In this document: positions 1-64,000 of the stretch, one piece after another | How the letters are laid out: each line of letters starts with the position of its first letter | Position numbering within the stretch: the stretch's first letter is position 1 | Assembly (NCBI GenBank): GCA_028282785.1 | Contig: JANQHE010000061.1 | Location: 1-64,000 of the forward strand | Source: Bacteroidales bacterium | Lineage (GTDB): Bacteria > Bacteroidota > Bacteroidia > Bacteroidales > UBA12077 | Length of the DNA stretch: 64,000 nt | Reading direction: 5' to 3' | Notes under the pieces: generated by a model | Told to the model about the DNA's origin: nothing | Seen by the model: the letters and a program-made list of their open reading frames with translations, nothing else | Databases searched by the model: none | Program-made: the position numbers and the translations under genes

Positions 1-318
1 GTTGAGAATGCTATTTTGCATGGTATAGCAAATAAGAAAGATGGCAAGGGAAAAGTTGAAATAGATATAAAGGTTGAAGATAAAACACTGTATTGTGTGG
101 TAGATGATAATGGAATAGGCAGGGAAGCAGCAAGAAAAATCCGAAGGAAAAAAAATATAAGTTATAAATCACTTGGGACCAAAATTACTGAGAAAAGATT
201 AGATGTAGCTAATACGTTATATAATAGAAAAATACAAATAGAGTATATCGATAAGTATAATGATGAAGGTAATTCAAGCGGAACAAGAGTTGAAATATAT
301 ATACCATTTATGGTTTAG
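1..318 (+). CDS. Sensor histidine kinase, LytS type, C-terminal ATPase part (5' truncated by window edge)
   Basis: The reading frame is open from the first base, so the gene begins outside the window. The visible 105 residues are a GHKL-type ATPase domain. The first residues read VENAILHG, the N-box of LytS/YehU-type kinases, followed by VDDNGIGR (G1 box) and a late SSGTRVEIYIPF stretch that matches the end of these domains. The upstream His-phosphorylation region and any sensor or TPR domain are not visible. In Bacteroidota such kinases usually pair with LytTR response regulators (family knowledge). Its partner is not in the window. Confidence 0.85.
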   Translation, partial: VENAILHGIANKKDGKGKVEIDIKVEDKTLYCVVDDNGIGREAARKIRRKKNISYKSLGTKITEKRLDVANTLYNRKIQIEYIDKYNDEGNSSGTRVEIYIPFMV

Positions 319-453
319 GAGTAATTAAAAAGAGCTTAATAAAGTTTCCTTATGTTATTTCATAATCAATTTTTTCAAACAATTGTGAATTCTCTTTATA
401 TTTTTCGTCAAAAAAATCCAAAAGTCATTTGTTAAGTTTTTAAGATTATGTAA

Positions 454-483
454 CTTGTATATAAAGCTAAGAACGTGACTTTG
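454..483 (+). promoter_or_regulatory. Possible promoter of the SiaC-family gene
   Basis: TGACTTTG at 476-483 matches the Bacteroidota -7 element TAnnTTTG at seven of eight positions. CTTG at 454-457 lies 18 bases upstream, near the expected -33 TTTG. A start near 490 would leave a leader of about 35 bases before the ATG at 524. Weak but well placed. Confidence 0.35.
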
Positions 484-523
484 ATAAGTTAAATTTAATC
501 TGGATTTTTTTATTGAAAAATAA

Positions 524-901
524 ATGGAAGACTTATTTATAAATTACACAAACTCAACACCTGAAATAGATTTTAAACAATCAGGTTATTTAAGTATTAA
601 AGGAAGATCCTTACCTGAAGATCCCCAAAAATTTTTTGATCCTTTGTTTAAATGGATAAATGAACTTGATTCGGAACAGGTTGATATTCAGATTAAGTTG
701 GAATATGTAAATACCTCATCTTCCAAAAGAATTATAGAATTATTAAAACTGATTGATAATAATTCCAGGATCAAAAAGGTTGATATGAACTGGTACTATG
801 AAATTGACGATTCGGATATGCTCGAATTTGGAGAAATGATCCATCATAGCTTAAGAAGAACAAAAGCAAAGTATATTGAATATGAGGATGATGAGGATTA
901 A
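524..901 (+). CDS. SiaC-family regulatory phosphoprotein (DUF1987)
   Basis: A 125-residue protein with the features of the DUF1987/SiaC family: a small alpha/beta fold, the segment YVNTSSSKRIIELL at about residues 66-79, and an acidic tail (EYEDDED). In Pseudomonas SiaC is a STAS-like switch protein, phosphorylated by the SiaB kinase and dephosphorylated by the PP2C phosphatase SiaA to control diguanylate cyclase activity (family knowledge). The Thr/Ser cluster in that segment corresponds to the phosphosite region. No SiaA or SiaB homologue lies in the window, so the target here is unknown. It converges with qmoC, leaving only 26 bases and no obvious terminator between them. Confidence 0.8.
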   Translation: MEDLFINYTNSTPEIDFKQSGYLSIKGRSLPEDPQKFFDPLFKWINELDSEQVDIQIKLEYVNTSSSKRIIELLKLIDNNSRIKKVDMNWYYEIDDSDMLEFGEMIHHSLRRTKAKYIEYEDDED

Positions 902-927
902 CCCAATGAAATTTTCCCTGCTAAAAT

Positions 928-2022
928 TTATTTTCTTCCAACAGAGTTTGCAAAAACCATAGCTACCATTCTGTATAATAAATGCCCAAACTTAGTATAT
1001 GGCAGGTAAATGATTATAAACCATACGCATATTAAATGGAAAAAGTATAAGTGGTAAGCTATACCCCAATCTAAAAACCTTGCTGCTTGTACAACAACTC
1101 CGGATAATGTGAGTAAAAACATCGAAATTAAAAACAACCAATCGGCATAAGTATTATTTCCAAGATTCTCTTTATCAAATATTCGATTAAGAATCATAAT
1201 TCCTAATCCAATAAAAAGCATAATTGCAGCTACATTACCTAATATCTTAAATGGATTTGTAATACCTAATGGATATTTATGAACTATCGTGGCATATATA
1301 GCAAATGCCGTAACAAATAATAGTAGAATAAAACCATAAAAAACGAGAAGGTGAGCAATTTTTTGTGATTTCTTATTCGAACATTTACTAAAATTAGAAT
1401 GAAGTATAATCTCTTTTCTAATTGCAAATAAGTTTTTAATAAAGCTTCCTTTCGGTTTCAAATCAGGGTTTTGCATTTTTAAGTCTTTCCAAAAATTCCT
1501 TAATCCAATTATCCCTAAACCAATAGTTAAGAACCATAAAAAGGTAAAGGAGCTATTTAACCAGGCATGAGGAAAAAACTTTGAATAGTTTACAGGGCCT
1601 TCAGGTATTTGAAGGGTACCTGCTAAATATAATATTAATGATATAATAACAACCGGAATTAACAATGCGAAAGGAAACCATTTGGGATCATTCATTATTT
1701 TACCTAAAAATTTTGGCTTTGCATAATGTTGATATGAAATTTCGCGTACGGCAGAAAAAATATCAGCAGGTTTAACACCTCTGGGGCAATATGTACTGCA
1801 ATCACCACATTGATGGCATAACCAAATATCAGTATTACCAATTAGCTTATCCTTCATTCCCCAACCAGCCCAAATCATTTCTTTACGTGGAAATGGTTTT
1901 TCTTCAGGTGCAAGCGTACAAACAACAGAACAAGTTCCGCATTGCATGCATTCATTCAAAGAACTTTTGCTTACTTCTTTTAGTTGCTTTTTGAATTTAA
2001 TATCTGGCTGTATATTTATCAT
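928..2022 (-). CDS. qmoC: QmoC, membrane subunit of quinone-interacting oxidoreductase
   Basis: A 364-residue HdrC/HdrE-type fusion. The N-terminus carries two [4Fe-4S] motifs, C25-x2-C28-x2-C31-x3-C35 and C69-x2-C72-x2-C75-x3-C79. The rest is a membrane domain with about six hydrophobic helices of the NarI/cytochrome b type. In sulfate reducers and green sulfur bacteria QmoABC passes electrons between the quinone pool and adenylylsulfate reductase (family knowledge). This is the last gene of the aprB-aprA-qmoA-qmoB-qmoC series on the minus strand, following qmoB after a 168-base spacer that contains a dispersed hairpin repeat. Order, length and cysteine pattern all fit QmoC rather than a methanogen HdrC. 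Confidence 0.9.
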   Translation of the reverse strand: MINIQPDIKFKKQLKEVSKSSLNECMQCGTCSVVCTLAPEEKPFPRKEMIWAGWGMKDKLIGNTDIWLCHQCGDCSTYCPRGVKPADIFSAVREISYQHYAKPKFLGKIMNDPKWFPFALLIPVVIISLILYLAGTLQIPEGPVNYSKFFPHAWLNSSFTFLWFLTIGLGIIGLRNFWKDLKMQNPDLKPKGSFIKNLFAIRKEIILHSNFSKCSNKKSQKIAHLLVFYGFILLLFVTAFAIYATIVHKYPLGITNPFKILGNVAAIMLFIGLGIMILNRIFDKENLGNNTYADWLFLISMFLLTLSGVVVQAARFLDWGIAYHLYFFHLICVWFIIIYLPYTKFGHLLYRMVAMVFANSVGRK

Positions 2023-2099
2023 GGTTTAAAATTTCAGATTTCAGTCATAAAGTTAAATGTTAACTTCCAATTGCTTCCAGTGAGTTTCTATTCATTTTA

Positions 2100-2152
2100 A
2101 CCGCTAAGGCACCGAGTCGCAGAGATTCTTAGCGTCTTTGTGCCTTCGCGGT
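2100..2152. repeat. Dispersed hairpin repeat, ACCGC...GCGGT type, copy 1
   Basis: An imperfect palindrome in the qmoB-qmoC spacer: ACCGC-x2-AGGCAC at the left pairs with GTGCCT-x2-GCGGT at the right, with more complementarity inside. A related element lies at 12850-12907. Such 'gcaaaggcgcaaag'-like intergenic palindromes are widespread in Bacteroidota genomes (general knowledge). A T-run follows on the plus strand, but no plus-strand gene ends here. Confidence 0.6.
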
Positions 2153-2190
2153 GATTTTTTTATTTCAAATTTCAAGTTTTAAAGCTTAAA

Positions 2191-4302
2191 CTAAAGTTCT
2201 TTAAATGGATTTGACCCTATCAATTCAATCTCTTCCACATAATCATTTATTATTTGTGGAATTTTTTCAAAATCAGTTATTTCAACAAATTCAGTTTTAA
2301 TTCTTTCAGGTTCCAGCATCATGGTTTCTAAGGTTTCCTGGATATTTTCACCGCGAGTTTCGGTTAATTCACTTCCATGGATAAAATGGCATTGGTAATC
2401 ATCACCAGGTTTACAACCAATTTGTAAAATACCGTCAAAACCTTTGGATAATGCATCCGATATCCATACTTTATTAATAGAACCTAAGCAACGAACAGAT
2501 ATTACCCTAACATAAGGGCTATATTTTAATCCTTTTTGCCCTGCCATATCAATAGCTGGGTATGCATCATTTTCGCATACAAATACTAAGATTCTGGGTT
2601 TTTCTTCAAATTCATCCGGAACTTCTACGGATTTGATCATTGCAGAAATACTATTGATTGAGTAATCAGTAAAGTTTATTACACGCTCCGGGCAAGACCC
2701 TAAACAAATTCCGCAACGGCGGCAACGATTAGGATTTGGAAGCGGAGTCCCTTTTTCATTTTCATCATATGAACCAAATGGGCATTCTTCTGTACAACGT
2801 TTACAATCAGTACAACGATCCATGAATAAATCAGGATATGATTTATCTCCCGAACGTGGATGCACAGATTCACCTCTTTTTGTAGCTTCAATGGTTTGAA
2901 TAGCTTTTAGTATTGCACCTGATGCATCTGATTTGCTTGATGCAATATCCATTGGAGCTCTTAGACAACCTGCTGTATAGATTCCTGTTCTTCTTGTCTC
3001 ATAAGGGAAACAAATAAAATGTGAATCAGAGAAATTATATTTTAACTCTGGTAAACCTTTACCCAAACGGTAACTCAAATTAAGGTCCTCAGTTCCATTT
3101 GGAACCATTCCTGTTGCTAAAACAATCATATCAACCGATAGTGAAATATCATCACCAATCAATGTATCCTTTACTTGAACCGAAATGTTATTTTTTTCCG
3201 GAATTACTTTTTCAATTTCACCTTTTGTGAAAAAGATTTGATCATCCTTTTGAACTTTTTTGTAGAATTCTTCATATAAGCCCAAAGTACGTATATCCTT
3301 ATAAACGATAAATACATTGGAATCAGGGCTTAAATCTCTTATATATTTTGCTTGTTTTAAGCTTGTGCCACAACAAAAAGAAGAACAATAGGGCAGGTGG
3401 TTTTTATCTCTTGAGCCTGCACACTGTATGAATAATATATTTTTAGGTAATTCTTTATTAGTATTATTTTTAACAAACTCTTCAAACTCAACATTGGTTA
3501 GAATATTTGGTTTGCCATAACCCAAATGGGATAATTTGTTTGCATTGTAAGGTTGCCAACCGGTGGCTGTGACAATTGATCCAACCGTTATTTTTTCCTC
3601 CTTACCATTTAAAAGATGAACATCAAATTGTCCTGGTTGTCCTGAGATTTCTTTAATTGTTGTTGAGGTATGAATTTGAACCTTATCTAACTTTTCAAGT
3701 TCCTTTAGTTTATCTTCAATTTCAGGATTGATTAATTCATCGTATGGTGCAGCATATGGAATTTGTTTGTGAAGTTTATTTAACCAACCACCTAACTTTT
3801 CTTCTTTTTCAATGATATAAACCTTATAACCTGCTTTCGTTCCATCAATAGCTGCTGTTATTCCTGTAATTCCGCCACCAACAACCAAGATATCAGAACT
3901 TATGTTTTCTGCAATAAATGGTTTTGGGATTTCAGTATTCGTAACCTTTGTAATTGACATTCGAAGATAATCTTCTGCAGCCATTTGTGTATCTTCTTCG
4001 CCAGGTTCCATACACCATGCTACTTGTTCACGTATATTAGTTCGCTCAAGTAAAACATTTTCGGGAAAATCAAAAACTTCAGTTTTTACTCTGGGAGAAC
4101 ATGCTGCGATAATAATTCTGTCCAGGTTCTTTTGTTGAATATCGTTGTTAATTAAATCAAAACCTTCAACCGAACAAAGCGATGAATGATTTTTACATAT
4201 AGTAACATTTTGTTCAGTTGCAATCTGGTTTAGCTTTTCGATATCTAAATTTTTGCCAATTTCGCACCCGGAACATATATATACGCCAACTTTTTTATCC
4301 AT
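2191..4302 (-). CDS. qmoB: QmoB, HdrA-like flavo-iron-sulfur subunit
   Basis: A 703-residue soluble subunit built like QmoB. There is an N-terminal Cys-containing region (CSGCEIG near residue 10), a FAD-binding GGGITG motif at about residue 141, and the HdrA signature QCAGSRD...YCSSFCC near residues 295-310. Two ferredoxin-type clusters follow (CTDCKRCTEEC and CRRCGICLGSC, about 500-540). The last ~140 residues resemble the MvhD/FlpD domain, which accepts or donates two-electron carriers (family knowledge). HdrA proteins of methanogens lack this fused C-terminal domain in this arrangement, supporting the QmoB call. The gene lies between qmoA and qmoC on the same strand. Confidence 0.9.
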   Translation of the reverse strand: MDKKVGVYICSGCEIGKNLDIEKLNQIATEQNVTICKNHSSLCSVEGFDLINNDIQQKNLDRIIIAACSPRVKTEVFDFPENVLLERTNIREQVAWCMEPGEEDTQMAAEDYLRMSITKVTNTEIPKPFIAENISSDILVVGGGITGITAAIDGTKAGYKVYIIEKEEKLGGWLNKLHKQIPYAAPYDELINPEIEDKLKELEKLDKVQIHTSTTIKEISGQPGQFDVHLLNGKEEKITVGSIVTATGWQPYNANKLSHLGYGKPNILTNVEFEEFVKNNTNKELPKNILFIQCAGSRDKNHLPYCSSFCCGTSLKQAKYIRDLSPDSNVFIVYKDIRTLGLYEEFYKKVQKDDQIFFTKGEIEKVIPEKNNISVQVKDTLIGDDISLSVDMIVLATGMVPNGTEDLNLSYRLGKGLPELKYNFSDSHFICFPYETRRTGIYTAGCLRAPMDIASSKSDASGAILKAIQTIEATKRGESVHPRSGDKSYPDLFMDRCTDCKRCTEECPFGSYDENEKGTPLPNPNRCRRCGICLGSCPERVINFTDYSINSISAMIKSVEVPDEFEEKPRILVFVCENDAYPAIDMAGQKGLKYSPYVRVISVRCLGSINKVWISDALSKGFDGILQIGCKPGDDYQCHFIHGSELTETRGENIQETLETMMLEPERIKTEFVEITDFEKIPQIINDYVEEIELIGSNPFKEL

Positions 4303-4320
4303 TAAAACTTAATTAAAAAA

Positions 4321-4440
4321 TCCAAAATTCAGATAACAAATCTCAAACAAGCTCCAAATCTCAAGACCGAAATTCCAAACCTTCTTTTTTGAAGTTTGTG
4401 ATTTGAATTTTATTTGTAATTTGGAGTTTGTCATTTGTAA
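4321..4440. repeat. Self-complementary AT-rich intergenic tract between qmoA and qmoB
   Basis: The spacer has a left half of repeated 'caaatc/ccaaat' words and a right half of the complementary 'gatttg/atttgga' words, folding around CTTC-TTTTTT-GAAG near 4381-4394. Shorter tracts of similar wording fill the aprA-qmoA spacer (about 5672-5744) and the spacer between aprA and the four-helix gene (about 7650-7700). They look like dispersed non-coding repeats and not separate promoters, although internal processing sites are possible. Confidence 0.5.
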
Positions 4441-4443
4441 TTT

Positions 4444-5670
4444 TTATTGTATTGCTTTTACAGCTGCTGCCGTTGCATCTTTTACAGATGATGAAACATC
4501 CATTGGTTTTTTGCTGCACGCAACCGGTATTATACCTTCAATTTGTGTATCTGAAATAAATTGATTTTCGTTAGTATTCAAATTTAATTTAATTTCTGAA
4601 GGAACAATTCCAGTTGCCAGAACTACCATTTCAGCTTCATACTTTATTTTCTTTCCGGATAAAATATCTTCAGCCTCAAGAATCAGATTATTGTTTTCAA
4701 CTTCAGTAATTTTACCTACTTTTCCTTTAACCAGTTCGATATTTTTATTCTCCTGAACTTTGATTAGAAAATCTTCGTTGCGGCCCGAAACCCGCATGTC
4801 GATGTAAAAGATCTTAACTTCTGTAGTTGGATACAGTTCTTGAATAGTAAGAGCATGTTTTAAGGATGCAGAACAGCAAACAGCTGAACAATAAGGTAAA
4901 TGATTTTCATCGCGAGAACCTGCACATTGCACAAATGCTACCTTTTTTGGTTCAGTGTTATCGGTTAATCGGAGTAATTTATTTTCATTTACTCCATTAG
5001 ATGCAATAAAACGTTCAAATTCAACATTTGTAATTATATTCTTCGAATCAGAATAATTTAAATTTTCAATTTTGGAAGCATCATAACTTTCCCAGCCTGT
5101 AGCTGTTACTATGGAGCTAACCTCAAGTTCTGTAATTTCCTCTTTAGCAGATAAATCAATAGCATTATATTCACAAGCTTCTACACATTTATTACATGAT
5201 TCTTTTTTACAATACTCATCATCGATTTGATACTTAAAAGGAAATGCCATTTCATGCGGAAGATAGGCAGCCTTGGTTTTAGTAAATCCATAATTAAAAT
5301 TATCAGGACGTTCTTCGGGACAAACTTCAGCACACTTACCACATGCAGTGCAGTTGTTTTTAATGTACTGAGGAGAAGTCTTAATTTTAACCTTAAAGTT
5401 TCCTTTTTTACCTGATATTTCTTGTACCTCAGATGAGGTAAAATATTTAATTTTAGGATTTTGTTTTATTCTTCGAAAATTAATTTCTAATCCACAAGTT
5501 GGCGGGCAAAGCTTTGGAAAATAATTATTGAATTTAACTACGTTACCACCCAGGTAAGGCATTTTTTCAATAAGAATAACTTCTTTTCCAACCTCTGCTA
5601 TTTCAACAACTGTTGTAACTCCGCTAATACCTCCTCCAATAATTAAAACCGGTTTTTGAGTTTTATCCAT
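4444..5670 (-). CDS. qmoA: QmoA, HdrA-like flavoprotein subunit
   Basis: A 408-residue HdrA-like protein. The N-terminus has the FAD loop GGGISG at residues 12-17. A [4Fe-4S] motif C107-x2-C110-x2-C113-x3-C117 follows, then a second Cys group CKKESCNKCVEAC near 155, and the HdrA signature QCAGSRDENHLPYCSAVCC near 245-265. QmoA is the short HdrA-like subunit that, with QmoB and QmoC, links adenylylsulfate reductase to menaquinone (family knowledge). It directly follows aprA, as in sulfate reducers and Chlorobi. The start is the first Met, immediately before the flavin-binding strand. Confidence 0.9.
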   Translation of the reverse strand: MDKTQKPVLIIGGGISGVTTVVEIAEVGKEVILIEKMPYLGGNVVKFNNYFPKLCPPTCGLEINFRRIKQNPKIKYFTSSEVQEISGKKGNFKVKIKTSPQYIKNNCTACGKCAEVCPEERPDNFNYGFTKTKAAYLPHEMAFPFKYQIDDEYCKKESCNKCVEACEYNAIDLSAKEEITELEVSSIVTATGWESYDASKIENLNYSDSKNIITNVEFERFIASNGVNENKLLRLTDNTEPKKVAFVQCAGSRDENHLPYCSAVCCSASLKHALTIQELYPTTEVKIFYIDMRVSGRNEDFLIKVQENKNIELVKGKVGKITEVENNNLILEAEDILSGKKIKYEAEMVVLATGIVPSEIKLNLNTNENQFISDTQIEGIIPVACSKKPMDVSSSVKDATAAAVKAIQ

Positions 5671-5744
5671 GAAATAAAAATTTCCAATTTAAAATTCCAT
5701 ATTTCAGATTTATAATTTGAAACCTGCAATTTGAAATAATTGAT

Positions 5745-7634
5745 TTATGTTAGTTCTTTAATATCTCTCTTTATCATTTCCCACTCTTCAGTTTCCGGAT
5801 TCCATTTACAATTTGCAAACACTTTCCAATCTTCTTTCATTGCAGGATGGTCAGTTCTGAAATAATACCCTGGCCAACGAGTTTCTTCGCGGAATAACAT
5901 GGTCCTGATATGAGATTCAGCTTGCCATAACCGGTGAATATTTTCCCAGCAGCGCATTAATTCATTTAAGTCTGATGCGGCTAATTTTTCGGCATCTTCT
6001 TTCATGAATTGCAAGAACTCAAGTCCTTTTTCCAATAATGCTTTTGAAGTTTTAAAGTTTACTGAAGCTCCACCAGCGTATTCGTCCATAATTTTCTGTA
6101 AACGGAACATAAACATCTTAGGTTTGATGAAATTGGGATTTACATCTTCATCATTAGCAAAATCTTTATATTCATTAAAAGTGGAAAGCGGTTGTAATAC
6201 CTTTTCTTTTAGTTCATTGATTTTTTCTTCAGTAATATTTACATCTTCAGGATTATCAACTATGAAAGAAATGGCTGCTTTAGCAGCAATTCTACCTTCG
6301 GTAAAAGAACCGGAAGAGAATTTATGCGACGAGGCACCTGAAGCATCACCAGCAGCAAATAATCCTTTGGTTGTAGTCATATTATCATATCCCCAGAAAT
6401 AGTCTTCAGTTGGAGCTAAATCTTTTGGACCACTTATCCAGGCACCTGAAGCACCCGAATGTGAGCTAATAAAATAAGGTTCGCAAGCAGAAATCTCCGA
6501 AGGAGTTTCTTCCGGAGAAATATTATGAGATGCCCAGTTTAATGCCTGGCTAACAGTCATATCCAGAAAATCTTCCCAGGCTTCAGATTCTAATTCTTTC
6601 ATTTTGCGCTTTGCTTGTTTTTCATCCTGAATATCAGCCATTAATTCTTTGATAGCTTCTTCAGTTCTCATATAAATTGGGCCATTTCCTTCTTCTAATT
6701 CCTGAAGCATTAAATAGTTTCTAAGGTTAGCAGGAACAGGTTTTGAAGTTCCGTAAGGAGCCCAGTTTTCAAGCTCTTCTTTTCTGGTTTCCATGTAATT
6801 TTCACCTTTTGCATTGGTTGCTTTCGATTTGAAAAGTAAGAACCATGCACCAACGGGACCGTATGAATCTTTAAATCGAACAGGAACAAAACGAACTTCC
6901 TGGCATGTCATTTCAGCACCAGCTTTTAAAGTAAAGTAAGCACTAGCGCCTGAATTAAACGGAGGATACCAGGAGCGCCCTAATCCTTCACCAACAGATT
7001 TTGGGCGGAAAATATGAACTGCACCGCCCATAACATCCATCACAGCTTTAGCTTTAAAAATATAGAACTTATTTTCTCGAACACTAAATCCTGCAGCTCC
7101 AACACAACGGTCGCCATCCATAATAGGTTCAGTAATGAATACACGTTCTATATATTCACCATGATCTCCCAGCTCCTTTAGAGCATTTTTAGCAGCTTCG
7201 GAAACAATATTCTTATACGATTCACCATGAATCATAATCTGCCAACGGCCTTCGTTTACATAATTTCCTTCTTCATCCTTCCAAATTGGCAATCCCCACT
7301 TTTCGAATAAATGAACAGATGAATCAACGTGACGGGCAATGTTTGCAACCAAATCATCGCGTGCAATACCCATTAAATCGTTCTTAACATAGTTTATATA
7401 ATCTTCAACCGTATTTTTACCATCTTTTAAACCCATATAAAGATTTATGGCTGAAAGTCCCATTGCTACAGCACCACTACGTTCCATTGATGCTTTATCA
7501 ACAACAGTTACTTTTTTGTTATGTTTTTTTGCCCAGTAAGATGCTTCGTAAACAGCACCGCAAGCAGCCATACCACCACCCAGGATTAATAAATCGGTTT
7601 CTATAATTACTGTTTCAAAATCGTTTGTTATCAT
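5745..7634 (-). CDS. aprA: Adenylylsulfate reductase alpha subunit (AprA)
   Basis: A 629-residue flavoprotein of the fumarate reductase superfamily with the hallmarks of AprA: FAD loop GGGMAACG at residues 19-26, then CQEVRFVPVRFKDSYGPVG, SSHSGASGAWISGPKDL and KGLFAAGDASGASSHKFSSG. These carry the substrate Arg and His positions of the family. AprAB interconverts adenosine-5'-phosphosulfate and sulfite plus AMP in the cytoplasm (EC 1.8.99.2). Direction depends on the pathway: sulfate reduction, or oxidation of sulfite. Length is normal and the frame is intact. Unusually, aprA does not directly follow aprB: a four-helix-bundle gene sits between them. I cannot tell from sequence alone whether this AprA belongs to the reducing or the oxidising lineage. 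Confidence 0.95.
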   Translation of the reverse strand: MITNDFETVIIETDLLILGGGMAACGAVYEASYWAKKHNKKVTVVDKASMERSGAVAMGLSAINLYMGLKDGKNTVEDYINYVKNDLMGIARDDLVANIARHVDSSVHLFEKWGLPIWKDEEGNYVNEGRWQIMIHGESYKNIVSEAAKNALKELGDHGEYIERVFITEPIMDGDRCVGAAGFSVRENKFYIFKAKAVMDVMGGAVHIFRPKSVGEGLGRSWYPPFNSGASAYFTLKAGAEMTCQEVRFVPVRFKDSYGPVGAWFLLFKSKATNAKGENYMETRKEELENWAPYGTSKPVPANLRNYLMLQELEEGNGPIYMRTEEAIKELMADIQDEKQAKRKMKELESEAWEDFLDMTVSQALNWASHNISPEETPSEISACEPYFISSHSGASGAWISGPKDLAPTEDYFWGYDNMTTTKGLFAAGDASGASSHKFSSGSFTEGRIAAKAAISFIVDNPEDVNITEEKINELKEKVLQPLSTFNEYKDFANDEDVNPNFIKPKMFMFRLQKIMDEYAGGASVNFKTSKALLEKGLEFLQFMKEDAEKLAASDLNELMRCWENIHRLWQAESHIRTMLFREETRWPGYYFRTDHPAMKEDWKVFANCKWNPETEEWEMIKRDIKELT

Positions 7635-7711
7635 GATTCTTTAGTTAATGTTCAAATTACAAATCTTAAAAAACAATTAATACACAATATTTTAATTATC
7701 AAAATCCAAAC

Positions 7712-8080
7712 TCATTTTGATTTTTCCATAATAGATGAGAATATTTTCTTGAGTTCAACTGCTTCTTGATATAATGTTTTCAAATTTTTACTATCGTTAT
7801 CATATGTAGAATCATTAATTAGCCTAAGCCAATATGCACTTTCTTTTGATTCTTTTCTACATATTTTGATTCTCTGAACGAAGTCTTTTTTACTAAAAGA
7901 TCCGTTCGCCTCAATATAATTTGCTCCAACCGACCCAGAAGATTTAATTAATTGTTTGATGTCATCTTCATTATAAAAATCCTTTTTTGTGTTTTTCATT
8001 TCCTGTACTATATTTCTAGCTAAAAGATATGTTCTTTCTTCCAAATTATAAACAGGCTTTTTATTTGTAGAATTGGTCAT
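7712..8080 (-). CDS. Four-helix-bundle protein (23S rRNA intervening-sequence protein family)
   Basis: A 122-residue helical protein with the family core SVGANYIEANGSFSKKDFVQRI followed by CRKESKESAYWLRLI. Members were first noted inside 23S rRNA intervening sequences and also occur as free-standing genes in Bacteroidota; they resemble Avd of diversity-generating retroelements. Their cellular role is unclear (family knowledge). Here the gene sits between aprB (40 bases upstream) and aprA (77 bases downstream) on the same strand, so it would be co-transcribed with both. It is not part of the standard apr operon. No reverse transcriptase or rRNA is nearby. I read it as a recent or tolerated insertion. 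Confidence 0.8.
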   Translation of the reverse strand: MTNSTNKKPVYNLEERTYLLARNIVQEMKNTKKDFYNEDDIKQLIKSSGSVGANYIEANGSFSKKDFVQRIKICRKESKESAYWLRLINDSTYDNDSKNLKTLYQEAVELKKIFSSIMEKSK

Positions 8081-8119
8081 TGGTTATTAATTGAGTTTTG
8101 TATTTTTGGTATTTGTGAT

Positions 8120-8554
8120 TTATTTTGTATACAAATCAGTTCCCAACGACTCTGGTTCAGTCCTTAATAAAGGATTTTTTAAATCATCGGTACCTGTTTG
8201 CATACCAGCATTGGGTTCAGCAGTTCCTTCCGGAGTAGTACGAATAGGAAACTTAAATCTTTTAATTTTTTTGTTGCGGAATTTAACCGACCACATAATA
8301 GAGTCAGTACTTCTTAAGGGTTGAACTACAGCTCCAAGTGGCATAAAATCTGCATATCCTCGTACCTCAATTGCTTGAGTAGGGCATATCTTAACACAAC
8401 TATAGCATTCCCAACACATGTCAACTGCTCGGTTGTATGCTTTATTCTTTTCCTTGTCTAAAATCATTAGGTCATTTGGACATATATATTGGCATGCAGT
8501 TTTGTCTTGAGCCTTACATCCATCACACTTTTCATTAATTACGAAGCTAGGCAT
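8120..8554 (-). CDS. aprB: Adenylylsulfate reductase beta subunit (AprB)
   Basis: A 144-residue ferredoxin-like protein. Cluster-binding cysteines are C10, C13, C21, C25 (CDGCKAQ...CQYICPNDL) and C47, C50, C53, C57 (CWECYSCVKIC). These are followed by the AprB-specific stretch DSIMWSVKFRNKKIKRFKFP and IRTTPEG, in which the tail wraps around AprA (family knowledge). AprB carries electrons between the AprA flavin and the Qmo complex. It is the first gene of the minus-strand operon. The start codon is the first Met, directly before the conserved PSFV...CDGC beginning. Confidence 0.95.
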   Translation of the reverse strand: MPSFVINEKCDGCKAQDKTACQYICPNDLMILDKEKNKAYNRAVDMCWECYSCVKICPTQAIEVRGYADFMPLGAVVQPLRSTDSIMWSVKFRNKKIKRFKFPIRTTPEGTAEPNAGMQTGTDDLKNPLLRTEPESLGTDLYTK

Positions 8555-8582
8555 AATATTCGTTATTTTTAAGGTTAATCCA

Positions 8583-8590
8583 CAAACATA
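8583..8590 (-). promoter_or_regulatory. Candidate -7 element for the apr-qmo operon
   Basis: On the minus strand this reads TATGTTTG, a full match to the Bacteroidota -7 consensus TAnnTTTG. Transcription would begin about 22 bases before the aprB ATG. No TTTG stands at the expected -33 spacing, so the call rests on the -7 match and its position. Confidence 0.4.
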
Positions 8591-8710
8591 ATAAAATTAT
8601 TCAAGTTACATAAGGCTTTGAGCTTTACTAAAATAGTTGATAATTTAAGATGCTGTTAAATTGTTGTAAATCTGATAATTATTTAAGGTATGGTTAAACG
8701 GGTGTCGAAA

Positions 8711-8973
8711 ACTAGCACTTATTTAAAATGAGTATAAAATACTTAACCTTGTTAATTAAATAGTTATTTAAATAAGGGTTTTCTATTTTAATTTTCTTTA
8801 GTATTTAAATCTTGAAATTTGGGTAAGCATTTTTTAAAAGCTAAAATAAAAAAGCCTAAAAAATAAATCGCAACATTGAAAATTCTTCATCGGCGAATAT
8901 GCCCATTGAAAAATCACTGGCATCAAAATAGTTGAGTGTGAAATCACTAGCACTTAACATATTTGAGATGTAA
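8711..8973. repeat. Three related ~28-base words in the aprB upstream gap
   Basis: The 495-base gap 8555-9049 holds no gene that I can support. It contains ACTAGCACTTA...ATGAG at 8711-8738 and two neighbouring copies at about 8916-8943 and 8946-8973 with a 30-base period (AAATCACTGGCA and AAATCACTAGCA starts, each with a TTGAG further on). An inverted GCTAGTG follows near 8982. They could be protein-binding sites or repeat decay. Identity between copies is imperfect. Confidence 0.35.
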
Positions 8974-8998
8974 AGATAAAAAGCTAGTGTTACTAAGA

Positions 8999-9025
8999 AA
9001 GTTCAGTAAGTTATAAACTGAACTT
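8999..9025 (-). terminator. Hairpin after the FtsX permease gene
   Basis: Perfect 8-base arms AAGTTCAG (8999-9006) and CTGAACTT (9018-9025) with an 11-base loop, 25 bases past the permease stop codon. The minus-strand side is followed by TCTTAG and the plus-strand side by TTAT, so the U-tract is weak. A terminator is the likeliest role by position. Confidence 0.5.
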
Positions 9026-9049
9026 TTATCAAATAATCATTTATTTGTT

Positions 9050-11461
9050 TTATTCATATCTTAAAGAATTTACAGGATTATCCTTAGCAGCCTTTAATGA
9101 TTGATACCAAACTGTTATTAAACTTACAACTGATACTGCAACAGCGGGAATTATAAAAATCCATATATTTAATTCCATGCGGTTAGCAAAATTATTAAGC
9201 CATTTATTTAAAGCATAATAGATTGTTGGAACTGCCAATAAAAAAGAAATAGCCAGTAGTAATATGTAGTTTTTAGAAAGTAAAGTAAGGATTTGCTTAA
9301 TGCTAGCACCTAATACTTTACGAATTCCAATTTCTTTTTTTCTCTGTGCAGCTGAAAATGATGATAAACTTAAAATTCCAAGCATAGTTATACATATCGC
9401 AAGTAATGAAAATATTCCAAATACTTTTCCAAACTGGACTTCTGATTTATACTGATTTTTATAGAAATCTTCAAGGTAAAAATATTCAAAAGGATTCCCC
9501 GGGAAGAACTTATGGAATTCGCTTTCTATTTCTACCTGTATTTCTTCTAAATTACTCGTATTATCTAATTTAATTGAAAAATATCCATTATATTGTTGCG
9601 CTAATCTAAAAATTTGTGGCTCAAAATCAAGTCGAGGTGATTCCTGGTGAAAATTTTCAATTACACCAATAATTGTATTTTCTATTTCTCGGATCAGTAT
9701 TTTTTCTCCAATCGCTTTTTTAGGTTGTTTAAATCCTAAAAGCTCAGAAGCTGCGAGGTTGATAATAACACAATTCGCATCTGCGGTGTAATTTTCGGAA
9801 AAATTTCTTCCTTCAATAAAAATATTTGAATACACACTGGCAAAATTATTATCTACTTCGGTTATTCTGTAATTTTTACCTGCAGTTGGTTCGTCATTAA
9901 CTTTTCGAATACCACCACGATTAAACATGTTATGTTTTCCCGGAATTATAGATGAAAAAGCAATGTTTTTAATAAATGGGTACTTAAAAATTTCTTCTTT
10001 AAAGGCCTTTCTTTTACTTAGTATATCATTACCTCCAATTCTTGGTGTATTTATTACCAATACATTACTTTTATTAATTCCGGTCTCCTTAGATTTTAAA
10101 TATTGCAACTGTTGGTACACTGCAATAGCTCCTGCAATTAACAAGACTGCCATAAAAAATTGAAATATTACCAAAATCTTACGTAAAAGTACTGCTCGTT
10201 TAGATCCTGTGAATCCGGATCTTAATGTTGTAGTAATTTTTTTGCTCAATATTCCCCAAATAGGATAGGATCCGGCAAGTAAAGTTCCAGTTAAGAATAG
10301 TATTAAGATATTTTCCCAAAACCATAATTTATTCCACATAAAGTAATTGATCGGAATTTCAGTGAGATTTGAAAATATCGGAAAAAAAGCTTCGATTAGA
10401 AATAAAGCAAAGACTAATGCAATTGAATTAATTAAAATTGATTCAAATAAAAATTGCTTTATTAATTGCGGTGAAGTGCCTCCTAAAACTTTTCTTAAAC
10501 TTATCTCAGATGATCGTTTTATGAATCCTAGAGTGAGTAAATTAATAAAATTTATCCATGCAATTAATATAATAAACCATGAAATAATGAAAAGAAATTT
10601 TATTGTGTTTTTATTTCCATTAGCCTTTAATTCATGCATATAATGGGATGAAAGGTGAATGTCTTTAACAGGTTGAAGTTTGTATCCAATTTCTATCTTA
10701 TAAGCTTCCATAAATTCATCCAACTCTTCATTGATGAATTTTTCAATTTTCTGATTTAATTGTAAAAAATCGACATCATCTTTTACTTTTATATAAGTAT
10801 AAAATCCACTATATACCCAACCAAATGTATTTACATTTTCTCCTAGCTGTTTTTCCCAGTTAATGTAAGATAAAAGAATATCAGCAACGAAATGCATATT
10901 TTTTGGTTGTGATTTAAATACTCCGGTTACTTTGAAAGCCTGGTTGCCATTTAATTTTAGTGTTTTCCCAATTGGATTATCATTTCCAAAATACTTATTG
11001 GCGATTTTGTCTGAAATAACCATTGTATTAGGTTCGTATAATAAACTATCCGTAGATTTATTAATTATCCTGTACGAGAATAGCTCTATAAAATTTGGCT
11101 CTGCCCAAAACATATTTTCTTCTCTAAATGATTTTTTGTCAATTGTCAAAACTCCGTCCAAACGAAATGCCCTTGCAGATTTTTCTATTTCCGGAAACTT
11201 ATCTGTAATGGCTGGCCCAACTGATGGACTGGCAGAAGCAAACTGTACTTTTTCACCGGTTTCTGACGATCGTTCGTATAATACTCGATATAAGTTATCA
11301 ATATTTTCTACATGTTTATCATACGTTTTTTCATAGTTAACGTACAACGATATGAGTAAACATGCAGTAATACCTAGTGACAAACCCATAATGTTGATGA
11401 TTGAGAAAATCTTGTTTTTAATAAGGTTTCTGAAAGCTGTTGTAAAATAATTTTTTAGCAT
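9050..11461 (-). CDS. ABC transporter permease, MacB/FtsX type
   Basis: An 803-residue inner-membrane protein with the doubled FtsX layout common in Bacteroidota. There is an N-terminal helix (IINIMGLSLGITACLLISLYV) and a MacB-like periplasmic domain, then an FtsX core ending in RSSEISLRKVLGG, a second N-helix near residue 430, a second periplasmic domain, and a final core with KKEIGIRKVLGAS and the terminus KDNPVNSLRYE. Such permeases work with a LolD-type ATPase, often in efflux or in lipoprotein or peptide export (family knowledge). No ATPase gene is adjacent, so the substrate is unknown. Confidence 0.9.
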   Translation of the reverse strand: MLKNYFTTAFRNLIKNKIFSIINIMGLSLGITACLLISLYVNYEKTYDKHVENIDNLYRVLYERSSETGEKVQFASASPSVGPAITDKFPEIEKSARAFRLDGVLTIDKKSFREENMFWAEPNFIELFSYRIINKSTDSLLYEPNTMVISDKIANKYFGNDNPIGKTLKLNGNQAFKVTGVFKSQPKNMHFVADILLSYINWEKQLGENVNTFGWVYSGFYTYIKVKDDVDFLQLNQKIEKFINEELDEFMEAYKIEIGYKLQPVKDIHLSSHYMHELKANGNKNTIKFLFIISWFIILIAWINFINLLTLGFIKRSSEISLRKVLGGTSPQLIKQFLFESILINSIALVFALFLIEAFFPIFSNLTEIPINYFMWNKLWFWENILILFLTGTLLAGSYPIWGILSKKITTTLRSGFTGSKRAVLLRKILVIFQFFMAVLLIAGAIAVYQQLQYLKSKETGINKSNVLVINTPRIGGNDILSKRKAFKEEIFKYPFIKNIAFSSIIPGKHNMFNRGGIRKVNDEPTAGKNYRITEVDNNFASVYSNIFIEGRNFSENYTADANCVIINLAASELLGFKQPKKAIGEKILIREIENTIIGVIENFHQESPRLDFEPQIFRLAQQYNGYFSIKLDNTSNLEEIQVEIESEFHKFFPGNPFEYFYLEDFYKNQYKSEVQFGKVFGIFSLLAICITMLGILSLSSFSAAQRKKEIGIRKVLGASIKQILTLLSKNYILLLAISFLLAVPTIYYALNKWLNNFANRMELNIWIFIIPAVAVSVVSLITVWYQSLKAAKDNPVNSLRYE

Positions 11462-11694
11462 GGTTTAATAAATTTATTCTGTTCAAAGAATTACCAAATA
11501 AAATGCCAAAAGAATTTAGCCTTTGAAAATTAGGCATTTATATGAGATTGGGCTTGTTTAGATGTGTTCATTTTCGAACGTTACAGTTCGTTTTTGTTAT
11601 TGTTTAACAATAAACTCTTATTCGTTTTATTCGAAAAAATGATAAGAAGTTTAATTGTCTCTAAAAATGTTCTTATGTGTAAAAAAAAATAAAA

Positions 11695-12813
11695 ATGTTT
11701 GATTCTAATATTGCCATCATTGGAGCAGGTATAGTTGGCCTTGCTATTGCAGCGAAGTTATCAGATAAATTTGATAACTTATTTGTTATTGAACGAAATA
11801 AAACATTTGGACAGGAAACCAGTAGCCGTAATAGCGAGGTAATCCATGCAGGAATTTATTATCCAAAAAATAGCTTGAAGGCTAAACTTTGTGTTGAGGG
11901 GAAAAAGTTGTTATATGATTTCTGCATGAAGTACAATGTTCCATACAATAATTGCGGAAAGTTAATAGTTGCGACATCAACCACGGAAATGAGACTTCTT
12001 GAAGAATTAAAACAGAAAGCATTTAATAATGGGGTGGATGATATTTGCTTTTTAAATGATAGCGAAACCAAAAAATTAGAACCCAACGTTGATTGTAAAG
12101 GTGCTCTTTTTTCTCCATCAACCGGAGTTATTGATTCCCATTCTTTAATGAAACAACTGGAAACAAATTCTATAAATCAAGGTGTACAATTTTCGTATGG
12201 GGCAGAAGTTGTGGCTATTGAAAAAAATAAAAATGGTTATGAAGTTCTATTGAAAGATTCTGATGGACGGGACTTTTCGTTTAAGACAAAAATGATAATT
12301 AATGCTGCTGGGTTAGAGTCTGACAAAGTTTCAGGAATGCCTGGAATTAAAGATGAATTATTAAAAATTACCTTTTGTAAAGGTAACTATTTCAAAGTGA
12401 ATCCACCAAAAAATAAATTGGTAAACCGGTTGGTGTATCCTGTTCCGAATCCTAATATGGAGGGAATTGGAATACATGTTACCATTGATATGGGAGGAGG
12501 AGTAAAGCTGGGTCCCGATGTGGAATGGATGTCTGAGAATGTTTATGATTATTCCGTAAATAAATCGCAAAATAATGCTTTTTACGAGTCTGCTAAAAAG
12601 TTCTTGCCATTTTTAGAAATTGATGATTTAGTTCCGGAAATGGCTGGGATAAGACCAAAAGTTCAAAAACCTGGAGAAGCAGTTCGTGACTTTTATATCC
12701 AAGAAGAATCAGATAAAGGATTTCCGGGATTTATCAATTTAATCGGAATTGAATCACCAGGTTTAACTTCAGCTTTGGCAATTGCAGAGTATGTAGGAGA
12801 ACTAATAAAATAG
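11695..12813 (+). CDS. FAD-dependent oxidoreductase, L-2-hydroxyglutarate oxidase (LhgO) family
   Basis: A 372-residue DAO-superfamily flavoenzyme. It opens with the Rossmann FAD motif IIGAGIVGLAIA (residues 8-19) and ERNKTFGQETSSRNSEVIHAG, a signature shared with LhgO/L2HGDH. It ends with NLIGIESPGLTSALAIAEYVG. The family oxidises L-2-hydroxyglutarate to 2-oxoglutarate and passes electrons to quinones (family knowledge). Related glycerol-3-phosphate or amino-acid oxidases cannot be fully excluded. The gene stands alone between a divergent permease gene and the convergent C69 peptidase gene. Its 233-base upstream gap shows no clear promoter match. Confidence 0.75.
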   Translation: MFDSNIAIIGAGIVGLAIAAKLSDKFDNLFVIERNKTFGQETSSRNSEVIHAGIYYPKNSLKAKLCVEGKKLLYDFCMKYNVPYNNCGKLIVATSTTEMRLLEELKQKAFNNGVDDICFLNDSETKKLEPNVDCKGALFSPSTGVIDSHSLMKQLETNSINQGVQFSYGAEVVAIEKNKNGYEVLLKDSDGRDFSFKTKMIINAAGLESDKVSGMPGIKDELLKITFCKGNYFKVNPPKNKLVNRLVYPVPNPNMEGIGIHVTIDMGGGVKLGPDVEWMSENVYDYSVNKSQNNAFYESAKKFLPFLEIDDLVPEMAGIRPKVQKPGEAVRDFYIQEESDKGFPGFINLIGIESPGLTSALAIAEYVGELIK

Positions 12814-12849
12814 TTTTAATAGCACTAATAATATTCTTTTGAATAATAA

Positions 12850-12907
12850 ACCGCAAAGGCGCAAAGATGCAAAGATGTTTTATATAGCGTCTCAGCGACT
12901 TAGCGGT
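12850..12907. repeat. Dispersed hairpin repeat, ACCGC...GCGGT type, copy 2
   Basis: ACCGC at 12850-12854 pairs with GCGGT at 12903-12907. The inner 'aaaggcgcaaag' and 'agcgtctcagcg' words echo the repeat at 2100-2152. It lies between two convergent genes, where it may also act as a transcription barrier. Confidence 0.55.
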
Positions 12908-12934
12908 TAAAGTTAATTTTAATGTATTTCCAAA

Positions 12935-14575
12935 TTATTCGTGATTATTTGTATAATCAGTAATGATTTGATTTCTAAGTTCTAAAAACATTTGAGTAAC
13001 ATCATTCATTAAACCATTTGAATAGTTTGTTAGATATTCTTGCGCCTTTTTTGGATCTTTTTTATATAATTTTAATGCTTCTTCTTCCAAAGTCTTTTGA
13101 TAATCAAACATCTTGGCTTCAAATGGATCACGAACTTCTCTAACGTCTTTAATTATTTCCTGAAATTTTAAATTTGCTAAATTATCAACAAAATCAATTG
13201 CCCATCTTGCCGACTTTTCGCTGTATTGATTAGGATCATAAATTTGATATGATTCGTGAGTTGATAAATTGCCCGCATAAATTGGTACGTAAGGGCTAAA
13301 ATATGGATTATCTAAATATACCCAGTATACTCCGCCTATTTCATTTGGTAACCAGTCACGTAACTGAAGAACCATCCCATAATGTCCACGGTGGCGAGCT
13401 ACCGGTCGCCTATACGTTATATTTAAAAGTTTTCTTAAATCACTACCTGGAAACGGAGTTGCTAAAGGGCTTTTTTCATATCCTCCATTTCCGTCCGGTA
13501 CTAACCAATTTGGATCATAGGTCATATCATAAATGGTTCCTTCATACGTAGAGCGTTGAAAGGCTATTACGTCCTGAACAGATATTTTTTCTTCAGGCTT
13601 AACAGAGAATGGATAAATTGATAATGGTTCAACATATTGAAAGTAAGGTTGAATACCTTTATATGGATTTCCTTCAGGAAATCTATTTGGCCATTCTTTC
13701 AGATTAGGTACAAATGTTTGGTGGAATAACCAAAAGCGACTGGTAGCATACTCTACAGAGCTTGATGGAGCATAAATTTCTTGCCATATAAATGGTTCTC
13801 CGGAATTTGGATCGTACCATCCCCGGTTAATAGCTTCCTGCATATAATTTTTAGAAACCATAAAATTTTCTTCATCCTCTGCATCGATTTCTTTTATAAT
13901 GCTCCAGTTAGGTATCATGGTTGCTTCATCTTCAGGTAAACGTTGAGCCGCCCATATTGCTCCCGGTTTTCCGCTTTCGGGTTCCCATCCATGCCCAACT
14001 CCAAATACTTCAAAAACCCAAATCTCTTCAGTATCCGCAACAACTAAACATTCGGAACCATCTCCACTTGAAGGTATAAACCCATATGTTGTCATTAAAT
14101 CTCCGATAAACTGAACTGCTTCCCGAGCTGTTTTATAACGTTGTAAAGCAAATATTTGTGCTTGTTCAATGGACATAATCTGTTTGCCTTCACCTTTCAT
14201 ACAGATCAGTTCTTTTCTTTGAGCAGTTGTACTTTCTGCAATTCCTAACTGATATTCGTTTACTTGAGAATATGCAGACTGGAAATATTTAAATGTTTTT
14301 TCAACTTGTGGAATGTATCCTAATATTTCACCATTATCTTTTAATGGACGATCTGCATCTTGAATACCCCAATAAACCGGTGCTTTAGAACCCGGTTTAA
14401 AGGTTTGTGCCGGAACCACAAAAATCCTGGAATCTGGTCCTGTATCTGTATGTGAAATTATATTTGAACCATCCGCTGATGCTTTTTTGCCAACAGCAAT
14501 AACGGTACAAGCTTTTGATTTTAAATGAAATCCCAAAGCCAGGATTAATAAAATTGATAATACTTTACGTAACAT
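12935..14575 (-). CDS. C69-family (U34) dipeptidase, exported
   Basis: A 546-residue Ntn-hydrolase. A signal-like N-terminus (LSILLILALGFHLKSKA) leads straight to C23 in CTVIAVGKKASADG, the catalytic nucleophile exposed by processing in this family. Downstream are HTDTG, SGDGSECLVVADTEEIWVFE and a C-terminal coiled region. Family members (PepD-like dipeptidase A) cleave dipeptides with broad specificity. The gene lies downstream of the hydroxyproline genes on the same strand, separated by 175 bases, and has its own candidate -7 element. It may supply the last peptide-cleaving step of that locus, outside the cytoplasm. Confidence 0.85.
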   Translation of the reverse strand: MLRKVLSILLILALGFHLKSKACTVIAVGKKASADGSNIISHTDTGPDSRIFVVPAQTFKPGSKAPVYWGIQDADRPLKDNGEILGYIPQVEKTFKYFQSAYSQVNEYQLGIAESTTAQRKELICMKGEGKQIMSIEQAQIFALQRYKTAREAVQFIGDLMTTYGFIPSSGDGSECLVVADTEEIWVFEVFGVGHGWEPESGKPGAIWAAQRLPEDEATMIPNWSIIKEIDAEDEENFMVSKNYMQEAINRGWYDPNSGEPFIWQEIYAPSSSVEYATSRFWLFHQTFVPNLKEWPNRFPEGNPYKGIQPYFQYVEPLSIYPFSVKPEEKISVQDVIAFQRSTYEGTIYDMTYDPNWLVPDGNGGYEKSPLATPFPGSDLRKLLNITYRRPVARHRGHYGMVLQLRDWLPNEIGGVYWVYLDNPYFSPYVPIYAGNLSTHESYQIYDPNQYSEKSARWAIDFVDNLANLKFQEIIKDVREVRDPFEAKMFDYQKTLEEEALKLYKKDPKKAQEYLTNYSNGLMNDVTQMFLELRNQIITDYTNNHE

Positions 14576-14604
14576 GGTATTTTGTTGTTTTGATTTGTTT
14601 AGCT

Positions 14605-14612
14605 CAAAAATA
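14605..14612 (-). promoter_or_regulatory. Candidate -7 element for the C69 dipeptidase gene
   Basis: Reads TATTTTTG on the minus strand, a full TAnnTTTG match, 29 bases before the ATG. No -33 TTTG is seen at 19 bases. It suggests the peptidase gene can be transcribed separately from the upstream operon. Confidence 0.4.
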
Positions 14613-14750
14613 ATATTTTATTATTTAGTATAACTGGATGATTCGATAATTGAAATATTGGATAAATATACTTTAATCCATAAATTCTGGTAATATTATA
14701 TTATTACAATTTCGTTTTTATTAAACTCTAACAAATGGAAAAGCGATTTA

Positions 14751-15794
14751 TTACCGGAAAATGAAACCTTTTTTCAAAGGATCGGAAGGGGCAAAATAAA
14801 ATTCATTCTGTCCTGTAATAAAAGCAGTTCCCGTAACTTCCGGTATAACAGCATTATGTGGGCCATATGCAGTGGTTTCAACAACTTCAACATCCATGGT
14901 GGTCCCCAGAATACTTTCTATAGTAATTTTTTCATTTAGGTTAAGTTCCTTTTTTGCAAAATGTAGTGCTGCTCTTGCACTCACACCAGAACCGGTAGGA
15001 GAACGGTCTACTTCACCTTCTGCAAAAATGCATACATTTCGGCTATGGTGATTGGTATTAAATGCTTTTCCAGTAAAAATAGTTCCGTATAAAAAACTTA
15101 AATCTTCTTCGAATGGATGTTTTATTTCATATTTATTCATTACTGCATATTTGATCTTTCTTCCGAAATCGATTAAACGGTTATAATCAGAATCATCCAT
15201 TTTTAAGCCTAACTCATCAGCGTTACAAAAAGCATAAAAAGCTCCACCAAAAGCAATATCAAATTTTACTTTTCCTATTTCAGGAACATCAATAAGTTCA
15301 TCTTTTAAATACAAAAATGAAGGTACATTTTTGAAGGAGACTTTTTCTACTATTCCATTTTTGCGAAAAGCTTTAGCAAATATTTTCCCCGGAGGAGCAT
15401 TGATTATCAGTTCTGGTTCATCACCGTCTTTTTGAACCATACCTGTATCTAAAACCAATTTTGTCAAAGCAATTATTGCATGCCCGCACATGGTACTGTA
15501 ACCTTCGTTGTGTAAAAAGAATGTTCCAAAGTCTGCATCTGCCGTGGTTGGTTCAGTTATAATCGCTCCATACATATCAGCATGACCACGAGGTTCAAAC
15601 ATGGTTCCGGTTCGGATGAAATCAAAATTATTACGAAAGTACCTTCTTTTTTCCAGGATTGTTTTTCCTTTAACTTCAGGTAAACCATTGGTATATACTC
15701 GTAAAGGTTCACCTCCTGTATGCAGGTCAATGGTATTAATTTTTAACCAATCTTTGGGTGGGGTCCATTTCCAGTTTTTTAATATACCCTTCAT
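14751..15794 (-). CDS. lhpH: Trans-3-hydroxy-L-proline dehydratase (proline racemase superfamily)
   Basis: A 347-residue proline-racemase-like protein. The first catalytic Cys is present (C103 in YSTMCGHA), but the second active-site position is Thr (T267 in DRSPTGSG) instead of Cys. In this superfamily Cys/Cys marks racemases and epimerases, while Cys/Thr marks trans-3-hydroxy-L-proline dehydratase, which makes delta-1-pyrroline-2-carboxylate (family knowledge). The next gene upstream encodes a matching reductase. I place the start at the ATG at 15794. An upstream GTG at 15818 is in frame, but its extra residues fall in repeat-derived sequence. Confidence 0.85.
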   Translation of the reverse strand: MKGILKNWKWTPPKDWLKINTIDLHTGGEPLRVYTNGLPEVKGKTILEKRRYFRNNFDFIRTGTMFEPRGHADMYGAIITEPTTADADFGTFFLHNEGYSTMCGHAIIALTKLVLDTGMVQKDGDEPELIINAPPGKIFAKAFRKNGIVEKVSFKNVPSFLYLKDELIDVPEIGKVKFDIAFGGAFYAFCNADELGLKMDDSDYNRLIDFGRKIKYAVMNKYEIKHPFEEDLSFLYGTIFTGKAFNTNHHSRNVCIFAEGEVDRSPTGSGVSARAALHFAKKELNLNEKITIESILGTTMDVEVVETTAYGPHNAVIPEVTGTAFITGQNEFYFAPSDPLKKGFIFR

Positions 15795-15811
15795 TTTTCT
15801 TTTTCTGTTTA

Positions 15812-15852
15812 GTGTCACTCTATCACGATAGCTATCAAGCTGTCGAAGTGTG
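15812..15852. repeat. Dispersed repeat with TGTCGAAGTGTGA word, copy 1
   Basis: The spacer holds 'gtgtcactctatcacgatag' followed by 'ctgtcgaagtgtgat'. Related words occur at 18334-18363 and 23134-23160, always between genes of the hydroxyproline locus. These resemble the 'actctgagcctgtcgaag' family of intergenic repeats of Bacteroidota. Confidence 0.5.
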
Positions 15853-15853
15853 A

Positions 15854-16816
15854 TTATATTTTAACTTCTTGTCCCAAGCCTTTTTCTTTAGCGCTATTAT
15901 ATATCAGCTCTGCAACTGTTAAGTCAAATAATGACATACCTACAGATTTAAACAAACATAAAGATGCTTGCTCAAGTAACTCTCCGCTGGTTATAACTGT
16001 ACTAAATGGAACTATATTTTCATTTTTAATTAGCCCTTTTTCAAGTGGAATTTTTATATCACCACATTCTTCCTTGGCATGCAACGTATCAACATAAACT
16101 TTATCAACTTTTTTATAAACAGATAAAGGAATCTCTTGCATATCAGGTTTGTATGAACCTATTGCAAAGAAATACTTATTCTCAAGTTTCTCTAAGTCAA
16201 TATCAAATACCGGGTCATAAGAAGAAGTGGCAGTTACTATAACATCAGAATCTATTACTGTTTGATTTGAATTATCTGTAACGATAATTTCAATATTTTG
16301 TAATTTATTCTGTAAATCATCTTTAATAACTTCAGCTTTACTAATGTTTTTATCACAAATTATTAATTTTTGAAATGGACGGACATTACTAATTAACAGA
16401 GCCTGGTGATATGCTTGTACACCTGCTCCAATAATTCCCAAAGTTTTAACGGAGAAGGGTGCAAGGTATTTAACAGCGGTAGCACCAACGGCACCTGTAC
16501 GCATTGCAGTAAGTTTATTTCCATTAATCAGCGCTAATGGTTCTCCGGTTTTGGCCTCATTTAAAACCATAACACCATATAAAACCGGCTTATTTTCACT
16601 TGTATTTTTAGGGAATAATGAAACTAACTTTGTGCCAAATACACTTTCGATAAAGCCCGGCATTAGCAATAATGTATTTTCATTATTATCCAGGTGCATC
16701 CTGTCTGGAATGTTGGTAGTTGCTTTATCCTGTATTATATAAGCTTTTTCTATAGCGCTAATCAATTCATTTGGATCGATGGCAACTTTAATATCTTCTT
16801 CACTAACTATTAACAT
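15854..16816 (-). CDS. lhpI: Ornithine cyclodeaminase/mu-crystallin family; likely delta-1-pyrroline-2-carboxylate reductase
   Basis: About 320 residues with the family Rossmann motif GIIGAGVQAYHQA and the conserved region GNKLTAMRTGAVGATAVKYLA. Members include ornithine cyclodeaminase, ketimine reductases and the pyrroline-2-carboxylate reductase of trans-3-hydroxyproline catabolism, which makes L-proline with NAD(P)H (family knowledge). The function is inferred from its place directly upstream of the trans-3-hydroxyproline dehydratase gene; ornithine cyclodeaminase remains possible. The ATG at 16816 begins right at the conserved MLIVSEEDI; a longer frame from 16858 adds 14 residues without family character. 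Confidence 0.75.
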   Translation of the reverse strand: MLIVSEEDIKVAIDPNELISAIEKAYIIQDKATTNIPDRMHLDNNENTLLLMPGFIESVFGTKLVSLFPKNTSENKPVLYGVMVLNEAKTGEPLALINGNKLTAMRTGAVGATAVKYLAPFSVKTLGIIGAGVQAYHQALLISNVRPFQKLIICDKNISKAEVIKDDLQNKLQNIEIIVTDNSNQTVIDSDVIVTATSSYDPVFDIDLEKLENKYFFAIGSYKPDMQEIPLSVYKKVDKVYVDTLHAKEECGDIKIPLEKGLIKNENIVPFSTVITSGELLEQASLCLFKSVGMSLFDLTVAELIYNSAKEKGLGQEVKI

Positions 16817-16840
16817 GATTTTTTGAGTAAAGTTAGAAAG

Positions 16841-16870
16841 ATTCCATCCCGATATCAATCAGGATGGAAT
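16841..16870. repeat. Hairpin between Xaa-Pro peptidase and reductase genes
   Basis: Perfect 9-base arms ATTCCATCC (16841-16849) and GGATGGAAT (16862-16870) around a 12-base loop. It lies in the 61-base spacer, which also covers the reductase 5' region. The minus-strand side is followed by CTTTCT, so attenuation is possible, but a repeat element is as likely. Confidence 0.5.
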
Positions 16871-16877
16871 TACAGAA

Positions 16878-18272
16878 TTAATTGAATGCTTTTGCCCGTT
16901 CAGATTCAACTTCTTTAATAGTTTTAGCAAGTGGTTTTCCTAATACCTTATAACCATCATCAGTGATTAAAATATCTTCTTCGTTTCGAGTACCTCCAAA
17001 ACCTTTATATTTTTCAACTTTATCGTAATTTATAAATTCTGTGAATTTGTTTTGTGATTTCCAAAGGTCAATTAGTTCCGGAATAAAATATATCCCTGGT
17101 TCAATGGTCAATACATAGCCTGGTTTTAACTCGCGCCCTAAACGCAATGATTTTATCCCAAACAAAGTACTCTTAGGTTCGCCGGCATAACCAACATACT
17201 GCTCACCAAGATTTTCCATATCGTGAACATCTAATCCCATTAAATGACCAGTGCCGCAAGGGAAGAATAGGGCATGAGCTCCTTCATAAATAGCCTCTTC
17301 AGTATTTCCTTTAGTAAATCCTAATTTTTTTAATCCATCAAAAATGGTTCGGGCAGCAGTAAAATGAATTTCTTTAAAATTTATTCCTGGTTTTAAAGCT
17401 TCGATAGCTGCATTATGAGCATTTAATGCTATTTGGTAAATCTCTTTTTGCCTTTCGGTAAATTTTGGTGAAACCGGAAATGTACTGGACATATCACCTG
17501 CATACCTTAACTCATTTTCAGCACCAGCATCCAGTAAGAACAAGTCACCTTCTTTAATTGTATTGCCATGGTAATGATTGTGCAATGTTTGCCCATTTAT
17601 TGTGGCAATTATCGGGAATGAGATATCGCCACCTGCAGACTGGGCAACTTCATGTACTTTAGCAGCAACTTGTGCTTCAGACATGCCTGGTTTAGCAAAA
17701 CGCATAGCTGCCAAATGCATATCTGAAGTAATACTAACAACCTGTTCAAGCTGTTCAATTTCTTCTGCTGATTTGATATTTCGTTGTTCTCCAACTGCAA
17801 CTATCAGGTAAATGGAAGAATGTTTCTTTGTATCATTTATTGGTATGTCCAGCCAATTATGCAATTTTATTTGGTGCTCAGGGCGATATGCAGGTAAAAA
17901 GTGGATTTTCCTGTTTTTTTGTTTAGCTGATTTGAGAAACTCGAGCATTTCACTCATCTGCCCTGTATTTTCAATACCGGCTTTTTCACTTCTTTCTTTT
18001 ATGGTAGGTTGGGACCCCATCCACACAATATGGTCAATGGTTAAATCATTACCAAAAATGTAATCTTTACCTTCGTCAAGGTCAATGATCCCAACCAATC
18101 CTGGGTAATCTAACCCAAAATAATAAAGGAAAGAACTGTCTTGCCTGAATCGGTATGTATTGTCCAGATAATTCATTGAACTTTCTTCATTTCCAAGAAA
18201 AAGAAGAATTCCTGAATCCATTTGTTTTTTTAATTGTTTACGTCGGTTTATATAAGTTTCTTTATTAAACAT
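16878..18272 (-). CDS. pepP: Xaa-Pro aminopeptidase (aminopeptidase P family, M24B)
   Basis: A 464-residue M24 peptidase. The metal ligands are recognisable in LLDAGAENELRYAGDMSSTFP, the GTGHLMGLDVHD segment, TIEPGIYF and NEEDILIT. The N-terminal aminopeptidase P domain is present (YRFRQDSSFLYYFGLDYPG). It removes an N-terminal residue that precedes proline or hydroxyproline. No signal peptide is seen, so it should act in the cytoplasm on imported peptides. It lies between the DPP-IV-like gene and the hydroxyproline catabolic genes. Confidence 0.9.
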   Translation of the reverse strand: MFNKETYINRRKQLKKQMDSGILLFLGNEESSMNYLDNTYRFRQDSSFLYYFGLDYPGLVGIIDLDEGKDYIFGNDLTIDHIVWMGSQPTIKERSEKAGIENTGQMSEMLEFLKSAKQKNRKIHFLPAYRPEHQIKLHNWLDIPINDTKKHSSIYLIVAVGEQRNIKSAEEIEQLEQVVSITSDMHLAAMRFAKPGMSEAQVAAKVHEVAQSAGGDISFPIIATINGQTLHNHYHGNTIKEGDLFLLDAGAENELRYAGDMSSTFPVSPKFTERQKEIYQIALNAHNAAIEALKPGINFKEIHFTAARTIFDGLKKLGFTKGNTEEAIYEGAHALFFPCGTGHLMGLDVHDMENLGEQYVGYAGEPKSTLFGIKSLRLGRELKPGYVLTIEPGIYFIPELIDLWKSQNKFTEFINYDKVEKYKGFGGTRNEEDILITDDGYKVLGKPLAKTIKEVESERAKAFN

Positions 18273-18333
18273 AGCTGTAATTAATTTAAATGTTTTACTT
18301 TTTGTTTTTGTATTTCTTTCGATTTGTAACAGA

Positions 18334-18363
18334 GTGTCGAAGAGTGATATTTTGCTTCGACAC
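18334..18363. repeat. Hairpin of the TGTCGAAG repeat family, copy 2
   Basis: Perfect 9-base arms GTGTCGAAG (18334-18342) and CTTCGACAC (18355-18363). It sits in the 117-base spacer between the DPP-IV-like and Xaa-Pro peptidase genes. No T-run follows, so it is better read as a dispersed repeat than as a terminator. Confidence 0.55.
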
Positions 18364-18389
18364 GCTTAGTATGATATTATATTGGTATT

Positions 18390-20669
18390 TTATTTATATT
18401 CAGTAAATTCAAATTCTTTTGGTGGTTCAATGTTCCAAAGGTGCTTAACGAAATAGTCCATTCGTTTACGGATCAAATACGTATTTCCCCATAACTGGGA
18501 ATGATTGTGGTTTGGAACAATAATTAAGTCAAAATCCTTATTATAATTCACAAGTTCGGCTGCTAACCTATAGGTACAGGCTGGATTTACATTATTGTCC
18601 ATGTCTCCATGAACTAACATTAATTTACCTTTAAGGTTTTTAGCTATTGTTAAATTAGATTGCTCGATATAGTGATCGCCGGGTCCACCCATATATTGTT
18701 CCGGCCACCATGCTTTTGCCATGCGATGATCATGGTTTCCTGCAGCAGCTACTGCTACTTTGTAAAAATCAGGATACATTAAAATAGCATGTGCAGCATC
18801 ATATCCCCCAGCGGAAAATCCAAATATTCCAACTTTGGTGGTATCAATGTAATCATATTTTTCAGCTAATTGCCTTATTCCGGCAATATGGTCTGGTGCT
18901 CCTATATCTCCCAGATTTTTGTACGAAACATCATGAAAAGCTTTTGATCGCATAGCAGTTCCCATACCATCAATTCGCATTACCAAAAAGCCAACTTCTG
19001 CAAGTGGGGTCCAGTCGTTCCAAATTCCACGGCGGAATGATTTAGGAACATTAACTGCTTGAGGACCAGAATAAGAATTGTCAATTATAGGATATTTTTT
19101 ATTTGGGTCAAATGTTGATGGGTATTGTAATACCCCATATATATCTGTTTTCCCGTCACGTGCCTTAACCGTAAACCTTTCAGGATATTTCCAGCCTGTT
19201 GCCAGCAATTTATCTATGTTGGATTCTTGCAATTCTTTAATTAATTTGCCATCAAACAACCTTCTTAGAACCGCTTTTGGTTTTAAATCAACACGAGAAT
19301 AGTTATCAATGAAATATTTATAATCCGGAGAGAACTGAATTTCATGTTCAGCATCTTCAGGAGTTAATAAGGCCATTCCGCTACCATCGTAATTTATTTT
19401 GTATAGATGCTTGAAATAAGGGTCACGGCCTTTTTCAACTCCACCTGCTGTAAAGTATATTACTTCATTTTTTTCATCAATATAATTTATTGCCCTAACA
19501 ACAAACTCACCTTTTGTAATTTGATTAATTAATTCCCCGGTTTTTCCATCGTATAAATATAAATGGCTCCATCCGTCGCGTTCCGACATCCAAACTACTT
19601 TTTCTCCGTTATTTATTAGTTTGCAACCAACCATTTGATATTCAATCATAGTGTTTGCATCCTCATGAATTATATTTCTAACGTTTCCTGTTTCAGAGTC
19701 AATAAAGTACAAATCAAGAGCTTTGTAGTACCTTGCCATTTGAGCAAAATAGAATGTTTTACTATCTTCGGTCCAATTTGGAGCAAAGCCGGACCACAAG
19801 TCTTCTAACGGTTCCAAATCAGCTTTTATATTTGATTTGGTTTCAATATCAAAAATGTAATATTCCTGTAATGGTAAATCTTCTCCTGGCAATGCTCTTT
19901 CGTATGACCATACTTTTGCCCGCATTCCACTATCTGGAAGAGATTGGTACATGTATAGTTTTTTTGCATTCCTTCTATCTAACTTGGTTGCAATAAACTT
20001 TTTAGAATCAGGTGACCATTCTACCCAAATGCTTGGATCATAAATATTGCCCTTTGATTCATCTATAATCTTATACCAATCTAAAGGAGATGCATAGTCG
20101 TGACGGTCAATTCCGTCAAAGGTTAGCTGGAATTCTTCCCTGGATTTAGTGTCTCTTAAATAGAGGTTATGATCCTTAACAAATGCGATCCATTTTCCAT
20201 CCGGTGATTTTGATTCATTCTTTTTAAGTTCATCGTTTTTTGGGGTATATTTTGAAATCACATTTTTCTTTACATCGTATTTAAAACTTAAAGTATCTAC
20301 TTTAAACAGAATGGTTTTCAAATTATGTTTGAACTTAATCTTAGAGAACGGGAGAGAGTCGGAGTTTACTTTTTTATCAAGTTCCTTTTCTAATTCTTTC
20401 GCTAATTTCTGATGATTAAAGGCAGGTTTAACTTCGTTTTTTTCAGAAAGAACAAGCATAAAACGGTGCCCATTTTCGAGTTCAGTTTTATACCAAAAAT
20501 TACTTGATTTATCAATCCAGTTAGGATTTAAATAGAGATTTTGAACTAAGTTGTACACATTAAAATGTAAAAACTTTTCTGCTCTTTGATAGTCTTCAAA
20601 AGTTCCTTGCGAGAATAAACTTTTAATAAACGCAAAGATAATTAGGGCGATTAAATATACTTTTCTCAT
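18390..20669 (-). CDS. Dipeptidyl peptidase IV-like S9 peptidase, exported
   Basis: A 759-residue S9B-type serine peptidase. A signal peptide is clear (KVYLIALIIFAFIKSLFSQG). A WD/beta-propeller region precedes the C-terminal alpha/beta hydrolase. Catalytic residues are visible as Ser in FGFSAGGYDAAH, Asp in VHGDMDNNV and His in PNHNHSQ. DPP-IV enzymes release N-terminal X-Pro dipeptides in the periplasm or at the outer surface (family knowledge). Placement directly downstream of the hydroxyproline dehydratase gene suggests X-Pro and X-Hyp peptides as substrates (inference). Confidence 0.9.
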   Translation of the reverse strand: MRKVYLIALIIFAFIKSLFSQGTFEDYQRAEKFLHFNVYNLVQNLYLNPNWIDKSSNFWYKTELENGHRFMLVLSEKNEVKPAFNHQKLAKELEKELDKKVNSDSLPFSKIKFKHNLKTILFKVDTLSFKYDVKKNVISKYTPKNDELKKNESKSPDGKWIAFVKDHNLYLRDTKSREEFQLTFDGIDRHDYASPLDWYKIIDESKGNIYDPSIWVEWSPDSKKFIATKLDRRNAKKLYMYQSLPDSGMRAKVWSYERALPGEDLPLQEYYIFDIETKSNIKADLEPLEDLWSGFAPNWTEDSKTFYFAQMARYYKALDLYFIDSETGNVRNIIHEDANTMIEYQMVGCKLINNGEKVVWMSERDGWSHLYLYDGKTGELINQITKGEFVVRAINYIDEKNEVIYFTAGGVEKGRDPYFKHLYKINYDGSGMALLTPEDAEHEIQFSPDYKYFIDNYSRVDLKPKAVLRRLFDGKLIKELQESNIDKLLATGWKYPERFTVKARDGKTDIYGVLQYPSTFDPNKKYPIIDNSYSGPQAVNVPKSFRRGIWNDWTPLAEVGFLVMRIDGMGTAMRSKAFHDVSYKNLGDIGAPDHIAGIRQLAEKYDYIDTTKVGIFGFSAGGYDAAHAILMYPDFYKVAVAAAGNHDHRMAKAWWPEQYMGGPGDHYIEQSNLTIAKNLKGKLMLVHGDMDNNVNPACTYRLAAELVNYNKDFDLIIVPNHNHSQLWGNTYLIRKRMDYFVKHLWNIEPPKEFEFTEYK

Positions 20670-20750
20670 GGTTGATGATTGATTATTTGAGCTTCTAGCT
20701 TTTAGAGATATTTTTACTTTTATCTTTATACTTTTGCTTTTTATCTTGAT

Positions 20751-23114
20751 TTATAATTCTTCATGTTCTGTTCTTCGGATAATTTCATTTTGCAGGTCTT
20801 CTCCCAGGTCATTGAAATAGTCGCTATAACCAGCAACGCGTACAATTAAATCGGTGTATTTTTCAGGGTATTTTTGTGCTTCACGCAAGGTTTTTGCACT
20901 TACCACATTAAACTGAATATGATGCCCCTCCATTCTGAAATAACTTCTTACCAGGTAAGAAAGCTTCTCGATGCTCTGTTTGTCTTTAAAAAAGGATGGA
21001 GAGAATTTTTGATTTAATAATGTTCCGCCAGTTTTAATATGGTTAATTTTTGCTGCAGATTTAAGAACCGCTGTTGGTCCTTTTTTGTCTGCACCCTGAA
21101 ATGGGCTAATTCCTTCAGATAATGGTTCAAACTCTTTGCGTCCGTCTGGTGTTGCTTTCATAACACTTCCAAAATAAACGTGGCTTGTTGTGGGTAACAT
21201 ATTTATTCTATATTTACCTCCCCGGAAAGTTGGTTTCCCGTTTACGGCATCATAAAATGTGTTGAAAACAAAAATAGCATGTTGGTCTGCATAGTCGTCG
21301 TCGTTGCCATATTTTGGAGTTTCATAAATCAAATCATGGCGAAGTTGTTCATATCCTTCAAAGTTTAAATCCAAAGCCTTTAAAAGCTCATCCATCGTTA
21401 CTTTTTTCTTATCGAAAACATTGTATTTTAATGATGTTAAGTTATCTGTAACACTTCCCAACCCAACACCTTGTACATAGCTAGTATTATACCGGGCTCC
21501 TCCGGCATTGTAATCCACACCATTAGAAATGCAATCTTCTATAATCAACGATAAGAAAGGAACAGGTAATTCTTCTGCGTATAACTTTTCAATTATGTTA
21601 TTACCCTTCAATTTAATATCGGCAAAATAATTTAACTGCTTTTTATATGCTTCCAATAGCTCATCCATTGAATTGAAACTTCTTGGATCGCCGGTTTTTA
21701 AGCCAATTTCTTTTCCTGATCGAGGATCAGTTCCATTGTACAAAGTTATTTCAAGTATTTTATTTAAGTTGAAATACCCGGTTAAAATGTAGCTTTCGGT
21801 TCCAAAAGCACCGGTTTCAACACACCCACTGGCACCGCCATTTCGAGCGTCAATAATGTCTTTACCTTGACTAACTAACTCCTTAATGATTGCATCAGTA
21901 TTAAAAATAGATGGTTGCCCAAACCCTGTTTTTGTAATTTTAATGGCTCGTTGTATAAATTTATCCGGGTTCTTTTTACTTAGTTGCACCATTGAACTAG
22001 GCTGAAGAATCCTCATTTCTTCAATAACATCTAAAAGAATATAGGTTAATTCGTTAACGGCATCTGTTCCATCTTCTTTTAATCCACCTAAATTAATTAA
22101 AGAGAAATCGGTATAGGTATTGCTTTCTAGTGCAGTAACTCCCATTTTAGGTGGAGAAGGGTGGTTGTTGAATTTTACCCAAAATGCCTGTAATAATTCA
22201 ACGGCTGATTCTTTTGTTAAAGATCCATTTTCGATTTCTTTTTTATAAAAAGGATACAGGTGCTGGTCTAACCTTCCTGGGTTGAATGAATCCCACGGAT
22301 TTACTTCGGTTATCACTCCTAAGTGAATAAACCAATAATGTTGGAGCATTTCATGAAAAGTTTCCGGGGCATTAGCAGGCACCTTTTTACAAACTCTGGC
22401 TATTTCAATTAACTCATTCTTTCTTTTTTTATCCTTTTCAGTTTCTGCCAATTTGATCAAAGCCACTGCATAACGGTGAGAAAATGCTATAATAGCATCT
22501 GCTGCTATGTCCATCGCCTTTAATTCTTCAATTTTGCCTTGAGCTTCCGGATCATTGGAAACCTCATATTTATTAATCGATTCTTGAATTTCCTTTTTCA
22601 AATCCAGCATTCCTTTCTGAAAGATTTTTTTGCCGGCAACTGTATGTCCTGGTGCCCTTTGCTCTTGAAATTCGGTAAAAACACCGGCTTCATAAGCTGC
22701 TTTCCATTCACCGGGCAATAATTCAAACATTTTATCCCGTTGAGTATTACCTTTCCAGAATGGAATAATTTCGTTGTTATAAACCTTTTTGGTTTCATCA
22801 TCTACTTTAAACCAAACTTTTGGCCTTGTATCTAATACCTCCAGGTCTTTCATCGAATGTAAACTTACTTCAGGGTAAGTAGGTGTTGCTTTAGGAGCAG
22901 GGCCACGTTCGCCAACAATTAATTCATTATCGCTAATGCATATTTCTTTATTTTCCAAAATATATTTAAATGTCATTGCACGTTTTACCGGTTTCGAAAC
23001 CTGGTTCGCAATTTCATTTTTATAAAATTCTGTAACCAAAATAGCTCTTTCCGGAGATAATGTATTTGTAGCTGTTAAGCTTTCATTTCGTAATTTTTTT
23101 ATTCGTGTATTCAT
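20751..23114 (-). CDS. hypD: Glycyl radical trans-4-hydroxy-L-proline dehydratase
   Basis: A 787-residue glycyl radical enzyme. The thiyl Cys and general-base Glu are in ASGCVETG, and the radical Gly (about residue 762) is in RVAGYSDYF. Further family landmarks are APGHTVAG, TEVNPWDSFNPGRLDQ and YILTGYFNLNKILEITL, which fit HypD of Clostridioides and not glycerol, choline or isethionate enzymes. HypD converts trans-4-hydroxy-L-proline to pyrroline-5-carboxylate, which ProC reduces to proline (family knowledge). The frame extends to 23162, but those 16 extra residues come from a dispersed repeat. The ATG at 23114 gives the usual family length. Confidence 0.9.
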   Translation of the reverse strand: MNTRIKKLRNESLTATNTLSPERAILVTEFYKNEIANQVSKPVKRAMTFKYILENKEICISDNELIVGERGPAPKATPTYPEVSLHSMKDLEVLDTRPKVWFKVDDETKKVYNNEIIPFWKGNTQRDKMFELLPGEWKAAYEAGVFTEFQEQRAPGHTVAGKKIFQKGMLDLKKEIQESINKYEVSNDPEAQGKIEELKAMDIAADAIIAFSHRYAVALIKLAETEKDKKRKNELIEIARVCKKVPANAPETFHEMLQHYWFIHLGVITEVNPWDSFNPGRLDQHLYPFYKKEIENGSLTKESAVELLQAFWVKFNNHPSPPKMGVTALESNTYTDFSLINLGGLKEDGTDAVNELTYILLDVIEEMRILQPSSMVQLSKKNPDKFIQRAIKITKTGFGQPSIFNTDAIIKELVSQGKDIIDARNGGASGCVETGAFGTESYILTGYFNLNKILEITLYNGTDPRSGKEIGLKTGDPRSFNSMDELLEAYKKQLNYFADIKLKGNNIIEKLYAEELPVPFLSLIIEDCISNGVDYNAGGARYNTSYVQGVGLGSVTDNLTSLKYNVFDKKKVTMDELLKALDLNFEGYEQLRHDLIYETPKYGNDDDYADQHAIFVFNTFYDAVNGKPTFRGGKYRINMLPTTSHVYFGSVMKATPDGRKEFEPLSEGISPFQGADKKGPTAVLKSAAKINHIKTGGTLLNQKFSPSFFKDKQSIEKLSYLVRSYFRMEGHHIQFNVVSAKTLREAQKYPEKYTDLIVRVAGYSDYFNDLGEDLQNEIIRRTEHEEL

Positions 23115-23133
23115 TTTGTTTTGTTTTTTAATT

Positions 23134-23160
23134 GCCACTCTGAGCCTGTCGAAATGTGAC
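23134..23160. repeat. TGTCGAAG repeat family, copy 3
   Basis: 'ccactctgagcctgtcgaa' followed by 'atgtgac' in the spacer between the activase and dehydratase genes. It matches the repeat words at 15812-15852 and 18334-18363, and accounts for the spurious N-terminal extension of the hypD frame. Confidence 0.5.
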
Positions 23161-23181
23161 AAATTTTAAATTAATAACTAT

Positions 23182-23976
23182 CTATCCTCCAATTCCAACT
23201 TTAAATCCTATGGATTCGAATTCCAATTTAAGTTGTAACATCTCATGATCAGATAATGGGCTGACATTCTTCATTTTATTTTCTTTATTAAACCTATTGT
23301 ACTTACCATTCGAAATATTATGGTATGGTAATAAATCAATTCGGTTAATATTTTTTAACGACTTAATAAATGATTTTACTTCTAAAAGGTTTCTCTCTGT
23401 ATTGGTTATTTCAGGAATCACAGGAAATCTTAAAATAACATTTTTATTATTCTGATCCAGCCAATTTAAATTTGATATAATCTCAAAAACAGGAGTGTTA
23501 GTATAGTTGTAATGTAAATAACTGTCAATTAGTTTGATATCATATAAAAAGCAATCTGCAACTTCTGCAATTTTTTGTACATTTTTTTCAGAGGCAAAAC
23601 CTGTGGTGTCAATGCAAGTATGTATATTGTTTTCTTTGCAAATTTTAGTGATTTCAAATAAGAAATTGGCTTGCATCAATGGTTCTCCACCAGAAAAAGT
23701 TACACCACCGTTTGATTCTTCAAAAAATATCCTGTCGCCTTCAATTATTTTAAAAAGTTCATCGGTAGTTATTTTATATCCTACTTTGACTTCCTTTTTA
23801 AATTCTTTTCCATCAAGCTTATTTATTTGGGTAAAGGTTTCTATACTTTTTTCCTGGCTTTCAGGATTGTGGCACCACCAGCATTTTAAAGGGCAACCTT
23901 TAAAAAATATGGTTTGCCTTATTCCCGGGCCATCGTGTACAGCAAAATGTTTAATATCGAAAATTGTACCTTCCAT
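23182..23976 (-). CDS. Glycyl radical enzyme activase (radical SAM), partner of HypD
   Basis: A 264-residue radical SAM protein with the activase signature HDGPGIRQTIFFKGCPLKCWWCHNPES, shown here only to identify the CxxxCxxC motif, and FSGGEPLMQ. It installs the glycyl radical on the dehydratase encoded 67 bases downstream. Most dehydratase activases carry a ferredoxin-like insert with eight cysteines just after the radical SAM motif. This protein has a short insert with no cysteines there, as in pyruvate formate-lyase activase. It is the first catabolic gene of the minus-strand locus. Confidence 0.85.
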   Translation of the reverse strand: MEGTIFDIKHFAVHDGPGIRQTIFFKGCPLKCWWCHNPESQEKSIETFTQINKLDGKEFKKEVKVGYKITTDELFKIIEGDRIFFEESNGGVTFSGGEPLMQANFLFEITKICKENNIHTCIDTTGFASEKNVQKIAEVADCFLYDIKLIDSYLHYNYTNTPVFEIISNLNWLDQNNKNVILRFPVIPEITNTERNLLEVKSFIKSLKNINRIDLLPYHNISNGKYNRFNKENKMKNVSPLSDHEMLQLKLEFESIGFKVGIGG

Positions 23977-24072
23977 TTTAAGAAATTAATTATTAGTAAA
24001 AAAGAGAAAATATTCAAATAGGGCTCAATTATCCTAATGAATTTCTAATAGGGGTATTAAAAATGAAAGGAT

Positions 24073-24135
24073 CTAATAAATCCAGCATTCGTATAAGCCT
24101 TTGCCAAATTTGTGATATAAAGTAGATAATTTCAT
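24073..24135 (-). CDS. Micropeptide ORF, copy 1 (LYHKFGKGLYECWIY C-terminus)
   Basis: A 20-codon ORF (MKLST then LYHKFGKGLYECWIY, stop TAG) in the gap upstream of the activase gene. An in-frame ATG at 24159 would give 28 residues. A second ORF at 34605-34676 ends in the same 15 residues with one change (K to N), yet five sense codons differ only synonymously (Tyr, Phe, Leu, Glu, Ile) and the stop codons differ (TAG, TGA). That pattern implies selection on the peptide. There is no signal peptide. It ends 96 bases before the next co-oriented gene, a leader-peptide position. I do not recognise the family. Confidence 0.6.
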   Translation of the reverse strand: MKLSTLYHKFGKGLYECWIY

Positions 24136-24300
24136 AAAGAAATAGTGGCTTTTAAACATTGCTAATTTACGAATTTTTATTGAAAAAGTTATGTTTGTTA
24201 TATGTTAAAATATCTTATTTTATGGGTGTCAGAAAATAATTTTCAATATTACAGCCAGGAATAAAATCGAATAGTTAATAATTTTGCAGATTGATATAAA

Positions 24301-25929
24301 TTAATTGATGACAATTTTCTTAAAAAAAATGTTGTTTTCTTTCACTAACTCAAGAATATAAATACCTGTATTTATATTTGAAGGTATCACAAAATTAGTT
24401 TGTCCTGAATTCATATTCTTAGATGTTATAACCTGTCCGTGTTGATTAATTAATTTAACTTGCTTTATTTCTTGCAGGTTACTTATGTAGAGTTCGCCTC
24501 CTTTATTAACAGGGTTCGGGTATATATTTATATTACTATTTGAGGAATATTGCTCAACTCTAGTAGAAACAGATGATACGGATAGTTCTATAGAGGCATC
24601 TATAGTAACATTGGTTTGTGTACAGGTGTATTTTATAGGAAATGACTGGTTTTGCCTGTAATCGAGAATAGAAAAACTGGTAATTACTCCTTCGCCCAAT
24701 TCTCCTTCGGGAGATTGTTTTACTTTAAGAAAAATTTTTTTAGCATCAGGTATTTTTTCAATGAGTTCGGAATAATCTAGTCCAATTTCGATTTGTTTAT
24801 CAGCATTGCTTGTTCCTCCTTGCATATAGAAATCACCACCCAATTTCTTAAAAATTTTCATTGTTTTAGTTTTATCCGTATAAGTTGCATTTGGGTCATC
24901 AGCAACTCCTATAATCATCCATAGGTCGTTTCTGGATGTATATGTTATATTAACTTTAGCTGTAACTGTTGGTTCATGGCTTTTAACTTCCATCATGTAT
25001 ACATAATGGTCACCATTGCCCATTCCACCATTCCACCATGATTTATATAAGAGTTTGTAGGGCATATATGCTCTTCCATTAGAACACCAGTTGCTCCCCC
25101 ATGAATTAACAATTATAAAAGCTCCTATTTCATCATCTTGAATTGTACCATCAGAATTTACATCAACTTTAATATCATCATCGAAACCTACTATAGTCAT
25201 GGCATGGTCGCCTCCATTACCAAAATTCCTGATAGCATATTTATAACCAGTATTGGAAGGGCCCGAATAATTTATAATATCCCAGTTTTCTGTTTTTCCG
25301 GAAAAGTTAATTAGGCCACCTGTTTCGGAACCATCACCATGATCAATTAAGTATTGTTTCATTAGATCAAGAGAACCACTTGCTTCTGCGTCGAGTTTAG
25401 AGTAGCTTTCAATTCGATTATGCATAGCATTATAGTATTTTGAGTATCCTGACATCCAGGTTTTTTCGGTAGCGGAATTATCTGGAAAATCAATGATGTT
25501 GGGAGCTCCGTTGTCTTTTACTAAATCGTACCCATCATAATACCAGGTTCCTAAATTAGAACCTTCATTTAGAAAATTCCATGTATAATGATATGAATAA
25601 ACATTTTTACTATCAGAAGCATTAACGTTTCGCAAACGGTTTATCTCATAAGAAAAAATATACCTGATGCCGCTAGCCTGGCTGCAGGAGTTTCCAATTT
25701 GATTAAAAATAGCTGGAAAAAATTGAAGTGTTGAATTATCGATAAATTCAACGGATTTTAAATCTTTGATTTGTTGTTTAGGATGATAGTCTGGTATTAG
25801 TTCTATTTTTTTTCGCCTGTCTTCATTTATCTCAGGCATGGATGAATAACGAGAGAATATATTAGTGTCTTGAGCAATTGAATTTAATTGAAAATTTAGT
25901 ATAAGTAGCAAGAGAAAATACTTTTTCAT
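24301..25929 (-). CDS. Secreted C1-family (papain-like) cysteine protease with T9SS sorting domain
   Basis: A 542-residue exported protein with a signal peptide (KKYFLLLLILNFQLNSIAQ). The catalytic Cys is in FNQIGNSCSQASG (about residue 82), His in GGDHAMTIVGFDDD and Asn in IIVNSWGSNW. The last ~75 residues are a type IX secretion type A sorting domain (NIYPNPVNKGGELYISNL...GIYILELV), which directs the protein to the cell surface or outside. It lies between the SusCD operon and the hydroxyproline locus, so it may generate the peptides consumed downstream (inference). Confidence 0.9.
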   Translation of the reverse strand: MKKYFLLLLILNFQLNSIAQDTNIFSRYSSMPEINEDRRKKIELIPDYHPKQQIKDLKSVEFIDNSTLQFFPAIFNQIGNSCSQASGIRYIFSYEINRLRNVNASDSKNVYSYHYTWNFLNEGSNLGTWYYDGYDLVKDNGAPNIIDFPDNSATEKTWMSGYSKYYNAMHNRIESYSKLDAEASGSLDLMKQYLIDHGDGSETGGLINFSGKTENWDIINYSGPSNTGYKYAIRNFGNGGDHAMTIVGFDDDIKVDVNSDGTIQDDEIGAFIIVNSWGSNWCSNGRAYMPYKLLYKSWWNGGMGNGDHYVYMMEVKSHEPTVTAKVNITYTSRNDLWMIIGVADDPNATYTDKTKTMKIFKKLGGDFYMQGGTSNADKQIEIGLDYSELIEKIPDAKKIFLKVKQSPEGELGEGVITSFSILDYRQNQSFPIKYTCTQTNVTIDASIELSVSSVSTRVEQYSSNSNINIYPNPVNKGGELYISNLQEIKQVKLINQHGQVITSKNMNSGQTNFVIPSNINTGIYILELVKENNIFFKKIVIN

Positions 25930-26014
25930 ATCATTATTCTTTGGAATGCATTAAAATATTTGTTGTTGTTTACTGATTTTAAGTTTGGTAGTTTTTGGCC
26001 CTGTTATAAAAAGA

Positions 26015-26041
26015 CTAGCTTACGGATATTTCATAAGCTAG
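26015..26041 (-). terminator. Terminator of the SusCD operon
   Basis: Arms CTAGCTTA (26015-26022) and TAAGCTAG (26034-26041), perfect over 8 bases. On the minus strand they are followed by TCTTTTTAT. It lies 69 bases past the stop of the last lipoprotein gene. Confidence 0.7.
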
Positions 26042-26109
26042 CCATAATACCCTAAATCTATGAACCTAAAATAGTAAAAAAGAGTTTATTAAATATGTTA
26101 AAAATCATT

Positions 26110-27303
26110 TTAATTCTTCCCAACATTTATTGTTGTCCACCAATAATCAGAGTCCAATAATAATGGTTTTTCCGGGTCAATATCTGAATGCCAAAATTCT
26201 AACCATAAATTATTACTTTCACCAGAAGAGAAGACATCATTATAAATATAAATAACAAACTCGAATTCTGTCTCCCCAATTGGAATATAGGCGTTATGAT
26301 CAGCGAGTTCAAAATGAGTTCCTTCTTGCAAATGGACTTCATTTAGGTGGATAGGTATTATTATATTTTGGTTAGCTGGTTCATCTAATACTGGAATATT
26401 CAAAGTAATTTTTTGCATTTCACCTTCAAAGCTTGCGTCCATTAAAGCATCGTATGTTGCATCTTTGTCAAGGTAAATAAAATCTGCGTCTAAACCAATT
26501 GTAAAGCCTTTCCACCAGTTGGAACCAATATTTATTTTTTTCCCAGTCGGAATGTAATCTTCATCCCCTTCAAGGTATATTGTAACTTGTTCTCCCATAG
26601 AAAATTGATCGGCATATGCAGTTAAATTAATCTCTGCGCTGGTATTTCCTGCTGGTACAATGATAGCAGTGTCGATATCAAAATGAACACCTCTGGTATA
26701 GCCACTAGATGAATAACCTAGAGGTAATATAATATCTTCTTCTAATGGTTTGTCAAAAACTGTGAATGTAAAAGTTTTATTCAGAGTTCCTGTAGTTACA
26801 CCAAAAGGAAATGTTGCATCAATAATATCATTTCCTAAATCTAACGATGGCGCTGCATCTTTATAAATAGTTAAAGTTATAGATTCTGTATTAGTTCCAA
26901 ATTCTGTATTTTCACTAACTAAATTTAGCGTTACATAAAGACTGGAATCACAATCCAGTTGAGACCAATCAATTTGTCCAACTGTTATTGTATCAATATT
27001 TGTTGAAATAGATTCAGAAGTTGTAGTTAGTCTAAAAGCATTAGCATTATGAGCAGGCTCAATATTGTTAATTTCAATATTAAAAGTTGCTGTTTTTCCT
27101 TCAAGCCTGTTGAATTCCAATACTACTTTTACATCTTCTGTCGAAGATTTTAAGTATTGAACCGACTCTATAGTAAAATCTTCTTGTGTAAACCCTCCTT
27201 TAGGGTTATAATCTTTTCGTGAATAATCATCATCTTCCTGGCAAGAAATAACAATAAGGCTGATGAAAATATAAAGTATTGTATATAAAATATTGCTTTT
27301 CAT
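26110..27303 (-). CDS. Outer-membrane lipoprotein with beta-sandwich (Calx-beta-like) domains
   Basis: A 397-residue lipoprotein. The signal peptide ends in the lipobox LIVISC, and acidic residues follow the Cys (QEDDD), as in surface-exposed Bacteroidota lipoproteins. The body is beta-rich, with at least two repeated units resembling Calx-beta or DUF1735-type folds (EDIILPLGY...GVHFDID and QNIIIPIHL...GTHFELA). It is the last gene of the susC-susD-lipoprotein-lipoprotein operon, 15 bases after the previous one. Proteins in this position often bind ligand at the surface; the ligand is unknown. Confidence 0.7.
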   Translation of the reverse strand: MKSNILYTILYIFISLIVISCQEDDDYSRKDYNPKGGFTQEDFTIESVQYLKSSTEDVKVVLEFNRLEGKTATFNIEINNIEPAHNANAFRLTTTSESISTNIDTITVGQIDWSQLDCDSSLYVTLNLVSENTEFGTNTESITLTIYKDAAPSLDLGNDIIDATFPFGVTTGTLNKTFTFTVFDKPLEEDIILPLGYSSSGYTRGVHFDIDTAIIVPAGNTSAEINLTAYADQFSMGEQVTIYLEGDEDYIPTGKKINIGSNWWKGFTIGLDADFIYLDKDATYDALMDASFEGEMQKITLNIPVLDEPANQNIIIPIHLNEVHLQEGTHFELADHNAYIPIGETEFEFVIYIYNDVFSSGESNNLWLEFWHSDIDPEKPLLLDSDYWWTTINVGKN

Positions 27304-27318
27304 AGTTTATATTTTTGT

Positions 27319-28212
27319 TTATTCAAATTGGAATTTAACTGTAAATACATAATTATGCACCCATGAAGACCCTAGTAATGTATATGGTATTTCAACATAT
27401 TTACCACAAACGTCGATATTTAATGGTTGGTTATCAACTGGTTTCATGTCATAACCCCAATCTTCAGCAGGAACAGTAAATGCAGGTTCCTCCAACATTG
27501 AGTATTTAGGGTTAGCAGGGTCTGTTACATCTAGAATAACAGTTACAGGCAGGAATTCTATTTCCGATTCACTTTCATACCAGTTCCAGTTTGATGTTAA
27601 TAGTTGAGGATAGAACCATCCGGAGATTTTATATTCAATCTTTCCTGGTTCGATCTCAGCTACGGGAGTCCATTCGTATTTGCCAGGGCTATCAGTCCAC
27701 CATGGAGAATCTTCAAGCCCCTCGATTCTTCCGGAGAATAAATCAAGTGTTAGCGGACAATCATCTTCTTTTATAATAAGCTCACAAGAAGTTTGATTTT
27801 TATCAGGCCCTGGTAACCCGGTAGAATAATTTTTGGAATTTGAAGTAATGGTTAATTGAATTGATTTATCATCTTCAGGGGTTAAATCATTAACGGGCTC
27901 AATACGAATATACTCTACTCCAACTCCAGGGGCAAATGTGAGCGTATTTGATGCATTTAACAAGTTATAATGCAAACCTTCGGCTACACCTTCAGCGGGC
28001 GTTAACTCAAAAGTTACTTCTATTGTTTCTTTACGTCCATTATCTGATATAAGTACAGGTATTAAAATGGAATCGAGACTTTCTTTACCTTGAACAGTGT
28101 TGTCTTTGAATGCTATAAAAGCACCTTCGTTATAGGACCAATCTTTTTCGTCACAAGAATAATTTGCAACTAAGATTAATGCTATGAATAGATAAAATAT
28201 ATTTTTTTTCAT
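27319..28212 (-). CDS. SusD-linked surface lipoprotein
   Basis: A 297-residue lipoprotein (lipobox VANYSC, then DEKD). An N-terminal beta domain of about 130 residues has the pattern LIPVLISDNGRKETIEVTF...GLHYNLL seen in DUF4843/Calx-beta-like lipoproteins. The C-terminal domain is unassigned. It lies 12 bases after susD in the same direction, the place occupied by SusE/F-like accessory binders. I see no catalytic motif. Confidence 0.7.
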   Translation of the reverse strand: MKKNIFYLFIALILVANYSCDEKDWSYNEGAFIAFKDNTVQGKESLDSILIPVLISDNGRKETIEVTFELTPAEGVAEGLHYNLLNASNTLTFAPGVGVEYIRIEPVNDLTPEDDKSIQLTITSNSKNYSTGLPGPDKNQTSCELIIKEDDCPLTLDLFSGRIEGLEDSPWWTDSPGKYEWTPVAEIEPGKIEYKISGWFYPQLLTSNWNWYESESEIEFLPVTVILDVTDPANPKYSMLEEPAFTVPAEDWGYDMKPVDNQPLNIDVCGKYVEIPYTLLGSSWVHNYVFTVKFQFE

Positions 28213-28224
28213 AATAAGTAAGTT

Positions 28225-29664
28225 TTAGTATCCAGGGTTTTGTTGATCAGTTATATTTTCATTTCGTTCAATCTCTCTAACTGGAATAGGTAAAATATAC
28301 CTATGACCGGGATAGTTAACCAATGGAGTAGCATTGTTTTCAGGACGAACATTATCTTCATTTGCAATAGCTAAATCAAATAGCCTGTGCCCTTCACATG
28401 CCAGTTCTTTTCTTCTTTCCGCAAGAATTAAAGATTTTGTTAAATTAGAAGCATCGGGTAAGCCTCTTGCATTTAAAAGTTCATTTAGCCTGTCAAGCCC
28501 ATCATCGTTATTCCCAAGGCCAAGATTAGCTTCAGCACTGATCAAATACATTTCGGCAACCCTAAGAATCTTGATGTTATTCTCGTAAACACTTACATAG
28601 CTTTCTTTTGGCAAGAATTTCTTTGTTCTGATTTCATTATTCTCATCTCTTTCATATAAATTTAACCTTTCATCTGATGAGTCGAACAAACCAAGTAATT
28701 CTTCTGTAATTACCAGGTCGCTATAAGGATATTCAGTTCCAATATTAAATAAGCTATTTAGACTTTCGTTTCCAGGGAAATAATTTTCGTTTGAATTTGA
28801 GTAAACTTGAAAGATCGTTTCATCTCCTTCTTCCTGTACCCAATAATTAACCACATCTTCGCCTTCAGCAAGAGGGTATTCGCCAGAATTAATTACTAAC
28901 TCAGAATAGTAAAGTGCACTGTCGGCATTTTCCCGGTAATGGTAAACCCTTGCTAATAGTGCCCTGATTGAATTCTGGTTTGCGAAATTTTTACCTTTAT
29001 CGAATATAACCATTTTTTCGGCTTTTCTTAAATCGGAAATAACTTGTTTATAAACTTCATTAACCGAATTTCTTGCAGGGAATATTGTAACATCTGTTAT
29101 AGTAATAACAGGAACGCCCCAGTGTCCTCCGTTTCCATCAGCTCCAGGCGCTAACGATTGATCTTGAATTGTATAGTGGTGGGCAAAAAGCCGGCATAAG
29201 TCAAAATGGCATAATGCCCTTATAAATAGAGCTTCGCTTAAAAGTTGGTTAATTTCTTCATCTGAAGCTTTTTCCTGATCAAATTCTCCGCTGATAATTT
29301 TATTAATAACATTGTTTGATGCACTAATAATATAATAAGGAAGCTCCCAAAGCCCGCTCCAGTAACCGACACTTGGTGCAATGCTTAAATCAAATTCCTG
29401 TACATACCTGCTGGAATTTTTTACTGTCGAACGTTTTACATTATCAGCCATAACTTCAGGTGCGATTTGCATATACGCCCCGTAATAATCGCTTGAGCGA
29501 AGTGGTGCATAAAGCCCATTAGTAGCTTTGCTAAGATTTGTATAATTATTTAAAGCAATAGAATTACTTATTGCATCTGTAGGTTCTGTATTCAGAAAGT
29601 CTTCTGAGCAACTGTAAAAGATAAGTACAGAAAGTATTAATATATATGTAATATTTCTTTTCAT
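28225..29664 (-). CDS. SusD/RagB-family nutrient-binding lipoprotein
   Basis: A 479-residue protein with lipobox ILIFYSC and the SusD layout: EDFLNTEPTDAIS at the N-terminus, TPR-like helices (EALFIRALCHFDLCRLF, RALLARVYHYRENADSALYY) and the C-terminal RRKELACEGHRLFDLAI...YPGHRYILPIP. It forms the lid of a SusC channel and captures glycans or peptides. It is shorter than typical glycan SusD proteins (about 550), like RagB, which binds peptides. Its link to a protease and hydroxyproline genes favours peptides here (inference). Confidence 0.9.
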   Translation of the reverse strand: MKRNITYILILSVLIFYSCSEDFLNTEPTDAISNSIALNNYTNLSKATNGLYAPLRSSDYYGAYMQIAPEVMADNVKRSTVKNSSRYVQEFDLSIAPSVGYWSGLWELPYYIISASNNVINKIISGEFDQEKASDEEINQLLSEALFIRALCHFDLCRLFAHHYTIQDQSLAPGADGNGGHWGVPVITITDVTIFPARNSVNEVYKQVISDLRKAEKMVIFDKGKNFANQNSIRALLARVYHYRENADSALYYSELVINSGEYPLAEGEDVVNYWVQEEGDETIFQVYSNSNENYFPGNESLNSLFNIGTEYPYSDLVITEELLGLFDSSDERLNLYERDENNEIRTKKFLPKESYVSVYENNIKILRVAEMYLISAEANLGLGNNDDGLDRLNELLNARGLPDASNLTKSLILAERRKELACEGHRLFDLAIANEDNVRPENNATPLVNYPGHRYILPIPVREIERNENITDQQNPGY

Positions 29665-29675
29665 AATTTTAGTTT

Positions 29676-32600
29676 TTAGAATTCTATTTGAGTTCCGAAG
29701 GAAATCGATTGAGTATTTGGATATTTATATGAACCGGACCCAGTAGAACCTCTTTCAGGGTCGAGGCCATTTACATTTGAAAATGTTAATAAATTGGTTC
29801 CTTTAGCAAATAAAGTAAGATTGCTGAGTTTGATCCTGTCTAGCCATGATTTTGGTAAAGCATATGATAAAGTTACGAACTTTAACCTTAAATAAGATCC
29901 GTTATCTAACCATCTTGAATTATCCCAGTCATTAGCACCTGTTGGGTTATTAACTAATGGTTTTGGTGTATCCGTAATGTCTCCGGGCCTTTGCCAGCGG
30001 TCGAGCTGATTTGTATTAGCATTTTCTCCCCAGCTTGCACCGTCGTGTTCAGAATAGTGCCTGTCTCCAAATATAATTTCATTTCCATAAACGAAATAGA
30101 ACATAAAGTCTAAACTAATTCCTTTATATGATAAGGTATTAGTTAAACCTCCGTAAAAATCAGGTTCAGGGCTACCTACATTTGCTCTGGACGCTTCACT
30201 GTAGGTAAAAGTAAGGTTGCCATTCTCGTCATACCACATTGGCATACCGTTGGCAGGGTTTACTCCTGCATATTTATACATCCAATATTCCATATATGCT
30301 CCACCAACACGGTGCCGGTATGTAGTTCCAACGTAATCTTCTCCAGCCAGGTCTAATATTTCACTCTTTGGGAAAGAAATGTTAAAACTAGTATTCCAAC
30401 TTAATTCTCCCTGTAGGTTTTTGGTTTGTAATGTAATTTCTAAACCTTCATTTCTTAGCGAACCAATATTTTTCAATACTGAAGAGAATCCGGATGTATA
30501 TGATAACTCTTGATATAACAGATTATCAGTTGTTTTTGACCAGAAATACTCAAATGTACCGGAGATTCTGTCTTTTAAGAGCCCAAAATCCAGAGCGATA
30601 CCGGTAGTAGCAGTTTTTTCCCATTTTAAATCGGGATTTTCAATTTTATCAGGCAATAAACTACTTTCTCCGTTATAAGTAATAACCGAGTAATATCCTT
30701 TGGAAGCGTACCAGGCTATATCACTGTTACCCGTTGTACCATAACTACCTCTCAACTTCAGTTTACTGATAAAGTTGGAATTAAAGAATGATTCTTCACT
30801 AATTCTCCAACTTCCCGAAATAGAGCCAAATGTCCCGTATTTATAATCATCCCCAAAAACAGATGAACCATCTCTTCTTAGGCTACCTTGTAAATAGTAG
30901 CGGCTGTCGTAATTATAAGAAAAGTATCCAAAATAGGAGTTACTTGTAAGTTTTGAAGGGTTTCCTTCGATTTCCTGTCCCTCTGCAACAGTTGTACTCA
31001 GATAAGGCATTTCATGATTAGCACCTTTCCCACTTCCGCTAATATATTCATAATCTTCTTGCATTCCTTCCTGTCCTAAGATTGCAGTTACAGAATGTAT
31101 CTCAGCGATTATTTTATTGAAAGTAATAGTATTAGAAATGGACATTTGAATATTATTTTCATGGCCTTCCCAGTAATAACCTTCTCTTCCTGCATAAATC
31201 GGAGCTCTTGGGTCTTCAAAATCATGACTTTTAGTATAACCATAATCTAACCCGAAAGTGGATTTAATGCTTAGAAAGTTCCATGGTTTAAATTCCAGGT
31301 AAGTACTATTTAGTAACTTAGTATATTCCTGTCCCTGGTCTTGAAATTTATCCACTCCGTGTGGATTATAGTTGCCATGGGCACCGCCAAGATCGAAATT
31401 TACACTGCCATCTTCATTAAATGGTGCATAATATGAAGGAATGGCCATTGCTGCAAATATTGGGTTTTCCCACGGAAGTACACCACCTGAAGCATCATAA
31501 ACATAATTTTGTTTAGAAAAAGAACCCATGACTTTTGTACCTACTTTGAATTTTTCATTGGGCGATAAATGATCAAGCCTTACGTTTCCAGTATACCTTT
31601 CAAAGTCATAGTTCATAATAGCACCTTCGTTTTTGTTGTAACTCCCGGATAAATAGAATGTAGTATTCTCATTTCCTCCGCTAGCGGATAGGTTATAGTT
31701 TTCTAATTTACCGGTACGAGTAACCTCATCCCACCAATCTGTATCTGTGTTTGCAAGCTCATCGGGTAAATAATATTCGCCATTCGGATCGGTCCAGTCA
31801 TATTTAGTAGGGTTATTATAATATTCTGCTGAGTTTTCTACTGCTTCTCTTTGTAATTCCAATAATTCAGCAGAGCTTAGCATATCAAACCCAGTGTTAA
31901 TTACCTTTGAGACACCATAATCTGCACTAAAACTAAATCTGGTTTTTCCTTTGGCACCTGTCTTAGTTTCGATGAGTACTACGCCATTTGCAGCACGCGA
32001 GCCATATATTGCTGCCGCTCCTGCATCTTTCAAAATAGTCATTGATTTAATGTCGTTTGGATTTAAAGATGAAAGGATACTGAAGCTTTGAGAAGCTCCT
32101 GTTTCACCAGAAACAGCAGGAACACCATCAATTACGAAAAGAGGTTGGTTTCCTGCATTTATCGAAGTGGCACCTCTGATTTGAATATCCGGGGCACTTC
32201 CGGGAATCCCTCTTAAACTAGTAGTCATAACACCAGCCACATTTCCTTGTAATCTTTTTTCAATATTAGAAGCGGAAACAGCTTCAATATTTTTTGATTC
32301 GACAGAAGAAACAGAACTGGTTAAAGCTTCTTTTCGTTGGATTGCATAACCAGTTACAATAACTTCGTCCAAACCCAGGGCCTCGGGTTCTAATATCACA
32401 TCTATTACAATTCTTGAATTAATTGGAACAACTTGTGTTTGGAATCCAACAGATTGAAAAACAAGGTTAGAAGCAGAAGAGGGTACAATTAATGCATACT
32501 TGCCATCTAAATCAGTTGCTGTACCAATTATATTCATTCCTTCAACATATACTGATACTCCAGGCAGAGAAGTATCATCTTCAGAATTGGTAACCGTACC

Positions 32601-32684
32601 AGTTATCTCCAATCCCTGGGAGAATGCATATTGCGATATCAAGAATAGGAGTATCGCAAAGATCAAGCTACGTTTGTGTTTCAT
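29676..32684 (-). CDS. SusC/RagA-family TonB-dependent outer-membrane transporter
   Basis: A 1002-residue outer-membrane channel with a signal peptide (LIFAILLFLISQYAFSQG) and a carboxypeptidase D-like regulatory domain (ITGTVTNSEDDTSLPGVSV). The TonB box/plug region follows, with LDEVIVTGYA and DIQIRGATSINAGNQPLFVIDGVPA, then a long beta-barrel ending in SISFGTQIEF. It forms a pair with the SusD protein 11 bases downstream. There is no N-terminal anti-sigma-interacting extension (STN domain), so regulation is more likely through the TPR-LuxR protein next door than a sigma/anti-sigma pair (inference). Confidence 0.95.
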   Translation of the reverse strand: MKHKRSLIFAILLFLISQYAFSQGLEITGTVTNSEDDTSLPGVSVYVEGMNIIGTATDLDGKYALIVPSSASNLVFQSVGFQTQVVPINSRIVIDVILEPEALGLDEVIVTGYAIQRKEALTSSVSSVESKNIEAVSASNIEKRLQGNVAGVMTTSLRGIPGSAPDIQIRGATSINAGNQPLFVIDGVPAVSGETGASQSFSILSSLNPNDIKSMTILKDAGAAAIYGSRAANGVVLIETKTGAKGKTRFSFSADYGVSKVINTGFDMLSSAELLELQREAVENSAEYYNNPTKYDWTDPNGEYYLPDELANTDTDWWDEVTRTGKLENYNLSASGGNENTTFYLSGSYNKNEGAIMNYDFERYTGNVRLDHLSPNEKFKVGTKVMGSFSKQNYVYDASGGVLPWENPIFAAMAIPSYYAPFNEDGSVNFDLGGAHGNYNPHGVDKFQDQGQEYTKLLNSTYLEFKPWNFLSIKSTFGLDYGYTKSHDFEDPRAPIYAGREGYYWEGHENNIQMSISNTITFNKIIAEIHSVTAILGQEGMQEDYEYISGSGKGANHEMPYLSTTVAEGQEIEGNPSKLTSNSYFGYFSYNYDSRYYLQGSLRRDGSSVFGDDYKYGTFGSISGSWRISEESFFNSNFISKLKLRGSYGTTGNSDIAWYASKGYYSVITYNGESSLLPDKIENPDLKWEKTATTGIALDFGLLKDRISGTFEYFWSKTTDNLLYQELSYTSGFSSVLKNIGSLRNEGLEITLQTKNLQGELSWNTSFNISFPKSEILDLAGEDYVGTTYRHRVGGAYMEYWMYKYAGVNPANGMPMWYDENGNLTFTYSEASRANVGSPEPDFYGGLTNTLSYKGISLDFMFYFVYGNEIIFGDRHYSEHDGASWGENANTNQLDRWQRPGDITDTPKPLVNNPTGANDWDNSRWLDNGSYLRLKFVTLSYALPKSWLDRIKLSNLTLFAKGTNLLTFSNVNGLDPERGSTGSGSYKYPNTQSISFGTQIEF

Positions 32685-32739
32685 AAGTTTTTTTTTATGT
32701 TAAATTTAAGGCACGGGCAATGTAACTTAAAAATGAAAA

Positions 32740-32779
32740 AACACTGATGTTGAAGCACTTACTTAAGTAATACAGTGTT
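32740..32779. promoter_or_regulatory. Inverted repeats upstream of susC
   Basis: AACACTG (32740-32746) and CAGTGTT (32773-32779) form perfect 7-base arms. Inside lies the 12-base palindrome TTACTTAAGTAA (32759-32770). The element stands 56-95 bases before the susC start and is a candidate operator or 5' leader structure. A near-match to the -7 element (TAACATTTG, one base too many) lies just upstream of it. Confidence 0.4.
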
Positions 32780-32890
32780 ATAAAATTACTAATACAACAA
32801 ATGTTATAAATCTTTAAATCAATGTTTTATGAAGGTATCTTTATGGGCGCCAGCAGTATCTCTACAAAAAATAAAATAAGCAATAGAATT

Positions 32891-34534
32891 TTAGTAAGCT
32901 GCTAAAAAAGCTACTAAATCAATATCTACATTATTTAAGTTTAGCTTTTTACGTAGTCTTGTTCTTGCAACTTCAATGCTATTTATTGATTGGTGTGTTA
33001 TAGATGCAATGTCTTTTGTACTCATATTAAGTTTAAGAAATGCACATAACCTAAGGTCATTGCTTGTTAAATTATTAAAATCCTTACGAATATTTCTAAA
33101 GAAGTTAGTGTGTACTTTTTGAAAGCGGTATTCGAATTCTTTTAAGATGTTTTCATGATAATTTCCTCTTAGGTCTTTTACAATATCATCGATGAAATTA
33201 TAATTGGTTTTCTTTAGATTAGGAAGCACTGACCTCAGTTTATTAATTACCCGGTTAATTAACTCATTTCTTTCAAAAAGGTTCATCATCATTAAAACTA
33301 TTTCTTTATTGCGGAATTCCAGTTTTTCAGATAAACTTTCAGCTTCGATCTTTATTTTTTCATTTCGTAATTTGGCTTCTCGTATTTTTCCCCTTTGGTA
33401 TACAATATATGAAACTGCTGATGCAACACTTATTAAAAAGATTGTAGTGGCAGTCCATATTGAGGTTTTTGTTTTACGTTGTTGTTTCAATAAAGTGATG
33501 TTATGTTGAATTTCTTTTTTTTTCTGTTCGTATTGAAATTCTAATAGAGTTAACCTCCCTGAATTATCAATACTAAAAATGCTATCACTTAACTTTTTGT
33601 GTATAAGTTGATATTCAAAAGCTTTTTTATAATTTTCTTTTTTAGAATAAATCTTGCTTAATGAAGCTGCTATATCATTTTTATAAGATGGCAAATAATA
33701 TTGTTTTGCTAACTGATATCCATTATATAGGTAAACTAACGCAGAATCATAATTGTTAGCCCAAATGTAATAATCTCCAATATTATTATAAACTAAAACT
33801 TTTACTTTCGTTTTATTTGTGTTTATACTGTCGACAAATTCGATTGCTTTATTAAAATAAGTTATAGCTTTTGGGTTTTTATAGTGTTTATAATAAAGGT
33901 TGCCCAGGTTGTTATAAGTGATAGCTAAACCTCTATAGTTATTCATGTTATGGCCAATATTTAATGACAGTTTATAGTTTTCTTCTGCTTTTTGCAACTC
34001 ATTATACTGAACATAGATATTTGCAAGGTTATTATAAATGAACCTAGCTCCTTCAAAATCGTTTAGTTCTTCATATATACTTAATCCTTTTTTATAATTT
34101 TCAAATGCTTTTTCATAATTTTTTGCGCTGTAATAGATATTGCCAATAAAGTTATAGTTATTTGCTATTTGTCTTTTATTGCCTGATTCTTCATCAATTT
34201 TCATTTTTTTCAGAAGGTTAGCCATGGTTGATTTGTAATCGGCCATATAATAATACGTCCAGGCTAGGTAAAAAAGGGTGTTAGAGACACCCTTGTCATA
34301 TTTTAATTCTTTGGAAAGTTCAATAGCTTTATTCCCATAATATATGGCTTTTTCATAATTTATTTCATTTAAGGCATTGGTAATTTCTACAAGTAAATTG
34401 ACCTTATTAGTGTCATTTTTAAGTTCATGCAGGCTTGAAATTAGGGAATCTGCTATTCTGTCCTGATTGCTTTTAGCATTTGAATTTATATTTATAAATA
34501 TCAAAGGAATTATGATGTAAAATGATTTAGCCAT
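32891..34534 (-). CDS. TPR-repeat membrane regulator with C-terminal LuxR-type HTH
   Basis: A 547-residue protein. A hydrophobic N-terminus is followed by about seven TPR repeats (such as NNLANIYVQYNELQKAEENY and NNLGNLYYKHYKNPKAITYF) to residue ~330. A transmembrane helix follows near 355-375 (TTIFLISVASAVSYIVY), then a coiled coil and a C-terminal HTH (SNDLRLCAFLKLNMSTKDIA...SINSIEVARTRLRKKL). In this layout the periplasmic TPRs would sense and the cytoplasmic HTH would bind DNA. Similar Bacteroidota proteins sit beside SusCD loci (family knowledge). It directly precedes susC on the same strand and is the likely regulator (inference). Confidence 0.8.
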   Translation of the reverse strand: MAKSFYIIIPLIFININSNAKSNQDRIADSLISSLHELKNDTNKVNLLVEITNALNEINYEKAIYYGNKAIELSKELKYDKGVSNTLFYLAWTYYYMADYKSTMANLLKKMKIDEESGNKRQIANNYNFIGNIYYSAKNYEKAFENYKKGLSIYEELNDFEGARFIYNNLANIYVQYNELQKAEENYKLSLNIGHNMNNYRGLAITYNNLGNLYYKHYKNPKAITYFNKAIEFVDSINTNKTKVKVLVYNNIGDYYIWANNYDSALVYLYNGYQLAKQYYLPSYKNDIAASLSKIYSKKENYKKAFEYQLIHKKLSDSIFSIDNSGRLTLLEFQYEQKKKEIQHNITLLKQQRKTKTSIWTATTIFLISVASAVSYIVYQRGKIREAKLRNEKIKIEAESLSEKLEFRNKEIVLMMMNLFERNELINRVINKLRSVLPNLKKTNYNFIDDIVKDLRGNYHENILKEFEYRFQKVHTNFFRNIRKDFNNLTSNDLRLCAFLKLNMSTKDIASITHQSINSIEVARTRLRKKLNLNNVDIDLVAFLAAY

Positions 34535-34604
34535 GATAAAAAACTAAAATAATCAATTTAGGAAGTAGGTAATAAATCAAAAATTAAGTGCTAAGGAGTG
34601 GAGG

Positions 34605-34676
34605 TCAATATATCCAGCACTCGTAAAGGCCTTTGCCGAAATTGTGGTATAAGTAATTTGAACAGAAAGGATTCAT
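34605..34676 (-). CDS. Micropeptide ORF, copy 2 (LYHNFGKGLYECWIY C-terminus)
   Basis: A 23-codon ORF (MNPFCSNY then LYHNFGKGLYECWIY, stop TGA). The final 15 residues match the ORF at 24073-24135 at 14 positions, while the N-termini differ. It ends 70 bases before the TPR-LuxR gene on the same strand. A full -7 element (TATATTTG) stands 17 bases before its ATG, giving a leader of only about a dozen bases. Length, lack of a signal peptide and position suggest a leader or nascent-chain peptide; a short signalling peptide is possible. I do not recognise the sequence. Confidence 0.6.
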   Translation of the reverse strand: MNPFCSNYLYHNFGKGLYECWIY

Positions 34677-34693
34677 ATCAAACTTAATTGATA

Positions 34694-34701
34694 CAAATAT
34701 A
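34694..34701 (-). promoter_or_regulatory. -7 element before micropeptide copy 2
   Basis: TATATTTG on the minus strand is a full TAnnTTTG match. Transcription would start near 34687, reading first the micropeptide and then the TPR-LuxR gene. No -33 TTTG is seen at 19 bases. Confidence 0.5.
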
Positions 34702-34773
34702 ACATTTTCTTAAAGTAATTTGAATGATATTTGTCAATAAATATAATTGCATTTTCTGAATACCATGCAAATA

Positions 34774-35916
34774 TTAACAACCAATATGCCTGGAGATAAC
34801 TAACCGTTGAATTTCGGAGGTTCCCTCCCCAATTCTTAATAATCTTTGGTCGCGGTAGAACCGTTCAACAGGATAATCTTTAATTAGCCCATAGCCACCA
34901 TGTATTTGAACAGCTTCATCGGTTACTTCTTTTGCTACTTCTGAGCAGTATAACTTAGCTATGGCAGATTCAACTTCAAATGGCTGCTTATTGTCCTTTA
35001 ACCAGCAAGCCCGGTATAAATAATTTCTTGCTAGTTCGATTTTTACGAACATATCGGCTAGCTTGAAAGAATTTACCTGGAATTTTGAGATTGGTTTTCC
35101 GAACTGCTTACGTATTTTAGCATAATTAAGAGCTTCTTCATAAGCACCTTGTGCACAGCCTAAGCCCATTGCAGCAATGGATAACCGGCCTGAGTCTAAG
35201 GTTTTGAGCATTATCTTGGAACCTTCACCAATTTTCCCAAGCAGGTTTTCTTCCGGAATTTCGCAATTGTCAAAAAATAATTCTGAAGTGTCTGAGGCTC
35301 TCCACATCAACTTGTTTTTCATGGCTTTTGCAGTAAAACCTTTTGTTCCTGATTCCAAAAGAAGAGTTGAAAAAATCTTTTTGCCATTTTCATCTTTTCC
35401 TGTAACAGCCTGTACTGTTACGCCATTAGTAATAGGAGTGGAACCATTTGTTATAAATATCTTTGAACCATTTAAGATCCATTTCCCGTTTTCAAGTTTA
35501 GCAGTTGTTTTTGTTCCCCTGGAGTCAGAACCTGCTTCGGGCTCTGTTAAGCCAAAAGCCCATAAGCCTTTGCCTTTGGCAAGTGGAGGTATATATTTGC
35601 ATCGTTGGCTTTCTGTGCCAAAATTATAAATAGGCCTTATGCCTAAAGAATTATGAGCTGCAACGGTAGCAGCATGCGAACCATCAACTCTTGCTAATTC
35701 CTCAACAGCAATAATATAAGAAAGAGAACTCATTCCTTTCCCTCCGTATTTTTCCGGTATAACCATCCCGAAAAAACCTAATTCTCCCATTTGTCTCACT
35801 ATATCAACATCAAATTTCTCGTCCGCATCTAATTTTTGTGCGACTGGTTTTATAACCCTTTCAGCGAAATCTCTTGCAGTTTTGCGAACTAATTTTTGTT
35901 CTTCTTGGATATACAT
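34774..35916 (-). CDS. Acyl-CoA dehydrogenase (short/branched-chain type)
   Basis: A 380-residue flavoenzyme with the family blocks LTEPEAGSD, KIFITNGS, QFGKPISKFQ and AVQIHGGYGL. The catalytic Glu is at the usual C-terminal place, in RIGEGTSEIQR. True isovaleryl-CoA dehydrogenases have Gly or Ala there and use a Glu in an LDLERL-like segment, which here reads LDSGRL. It therefore looks like a short-chain/methyl-branched enzyme, although the operon resembles leucine degradation. It is the last gene of the five-gene operon and ends 97 bases before the second micropeptide ORF. Confidence 0.85.
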   Translation of the reverse strand: MYIQEEQKLVRKTARDFAERVIKPVAQKLDADEKFDVDIVRQMGELGFFGMVIPEKYGGKGMSSLSYIIAVEELARVDGSHAATVAAHNSLGIRPIYNFGTESQRCKYIPPLAKGKGLWAFGLTEPEAGSDSRGTKTTAKLENGKWILNGSKIFITNGSTPITNGVTVQAVTGKDENGKKIFSTLLLESGTKGFTAKAMKNKLMWRASDTSELFFDNCEIPEENLLGKIGEGSKIMLKTLDSGRLSIAAMGLGCAQGAYEEALNYAKIRKQFGKPISKFQVNSFKLADMFVKIELARNYLYRACWLKDNKQPFEVESAIAKLYCSEVAKEVTDEAVQIHGGYGLIKDYPVERFYRDQRLLRIGEGTSEIQRLVISRHIGC

Positions 35917-35945
35917 AAAGTATCGTTTTTATTCGGTTATTGATT

Positions 35946-37775
35946 TTATCCGGAACTATCCTTAACTGTATTTAAAAGTCCCGTTGGTATGCTTATTTCT
36001 TGATTTAAGAAGGCAGATGCAAATGTTTTTCCTTGAGCATCAAGCATTAGAGATTTTGTTCCGCCGCCATCAAGCGATTCATCAAGCAGAAAGTTTAGTG
36101 ACAACAGGTTATCAAGTTTGTACCTGGTTACTTTTCCTTTACAAACATGTTTAAACATATTTTTAACATAACCTGCGGTAATGTGCGTTGAAATAAAATC
36201 GTAAATATCTTTGTTTCTTGCTATTACTCCAATATTTACCATATTTCCTTTATCGCCCGAACGTGCTAAGCATATTACATATAGCCGGGTTTTTACCAAA
36301 TTATTTTGGGGTAAATTGATTTTTGAATTTTCATATTCACTGGTACTAACTTGTATTTCTGGATCTAATTTAGTTGGAATATCCTTTTCAAACCCTGAGA
36401 GTGATGGTATTTCAATGGATTCATTTATGTCTCCATTTTTACTAATAATTCGAACAAAAGCCTTTATATTCTTTTTATCAATTAAAGCAGGCCAATATGC
36501 CATAACATTATGAATAAAAGGCCTCCCGCCTGTAACAGCTACCCCAGAAGGGGCACTTAAAATTACCGGGGCAATATTTTTTGAGAATTTTTCAATTTTA
36601 GATTTGTCATAATCAAAAACACTAAACCTTAAAAGAATCTCGTTGGGTTTAATAGAAGGTGCCAATTCACCATGGCAAGAATCATAACCAATAAATTCAG
36701 TATTCGATTTTTCGAACTCAATACCTAAACGTTTCCAAAAAAAAGATTTTATTATATGAGCTTTTTCTAAAGCTTTAGACCCTGAAATAATAATTGAACC
36801 TGAAGCTTTATACCCATCACGATAAGACATGGATACCTTAAAAGATGTAGTTGGCTCTTTTCCTTTTATCCCGGAAACTTTTACACAATCGCTTCCGTTA
36901 GGTTCAAGTTTAACGGTTGTAAAATCAACAACAACATCAGGACTAATATATTGAACAGGGTTGCCCATTTCGTAAAGTAATTGTTCTTTTACAATGTCGG
37001 TGTTAATTAATCCACCGGTACCTGGGTGTTTAGTTACCTCGAACGTGCCATCCTGAAAAATATTTATAATAGGATAACCGAAATTGTCCCATTTTTTAAT
37101 TTTATGCCAATCTGTGTAGTTGCCTCCGGAGCTTTGTGTCCCACATTCGATTATGTGCCCTGCAACTAACGATGAGGCTATTTTATCCCAATCATCTTCT
37201 TTCCATCCGAATTCATAAAATGCGGGCGCTATGGTTAATGAAGTATCTGTTACCCGGCCGGCAATAATAATATCAGCTTCTTTTTCAAGGGCTTTAACAA
37301 TTGGTTTTATGCCTAAATATACATTTGCACTTTCAATTTTATCTTTTATAAGTTCAAAACTTTCTCCTGTTTCTATGTTTTTAAATGATGAAGTATTTGA
37401 ATAAAACCTGCTAATTTCATCATAAATATTATCTCCATCAATAATGCATATTTTTAAATCAACATTCTTTTCTGTAAGGCCTTCAACTATTTTCTTTGCA
37501 CATTCGTATGGGTTTATACCTCCTGCATTAGTAATTACTTTAACTTTTTTTTGTACGATTAACTCAGCATTATCTAATACCTGGTTCACAAAATCCGTAA
37601 CATAGCCTAATTGAGGGTTCTTGATATTTTGCTTTCGTAAAATGCTCATGGTGATTTCAGCAAGGTAATCAGCAACAATATAATCTAATTCTCCACCAAT
37701 TAGTTGGCGCCTGAATGCATCCAAATCATCTCCCCAGAACCCTCCGGCATTTGCAATTTTAATATTTTCTTTCAT
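35946..37775 (-). CDS. AtuA-like protein (DUF1446), acyclic terpene/branched acid utilisation family
   Basis: A 609-residue protein of the AtuA family. The N-terminal DUF1446 domain begins NAGGFWGDDLDAFRRQLIGG, with TNAGGINPYECAKK and DIIIAGRVTDTSLT. The C-terminal AtuA-associated domain has YVICLARSGDKGNMVNIGVIAR near residues 505-530. It is required for growth on citronellol and geraniol in Pseudomonas, and it also occurs in leucine/isovalerate operons, but its biochemical activity is not established (family knowledge). Here it lies between the dehydrogenase and biotin carboxylase genes. Confidence 0.8.
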   Translation of the reverse strand: MKENIKIANAGGFWGDDLDAFRRQLIGGELDYIVADYLAEITMSILRKQNIKNPQLGYVTDFVNQVLDNAELIVQKKVKVITNAGGINPYECAKKIVEGLTEKNVDLKICIIDGDNIYDEISRFYSNTSSFKNIETGESFELIKDKIESANVYLGIKPIVKALEKEADIIIAGRVTDTSLTIAPAFYEFGWKEDDWDKIASSLVAGHIIECGTQSSGGNYTDWHKIKKWDNFGYPIINIFQDGTFEVTKHPGTGGLINTDIVKEQLLYEMGNPVQYISPDVVVDFTTVKLEPNGSDCVKVSGIKGKEPTTSFKVSMSYRDGYKASGSIIISGSKALEKAHIIKSFFWKRLGIEFEKSNTEFIGYDSCHGELAPSIKPNEILLRFSVFDYDKSKIEKFSKNIAPVILSAPSGVAVTGGRPFIHNVMAYWPALIDKKNIKAFVRIISKNGDINESIEIPSLSGFEKDIPTKLDPEIQVSTSEYENSKINLPQNNLVKTRLYVICLARSGDKGNMVNIGVIARNKDIYDFISTHITAGYVKNMFKHVCKGKVTRYKLDNLLSLNFLLDESLDGGGTKSLMLDAQGKTFASAFLNQEISIPTGLLNTVKDSSG

Positions 37776-37801
37776 ATGTGTTTATTATGCTTTTGGTTTT
37801 G

Positions 37802-39784
37802 TTAGTTGGCGGAATTATTCTCAAACTCGATCAAAGGTATGTCTGGGGCAACTTGCTGCCCAACGGATACATTTATACTCTTAACAACCGTTTCATATTT
37901 TGAAACCAGTTTATTTTCCATTTTCATTGCCTCAATAATGATTAAATCCTGTCCCTTTATTACTTTTTGGCCTTCTTTTACATTTATCTTTACCACTTTT
38001 CCTGGCAAAGGAGAAAACAATATTTTTTCGTTGTTTAAATTACTTTTCCTGGTTTCCCATTTAACTGATTCATCCAGAATATCATTTCTTATAATTTTAA
38101 ATTGAAACCCATTTATCGAAATGAAAAAGGATGATACGTTTAGGCTGGAAAAATGGCATTTAACATATTCATTATTTAAACTGAATGCCAGTTGGCTTGT
38201 TTTGTAACTTATTTCATTAATAACCCAATCTTTATTTTCAATTGTAACTTTAAGCCCATCGGTAGTTTTCAAAAATTTAACTTCATGTTCCTTTTCTTCA
38301 ACCGTAAATTTTATTTTTGGGTTAACTCTCCAATAACCAATACTTTCCCAAACAGAAGCAGGTTTATACTTTGGTTTTAATGAAATTAACACGGCACTGC
38401 ACAAGGCTTGAGTTATGTATTTAGCTCTTAACTCTGTATATTTTAATAGCTTATCTAGGTTGTTCTCAATAAATGAAGTTGAAATTTTATTTTCTACATA
38501 ATTCTTGTTGGTTACTAAATATCTTAAGAACTGAATATTGGTTTTTATACCTTGTATATAGTAATTGTTTAAAGCATTTTCAAGTTGGGATATAGCATCT
38601 GCCCGGTTTTTATCATGGACGATGAACTTTGAAATCATTGGGTCAAAATCAGGAAAAACTTCAGATGCTGTATTATATGCAGAGTCTATTCGGTAATTAT
38701 TTGATTGTGGCGGAAGGTATAAAGACATTTTACCAGATGATGGAGCAAAGTTATTTTCAGGGGCTTCGGCATATATCCTGGCTTCAATAGCATGCCCATT
38801 TTTTTTAATCTCATTCTGAGAAAAGGATAGTTTTTCACCGGAACAGACTTTAAATTGCTCTTCAACAATGTCGATTCCTGTTATCATTTCAGTCACGGGA
38901 TGTTCAACCTGAATCCTGGTATTCATTTCCAGAAAATAAAAATCCAGTTTTTTATCTACCAAAAATTCTATGGTCCCTGCGTTTGAATAATTTATTTCTT
39001 TTGCAATTTTTACAGCAGCACTCGTTAATTCGTTTCGTTTATTTTCATCTAAAGTTACAGAAGGAGCTTCTTCTATAATTTTTTGGTACCGCCTTTGTAA
39101 GCTGCATTCTCTTTCAAATAGATGGATTACATTTCCATAATTATCTGCTAAAACCTGAACCTCTATATGCCTTGGAGATTCCAGGTATTGCTCAACATAA
39201 ACAGTTCCGTCGCCAAAATAATTTTCTGCTTCGCGTGAAGTTGCAAATAATGATTCTTTTAGTTCTTCTTTTGAATACACAATTCGCATTCCTTTACCGC
39301 CACCTCCACTTGCAGCTTTTATTAAAACAGGGAATTTGAGTTTATTGGCTTTTGATAGTATTTCACTTACCTTACCACTAAGGCCATGTGTAATGGGTAC
39401 TCCAATTTTACTTACTAGCTGGCGTGCTTGCAATTTATTGCCCATAGCAGATATTGGCTCCGGACCTGGGCCAACAAATCTAATATTATTGTCTGCGCAA
39501 GCTTTAGAGAAAGCCGAATTCTCTGAAAGAAAGCCATACCCGGGATGAATGGCATCGCAGTTAGACTTTAAGGCAATTTCTATAATTTTATCAATATTTA
39601 AATAAGTTTCGGATAAACTTTCACCATCAATCTTATAGGCTTCATCACAATTCAAAACATGTAGTGAGCCCGTATCATTTTTTGAATAAATTGCAACCGT
39701 ATTAATTCCCATTTTCCGTGCCGTTTTTTCAACACGAACGGCAATTTCTCCGCGGTTTGCTATTAATACCTTTTTAATATCCAT
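37802..39784 (-). CDS. Biotin carboxylase/biotin carrier subunit of an acyl-CoA carboxylase
   Basis: A 660-residue alpha subunit. The biotin carboxylase domain starts KKVLIANRGEIAVRV, with the ATP-grasp loop AASGGGGKGMRIV and the EMNTRIQVEHPVTE signature. A linker domain follows, and the carrier domain near the end has the biotinylated Lys in EAMKMEN. It charges biotin with bicarbonate and ATP. The paired carboxyltransferase is encoded two genes upstream, with the hydratase gene between them. Methylcrotonyl-CoA is the likely substrate by context; geranyl-CoA is an alternative. Confidence 0.9.
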   Translation of the reverse strand: MDIKKVLIANRGEIAVRVEKTARKMGINTVAIYSKNDTGSLHVLNCDEAYKIDGESLSETYLNIDKIIEIALKSNCDAIHPGYGFLSENSAFSKACADNNIRFVGPGPEPISAMGNKLQARQLVSKIGVPITHGLSGKVSEILSKANKLKFPVLIKAASGGGGKGMRIVYSKEELKESLFATSREAENYFGDGTVYVEQYLESPRHIEVQVLADNYGNVIHLFERECSLQRRYQKIIEEAPSVTLDENKRNELTSAAVKIAKEINYSNAGTIEFLVDKKLDFYFLEMNTRIQVEHPVTEMITGIDIVEEQFKVCSGEKLSFSQNEIKKNGHAIEARIYAEAPENNFAPSSGKMSLYLPPQSNNYRIDSAYNTASEVFPDFDPMISKFIVHDKNRADAISQLENALNNYYIQGIKTNIQFLRYLVTNKNYVENKISTSFIENNLDKLLKYTELRAKYITQALCSAVLISLKPKYKPASVWESIGYWRVNPKIKFTVEEKEHEVKFLKTTDGLKVTIENKDWVINEISYKTSQLAFSLNNEYVKCHFSSLNVSSFFISINGFQFKIIRNDILDESVKWETRKSNLNNEKILFSPLPGKVVKINVKEGQKVIKGQDLIIIEAMKMENKLVSKYETVVKSINVSVGQQVAPDIPLIEFENNSAN

Positions 39785-39791
39785 TTTGCAT

Positions 39792-40589
39792 TTATTCTAA
39801 ATTCTTAACCCAATTAGGTTTCCTTTTTTCGAGAAATGCATTCATGCCTTCCTGGCCTTCTTCAGATTGCCTTATTTCTGCGATCATTTTGGCTGTATAT
39901 TCTAATGCTTCCGAATAACTAATGTTATTGCACAGGCTGTGTATTAATTCTTTACATTGAATTGTAGCTTCCGGGCCACTTGTTAAAAGAAGGTTAACCA
40001 TTTTCCGGAAATAACCTGCAAATTCATCCTTAGGTATGGATTTGTTAATTAAACCTTTTCTCTCAGCAATTTCTCCATTAAATCTTAAACCAGACAACAT
40101 AAATTCTTTTGCTGCAAACTCGCCAACTCGTTTTATAATGTAAGGACCTATACATGCAGGTATTAAACCAATCTTGACTTCGCTTAATGAAAATACGGTA
40201 TCCGGTTCTGCATAAACAAAATCACAGGCTGCCATGAGCCCATTTGCACCGCCAATAGCAGCACCATGAACTAAAGCAATTGTTATTTTTTTACTTGTAT
40301 AAATCTTATTGAAACAAACTGAAAGGTTGTAACTCTCATTATAATTTTGATCAAAACTGTAGTTAACAACATCTTTCATCCAGTTTAAATCGGCCCCTGC
40401 ACAAAATGATTTTCCACGGCCTTGTAAAACAATAATTCTAATATCCTTTTTTGTTTCTAAGAATTTAAGTGCTTCAATAATTTCTGAAACCATAACTTCA
40501 TTAAACGCATTATGAACCTCAGGGCGGTTTAACCAAATTGTTGCTAGCTGGTCTTTTTCTTCAATTTCGATTGTCGAGTATTTATCCAT
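39792..40589 (-). CDS. Enoyl-CoA hydratase, methylglutaconyl-CoA hydratase-like
   Basis: A 265-residue crotonase-fold enzyme with the oxyanion-hole segments GKSFCAGADLNWM and HGAAIGGANGLMAACDF, and the catalytic-side segment SLSEVKIGLIPACIGP. It sits between the two carboxylase subunit genes and ends 7 bases before the biotin carboxylase gene. This is the position of LiuC/AUH in leucine degradation (3-methylglutaconyl-CoA to HMG-CoA) or AtuE in terpenoid breakdown. No HMG-CoA lyase gene is in the window. Confidence 0.85.
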   Translation of the reverse strand: MDKYSTIEIEEKDQLATIWLNRPEVHNAFNEVMVSEIIEALKFLETKKDIRIIVLQGRGKSFCAGADLNWMKDVVNYSFDQNYNESYNLSVCFNKIYTSKKITIALVHGAAIGGANGLMAACDFVYAEPDTVFSLSEVKIGLIPACIGPYIIKRVGEFAAKEFMLSGLRFNGEIAERKGLINKSIPKDEFAGYFRKMVNLLLTSGPEATIQCKELIHSLCNNISYSEALEYTAKMIAEIRQSEEGQEGMNAFLEKRKPNWVKNLE

Positions 40590-40615
40590 ATCATAAAAAT
40601 TAATCTAATTCAGGA

Positions 40616-42223
40616 TTACATCCTAAAGACTCCATAGTTTGTATCTTTATATAGTGAATTAAGAGAGGTTGAAATTCCCAACCCAATTATTTTTCTGGTA
40701 TCAATTGGGTCAATAATTCCATCATCCCATAACCTTGCCGTACTGTAATAAGCAGACCCTTCTTTGTTATACTTTTCCAGAATTTCTGTTCTTATTTTTT
40801 CTTCTTCCTCTTCAGATAGTTCTTTATTCTTGGCTTTATACTGGCTTTTCTTTACTGTAATTAGAACATCTGCTGCTTGTTCTCCTCCCATAACAGAAAT
40901 CTTAGCATTGGGCCACATAAATAATAACCTTGGGTCATAAGCCCTGCCAGCCATTGCATAGTTTCCGGCTCCGAAGGACCCACCAAAGATTACAGTGAAT
41001 TTAGGTACATTTGCATTGGCAACTGCGTGTACGAACTTTGCACCGTCTCTTGCAATTCCACTATGTTCGTATTGTTTACCTACAATAAACCCTGTAATAT
41101 TCTGAAGAAATAAAATGGGTACTTTACGTTGTCCGCAGAGTTCTATAAAATGGGCTCCTTTTAAGGAAGTTTCCGAATATATTACTCCGTTATTTGCCAG
41201 AATTCCCACTGGATACCCCATAATTCTTGCAAAACCCGTGATTAAAGTTGGAGCATAGTTTTCTTTAAACTCATGAAATAAGCTACCATCAACAATACGG
41301 GCAATAATTTCTTTTGAATCAACAGTCTTTCTGAAATCAACAGGAGCAAGGCCATATAATTCTTCAGGATCATAATAAGGTTCTTCTATTGGGTGTATTT
41401 TTAATTCTTGCTTCTCCTCTGGCTTATAATTTTCGAAAATACTTCGGCATATTTGTATAGCATGCTGATCATTTTCTACTAAATGGTCCGCAACACCGGA
41501 CTTATGTGTATGCACAAACGCCCCACCTAATTCTTCTGCGGTAACTTCTTCACCTGTAGCGGCTTTAACCAGAGGTGGTCCTCCAATAAAAATAGTTCCC
41601 TGGCCCCGTACAATAACGGTTTCGTCGCTCATTGCAGGAACATAGGCTCCGCCAGCTGTACATGATCCCATCACCATAGCAATTTGCGGTATTTTTAAAG
41701 CTGATAACCGGGCCTGGTTATAAAAGAAACGTCCAAAATCAAACCTATCAGGAAAAACATTTGCTTGTTCCGGTAAAAAAACTCCACCGGAATCAACTAA
41801 ATAGATACAAGGTAGCCTGTTTTCCAAAGCAATTTCCTGGGCTCTAATATGTTTTTTTATTGACTCGTTAATATATGTACCACCTTTTACGGTGGCATCA
41901 TTAGCAATAATCATTACTTCATTTCCATAAATAACTCCAATCCCTGTAATGATGCCTGCCGAAGGAAATTGATTCTCATACATATCAAAGGCAGCTAATG
42001 GAGACAATTCCAAAAATGGAGTGTTTGGGTCAATAAGGAGGTTAATTCTCTCACGTGCCAGAAGTTTTCCTCTGGATACGTGCTTCTTTACAGATGCTTC
42101 TGGCCTTTTTTCTATTGTATTTTGTAAGTTTTCTCTGTATTCAGAAAGTACTTCGAAAAAGGCTGTTCTATTTTCATTAAACTCCGTTGATGAAGTTTTA
42201 GCCTGAGATATTATTCTTTTCAA
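40616..42223 (-). CDS. Acyl-CoA carboxylase, carboxyltransferase subunit (MccB/AtuC-like)
   Basis: A 535-residue carboxyltransferase with the two crotonase-like halves: [24 protein letters not shown] and [16 protein letters not shown] in the first, [19 protein letters not shown] and [19 protein letters not shown] in the second. The length and the [24 protein letters not shown] start fit methylcrotonyl- or geranyl-CoA carboxylase beta subunits better than propionyl-CoA carboxylase. First gene of the operon carboxyltransferase - hydratase - biotin carboxylase - AtuA-like - acyl-CoA dehydrogenase. Confidence 0.9.
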
Positions 42224-42229
42224 AATTGT

Positions 42230-42281
42230 AGTTTATGCAATTAACAATTAAATAAGTAATATAGTTCAATTGCATAAAACT
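42230..42281. promoter_or_regulatory. Inverted repeat upstream of the acyl-CoA carboxylase operon
   Basis: AGTTTATGCAATT (42230-42242) is inverted as AATTGCATAAAACT (42268-42281), one base longer. A second nested pair uses CAATTAACAATT and AATTGTTAA. It stands directly before the carboxyltransferase ATG and could be an operator or a leader hairpin. Confidence 0.4.
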
Positions 42282-42374
42282 CAATTGTTAACTTTTAACA
42301 GGCAGCCGTTTATGAATCCTGTAAAAGCCTAAGAATAATTTTTTGAAAAATACAGTATGTTATAGTTTAATGGA

Positions 42375-43469
42375 TTAAGATTGATGTTGTGTTCGTTTAG
42401 CAAAATGTTTTGAATCTCCCCACTCTCCATATCCGATGTCATCTCCTGTAATTCCAATCCTCATTTCCATGCAATTTGTACAATCAGCTGCTTCTTCATC
42501 GGTACATGGCTTATTTTCATATAGTTTGTAGCTATCGCGGTACATTCCGGGAGTTACATTTGGCATTATAATATTTGCGCCAACTTTTATAGCTTTTTCA
42601 CGCCCGATAGGATCTATTGCTTGTAATGCTGTTGCTGCTGCTATGTTGATATCTTTCATAATTATTCGAAGAAGAGAAACCATTTTTAATGTTAAAGTAA
42701 ACCTGTCCTCAATTGGCATTAACAGGTCACTATATTCATAAAGTGGAGTGTCCTTATGTTCAATGTACGGTCCCATTCCACACATATCTATATCAAAATC
42801 ACGCATAAAGAAAAGATCGTTAGCTAAATCTTCATAGGTTTGGAAAGGTAAACCAATCATAACACCTGTGCCTGTTTGATACCCTACTTTTTGTAATGAC
42901 CTTAAACAATCCAACCTTGTCTCAAAGTCATGTTTTTGATTTTTAGGGTGTAGCTTATAATATAAATCAGGATTAGATGACTCTATTCTTAGCAAATACC
43001 TGTGCGCGCCAGCCTCAAACCATTCCCGGTAAACCTCTTCAGGCTGCTCGCCAAGCGATATTGTAATGCCTAACTCATTATTTGATAATTCTTTAATCTG
43101 CTTTAAAAGTTTTGAAATTCGCTTTGTGAATTTAGGTGATGAAATTTCTCCTGCTTGTAAAACTACTGAGCCATAATTACTTTCGTAAGCAAACTTTACT
43201 GCATCCAGGATTTCCTTGTCACTAATATCATATCTTTCAGCATTTGTGTTGTCAAGTCTGATACCACAATAATAGCAGTTTTTGCTACAAATATTTGACA
43301 TTTCAACCAGGCCACGGTAATAAACTTTCTTACCAACATAGTCAGCTTTTATTTTTGCTGCATGTGTAAAAACCTTATTACGCCCTTCTTTATCTGTTTG
43401 CAATAATGCTATAACATCTTCTCTTGACAATATTTGCTGTTTTAAAATTTCATCAACAGTCATATTCAT
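42375..43469 (-). CDS. hydE: [FeFe]-hydrogenase H-cluster maturase HydE (radical SAM)
   Basis: About 364 residues. The radical SAM motif is CSKNCYYCGIR, and a biotin-synthase-like barrel follows (TGTGVMIGLPFQTYEDLA). The C-terminus has CTDEEAADCTNC, the Cys-x7-Cys-x2-Cys auxiliary site typical of HydE and absent from PylB. HydE processes the cysteine-derived complex that becomes the H-cluster dithiolate bridge (family knowledge). No hydF, hydG or hydrogenase gene is in the window. The frame extends to a GTG at 43493, but this overlaps a promoter element; the ATG at 43469 (or 43463) is preferred. Confidence 0.85.
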   Translation of the reverse strand: MNMTVDEILKQQILSREDVIALLQTDKEGRNKVFTHAAKIKADYVGKKVYYRGLVEMSNICSKNCYYCGIRLDNTNAERYDISDKEILDAVKFAYESNYGSVVLQAGEISSPKFTKRISKLLKQIKELSNNELGITISLGEQPEEVYREWFEAGAHRYLLRIESSNPDLYYKLHPKNQKHDFETRLDCLRSLQKVGYQTGTGVMIGLPFQTYEDLANDLFFMRDFDIDMCGMGPYIEHKDTPLYEYSDLLMPIEDRFTLTLKMVSLLRIIMKDINIAAATALQAIDPIGREKAIKVGANIIMPNVTPGMYRDSYKLYENKPCTDEEAADCTNCMEMRIGITGDDIGYGEWGDSKHFAKRTQHQS

Positions 43470-43492
43470 TTGCGTTATTGTTAATTTGTTCA

Positions 43493-43550
43493 CAAATGTA
43501 ATAACATAGAATGAATAATAAATGTTTAGTAAAAGACTTTTTTGTCTTTT
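43493..43550 (-). promoter_or_regulatory. hydE promoter with FNR/CRP-spaced dyad
   Basis: On the minus strand TACATTTG (43493-43500) is a full -7 match. About 50 bases upstream of the implied start lies the perfect dyad AAAAGAC-N6-GTCTTTT (43531-43550). Its 6-base spacer is that of CRP/FNR-family sites, although the half-site is not a standard one. A related arrangement recurs at 47454-47506. The rest of the gap, 43551-43848, shows no supported gene. Confidence 0.5.
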
Positions 43551-43848
43551 ATTTTATAAAACATAAAATTTTGTTTGACAATATCTATACCAAAGAATAT
43601 TTTTAAAACTTGATCCATAACAAAAGAACTTAAGTTTTTGACCTTAAACTTCCTTTATTTTAATCGCTTTATTTCTGTTAGTGATATTAGGTGCTTCCCA
43701 GATTCTGAAGATATTAAAGGAAAGTGTATTAAATCTTTTTTGGGATTACTAATGTTTGCTTGGGCTGTCCTAATTTCATTTCCCAAAGCTATCAAATTTT
43801 GTATAAATTACAATTTAATACCCTTTTTGGTCGAGTACAAAAAGAAAA

Positions 43849-43875
43849 AGGCTGTCCTTTAATTTTAGACAGCCT
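43849..43875 (-). terminator. Terminator of the SpoIIAA-like gene
   Basis: Perfect 8-base arms AGGCTGTC (43849-43856) and GACAGCCT (43868-43875). On the minus strand TTTTTCTTTTT follows, a good U-tract. It stands 24 bases past the stop codon of the minus-strand gene at 43899-44288. Confidence 0.8.
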
Positions 43876-43898
43876 AAATTACATTTGTCAATTAGCAC

Positions 43899-44288
43899 TT
43901 ACGCATCAAGCCATTCTTCTCCTTTCTCCACTTTAGAGAACTGCTTTTCGGGCATAGCAGTTTCATTCATTGAAGACTTTAATTGCACTTCGGAAATTAC
44001 ACTTTGAGGAAGTATAACAGCAACTTTAGACATTCCTGCCTTAGCAAGATCTTCCATTGCTAATTTCTGTTTAGCAACTAAATCATTAGGAAGAGTTTTA
44101 AAAGTTCTAAGATCAGCTAACAAGGTAAAATCCTTTTTTATTGCAGCTAATGCTTTTGTTAAATAGGAGAGATACTCGTCCATAATTTCCATTTTGCTCC
44201 AGAATCCAAAAAAAGAAGCATAAATGCGATTTTTACTGTTGTCAACCTCAATACGGAAATACTCATTTGACACAATTTGATTTTTCAT
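43899..44288 (-). CDS. SpoIIAA-like (STAS-fold) protein
   Basis: A 129-residue cytoplasmic protein. The pattern RIYASFFGFWSKMEIMDEYLSYLTKAL, with a mid segment FTLLADLRTFKTLPND, fits small SpoIIAA-like/STAS proteins common in Bacteroidota (weak family match by eye). These are thought to bind lipids or partner proteins; no enzymatic motif is seen. The gene diverges from the non-catalytic KAS III gene across a 123-base region that contains a perfect palindrome, so the two may share regulation. Confidence 0.55.
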   Translation of the reverse strand: MKNQIVSNEYFRIEVDNSKNRIYASFFGFWSKMEIMDEYLSYLTKALAAIKKDFTLLADLRTFKTLPNDLVAKQKLAMEDLAKAGMSKVAVILPQSVISEVQLKSSMNETAMPEKQFSKVEKGEEWLDA

Positions 44289-44335
44289 AGTTCTTTAATA
44301 ATTTAATTAAAATGGTTAAAATTGTATTGTATAAA

Positions 44336-44359
44336 TTTTAGTATGAACCCATACTAAAA
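44336..44359. promoter_or_regulatory. Perfect palindrome in a divergent promoter region
   Basis: TTTTAGTATG (44336-44345) and CATACTAAAA (44350-44359) are perfect 10-base inverted arms around AACC. The element lies 48 bases from the SpoIIAA-like start and 53 bases from the KAS III-like start, which diverge. No T-run follows on either side, so an operator for a dimeric repressor is likelier than a terminator. Confidence 0.6.
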
Positions 44360-44411
44360 TCAATCGCTAATCTAATAAAAAATACTAATCGTTTATAAAA
44401 TAATTTACAAA

Positions 44412-45461
44412 ATGGTAAGCAAAAAAAAATTTCAGTTGTCAAATACAAAGGTTGTACAACCTTTAAAAGCTGTTGGTATAAAATCTGTTGGAAGTTATCT
44501 GCCCGATAAAATAGTAAAAAATAAGGAATTTAAAAAAGTAAATCTTACAAGTACCGAGAAGAAATTTATTGATGAAGTGACCGGTATAAAAAAAAGACAC
44601 TATGCAAATGGGCAAACTTATACACAAATGGCTATAAAGGCGGCATTAAATGCAATTGAAACTTCAGATATTTCAGCAACTGATATTGATTTGGTTATAG
44701 TCACCCATGTTAGTCGTGATATGAATAAATTTACACCGCCTAATTGTATTGAAATACAAACGGAGATTGGTGCAATAAATGCGACATCTATAAACATTGA
44801 TGCAGGTTTTTCGGGATGGATTTATTCTTTAATGACTGGAGCCTCGTTTATTTGTTCAGGGTTTTATAAAAATGTATTGGTAGTATCGGGTGAAACTTTA
44901 TTAGAAAGTACCCATAATGAAATAGGCAAAGCGTTATTGGTTGGTGATGGGGCAGGTGCTTTTATATTAGGTGAGACGAAACCTGGTTATGGACTTTTGG
45001 GCTATCATCTAATGTCTGACAATAAAGAAGGAGTGGCTGCGGAAGTTAAAATCACCGGTGGATTTCCTAGTCCGGCTGAGGAATTATATTCGATAAGGCC
45101 ATACTTTACTATTCATCCCGATAGTTTTAAAAACGATTTACCTTATGTTGAGAACCTAATTCCTTTTTCGATACATAAAATCTTACAAGATTTAAAAATA
45201 AAACCGGATGAAATTAACAGGTATATTTTTGCTCAGAAGTTTTTAGGATTGAATGAAAAATGGGCTCAGAATGTAGGTATTGACTACGACCTTGTTCATG
45301 ACACGCTGGAAGATACTGCATGCATAGAAACTTCAAGTATTCCTATTATAACGAATGATGCACTTAAAAAAGGTAAAATAAATTATGGCGACCTAGTGAT
45401 GTTCTCAGATTTAGGTTCGCGATGGAATGCAGGAGCAGCTTTATTCAGATGGTGTTATTAA
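44412..45461 (+). CDS. KAS III (FabH)-like protein lacking the catalytic triad
   Basis: A 349-residue thiolase-fold protein of the FabH type (SVGSYLPDKIVKN start, VTGIKKRHYA, ALLVGDGAGAFILGE). Aligned by eye to FabH, the nucleophilic Cys is replaced by Phe (F133 in NIDAGFSGWIY). The HQ of the catalytic His reads AQ (IFAQKF), and the GNTS Asn region reads ACIETSS. All three catalytic residues are therefore gone, while the frame is intact and the fold motifs are conserved. A catalytically normal KAS III-like gene follows in the same direction 480 bases downstream. PqsB/PqsC is a known pair of this kind. Confidence 0.8.
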   Translation: MVSKKKFQLSNTKVVQPLKAVGIKSVGSYLPDKIVKNKEFKKVNLTSTEKKFIDEVTGIKKRHYANGQTYTQMAIKAALNAIETSDISATDIDLVIVTHVSRDMNKFTPPNCIEIQTEIGAINATSINIDAGFSGWIYSLMTGASFICSGFYKNVLVVSGETLLESTHNEIGKALLVGDGAGAFILGETKPGYGLLGYHLMSDNKEGVAAEVKITGGFPSPAEELYSIRPYFTIHPDSFKNDLPYVENLIPFSIHKILQDLKIKPDEINRYIFAQKFLGLNEKWAQNVGIDYDLVHDTLEDTACIETSSIPIITNDALKKGKINYGDLVMFSDLGSRWNAGAALFRWCY

Positions 45462-45941
45462 ATATTTCTTCAACTGACCAAGAATTGATATTCAGAGTCA
45501 ATTTAGTCAGGTAAATTGGAAGGTTATTTTGAAATATTTTTAGGATTTTAAATAGTCTTAAAACGATGTTTATAAAAAAATATTATTTTATTTAATGCTA
45601 AATATCATGTTTTGAAAATTTATTTTACCAGTATTTTTTTAGGTTTATGATAAAAAGTATATTGCTTTGTTAATGATTTTTTTTCCCTTGTAAATCAATT
45701 AAGTTAGAAAAAAAAAGCGAGAGGTAAGTCTAATGAGTTTTACAACATAGTTTAAATTTGTAATTTAATTTACCTTTAAAATCGCAAGAGAATAAAAGTT
45801 TTATAGGCCTAATAATACTTTTTCAATAATCAAAAAAAATAGATTAATAATTTTATCTAGAACCTCTTGTATAATCAAATTTACATTAGCGAAATTTTAA
45901 CTATTACTTACATTTCTATCACAAACTTAAAACCAATTACA
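45462..45941 (+). other. Long non-coding gap between the two KAS III-like genes
   Basis: 480 AT-rich bases without a supported ORF. TAAATTTG at 45753-45760 is a full -7 match but lacks a -33 TTTG, and would leave a leader of about 175 bases for the next gene. TACATTTC at 45909-45916 is a one-mismatch alternative close to the start. I see no clear terminator for the upstream gene. Confidence 0.4.
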
Positions 45942-47141
45942 ATGACAAATTCATCTGTAGGATTAATTAGCTTGGGAGGATATTTACCAGCTAAAAAAAT
46001 TTCTGAAAAACAAAAAAACAAATTAGTAGATTATCTTCGAAATTACACGGAACTAAACAGAGAATACATAGATGATATTGAATCTACAGGAAAACTACCT
46101 GGAAGCATTGAAACTAATTATGAGGGATGGGAAAGCCAGCCATGGTTCGAAGCGTGGGTCAAGAGTATGCCGGAAAAAAAACAGGCAAATCCTTTTCAGG
46201 GAACAAAGGAAAGAAGAAGGGTACCATTGGATCCTGTTTCGTTAAAGAATTCAATAATTCCTCACCCAATGTTACCATCTGATGCAGAGACCATTGCAGG
46301 AGCTTTGGCTATAACAAATTCAGGACTTAACCCGGATGATGTGGACCTTGTTTTATCTCATGCACAAGTTCCTGACAGGCCTCTTCCGGCAAATGCTTCA
46401 CTTATTCAGCATAAGCTTGGCTTAAAAAATGCAGGAGCTTATGCTATAGATACTTGTTGTTCTACCTTTGTTACCATGTGTGAAATTGCAGTAGCTTTGA
46501 TCAAAACAGGAATTAAAAAAAATGTTTTAATTGTTAGTAGCTTTATAGATAGTATTGTGAACGATAAATCGACCTATTGGAGTGTTGACACAGGCGATGC
46601 TGCTATGGCTGGAATAGTTAGTTCTGTTGAAAGCGGAGAAGGTTATATAAGTTCTTTTTCTAATAGCCATGGTGATAGGCATGATGGAGTTGTTTATACA
46701 GATCGTTCACCTTTGTTACTCAGGAAGTTAGAATTGGGTCCGTCTTATAGCCAGCAGTTTACAACTTTTTTAAATTACGATTCTTTAAAAACTATTGCGA
46801 TGAATGCCCAAAAAGATTTGAAATATGTGGTAGATAAGGCTTTAGAAAAAGCGTCTAAATCTGTTGAAGATATAGATTTCTTAGTAACGCATCAACCTGT
46901 ATCATGGGCGGCCAATGCATGGCGAGAAGCAATTGGAATTCCTAGTGAAAAATTTCATGAAACATTCCAAACATATGCTAATGTAGCTAATTGTAGTGCA
47001 GGGGTAAATCTGCTAGATGCAATTGAAAAAAAGAAAATTAAGGAAGGAGATAATATTCTGATTACCTCTTCTGGTGCAGGAGAAAATCATATTGCCATAA
47101 TAATGAAGGTGCCAAAGATTTTAATTGAAAACTGTAATTAA
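45942..47141 (+). CDS. KAS III-like beta-ketoacyl synthase with intact triad
   Basis: A 399-residue protein with the KAS III residues in place: Cys in AIDTCCSTFVTM (C173), His in FLVTHQPVSW and Asn in YANVANCSAG. A longer than usual N-terminal section (about 60 extra residues, ELNREYIDDI...ERRRVPLD) precedes the thiolase fold. It condenses or transfers acyl groups from CoA or ACP; the product is unknown. No ACP or ketoreductase gene is adjacent. I chose the ATG at 45942 because the frame upstream to 45867 lacks family character. Confidence 0.8.
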   Translation: MTNSSVGLISLGGYLPAKKISEKQKNKLVDYLRNYTELNREYIDDIESTGKLPGSIETNYEGWESQPWFEAWVKSMPEKKQANPFQGTKERRRVPLDPVSLKNSIIPHPMLPSDAETIAGALAITNSGLNPDDVDLVLSHAQVPDRPLPANASLIQHKLGLKNAGAYAIDTCCSTFVTMCEIAVALIKTGIKKNVLIVSSFIDSIVNDKSTYWSVDTGDAAMAGIVSSVESGEGYISSFSNSHGDRHDGVVYTDRSPLLLRKLELGPSYSQQFTTFLNYDSLKTIAMNAQKDLKYVVDKALEKASKSVEDIDFLVTHQPVSWAANAWREAIGIPSEKFHETFQTYANVANCSAGVNLLDAIEKKKIKEGDNILITSSGAGENHIAIIMKVPKILIENCN

Positions 47142-47351
47142 TAAAATCAAATTAATTTAGTGTTAAAAACCTTTTAGTATTGTAAGCACGGAATAGTTAT
47201 TTTGTTACTAAAAAAATACCTGTTAGATTTTTAAATAATTAATAGTTATTTCGAGTTTAAATTTATGTTATTTTTATTAATAGCTAACAGTCATAGTTCA
47301 CCGAATTTAAACCATTTTTTAGTGTATAATGGCATTTAATTAAAATAAAAA

Positions 47352-47379
47352 AGGAGGGCGGCTTAAAATAAGCCCTCCT
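47352..47379 (-). terminator. Strong minus-strand terminator
   Basis: AGGAG and GGCTT on the plus strand (52-64) pair with AAGCC and CTCCT (70-79); three unpaired bases bulge on one side. On the minus strand the hairpin is followed by TTTTTTATTTT. The plus-strand side is followed by ATATGG, so it does not suit the plus-strand gene ending at 47141. Confidence 0.65.
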
Positions 47380-47447
47380 ATATGGATTGCAATTCCGGTT
47401 ATAAAAACTTTAATTAGTAAACTTAATCCTGTTTTCTTGTGTTAATT
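47352..47447 (-). ncRNA. Predicted small RNA (~100 nt)
   Basis: A strong terminator faces the minus strand at 47352-47379, yet no minus-strand gene ends here. About 70 bases upstream on that strand lies a region that resembles the hydE promoter (47454-47506). A transcript starting near 47447 and ending in the terminator would be about 100 bases, with no convincing ORF. The start is uncertain: the -7 element here has a 5-base spacer in place of 2. Confidence 0.4.
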
Positions 47448-47453
47448 GTTTAA

Positions 47454-47506
47454 CAAACGGAGTAATATAAATTGAATAACGACTTTGTAGAAGATTTTTT
47501 TGTCTT
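47454..47506 (-). promoter_or_regulatory. hydE-like promoter region upstream of the predicted small RNA
   Basis: Minus-strand TTTG at 47454-47457 with a TA five bases before it, a shared GTAATA/TGAATAA section, and the dyad AAGAT-N6-GTCTT (plus strand, 47491-47506) repeat the arrangement at 43493-43550 with small insertions and deletions. The -7 spacing departs from consensus, so activity is uncertain. Confidence 0.4.
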
Positions 47507-47715
47507 GCGCACTTTAACATATTTAGGAATTAAAATTGAGTAATTGATAACTTTTATCAACGGGCAATGATCTTACCGATTGTACATATGTTGTAAAATA
47601 TGTTAAACAATGTAAGTTTTGCAATTTATTGTACATCTTAGTTCTTAGTTTCAAATTCAAACAAAATCCAACAATATGCTTACAATTTGAAACCATAATA
47701 CAGCTATTTTTTTAC

Positions 47716-47723
47716 TAAATTTG
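47716..47723 (+). promoter_or_regulatory. -7 element of the acyl-CoA synthetase operon
   Basis: TAAATTTG is a full TAnnTTTG match, 34 bases before the ATG at 47758. The nearest TTTG upstream (47686-47689) is 26 bases away, longer than the usual 19. Confidence 0.5.
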
Positions 47724-47757
47724 TGCAACTTTCAAAAAATAGTAAAAAATTGTAATT

Positions 47758-49815
47758 ATGATAACAAAACAGCTTCTCGATCCCAAAAGTATTGTAGTCG
47801 TAGGCGGTTCAGACAATATTCAAAAGCCGGGAGGAAAGGTATTAAAAAACCTGATTGATGGTAACTTTAAGGGTGATTTATATGTTACAAATCCTAAAGA
47901 GGATAAAGTTCAAGGTATAAAAAGTTTTAGGAACCAGGATGATTTACCACAGGTAGATATGGCTATTTTAGCCATTGCAGCTAAGTTTTGTCCGGATACT
48001 GTAAGAGTATTAGCCGAGCGAAAAAATACAAAAGCATTTATTATTTTATCAGCCGGATTTAGTGAAGAAAACGATGAAGGTGCCAAACTTGAAAAGGAAT
48101 TAGTTGATATTATTAATGCAAATAATGCATCCTTAATTGGTCCGAATTGTGTAGGTGTTTTAAATCAGAATTACAGCGGAGTGTTTACAACCCCAATTCC
48201 TAAATTAGATACTCAGGGAGTAGATTTTATTTCAGGTTCAGGAGCAACTGCAGTATATATTATGGAATGTTCGGTGCCAAAAGGGTTAAAATTTTCAAGT
48301 GTATTTTCTGTTGGTAACAGTGCTCAGATAGGTGTTGAAGAAGTTCTGGAATATTTGGATGAAACTTTTGATCCGGAATCGAGCTCCAGGGTTAAATCAC
48401 TTTATGTAGAAAGTATAGACAAGCCTCAAAAATTACTAAAGCATGCCTCTTCTTTAATAAGAAAAGGGTGTAAAATAGCAGCAATAAAATCAGGTAGCTC
48501 AGAAGCCGGAAGCAGAGCTGCTTCTTCACACACCGGAGCTTTAGCAAATTCAGATGTTGCTGTTGATGCACTGTTTAGAAAGGCAGGTATTGTTCGTTGT
48601 GCAAGTCGCGAAGAACTATCAACAATCGCATCCATTTTTATGTATCCCGAATTACAAGGAAAAAATATAGCAATTATTACACATGCTGGCGGCCCTGCAG
48701 TTATGCTGACTGATGCACTTTCAAATAATGAGTTAGAAATTCCTCCAATTGAAGGCCCTAAAGCCAAAGTATTATTAGAGAAACTATATGCCGGATCATC
48801 CGTAGCAAATCCAATTGACTTTCTGGCAACAGGAACTACCGAACAATTAGGTTATATCATAGATGCATGTGAAAACGATTTTGATCACATTGATGCAATG
48901 GTTGTAATTTTTGGAAGCCCTGGCTTATTTCCGGTTTATGATGTATACGATTTACTGGATGAGAAAATGAAAACCTGTAAAAAGCCAATTTATCCAATTT
49001 TACCATCTATAATTAATGTAAAAGATGAGATTGAGGCATTTATAGCTAAGGGAAGAATCAATTTTCCTGATGAAGTAGTTTTTGGAAATGCTTTGGCGAA
49101 GGTTTATCATACTGAAAAACCAGCTCCTGAAAACATTGAATTACCTAATATTGATCAAGCTGCAATCAGAAATATAATTGATAGTTCAGAAGATGGATAT
49201 ATATCTCCGGAGAAAGTTCAAGCATTATTAGATGCCGCCGGTATATCAAGGGCAGGAGAGGCAGTGGTTACAACCCGAGAAGATGCTATTAAAGCTGCTA
49301 AAGAACTAGGTTTGCCTGTTGTGATGAAAGTAGTTGGGCCAGTTCATAAATCTGATGTTGGTGGAGTTGTATTAAATGTGAAAGATGAAGAAACTGTTGC
49401 GACCGAATTTGACCGGATGATTCAAATCAAGGATACTACAGCAATTTTGTTGCAACCTATGTTATCTGGAACAGAGTTATTTGTTGGAGCTAAAGCAGAA
49501 CCTAAATTCGGGCATATGGTTCTTTGTGGGTTAGGTGGAATTTTTATAGAAGTTCTAAAAGATGTGAATGCAGGTCTTGCTCCAATTGCCAAGGATGAAG
49601 CAGAAAAGATGATCAAAGGATTAAAAAGTTACGGAATTATTCAAGGCGCTCGTGGGCAAGAGGGTGTAAACGAGGAAATGTTTGCTGAAATTGTGACTCG
49701 TGTTGGGGCGTTGGTAAAAGCTGCGCCTGAGATAGCAGAGATGGATTTAAACCCATTGTTAGGAAAGGCAGACAAGGTAGTTGCCGTAGATGCTAGAATT
49801 CGAATTGAGAAATAA
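47758..49815 (+). CDS. Acyl-CoA synthetase (ADP-forming), fused alpha-beta
   Basis: A 685-residue fusion. The alpha half starts with a CoA-binding domain (LDPKSIVVVGGSDNIQKPGG) and contains the phospho-His segment SSHTGALANSDVAVDALF. The beta half is an ATP-grasp domain (GLPVVMKVVGPVHKSDVGGVVLN, the first 20 of which mark the family). The enzyme converts acyl-CoA plus ADP and phosphate into the free acid, CoA and ATP, typical of peptide-fermenting archaea and some anaerobic bacteria (family knowledge). It opens a plus-strand gene series that supplies transporter, transaminase and oxoacid oxidoreductase. Confidence 0.9.
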   Translation: MITKQLLDPKSIVVVGGSDNIQKPGGKVLKNLIDGNFKGDLYVTNPKEDKVQGIKSFRNQDDLPQVDMAILAIAAKFCPDTVRVLAERKNTKAFIILSAGFSEENDEGAKLEKELVDIINANNASLIGPNCVGVLNQNYSGVFTTPIPKLDTQGVDFISGSGATAVYIMECSVPKGLKFSSVFSVGNSAQIGVEEVLEYLDETFDPESSSRVKSLYVESIDKPQKLLKHASSLIRKGCKIAAIKSGSSEAGSRAASSHTGALANSDVAVDALFRKAGIVRCASREELSTIASIFMYPELQGKNIAIITHAGGPAVMLTDALSNNELEIPPIEGPKAKVLLEKLYAGSSVANPIDFLATGTTEQLGYIIDACENDFDHIDAMVVIFGSPGLFPVYDVYDLLDEKMKTCKKPIYPILPSIINVKDEIEAFIAKGRINFPDEVVFGNALAKVYHTEKPAPENIELPNIDQAAIRNIIDSSEDGYISPEKVQALLDAAGISRAGEAVVTTREDAIKAAKELGLPVVMKVVGPVHKSDVGGVVLNVKDEETVATEFDRMIQIKDTTAILLQPMLSGTELFVGAKAEPKFGHMVLCGLGGIFIEVLKDVNAGLAPIAKDEAEKMIKGLKSYGIIQGARGQEGVNEEMFAEIVTRVGALVKAAPEIAEMDLNPLLGKADKVVAVDARIRIEK

Positions 49816-49818
49816 ATA

Positions 49819-49980
49819 ATGAGAAAATTTAAGGATTTACGTTTTAATGAGAAACTCCTTTTGGCGTTAGCGATTATGCTAATTCTGGGTATAATCCTTA
49901 AATGGCCACAAGTAAGAGAAGGATTTATAAAAGGGTTCCAACGATTTGGATTCATAAAGACAGAAGAAGTTAAGGAATAG
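49819..49980 (+). CDS. Small single-pass membrane protein, 53 residues
   Basis: ATG at 49819, stop at 49980. Residues about 13-28 form a hydrophobic helix (LLLALAIMLILGIILK), flanked by a basic N-terminus (MRKFKDLRFNEK) and a charged C-terminus ending TEEVKE. It starts 3 bases after the synthetase stop and ends 3 bases before the porin start, so it is surely part of the same transcript. I do not recognise a family. A small subunit for the symporter encoded two genes on is one possibility. Confidence 0.65.
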   Translation: MRKFKDLRFNEKLLLALAIMLILGIILKWPQVREGFIKGFQRFGFIKTEEVKE

Positions 49981-49983
49981 AAA

Positions 49984-51258
49984 ATGAGAAAAGGATATTT
50001 AGTATTATTATTAATACTCTCTATTAATACTCTGTTTGCACAAGAAGAAGCAGAAGAACCTGTCTCTCCGGCAGACAAGAAGATAAAATTTGAACCATCG
50101 GGATTTATAAAAAGTGATGTCTTTTTTGATACTCGTCAAAATGTTGAAGTACTGGAAGATTTATTGTTAATCTTTCCAAAGGATAGAGAATTAGATGAAA
50201 ATGGCGAAGATATTAATGCAAAAGGATCACTTGGAATTGTTGATATTTCAACAAGAATAAGAGGAAAAGTTACCGGACCGGATGTTTTTGGAGCAAAATT
50301 AACTGGCTTAATTGAAGTCGACTGGACCGGAATTACAGGATCGTACTTTACCAGTAGAGTACGTTTGCGTCATGCATATTCAAAGTTAAATTGGGAAAAA
50401 ACAGAGGTTTTATTAGGGCGCGAATGGCATCCAATGTTTGTAAAGGAGGTTTTTCCTTCTGTTATGTCATTAAATACAGGTATTCCATTTCAACCTTTTA
50501 ACAGAAGCCCAATGTTGCAGATGTCTCATGAATTAGGAAAATTTAAAATTATTGGAGCAGCAATTTCACAAAGCGATTATGTTAGTTCTGGGCCTGATGG
50601 AAAATCTGCACAATATATTAAGAATGCAAATATCCCAAATGTACATTTACAGTTACAATATAAGCCAGGTAACTTTTTATTTGGTGCAGCGGTTGACTAT
50701 AAATCCATCATGCCGAGGCTAAGAACAGAATCTTTAATTAATGTTGGCACTACTGATTCATTATTTGTAACTGATGAGAAGGTTAACTCTATCTCATATA
50801 TGGGTTATTTCAAATACAAAAGATCTAAACTGGAGATTAAAGGAAAAGCAATTTATGGGCAGAACCTTTCAGAAAGCGTAATGCCTGGAGGTTATGGAGT
50901 TAGCAGCCTGGATAGCATTACCGGGCGTGAAAAATATACTCCTTATAACCATCTTTATACATGGGCAAATATTATTTATGGAGATCAAACAAAGTTTGGG
51001 GTATTTGGAGGGTATACTAAAAACCTGGGTGCTGCTGATCCAATTGTTGGGGATACTTATGGTATGGCTTTAAATGTCGATTATTTCTATAGAATTACAC
51101 CAACTGTTTCCCATAAGATTAAAAATTTCATGTTAGCAGTTGAATTGGAATATACGGTTGCAGCATATGGTGACGTTGCAAGTGAGTATGGAGAATTTAC
51201 AGAATCACACGAAGTATCGAATACAAGACTAATGTTTACGATATTTCATTTCTTTTAA
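49984..51258 (+). CDS. Outer-membrane beta-barrel protein (porin-like)
   Basis: 424 residues with a signal peptide (GYLVLLLILSINTLFAQ) followed by an acidic linker and alternating beta strands (KFEPSGFIKSDVFFDTRQ, GAKLTGLIEVDWTG, RVRLRHAYSKLNWEKTEVLL). The C-terminus ends in aromatic residues (TRLMFTIFHFF), as in outer-membrane barrels. It probably lets the substrate of the neighbouring Na+ symporter cross the outer membrane (inference). No TonB-linked plug is present. Confidence 0.75.
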   Translation: MRKGYLVLLLILSINTLFAQEEAEEPVSPADKKIKFEPSGFIKSDVFFDTRQNVEVLEDLLLIFPKDRELDENGEDINAKGSLGIVDISTRIRGKVTGPDVFGAKLTGLIEVDWTGITGSYFTSRVRLRHAYSKLNWEKTEVLLGREWHPMFVKEVFPSVMSLNTGIPFQPFNRSPMLQMSHELGKFKIIGAAISQSDYVSSGPDGKSAQYIKNANIPNVHLQLQYKPGNFLFGAAVDYKSIMPRLRTESLINVGTTDSLFVTDEKVNSISYMGYFKYKRSKLEIKGKAIYGQNLSESVMPGGYGVSSLDSITGREKYTPYNHLYTWANIIYGDQTKFGVFGGYTKNLGAADPIVGDTYGMALNVDYFYRITPTVSHKIKNFMLAVELEYTVAAYGDVASEYGEFTESHEVSNTRLMFTIFHFF

Positions 51259-51269
51259 AAATATTTAAA

Positions 51270-52718
51270 ATGACGGTTAAAATAATAGTATTAGCAGCAT
51301 ATGCATTAATGATTATCGTGGTTGGTATTTTAGGGATGCGTAAAACCAAATCATTTTCAGATTTCTTTTTGGGCGGAGGTAATGTCGGTCCCTGGATGAC
51401 AGCTTTTTCATATGGCACCGCTTACTTTTCAGCGGTAGTTTTTATAGGATTTGCAGGTAAAGTAGGTTGGGGTTTTGGCTTTTCAGGAATCTGGATCGGC
51501 GTTTTTAATGCTATAGTTGGAGTTTTAGGAGTATGGGCAATTTTAGGTTGGAAGATCAAAAAAATGTCTACTGATTACGGTGTTTCAACATTAAGCGAAT
51601 TTCTTGAAAAAAGATATGATAGTAGCTTTTTTAAACTGGCTTCATCTGTTGCAATATTTATTTTCTTAGTGCCATATTCAGCTGCTGTATTTATTGGATT
51701 ATCGAAGTTATTTGAAGCTTCTTTTCCTGAAATAGAATATTGGCACATTGTAGTTGCAATGGGAGTCTTTACTTCACTTTATTTATCCCTGGGTGGATAT
51801 AAATCAATGACCATGATTGATACCATTTTTGGCATGATCATGACCGCAAGTGTAATAGTACTCGTATTATTTACAGTAAATAGGGGTGGAGGAATGGTTT
51901 CAATTACCGAGACTTTATCTAATATAAATCCTAAATTAACTCAGGCTGTTGGCCCTCCAGGATGGTGGCCATTATTTTCGTTGATATTTTTAACAAGTGT
52001 AGCGCCATTTGCAATGCCGCAACTTGTGCAAAAGTTTTATGCAATTAAGGATAAAAAGTCAATCAAAATTGGAATGGTTGCATCAACCTTCTTTGCATTA
52101 TTAATTGGTTGTATAGCATATTTTATCGGTTCAACAACAAGGGTATTTTTAAATCCGTCAAATGCACCGTTATCATTTCCGAATGGTGCCGAGGGAGCTT
52201 TGGACCCTGATGCATTGATGCCGGAATTACTAAATTTTGTAGTTCCCGAATCATTAACTATTATCATATTAATACTGATTTTGTCAGCATCCATGTCAAC
52301 ATTAGCGGCTTTGGTATTGATTTCAAGCTCATCGGTTGTAAAAGATTTTTATGCTGGATTTGTAAATAAAAATGTGAGTGATAAAGGTTTAACATCATTA
52401 ATGAGGGTTGGAAGCGTAGCATTTGTATTAATTTCAGTAATAATTGCGCTAATAAAACCTGATTCGATTGTTGCAATATTGGGAATATCGTGGGGTGCAA
52501 TTGGCTCATTCTTTTTGGGCCCTTTCATTTGGGGGCTATTTGCAAAATGGAGCAATAAATTTGGAGGTTTGAGTTCTGCATTTGTTGGATTAGCCACATG
52601 TATAGTTTTATACATTACCGGAATGCCATCGCCACAAGCAGGAACAATAGGTATGATCGTATCATTAGTTGCAAACCCGATGTTCAGTTTAGCATACAAT
52701 GCAATGAAAAAGAATTAA
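51270..52718 (+). CDS. Sodium:solute symporter (SSS family)
   Basis: A 482-residue inner-membrane protein with about 13 hydrophobic helices. Family features include KTKSFSDFFLGGGNVGPWMTA at the N-terminus and a helix-1 kink region FSYGTAYFSAVVFIGFAG. A LLTSVAPFAMPQ-like segment (LTSVAPFAMPQLVQKFYA) and helix 8 with ASMSTLAALVLISSSSVVKD, a Na2-site pattern, follow. The family carries proline, pantothenate, sugars or carboxylates. Substrate is unknown; the neighbours suggest an amino acid or an organic acid. It begins 11 bases after the porin gene. Confidence 0.85.
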   Translation: MTVKIIVLAAYALMIIVVGILGMRKTKSFSDFFLGGGNVGPWMTAFSYGTAYFSAVVFIGFAGKVGWGFGFSGIWIGVFNAIVGVLGVWAILGWKIKKMSTDYGVSTLSEFLEKRYDSSFFKLASSVAIFIFLVPYSAAVFIGLSKLFEASFPEIEYWHIVVAMGVFTSLYLSLGGYKSMTMIDTIFGMIMTASVIVLVLFTVNRGGGMVSITETLSNINPKLTQAVGPPGWWPLFSLIFLTSVAPFAMPQLVQKFYAIKDKKSIKIGMVASTFFALLIGCIAYFIGSTTRVFLNPSNAPLSFPNGAEGALDPDALMPELLNFVVPESLTIIILILILSASMSTLAALVLISSSSVVKDFYAGFVNKNVSDKGLTSLMRVGSVAFVLISVIIALIKPDSIVAILGISWGAIGSFFLGPFIWGLFAKWSNKFGGLSSAFVGLATCIVLYITGMPSPQAGTIGMIVSLVANPMFSLAYNAMKKN

Positions 52719-52742
52719 ATTTTAGTTACCCTAAACTATACT

Positions 52743-52750
52743 TATATTTG
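52743..52750 (+). promoter_or_regulatory. Candidate -7 element before the flavodoxin gene
   Basis: TATATTTG, a full TAnnTTTG match, 30 bases before the ATG at 52781. TTTT stands near the expected -33 position. It may allow separate expression of flavodoxin from the transport genes. Confidence 0.4.
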
Positions 52751-52780
52751 TAAGTAACGAAAAAATAAAAACTAAATAAA

Positions 52781-53302
52781 ATGAAAAAAATTGGATTATT
52801 CTATGGCCCATTAGGAGGCTCAACCGAAAGAGTGGCGAAGAAAGTAGCAGCTGCTTTAGGTACTGATCATGTTGATTTAATTCCAGCTAAAGAATCAAAA
52901 GCTGCGGATGTAGAGAAATATGAAAATGTAATTTACGGTATGTCTACAATTGGTAAAGAAACCTGGGATGCGGACAAACCAGCAAATGATTGGGATGTAT
53001 TTTTACCGGAGGTGGAAAAAGTTGATTATTCAAATAAAGTAATTGCCATGTTTGGACTAGGCGACCAGATTACTTACGACCTTCATTTTGTTGATGCATT
53101 AGGAGTAGTTGCGGAAAGAATTTTACCGAAAGGAGCAAATATTATTGGTAAAGTAGAAACCGAGGGTTACGATTTTAGAGAATCACAGGCTTTAATAGAC
53201 GGTAAATTTATAGGATTACCAGTTAACGAAGATTTTGAGCCCGAATTAACCGATGAAAGAGTTAATAACTGGATAGATAAAATAAAAGGAGAATTTAAAT
53301 AA
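52781..53302 (+). CDS. Flavodoxin
   Basis: A 173-residue flavodoxin-fold protein: KKIGLFYGPLGGSTERVAKKV at the FMN-phosphate loop, YGMSTIGKETWDADKPANDW (first part of the second loop) and MFGLGDQITYDLHFVDALG at the third. The phosphate loop has GPLGGSTE in place of the usual S/TxTGNTE, a departure from standard flavodoxins. It can carry low-potential electrons in place of ferredoxin and is next to a ferredoxin-dependent oxoacid oxidoreductase series, so it may serve as that enzyme's acceptor (inference). Confidence 0.85.
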   Translation: MKKIGLFYGPLGGSTERVAKKVAAALGTDHVDLIPAKESKAADVEKYENVIYGMSTIGKETWDADKPANDWDVFLPEVEKVDYSNKVIAMFGLGDQITYDLHFVDALGVVAERILPKGANIIGKVETEGYDFRESQALIDGKFIGLPVNEDFEPELTDERVNNWIDKIKGEFK

Positions 53303-53332
53303 AATATCAAATCACCTCTAAACCGTTTTAAT

Positions 53333-54661
53333 ATGAATGATACGATGATAAGGAAAACTCCGATTGACGCTTGTATTGTGCAAAAAAAACTACAAGAAAG
53401 CGGGTTAGAAAAAGTAGGAATGGCTTCTATTCGTGAAATTGTTCGTTTGGTAAATGAAATTGAGAAGGAAACCGGGGAGAGCTATGTTCGAATGGAAATG
53501 GGTGTTCCCGGATTACCACCGGCACAAGTGGGGATCGAGGGAGAAATTGAAGCGTTGAAGAGCGGGGTTGCATCAAAGTACCCTATGATTGAAGGTGTTG
53601 ATATTCTTAAAAAAGAGATTTCGCGATTTATAAAGAATTTTGTCAATATTGATGTTGATGAAAAAAACTGCGTACCTACGGTTGGCTCAATGCAAGGTGC
53701 CTTTGCATCATTTCTGGTTGCTTGTAGAAGGGACATAAAAAAAGATACAACTTTATTTATCGATCCTGGATTTCCTGTGCAAAAAATGCAGCATAAGGTA
53801 CTAGGATTAAAGTATGAAACCTTTGATGTTTACAATTATCGTGGTGATAAGTTAAAAGTAAAGTTGGAGGAGTACCTTGAAAAAGGAAATATCTCTACAA
53901 TATTATATTCAAATCCTAATAACCCGTCTTGGATTTGCTTTACAGAAAAGGAGTTACAGATAATTGGTGAATTAGCTACAAAGTATGATGTGATCATTAT
54001 GGAAGATTTAGCGTATTTCGCAATGGATTTCCGTAAAGACCTATCAAAACCCGGCGTTGCACCTTATCAACCTTCTGTTGCTAATTATACTGATAATTAT
54101 ATTCTGCTAATCTCAAGCTCCAAATCATTTAGTTATGCCGGACAGAGAATTGGGATGATGGCAATTTCAGATGGATTATTTAATAAAAGATTCCCTGATT
54201 TAAAAAGATTCTATAAAACAGATGAGTTTGGATATTCAATGGTTTATGGAGCAATCTATTCGTTGTCATCAGGAACAAGCCATTCTGCACAGTATGGTTT
54301 AGCTGCTATGTTAAAAGCTGCAAATGATGGTGATTTCAATTTTGTTGAGGATGTTAAGGAGTATGGTGAAAGAGCCAAGATCATGAAAAAAATGTTTATG
54401 GATAATGGTTTCAGGATTGTTTACGATATGGATGAAAATGAACCATTAGCTGATGGATTCTATTTTACATTCTCATATCCAGGAATGGATGGAACAGAAT
54501 TATTAGAAGAATTATTATACTATGGAATTAGTGCAATTGCATTAACAACAACCGGTAGTGAAAGAAGTGAAGGTTTACGTGCGTGTGTATCCCAGATCCA
54601 TAGAAGTCAGTTCGAAGATCTTGAGCAAAGATTAAAGGTTTTTAATGAACATCATGCCTAG
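53333..54661 (+). CDS. PLP-dependent aminotransferase, class I/II
   Basis: A 442-residue fold-type I aminotransferase. Visible PLP-site segments are SNPNNPSW, EDLAYFAMDF and the lysine in SSSKSFSYAGQRIGMM. The C-terminus has the substrate Arg region SEGLRACVSQIHRS. It should interconvert an amino acid and its 2-oxoacid. Its position directly before the 2-oxoacid:ferredoxin oxidoreductase genes suggests that it feeds that enzyme with branched-chain or aromatic 2-oxoacids (inference). The exact substrate cannot be read from the sequence. Confidence 0.85.
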   Translation: MNDTMIRKTPIDACIVQKKLQESGLEKVGMASIREIVRLVNEIEKETGESYVRMEMGVPGLPPAQVGIEGEIEALKSGVASKYPMIEGVDILKKEISRFIKNFVNIDVDEKNCVPTVGSMQGAFASFLVACRRDIKKDTTLFIDPGFPVQKMQHKVLGLKYETFDVYNYRGDKLKVKLEEYLEKGNISTILYSNPNNPSWICFTEKELQIIGELATKYDVIIMEDLAYFAMDFRKDLSKPGVAPYQPSVANYTDNYILLISSSKSFSYAGQRIGMMAISDGLFNKRFPDLKRFYKTDEFGYSMVYGAIYSLSSGTSHSAQYGLAAMLKAANDGDFNFVEDVKEYGERAKIMKKMFMDNGFRIVYDMDENEPLADGFYFTFSYPGMDGTELLEELLYYGISAIALTTTGSERSEGLRACVSQIHRSQFEDLEQRLKVFNEHHA

Positions 54662-54750
54662 TTTATTAAGTAAAAGTTAAAAATCAATAAAACTGTTGAA
54701 TAACAGGCGTTCCTAAAGATTTTTGGACAAGAAAACTGGCTTAAAAATGT

Positions 54751-54758
54751 TATCTTTG
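54751..54758 (+). promoter_or_regulatory. -7 element of the oxoacid oxidoreductase operon
   Basis: TATCTTTG, a full TAnnTTTG match, 42 bases before the ATG at 54800. TTTG at 54722-54725 lies 25 bases upstream, longer than the usual spacing. Confidence 0.5.
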
Positions 54759-54799
54759 GGGGCGTTCAAAAACTACAATAAAAACTAAATTTTATTATA

Positions 54800-55030
54800 A
54801 TGGCAAAAGTAAAAGGGTCAATAGTTGTTGACATCGAAAAGTGTAAAGGCTGCGAAGTTTGTGTGCCTGCATGTCCGACAGATGTTATCCGGTTAGCCGA
54901 AAATGTGAATGGTAAAGGTTATCATTTTGCATATATGGAAAATCCTGATAACTGTACTGGTTGTGCAAATTGCGCAATCGTATGTCCGGACGGTGTTATT
55001 ACCGTTTACAGGAAAAAAGTAAACGAATAG
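54800..55030 (+). CDS. 2-oxoacid:ferredoxin oxidoreductase, delta (ferredoxin) subunit
   Basis: 76 residues with two [4Fe-4S] motifs, CKGCEVCVPAC and CTGCANCAIVC. It passes electrons from the catalytic subunits to an external ferredoxin or flavodoxin. It starts the four-gene set delta-alpha-beta-gamma, the order usual for the Kor/Vor group in Bacteroidota, and ends 27 bases before the alpha gene. Confidence 0.9.
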   Translation: MAKVKGSIVVDIEKCKGCEVCVPACPTDVIRLAENVNGKGYHFAYMENPDNCTGCANCAIVCPDGVITVYRKKVNE

Positions 55031-55057
55031 TATTAAATTTTAAAAGAACTATAAATA

Positions 55058-56134
55058 ATGAAAGAATTAAGATTAATGAAAGGCAACGAGGCGATAGCAG
55101 AAGCAGCTATTCGTGTGGGTGTCGATGGGTATTTTGGTTATCCAATTACTCCGCAATCAGAAGTTCTTGAATACCTTATGCTACAAAAACCGGAAGAAAG
55201 AACCGGAATGGTTGTTCTTCAAGCAGAAAGTGAGGTAGCTGCAATTAATATGCTTTATGGTGGTGCCGGAGCTGGTAAGATGGTGATGACATCTTCATCA
55301 AGTCCTGGTATATCTTTAAAGCAAGAAGGTATTACTTATATGGCAGGAGCAGAACTTCCAGGATTAATATTAAATGTTGTTAGAGGAGGACCGGGTTTAG
55401 GTACTATCCAACCGGCTCAATCCGATTATTTTCAGGCTGTAAAAGGTGGTGGGCATGGCGATTATAGATTAATCGTTTTAGCTCCTAACTCAGTTCAGGA
55501 AATGTATGATTTTGTTGAAACTGGTTTTGATCTTGCATTTAAATACAGAACACCGGTAATGGTTTTATCTGATGGTGCAATTGGTCAGATGATGGAAAAA
55601 GTTGAAGTTGGAGAACAAAAGAAAAGACTAACTGATGCAGAAGTTAAAGAGAGATGTCCGTGGGCTACAACAGGTAAAGATGCTAATCGTGAGAGAAACA
55701 TTATTACTTCGTTAGATCTTGACCCGCATCAACAGGAAGTATTTAACCATAAGCTTCAGGCAAAATACAAAGAGATTGAGAAAAATGAGGTTGTTTTAGA
55801 AGAAATTCAAACAGAAGATGCTGAATATTTATTTGTTGCATATGGAACAAGCTCTCGTATTTGTCAAAAATCAGTTCAATTAGCACGCGCAAAAGGTTTA
55901 AAAGTTGGTTTGTTAAGACCTATTACATTATTCCCGTTCCCAACTGAAAGGTTAAAAGAATTAGGAAAACAAGTGAAAGGAATTCTTTCTGTTGAAATGA
56001 GTGCCGGACAAATGATTGAAGATATAAAATTAGCTGTTGAATGTAATGTTCCTGTTGAACACTTTGGAAGAATGGGTGGTATTATTCCATCTCCTGAAGA
56101 AGTTGTTGAAGCATTAGAACAAAAACTAAAATAG
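55058..56134 (+). CDS. vorB: 2-oxoacid:ferredoxin oxidoreductase alpha subunit (VorB/KorA-like)
   Basis: A 358-residue pyrophosphate-binding/pyrimidine-side subunit with GYPITPQSEVLEYL at residues 22-35, TSSSSPGISLKQEG near 80 and a C-terminal domain II (YLFVAYGTSSRICQKSV). It is closest in layout to 2-oxoisovalerate (Vor) and 2-oxoglutarate (Kor) enzymes; these cannot be told apart safely by eye. The nearby aminotransferase and ADP-forming acyl-CoA synthetase favour Vor. Product would be an acyl-CoA plus CO2 and reduced carrier. Confidence 0.85.
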   Translation: MKELRLMKGNEAIAEAAIRVGVDGYFGYPITPQSEVLEYLMLQKPEERTGMVVLQAESEVAAINMLYGGAGAGKMVMTSSSSPGISLKQEGITYMAGAELPGLILNVVRGGPGLGTIQPAQSDYFQAVKGGGHGDYRLIVLAPNSVQEMYDFVETGFDLAFKYRTPVMVLSDGAIGQMMEKVEVGEQKKRLTDAEVKERCPWATTGKDANRERNIITSLDLDPHQQEVFNHKLQAKYKEIEKNEVVLEEIQTEDAEYLFVAYGTSSRICQKSVQLARAKGLKVGLLRPITLFPFPTERLKELGKQVKGILSVEMSAGQMIEDIKLAVECNVPVEHFGRMGGIIPSPEEVVEALEQKLK

Positions 56135-56140
56135 GAGGGT
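56133..56140 (+). promoter_or_regulatory. Strong Shine-Dalgarno site before the beta subunit
   Basis: AGGAGGGT ends 5 bases before the ATG at 56146 and overlaps the alpha-subunit stop region. Such a full anti-16S match is rare in Bacteroidota and in this window, where most starts have no recognisable site. It suggests high translation of the beta subunit. Confidence 0.65.
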
Positions 56141-56145
56141 AAAAA

Positions 56146-56925
56146 ATGGCTGAAAATGTTATAAATAAAGATATAGTAAAAGAAGAAAATTTAGTTTACA
56201 AAAAAACTGATCTTCTTACCGATAAACCATTAAGTTATTGTCCTGGTTGCGGTCATGGTACTGCGCATCGTTTGGTAATGGAAGTTATTGAAGAATTAAA
56301 TGCTCAGGATAAAACTGTTGGTGTTGCCCCGGTTGGATGTTCTGTACTTGCCTACGAATTTATGGATATTGATATGCAACAAGCAGCTCATGGTAGAGCT
56401 CCGGCTTTAGCAACTGCTTTAAAGCGTTTAAATCCTGAAAATTATATATTCACGTATCAAGGTGATGGTGATTTAGCTGCAATTGGTACAGCAGAAACTA
56501 TCCACGCTTGTAATCGCGGCGAAAATATTACCATAATTTTTGTTAACAACGGTATCTACGGTATGACAGGAGGACAAATGGCTCCAACTACTTTACCGGG
56601 AATGAAATCTTCCACCTCTCCTTATGGACGTGAAGTTCATTCAATGGGTGCTCCAATGAAAATTACCGAGTTAATTGCAGAGTTACCGGGAACTTACTAC
56701 GTAACTCGTCAGGCGGTTCATACTCCTGCTGCAGCTCGTAAAGCTAAAAAAGCGCTAAAGAAAGCTTTCGAAAACCAAAAATTGAAAAAAGGTCTTTCTT
56801 TTGTTGAAATAGTATCAAACTGTAATTCAGGTTGGAAAATGACTCCGGTTCAAGCAAACCAGTGGATGGTTGACAATATGTTCCCATTTTATCCACTTGG
56901 AGACATTAAGGTTCCAGAAGAATAA
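56146..56925 (+). CDS. 2-oxoacid:ferredoxin oxidoreductase beta subunit (TPP-binding)
   Basis: 259 residues. CPGCGHGTAHRLV near residue 30 and the later CSVLAYEF and NCNSGW cysteines bind the core [4Fe-4S] cluster. The thiamine diphosphate motif is GDGDLAAIGTAETIHA...NNGIYGMTGGQ. It pairs with the alpha subunit encoded immediately upstream and is followed by the gamma subunit. Confidence 0.9.
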   Translation: MAENVINKDIVKEENLVYKKTDLLTDKPLSYCPGCGHGTAHRLVMEVIEELNAQDKTVGVAPVGCSVLAYEFMDIDMQQAAHGRAPALATALKRLNPENYIFTYQGDGDLAAIGTAETIHACNRGENITIIFVNNGIYGMTGGQMAPTTLPGMKSSTSPYGREVHSMGAPMKITELIAELPGTYYVTRQAVHTPAAARKAKKALKKAFENQKLKKGLSFVEIVSNCNSGWKMTPVQANQWMVDNMFPFYPLGDIKVPEE

Positions 56926-56971
56926 ACCAAATCCCGATAATAGGGACATTTAACAATTAAAAATTAGAAAA

Positions 56972-57523
56972 ATGACTGAAGAAATTATTATAGCAGGTTT
57001 TGGTGGACAAGGAGTACTTTCTATGGGTAAAATTATGTGTTACTCTGGTATTGTTCAAGGACAAGAAGTTACCTGGATGCCATCTTACGGACCTGAGATG
57101 AGAGGTGGAACTGCAAATGTTACTGTTATTATCAGTGATGAAAGAATTAGTTCACCTATCATTAGTGAATATGATACAGCTATTATTCTTAACCAGCAAT
57201 CAATGGATAAATTTGAAAGTATGGTTAAGGCAGGTGGTACTTTAATTTACGACGGAAATGGTATCACTCGTCATCCTGAAAGAAAAGATATTAATATTTT
57301 CCGTGTTGATGCTGCTGCAGAAGCTGCTAAAATGGAAACAACCAAGACTTTCAATATGATTGTGTTAGGTGGATTCTTGAAAATTAAGCCAATTGTTAAA
57401 ATGGAGAATGTGATCGCAGGTTTAAAGAAATCTTTACCAGAGCGTTATCATCACTTAATTCCTGTTAATGAAAAAGCTGTAAATAGAGGTACTGAAATAG
57501 TTCAGGAGATACAGAAAGCTTAA
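56972..57523 (+). CDS. 2-oxoacid:ferredoxin oxidoreductase gamma subunit
   Basis: 183 residues with the gamma-subunit signature EEIIIAGFGGQGVLSMGKI, WMPSYGPEMRGGTANVTVI and NMIVLGGF. This subunit is needed for assembly and CoA-linked catalysis in the four-subunit enzymes. A standard terminator follows 22 bases after the stop codon, closing the operon. Confidence 0.9.
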   Translation: MTEEIIIAGFGGQGVLSMGKIMCYSGIVQGQEVTWMPSYGPEMRGGTANVTVIISDERISSPIISEYDTAIILNQQSMDKFESMVKAGGTLIYDGNGITRHPERKDINIFRVDAAAEAAKMETTKTFNMIVLGGFLKIKPIVKMENVIAGLKKSLPERYHHLIPVNEKAVNRGTEIVQEIQKA

Positions 57524-57545
57524 TAAAACAAATTTGTTATACGGA

Positions 57546-57576
57546 GAAGCGGTCAATAAAGACCGCTTCTTTTTTT
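57546..57576 (+). terminator. Terminator of the oxoacid oxidoreductase operon
   Basis: Perfect 9-base arms GAAGCGGTC (57546-57554) and GACCGCTTC (57561-57569), a 6-base loop and a run of seven Ts. It lies between convergent genes. Confidence 0.9.
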
Positions 57577-57596
57577 AAGATATAATTGGTTTCATG

Positions 57597-59924
57597 TTAT
57601 TCAACTCGTAAAGCTTCGGCAGGGTTAGCATTAGCAGCTCTCCATGTTTGCCATCCAACGGTTAAAAGTACTAAGATCAGGGCTATAACGCCTCCTAAAA
57701 TGAATGTAAATAATCCAAGATTAAATTCAGATGGGAAAACAGAAAGGTAACCAGTCATTGCCATCATCGAAACGGGAGTTGCTAATATGAAAGCAATTAT
57801 AACCTGAATAATTATTCCTTTTGATAGCCTTAACATAATACTTGAAATAGAGGCTCCAAATACTTTTCGAATACTGATTACTCTGCTGTTGCGTTCAGCT
57901 ATGAACAACGAAAGGCCGAACAAACCAACAAGAGAAGTTATTATCGTTAAGTAAAAGAAAAGGTTTAATAGTTGAGCTGAAGAAATAAATGATTTTGCTT
58001 CAGTAGTGCTGTATAATACATCATTGTGATTTTTTAATTCAATTGGAATATCAGGGTTAAAACTTTGAAGAGTTTTTGTTATGTATTGATGTGCTATTTC
58101 ACGATTTTTTGGATTTATTCTTATAATTAGATAGTTAGAAGTTTTTGAACCAGTTCTTATTAGTAAAGGGACATGGTCAAAAATTGGGGGTATAGCTCTG
58201 TATTTATCAATAATACCAATAATATTATATTGTTTTTCCCCTATCAAAACAGTTTTTCCCACCGGATTCTCGTAATTAAGAGTATTGGCTGCTAATTCAT
58301 TAATTACAACGGCATTTTCAGGATCTGAAAGGAACTCATCGGAAAAAAAGCGACCTTCAAGCATCTTGATTTCAAATACATTAAGATAATCCTTTTCAAA
58401 TCTGTAAATTGATGCAAGTGTTTTATTATCTTTATCTTTCCAATTAGAAGATAAGCTTAACCCATATTCAGGTATAGTTGATCCCCATGAAACATATTTA
58501 ATAGAAGGATTTTTTAGTAATTCTTCTTTGATTTTAGTTAGATCTCCCCAAGGTTTTCCTGAAATACAGATTACATCATCAGAATTGTATAACTTAAAAT
58601 CGTTACTATTTAGGAAACTTCCATGTTTATTCATTGCAAGTATGATCTGAATAAAAATTATGGCAAGAAAAAATTGGAACGTAGTTAGAATAAGTCTGGA
58701 ACGTCCTTTACCTCCCAGTATATTTGTAGTGGTTTTCATCAATGATACGGGCTTTAAGAAGGAATAACGTAGTGCAGGATATACACCGGAAAATAAAATG
58801 GTTACCATAAATATTAATACTAAAAGAACCATTGTACTTGTATTTGATACTAATTGAATATTGGTATCCATTAATGAATTAAACCACGGAAGTATTAACT
58901 TAATAATAATTAATGCAAAATTAAAAGCTATAATAGTAGTAAGAATAGTATCGGTGAGAAATTGAAGAATAATATTTTTTTGTCTTGCTCCAACTACCTT
59001 TCGAATACCTATCTCTTTGTTCCTGGTTGAGAATAGAATATTGGTAAGATTAATATAATTAAGACAAGTTATTATTAATACAAATAATCCTCCTGCAAGA
59101 AAAACAATAAGTTTTCCTTTATTATTTCCAAATGTCCCTTGCATATGTATTTCTTTTAAAGGCATTAAAAAAGCGTTTAGATTATCAATTTCAATGGGAA
59201 TTTTATAGGTTGACTCAATCTTCTGATTTAATAGTTTATAGTCAACACCTTCATTAAGCAATAAATAGGTTAAATATGAAGACCCTTGATATTCTTCCGG
59301 TTTAATCCATTCATATCTACGTATTATATCAAATGGTAAGATCATATCTATCTCCAGATGTGTATTTGATGTAAATTCTTTGAATATCCCTGTTATAACA
59401 TAATCATTTTTTTGACCTCGAAAAGTTATAGTCATTGAATTGCCAATAGGAATTGTATCTCCAAAGTATCTTTTTGCTACTCTTTCAGAAATAACGACTG
59501 TGTTTAGATCATTTGAAGGAGAACCATTAATAAAAGAGAAGGTTAGAACGTTGAATATATTAGAATCAGCTAAAAATACGTAGTTTTCATAAAAAATATT
59601 TTCGTCAACTCTTACAGGAATATCTGAATATTCTTGTAATCTAGTATACATTTCAATTTCAGGGAACATATTTTTTAGAGTTGGTCCATCAGGCCCATAA
59701 CTGTAAGGAATCCAGTTGAATTGATCAAAATCGCCTTTTATATATACGCGTTGTATTCTATCTGCATTTTCGTGCATTTCTTCGTAGGTTAGCTCATGCT
59801 GGGCAAATAAAATTGCCAGAACAGCTGAAGCTAATCCAATAGTTAAACCTCCTATATTGATAATGGATACAGCCCTGTTTTTAATTAAACTTCTCCATGC
59901 TGTAATAATATAATTTATAAACAT
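57597..59924 (-). CDS. ABC transporter permease, MacB/FtsX type
   Basis: A 775-residue doubled FtsX permease. The N-helix is IINIGGLTIGLASAVLAILFA, core 1 contains NKEIGIRKVVGAR, a second N-helix starts near residue 410, and core 2 contains RVISIRKVFGAS with the terminus ANANPAEALRVE. It is about 30% shorter in loops and different in sequence from the permease at 9050-11461. It diverges from a sigma-54 response regulator gene 219 bases away. In Bacteroidota such permeases often lie beside NtrC/NtrY-type pairs that control them (family knowledge). No ATPase gene is visible. Confidence 0.9.
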   Translation of the reverse strand: MFINYIITAWRSLIKNRAVSIINIGGLTIGLASAVLAILFAQHELTYEEMHENADRIQRVYIKGDFDQFNWIPYSYGPDGPTLKNMFPEIEMYTRLQEYSDIPVRVDENIFYENYVFLADSNIFNVLTFSFINGSPSNDLNTVVISERVAKRYFGDTIPIGNSMTITFRGQKNDYVITGIFKEFTSNTHLEIDMILPFDIIRRYEWIKPEEYQGSSYLTYLLLNEGVDYKLLNQKIESTYKIPIEIDNLNAFLMPLKEIHMQGTFGNNKGKLIVFLAGGLFVLIITCLNYINLTNILFSTRNKEIGIRKVVGARQKNIILQFLTDTILTTIIAFNFALIIIKLILPWFNSLMDTNIQLVSNTSTMVLLVLIFMVTILFSGVYPALRYSFLKPVSLMKTTTNILGGKGRSRLILTTFQFFLAIIFIQIILAMNKHGSFLNSNDFKLYNSDDVICISGKPWGDLTKIKEELLKNPSIKYVSWGSTIPEYGLSLSSNWKDKDNKTLASIYRFEKDYLNVFEIKMLEGRFFSDEFLSDPENAVVINELAANTLNYENPVGKTVLIGEKQYNIIGIIDKYRAIPPIFDHVPLLIRTGSKTSNYLIIRINPKNREIAHQYITKTLQSFNPDIPIELKNHNDVLYSTTEAKSFISSAQLLNLFFYLTIITSLVGLFGLSLFIAERNSRVISIRKVFGASISSIMLRLSKGIIIQVIIAFILATPVSMMAMTGYLSVFPSEFNLGLFTFILGGVIALILVLLTVGWQTWRAANANPAEALRVE

Positions 59925-60090
59925 AATTTCTCGTAGTTAGATTAGTATTAATTTTTACAATAACTTTCAACTAATGTGCCAATGGCTGTAAATCTCAAAA
60001 AATCAGTATTATATACATAAATCCTATAACTTCATCTCTAAAAAAACGTAAAAAAATCATCCAATATGTGTCTAAAAATCATACAGTGTG

Positions 60091-60121
60091 TTTGATGAAC
60101 TTTTTTTTCTGTTTACATTTG
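60091..60121 (+). promoter_or_regulatory. Consensus Bacteroidota promoter of the two-component operon
   Basis: TTTG (60091-60094), exactly 19 bases, then TACATTTG (60114-60121). Both elements match the Bacteroidota housekeeping consensus. Start would be near 60127, giving a leader of about 17 bases before the ATG at 60144. This is the best promoter in the window. Confidence 0.8.
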
Positions 60122-60143
60122 ATATTATTCTAAGACAATTACG

Positions 60144-61508
60144 ATGAAAGGCACAATATTAATAGTTGATGACAATCCGAGTGTTATAGATTCTCTAACA
60201 CTATTTTTAAAGCACAAAGTAGGTAAGGTAATATCTATAAATGACCCAAAAAAGATTATTGAAGTATTTCAACAAGAAAAAATAGATATAGTCTTACTTG
60301 ATATGAATTATGAGTCAGCTGATAATTTAGGCCAGGAAGGATTATTTTGGTTAAATGAAATAAAGAAGCTGTATCCTGACCAGGTAGTTATAATGATAAC
60401 AGCATATGGAGATGTTGAACTGGCAGTTGAAGCATTAAAAATGGGAGCTTCGGACTTTATTCTTAAACCGTGGGATAATGAGAAGCTTTATGCAACCATA
60501 ATAAATTGTTTAGACCTGAGTAAAACCAGGCAAAAAGTTGCATTGCTTAGGTCACAACAAGACCAGTTAAAACAGAATTTCAATAAAAAACCTCATGCTA
60601 TTTTAGGTTATTCAAGAGCAATACAAGAAGTTTTTCGTACAATTGAAAAAGTTGCACCTACAGATGCTAATGTTCTTATTCTGGGAGAAAATGGTACAGG
60701 AAAAGAGTTAGTAGCGCGTGAAATTCATAAGCAATCTAAACGTAAAAATGATATCTTTATGTCGATTGATATGGGTACAATTACCGAGTCGATCTTTGAA
60801 AGCGAACTTTTTGGATATAAAAAGGGTGCATTTACTGACGCAAAGAAAGACAGATCCGGAAGAATTATACTGGCAAATGAAGGCACTCTCTTTCTTGACG
60901 AAATTGGTAATTTATCGCAAGCTATGCAAGCCAAATTACTGACTGTGATCCAAAACAGGGAGGTGGTACCCGTTGGAGGATCGAAACCAGTACCAATAGA
61001 TATAAGACTAATTTGTGCGACTAATCGGAATTTGAATGAAATGGTAGCAAATAATATGTTTCGGGAAGATTTACTTTATCGGATAAATACAATTCAGATA
61101 GAATTACCACCTCTTCGATCAAGGGATGACGATATTGTTTTAATTGCTAATTTTTATCTAAATAAATATTCGGAGAAATACGGAAAGAGAAACTTATCTT
61201 TTAGTAGAAATGCGGTTGAAAGGCTTATGGAATATCATTGGCCCGGCAATATACGGGAACTTAGCCATGCTGTTGAACGCGCTGTGATAATGAGTGAAGA
61301 GAATATTATTCCTCCTGATGATTTAATAGTTAAGAAATCGGATAAAGCAATTAATCTTACTGAAAAACCTTTAAGTTTAAATGAGGCTGAAAAAATCGTA
61401 ATACAAGGCGCAATTAAAAGAAATAAAGGAAACTTATCAGCTGTTTCTAGGGAACTTGGAATAGTAAGACAAACTTTATACCGAAAAATGAAGGATTATG
61501 GCCTTTAA
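60144..61508 (+). CDS. Sigma-54-dependent response regulator (NtrC/AtoC family)
   Basis: 454 residues. A receiver domain has the phospho-acceptor D53 in DIVLLDMNYES. An AAA+ domain has Walker A GENGTGKE, the sigma-54 contact loop GAFTDA (the usual form is GAFTGA; the D variant is common in this phylum), Walker B TLFLDEIGNL and HWPGNIRELSHA. A Fis-type HTH ends the protein (AVSRELGIVRQTLYRKMKDYG). It activates sigma-54 promoters when phosphorylated, probably by the kinase encoded 32 bases downstream. The permease genes on both sides are possible targets (inference). Confidence 0.95.
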   Translation: MKGTILIVDDNPSVIDSLTLFLKHKVGKVISINDPKKIIEVFQQEKIDIVLLDMNYESADNLGQEGLFWLNEIKKLYPDQVVIMITAYGDVELAVEALKMGASDFILKPWDNEKLYATIINCLDLSKTRQKVALLRSQQDQLKQNFNKKPHAILGYSRAIQEVFRTIEKVAPTDANVLILGENGTGKELVAREIHKQSKRKNDIFMSIDMGTITESIFESELFGYKKGAFTDAKKDRSGRIILANEGTLFLDEIGNLSQAMQAKLLTVIQNREVVPVGGSKPVPIDIRLICATNRNLNEMVANNMFREDLLYRINTIQIELPPLRSRDDDIVLIANFYLNKYSEKYGKRNLSFSRNAVERLMEYHWPGNIRELSHAVERAVIMSEENIIPPDDLIVKKSDKAINLTEKPLSLNEAEKIVIQGAIKRNKGNLSAVSRELGIVRQTLYRKMKDYGL

Positions 61509-61540
61509 CACTAAAACAAATCTAAATTCTATATGATTTA

Positions 61541-62896
61541 ATGATTTTAAAAAAACATTATATAAAAATTTGGTTTCGTATCATTGGTATACTCATAACA
61601 TGTTTAGCTATTGCATTTGTATCAATGCCTTATGCTGACTGGTTTTATATCGTAAATCTTTCCATTTTACTTTTTATACAGGTTTTTCTTTTTGTTCGCA
61701 GTCAAAATAAGATAAATCGTGAGTTGGAGTATTTATTCGATTCAATAGAAAGTACTGAAACAACAATCAGCTTTTCTAAAAAAAATGATAAATCCGAGCT
61801 TAGTAATATTTATAAAAAATTTGACAAATTAATTAAGCATGTTCAGGAACTTAAGGTAGATAGCTTACAAAAAAATGTTTATCTCACAACGCTTTTTGAA
61901 CATATCAATATTGGAATTATTACAATAAACAACAATGGTAAAATTAGTCTAAAAAACTCAGCAGCAAGAAAAGTTTTGGGTTTAGGAAATACAAATAATA
62001 TTAATGAAATAGATTCTTCATTTGCAAATACTATAGAAAAGATCAAGCCTGAAGAATCAAAATTGATAAGTCTTTATCGTGATGGCTATCTTCAACACTT
62101 ATTTCTCAGAGCTAAACTTTTAAAATTTCCTAATGAAGAAATTAAAATCATTTCCTTTCAAAATATCCGGGGAGAATTAGACAAACGAGAAACAGAAGGG
62201 TGGCAAAAATTAATTCGTGTTCTTACACATGAATTAATGAACTCTGTTGGACCAATTAACTCTAGTATATCCACTATATTAGAATTGTTAGCAGATAAAA
62301 ATAAGGAACCTATTAGTAGGGAATCTATTACGCCTGATAAATTAAATGATGCTATAAAAGGTATTAAGATTATTGAAGAAAGAAGTAAAGGAATGCTTTA
62401 TTTTGTTAAGCATTTCAGGAGTCTTACTTCAATTCCTTATCCCGAATTTGTAAGTGTTAATGTTGATCGTTTAATTAATAATGTTATTATTTTATTAAAA
62501 GGTGAAGCAGAAGAGAAGGGTATATTATTGGAAAATAAAACACTATATAATAATGTAGAAGCGCTTGCAGATAAGGGAATGACAGAACAGATACTGATCA
62601 ATTTAATTAAGAATTCTTTTGAAGCTGTAAAAGATATTTCAAATCCATTGATAGGTGTTTCATCGTGGAACGATCATAATAGTGTTTATATAAATGTTGC
62701 TGATAATGGTAAAGGTATACCCCATCATATACAAGATAAAATTTTTGTACCTTTTTATACCACATATAAACATGGTACCGGGATTGGACTTAGTTTATCA
62801 AGACAACTGGCTAATGCTCAGGGTGGCGCGTTAGCATTAACAAGATCAACCCGGAATAGAACAATTTTTACACTGAGGATCAAATTATCCAACTAA
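61541..62896 (+). CDS. Sensor histidine kinase (NtrY-like)
   Basis: 451 residues with two N-terminal membrane helices (IIGILITCLAIAFVSMPYA and YIVNLSILLFIQVFLFV) and almost no periplasmic loop. A PAS-like domain follows (about 120-210). The phospho-acceptor His is in RVLTHELMNSVGPI. The ATPase domain has NLIKNSFEAVKD, ADNGKGIP and GTGIGLSLSRQ. The near absence of an outside sensor suggests a cytoplasmic or membrane-borne signal. It pairs with the response regulator immediately upstream. Confidence 0.95.
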   Translation: MILKKHYIKIWFRIIGILITCLAIAFVSMPYADWFYIVNLSILLFIQVFLFVRSQNKINRELEYLFDSIESTETTISFSKKNDKSELSNIYKKFDKLIKHVQELKVDSLQKNVYLTTLFEHINIGIITINNNGKISLKNSAARKVLGLGNTNNINEIDSSFANTIEKIKPEESKLISLYRDGYLQHLFLRAKLLKFPNEEIKIISFQNIRGELDKRETEGWQKLIRVLTHELMNSVGPINSSISTILELLADKNKEPISRESITPDKLNDAIKGIKIIEERSKGMLYFVKHFRSLTSIPYPEFVSVNVDRLINNVIILLKGEAEEKGILLENKTLYNNVEALADKGMTEQILINLIKNSFEAVKDISNPLIGVSSWNDHNSVYINVADNGKGIPHHIQDKIFVPFYTTYKHGTGIGLSLSRQLANAQGGALALTRSTRNRTIFTLRIKLSN

Positions 62897-63069
62897 TTTC
62901 AATGGTTTAGAATTTCAATTGCTACTAACAATAAAATAAGTATTTATTAATTATACGAAACGTTCAAATTTGCAAATAAAAAACATAAACGAGGATAAAA
63001 AATGTTAAATAAGCCTAAGTTGCAAAATATTATATAATATTGTAGAATAATTACAAATTGTTATTAAAT

Positions 63070-63531
63070 ATGAGTCAAAAAGTACAAATTGATGCTACCG
63101 ACCGAAAAATCCTTTCATTTCTTATTAAAAATGCTCGTACTCCATTTCTGGAGATAGCACGTGCATGTGGAATTTCAGGTGCTGCTATTCACCAGAGGAT
63201 TCGTAAGCTTGAAGATGCAGGAATAATTAGCGGGTCAAAATTTACCGTAAAACCAAAAGCAGTAGGATTTGATATCTGTGCTTTTGTTGGAATTCTTTTA
63301 GACAAGGCACATGTATATAACCACGTAATTAAGGAAATTGAAAAAATACCGGAAATAGTTGAGTGCCATTTTACAACTGGTAACTGGTCATTACTAGTTA
63401 AGATATACTGCGTGGATAACCAGCATCTAATGAATGTATTGGTTTACAAAATGCAAAATATTCCCGGTGTTGCAAAAACAGAAACATTTATATCTCTGGA
63501 ACAAACAATTGACAGGGAGTTTAGTATTTAA
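63070..63531 (+). CDS. Lrp/AsnC-family transcriptional regulator
   Basis: 153 residues. The N-terminal HTH reads IDATDRKILSFLIKNARTPF and IARACGISGAAIHQRIRKLED, with the family hinge DAGIISGSKFTV. A RAM (effector-binding) domain follows, including IVECHFTTGNWSLLVKIYC. Lrp proteins sense amino acids and control their use. It may govern the nearby amino-acid fermentation genes (inference). The ATG at 63070 precedes the conserved start; a TTG at 63058 adds only four residues. Confidence 0.9.
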   Translation: MSQKVQIDATDRKILSFLIKNARTPFLEIARACGISGAAIHQRIRKLEDAGIISGSKFTVKPKAVGFDICAFVGILLDKAHVYNHVIKEIEKIPEIVECHFTTGNWSLLVKIYCVDNQHLMNVLVYKMQNIPGVAKTETFISLEQTIDREFSI

Positions 63532-63533
63532 AA

Positions 63534-63563
63534 GAGGCCCAAAGCGAAATACTTTAGGGCTTC
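63534..63563. terminator. Bidirectional terminator between convergent genes
   Basis: GAGGCCCAAAG (63534-63544) pairs with CTTTAGGGCTTC (63552-63563) with one bulged base. It starts 2 bases after the Lrp stop and ends 16 bases before the permease stop codon. Flanks are A-rich on the left and T-rich on the right, suiting either direction. Confidence 0.65.
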
Positions 63564-63579
63564 TAAATTTTAATCAATG

Positions 63580-64000
63580 CTATTCATATCTTAGTGCAAC
63601 AACCGGATTGGTATTACTCGCCTTTAAGGCTTGATAACTTACTGAAATTATGGCAATTATTATGGCAATAATTCCACTAACAATAAATGGCCAGATAGAA
63701 AGGTCTATTCTGTAAACAAAGTTATTTAGCCAGTTTTTCATAAAATACCATGCAATTGGCCATGCAATTAAATTAGACAAAATAACCAGTTTTAGAAACT
63801 CCTTGTTTATTAATTGAATGATTGTGGATACCGATGCCCCCAAAACCTTTCTAATGCCTATTTCCTTGGTTTTTTGTTCAGTAGTAAATGAAGCTAAGCC
63901 GAATATACCTAAACAAGCAATGAAAATTGCTAATCCGGAAAATATGATAAAGATTAAGAAGAACCTTTTCTCGGCTCGATAAAGAGCGTCTAAATTTTCT
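63580..64000 (-). CDS. ABC transporter permease, FtsX type, C-terminal part (truncated by window edge)
   Basis: The frame is open from the window end to a stop at 63580. The visible ~140 residues are a terminal FtsX core: AEKRFFLIFIIFSGLAIFIA, then GIFGLASFTTEQKTKEIG, IRKVLGASVSTIIQLINKEF and the usual end SNTNPVVALRYE. It is a third permease of the kind seen at 9050-11461 and 57597-59924. The start and the first half of the gene lie outside the window. Confidence 0.9.
   Translation of the reverse strand, partial: ENLDALYRAEKRFFLIFIIFSGLAIFIACLGIFGLASFTTEQKTKEIGIRKVLGASVSTIIQLINKEFLKLVILSNLIAWPIAWYFMKNWLNNFVYRIDLSIWPFIVSGIIAIIIAIISVSYQALKASNTNPVVALRYE

Follow-up and report, generated by a model that had tools for sequence, protein, structure and literature searches.

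A short conserved open reading frame as the probable cis leader of hydroxyproline and proline-peptide catabolism genes in Bacteroidales

The stretch of 64,000 nt which was analyzed here (contig JANQHE010000061.1, positions 1 to 64,000; referred to as the window) carries two copies of a very short ORF which we consider, with a probability of about 0.9, to be a cis leader of a gene set for hydroxyproline and proline-peptide catabolism. The theme common to the genes headed by this ORF is the release and breakdown of hydroxyproline and proline peptides. Hydroxyproline is the signature amino acid of collagen. The combined evidence suggests that the leader turns on the downstream genes via a ribosome pause. 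An initial annotation had claimed selection at the level of the peptide; this claim stands, but the role as a cis leader ahead of catabolism genes had been missed.

The two copies in the window and their neighborhood

Both minus-strand ORFs that had been picked out in the initial annotation are present (Table 1). When their 15 shared codons are compared by eye, one non-synonymous (K/N) and five synonymous differences (Y, F, L, E, I) are seen, and the stop codons differ, all as originally reported. Copy 1 would have a length of 28 aa (24073-24159) if the upstream ATG at 24159 serves as start. The likeness is indeed limited to the ORFs, with 85% DNA identity across 46 nt and no extension detected by a repeat finder. 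The 26-nt core pattern has two matches in the window and none in 100 shuffles. When the family profile was applied to the whole genome (5.5 Mb), both copies were retrieved (E 3.3e-10 and 2.5e-9). A third copy was found in this genome neither by the pattern (up to three mismatches) nor by the profile, the next match of which has an E value of 0.5. A repeat or mobile element was rejected, given only two copies in the genome and flanks that are not conserved.

Table 1. Coordinates of the window features discussed in the text
Feature	Coordinates	Strand	Remarks
Leader peptide ORF copy 1 (putative), MKLSTLYHKFGKGLYECWIY	24073..24135	-	20 aa, class A, stop TAG
Leader peptide ORF copy 2 (putative), MNPFCSNYLYHNFGKGLYECWIY	34605..34676	-	23 aa, class A, stop TGA
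Match to Bacteroidota -7 element TAnnTTTG, TATATTTG	34694..34701	-	17 nt before copy 2 ATG
Spacer, copy 1 stop to hypG	23977..24072	-	96 nt, G-poor, C>G; candidate Rho-loading (rut-like) region
Spacer, copy 2 to TPR gene	34535..34604	-	70 nt, G 6%, C 21%
hypG, radical SAM glycyl-radical-enzyme activase	23182..23976	-	TIGR02494, 251.5 bits (cut-off 174.35)
hypD, trans-4-hydroxy-L-proline dehydratase	20751..23162	-	NF043068, 1259.6 bits (cut-off 1100)
S9 peptidase, DPPIV-like	18390..20669	-	putatively in the hypGD operon
M24 Xaa-Pro aminopeptidase	16878..18272	-	aminopeptidase P domains; NCBIfam below cut-off
Ornithine cyclodeaminase / mu-crystallin family, pyrroline-2-carboxylate reductase-like	15854..16858	-	NCBIfam below cut-off
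Proline racemase family, trans-3-hydroxyproline dehydratase / 4-hydroxyproline epimerase-like	14751..15818	-	NCBIfam below cut-off
C69 peptidase family	12935..14575	-	
TPR protein, regulator-like	32891..34534	-	next after copy 2; signal-like N-terminus, membrane-like segment by eye
SusC-like TonB receptor	29676-32684	-	after TPR gene
SusD-like protein	28225-29664	-	after TPR gene

HypD converts Hyp to P5C (PMC7077986). The top-scoring model for the window hypG is NF043069 (T4Hyp dehydratase activase, 276.1 bits), below its cut-off of 425. The TPR protein shows a weak helix-turn-helix signal at its C-terminus (GerE, E 0.15; Sigma70_r4_2, E 0.018; both below cut-off). The SusC-like and SusD-like genes are possible uptake genes of the same unit, which is an inference.

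Some further features of the window were noted. An FAD-dependent oxidoreductase of the DAO family (11695-12813, plus strand) is oriented convergently to the C69 gene, the last one of the hydroxyproline cluster; as a guess, it might act on D-hydroxyproline from the racemase/epimerase-like enzyme. Direct repeats which are 67-70% alike occur at ORF ends (9051-9120, 57598-57667, and 63581-63650), and the ORF at 9050-11461 has an ADOP-type duplicated permease match below cut-off. The repeats are probably paralogues rather than mobile repeats. The minus-strand ORF at 7712-8080 codes for a member of the 23S rRNA-intervening-sequence protein family (PF05635).

Extent of the family and selection on the peptide

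What had been described as a two-member family is far larger, with 111 distinct loci of the type found in the window (class A, having 89 distinct 16-residue ends) and 13 loci of a second class (class B). The exact 26-nt pattern, when compared to the GTDB contig collection, matched five Bacteroidota or Chlorobiota contigs, and each of these contains a micro-ORF that runs in frame from ATG to stop. When one mismatch was allowed, a degenerate GKGLYECW pattern was found at 22 places in 19 of 59 genomes (own genome counted), and all of these are the ends of short open frames. The [YF] version of this pattern has 44 places in 42 of 393 genomes from an order-wide sample; 42 of these places are members, and two (G715:C62 and G722:C55) were dropped as non-members according to the profile. 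Divergent members which are missed by the DNA pattern were found upstream of hypD genes that had been located independently with a HypD model. The stop-anchored profile of 16 positions gave 136 hits across all loci at that stage, from which the 111 loci were obtained after merging duplicates by their flanking DNA. On reversed sequence, it matched none of 31,227 windows, with one weak match when the stop anchor was omitted. Because the profile was trained on motif-selected peptides, members match it by construction.

The class A consensus is [LM]YHxxG[KR]GL[YF]xC[W/L][I/M]x-STOP. With residues numbered from the stop, Leu -7 and Tyr/Phe -6 are found in all 111 loci, Cys -4 in 110, Trp -3 in 95, Tyr -14 in 93, and Gly -10 in 92. 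The core contains neither a run of one codon nor a conserved Pro. Class B has a variant end, YRRLFECLMF[YF]x or alike, and its stop comes two codons later than in class A. A Chlorobiota-labelled relative (L003) is odd in having three extra codons before the stop. The residue-to-stop distance is fixed in the 111 class A loci, which follows from the construction of a stop-anchored profile; compared to this, class B is shifted by two codons and L003 by three. In 108 of the 111 class A loci, an ATG opens a frame that encodes 15 aa or more. Two of the three others have an in-frame GTG, and L068 lacks any ATG, GTG, or TTG between 15 and 44 codons upstream of its stop.

The family is found predominantly in the order to which the window belongs. 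There, 125 genomes with HypD were examined, namely 124 of the 129 that exceed the cut-off (5 were left out) and G711, a fragment below it. Of these, 95 carry a leader, which is class A in 86 and class B in 9 genomes, and 30 have none in the stretch read. At the level of HypD-bearing families of the order, 40 of 54 have class A, or 41 of 54 when class B is counted. Outside the order, the 22 HypD loci over the cut-off are associated with no class A and four class B leaders. Searches with the DNA pattern in 395 phylum-sampled genomes and with the profile in 198 class-sampled genomes returned only the own genome, and the profile found 2 of 57 genomes in one other family. These counts outside the order are lower bounds because true members can escape the profile, as did those of G405 and G403, which stayed below the threshold. 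A genome may have two copies, as seen in the window genome, G002, and G023.

A codon-substitution test, which the initial annotation had proposed, supports selection on the peptide: dN/dS amounts to 0.093 (pS 0.57, pN 0.094) in 48 independent pairs of relatives. Some of these relatives had been retrieved with a peptide-like pattern, so that conservation is favored; however, of the 86 class A leaders found at HypD loci, 53 escape the DNA pattern where they are located and were found without it. The companion statement that selection does not act on DNA or RNA needs one qualification, as there is also a preference at the nucleotide level: the codon for Gly -10 is GGC in 67 of 92 cases (background 24%), and that for Cys -4 is TGC in 95 of 110 (background 52%). 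This preference, and the presence of two similar copies within one window, would be compatible with a DNA or RNA element (a repeat, a binding site, or a riboswitch) that is open in one frame by chance. We regard this as very improbable in view of the dN/dS value and of the ATG-started frames which persist in nearly all relatives. Also, divergent members share residues more than nucleotides, and a scan of the window against Rfam returned no match, so that an Rfam-type RNA was rejected as the identity of the element.

No annotated family matches the peptide, which confirms the earlier assessment. A search with 35-36 members gave no match in NCBIfam and PDB, and in Pfam only a chance-level hit of one member to Xin (E 0.71). 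Small-protein catalogues may hold the peptide unnamed. A conserved peptide of 20-25 codons can thus precede a well-studied enzyme and yet be absent from Pfam and NCBIfam.

Genes headed by the leader

The gene hypG, which was recognized in relatives by a DG[PQS]G[..]R motif, is found downstream on the same strand in 93 of the 111 class A loci, at a distance of 49-272 nt (median 85). Ten leaders precede hypD. In one of these (L053), the hypD frame begins 57 nt past the leader; in the nine others, the stretch ends at the hypD start, and the leader end is 150-437 nt before that point. Eight leaders do not head hypGD, five being located before peptidase genes and three before a TPR gene. Among the 42 pattern members from 393 genomes, which were found blind to context, 36 are located before hypG, five before peptidases, and one before a TPR gene.

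The five peptidase-heading loci are from three families, with three of them from one genus. L068/L114 continues with S9 DPPIV, M24 aminopeptidase P, a short unassigned ORF, a proline racemase family member, and C69; L116 and L118 have S9, M24, and C69 after the leader, L117 has M24 and C69, and L009/L119 has S9. Domain assignments are Pfam-based for L114, L119, S9 and M24 of L116, and M24 of L117; the genes of L118 and the C69 genes of L116 and L117 were assigned by likeness of the translated start. The genes which follow hypGD in the window, namely those coding for the S9, M24, ornithine-cyclodeaminase-like, proline-racemase-like, and C69 proteins, represent the same gene kinds as the peptidase-heading loci. 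The TPR-heading loci are window copy 2, L020/L125, and L029/L126, all within the genus of the window. No hypGD was found adjoining the peptidase- and TPR-heading loci in the stretches read. For class B, 12 of the 13 loci have no hypG before hypD in the stretch read, and L069 has hypG first; in the four class B loci outside the order, hypG comes after hypD. As a separate observation, L125 has a hydE-like [FeFe]-hydrogenase maturase gene (TIGR03956, 339 bits) just upstream of the leader, and in several loci of the same genus, including L126, the leader is preceded by a gene of similar start or end.

The proximity of a radical SAM gene in 93 of 111 loci raises the question of whether the peptide is a RiPP precursor that is modified by the neighboring enzyme. 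We give this almost no credence. The radical SAM enzyme is a glycyl radical enzyme activase paired with HypD and not a peptide maturase (two loci scanned), and 18 of the 111 loci have no hypG within 450 nt.

If the peptide worked in trans as a free small protein (HypD/HypG could, e.g., need a cofactor, a chaperone, or an oxygen guard), its conservation next to the genes of two paired radical enzymes in the majority of loci and the nearly invariant Cys would make sense. Such a protein would not account for the leader position, for the occurrence before peptidase and regulator-like genes without adjoining hypGD in the stretches read, for the tie between the peptide end and the stop codon, where class A avoids TAA, or for the special spacer composition which accompanies the peptide (see below). 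Also, some genomes hold two copies. We thus consider a role in trans improbable. The nearly invariant Cys also led us to consider an oxygen or redox sensor for the glycyl radical enzyme, an idea that was dropped since the same leader also precedes S9/M24 peptidase genes.

Stop codons, spacers, and a proposed mechanism

The promoter consensus of Bacteroidota has a -7 element TAnnTTTG, and mRNAs of this phylum are devoid of Shine-Dalgarno sequences (both from PMC6847099). In 68 of the 111 loci, the element is found no more than 60 nt from the ATG (shuffles: mean 5.6, maximum 11), and the region from -120 to -60 contains it in 12 of 111. Where the element is present near the ATG, the leader is therefore probably the first ORF of the transcript. 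The element was not found before 43 of the 111 ORFs, window copy 1 among them. Sigma70-type promoters did not exceed the level of shuffles.

Class A leaders avoid the stop codon TAA (TGA 57, TAG 36, TAA 18 of 111, i.e., 16% TAA). In the long ORFs of the same loci, TAA accounts for 205 of 351 stops (58%; Fisher 1.6e-15). With one locus per family, TAA is seen in 6.2 of 39 class A stops. Class B leaders have TAA in 9 of 13 cases. Loci share ancestry in all of these statistics, for which one-per-family draws correct only partly, and p-values are too small because the loci are related to one another.

The spacers between leader stop and hypG contain 21% C and 10% G, with the skew being strongest over the first 20 nt. 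C exceeds G in 88 of 93 spacers versus 53 of 146 upstream controls. In a comparison to upstream regions of hypG genes without a leader, the numbers are 87 of 93 versus 16 of 38 (7 of 22 for those in the order), and the spacers have a higher YC value (0.140 vs. 0.082) and weaker folding (n=38). A run of at least five T is contained in 63 of 93 spacers. A high C:G ratio, YC, and a lack of structure are listed as traits of rut sites in PMC12121999. The spacer is thus a candidate rut-like region as judged from composition and folding only, and Rho binding is an inference. A rho gene is present in the genome of the window. The spacers of L116-L118 are less rut-like than others.

Attenuators of the trpL/hisL kind have a codon run for the regulating amino acid, and the leader is followed by a terminator hairpin with a T-run. 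This kind of attenuator was rejected, given the absence of a codon run and of a core Pro. A terminator scan returned no terminator-like hairpin at both window copies (relatives were not scanned one by one), and the spacers fold weakly, so that an intrinsic terminator or attenuator hairpin was rejected as well.

A cis leader need not sense a metabolite through its nascent chain. It could instead respond to charged tRNA (Cys, Trp, or Tyr) or to general translation, or it could act by reinitiation or translational coupling. The frequency of Cys -4 and Trp -3 and the existence of spacers as short as 49 nt are in line with such options. However, many different residues are conserved instead of a run of one codon, and codon sensing would not need a peptide constraint that reaches back to Tyr -14. 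In 16 of 111 loci, Leu, Arg, Ser, or Ala takes the place of Trp -3, which makes Trp-tRNA sensing unlikely. The lack of a terminator-like hairpin at the window copies and the weak folding of the spacers also speak against these options. We thus judge this group of explanations unlikely, but cannot dismiss it.

Sensing of hydroxyproline or proline by the nascent chain is what we propose instead, tentatively and at somewhat less than even odds, as the identity of the ligand is deduced from gene context only. The leader would be the first ORF of the mRNA. Without inducer, the ribosome would complete the leader and depart, thus exposing the G-poor, C-rich, and weakly structured spacer past the stop. 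Rho could then load on this spacer and terminate transcription upstream of hypG-hypD or of the peptidase genes. In the presence of the inducer, for which hydroxyproline, proline, or a closely related derivative is the most likely candidate, the conserved end G[KR]GL[YF]xC[W/L][I/M]x would hold the ribosome. In class A, the stop codon would be in the A site; class B is presumed to arrest with an equally long chain, when a Tyr/Phe codon occupies the A site. The stalled ribosome would shield the spacer, so that transcription could go on.

For this mechanism as a whole, ribosome arrest combined with Rho-type attenuation, our confidence only slightly exceeds even odds, given that arrest, ligand, Rho action, and the choice of induction over repression are all inferred. 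The avoidance of TAA in class A and its return in class B are as expected, by inference, if the critical chain length is reached at the stop codon in the former and at a Tyr/Phe codon in the latter. The two extra codons of class B and the nine TAA stops among its 13 loci imply that the stop codon itself cannot be the place of arrest in all members. Points against the mechanism are the HypD genomes without a leader (30 of 125), the class A loci without the -7 element (43 of 111) or without an ATG start (3 of 111), the three extra codons of L003, the spacers of L116-L118, the lack of a conserved Pro in the core, and the absence of any experiment. A wider reading has the same arrest peptide copied before the Hyp dehydratase, proline-specific peptidases, and a regulator, which would form a regulon with two stop registers and one arrest chain length; this remains conjectural, and we would not bet on it at even odds.

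Leaders of comparable architecture are known. SpeFL senses ornithine, which is the substrate of the enzyme under its control, and differs from the present family in sequence, host group, and presumed ligand. It belongs to the termination-arrest kind (PMC8429421), and the likeness is that of an amino acid leader of this kind, with arrest being inferred in our case. TnaC has 24 aa, heads the catabolic tryptophanase operon of E. coli, and acts at its stop codon, where the tryptophan-held ribosome blocks Rho from a rut site immediately downstream (same source). The family described here resembles TnaC in having a short leader before a catabolic operon and a candidate Rho-loading stretch right after the stop. 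It differs by heading several kinds of gene sets and by the other stop register of class B, and its ligand and arrest are inferred. To our knowledge, there is no sequence resemblance between them. A short same-strand ORF directly before a catabolic operon, a trait of the TnaC/SpeFL kind, is found here as well (93 hypG, 10 hypD, and 5 peptidases of 111). Hydroxyproline or proline is considered the likely inducer by analogy, because the ligands of TnaC and SpeFL are substrates of the enzymes which they control. The ToiL uORF of E. coli topAI also combines a uORF with Rho-dependent termination and a rut site in the 5' region, but what it senses are antibiotics that target the ribosome, and the conserved residues are its first seven (PMC12121999), whereas the present family conserves the C-terminus and heads catabolic genes.

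The main text of PMC7077986 is silent on "leader", "operon", "regulat", and "Bacteroid", so that leader regulation of HypD/HypG is not treated there. A literature search returned no paper joining hydroxyproline dehydratase, or glycyl radical plus proline, with a leader peptide. At the level of titles and opening abstracts of the papers listed, with most subscription papers and all supplements out of scope, it returned nothing on this peptide and no metabolite-sensing arrest peptide in the Bacteroidota. We know of very few arrest peptides which sense an ordinary metabolite. If the mechanism is true, it would explain the control of hydroxyproline breakdown in these anaerobes, which belong to a phylum without Shine-Dalgarno mRNAs. 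Also, the occurrence in 41 of 54 families, with more than 100 natural variants and two stop registers, would then represent a natural mutational scan of ribosome silencing by a nascent chain.

A minor observation concerns the internal sequence of some leaders. In L010 and L027, an out-of-frame ATG within the leader (GA-ATG-TTG/CTG-GAT) opens a stop-free frame into hypG, and in other loci too, short out-of-frame ORFs begin at that internal ATG.
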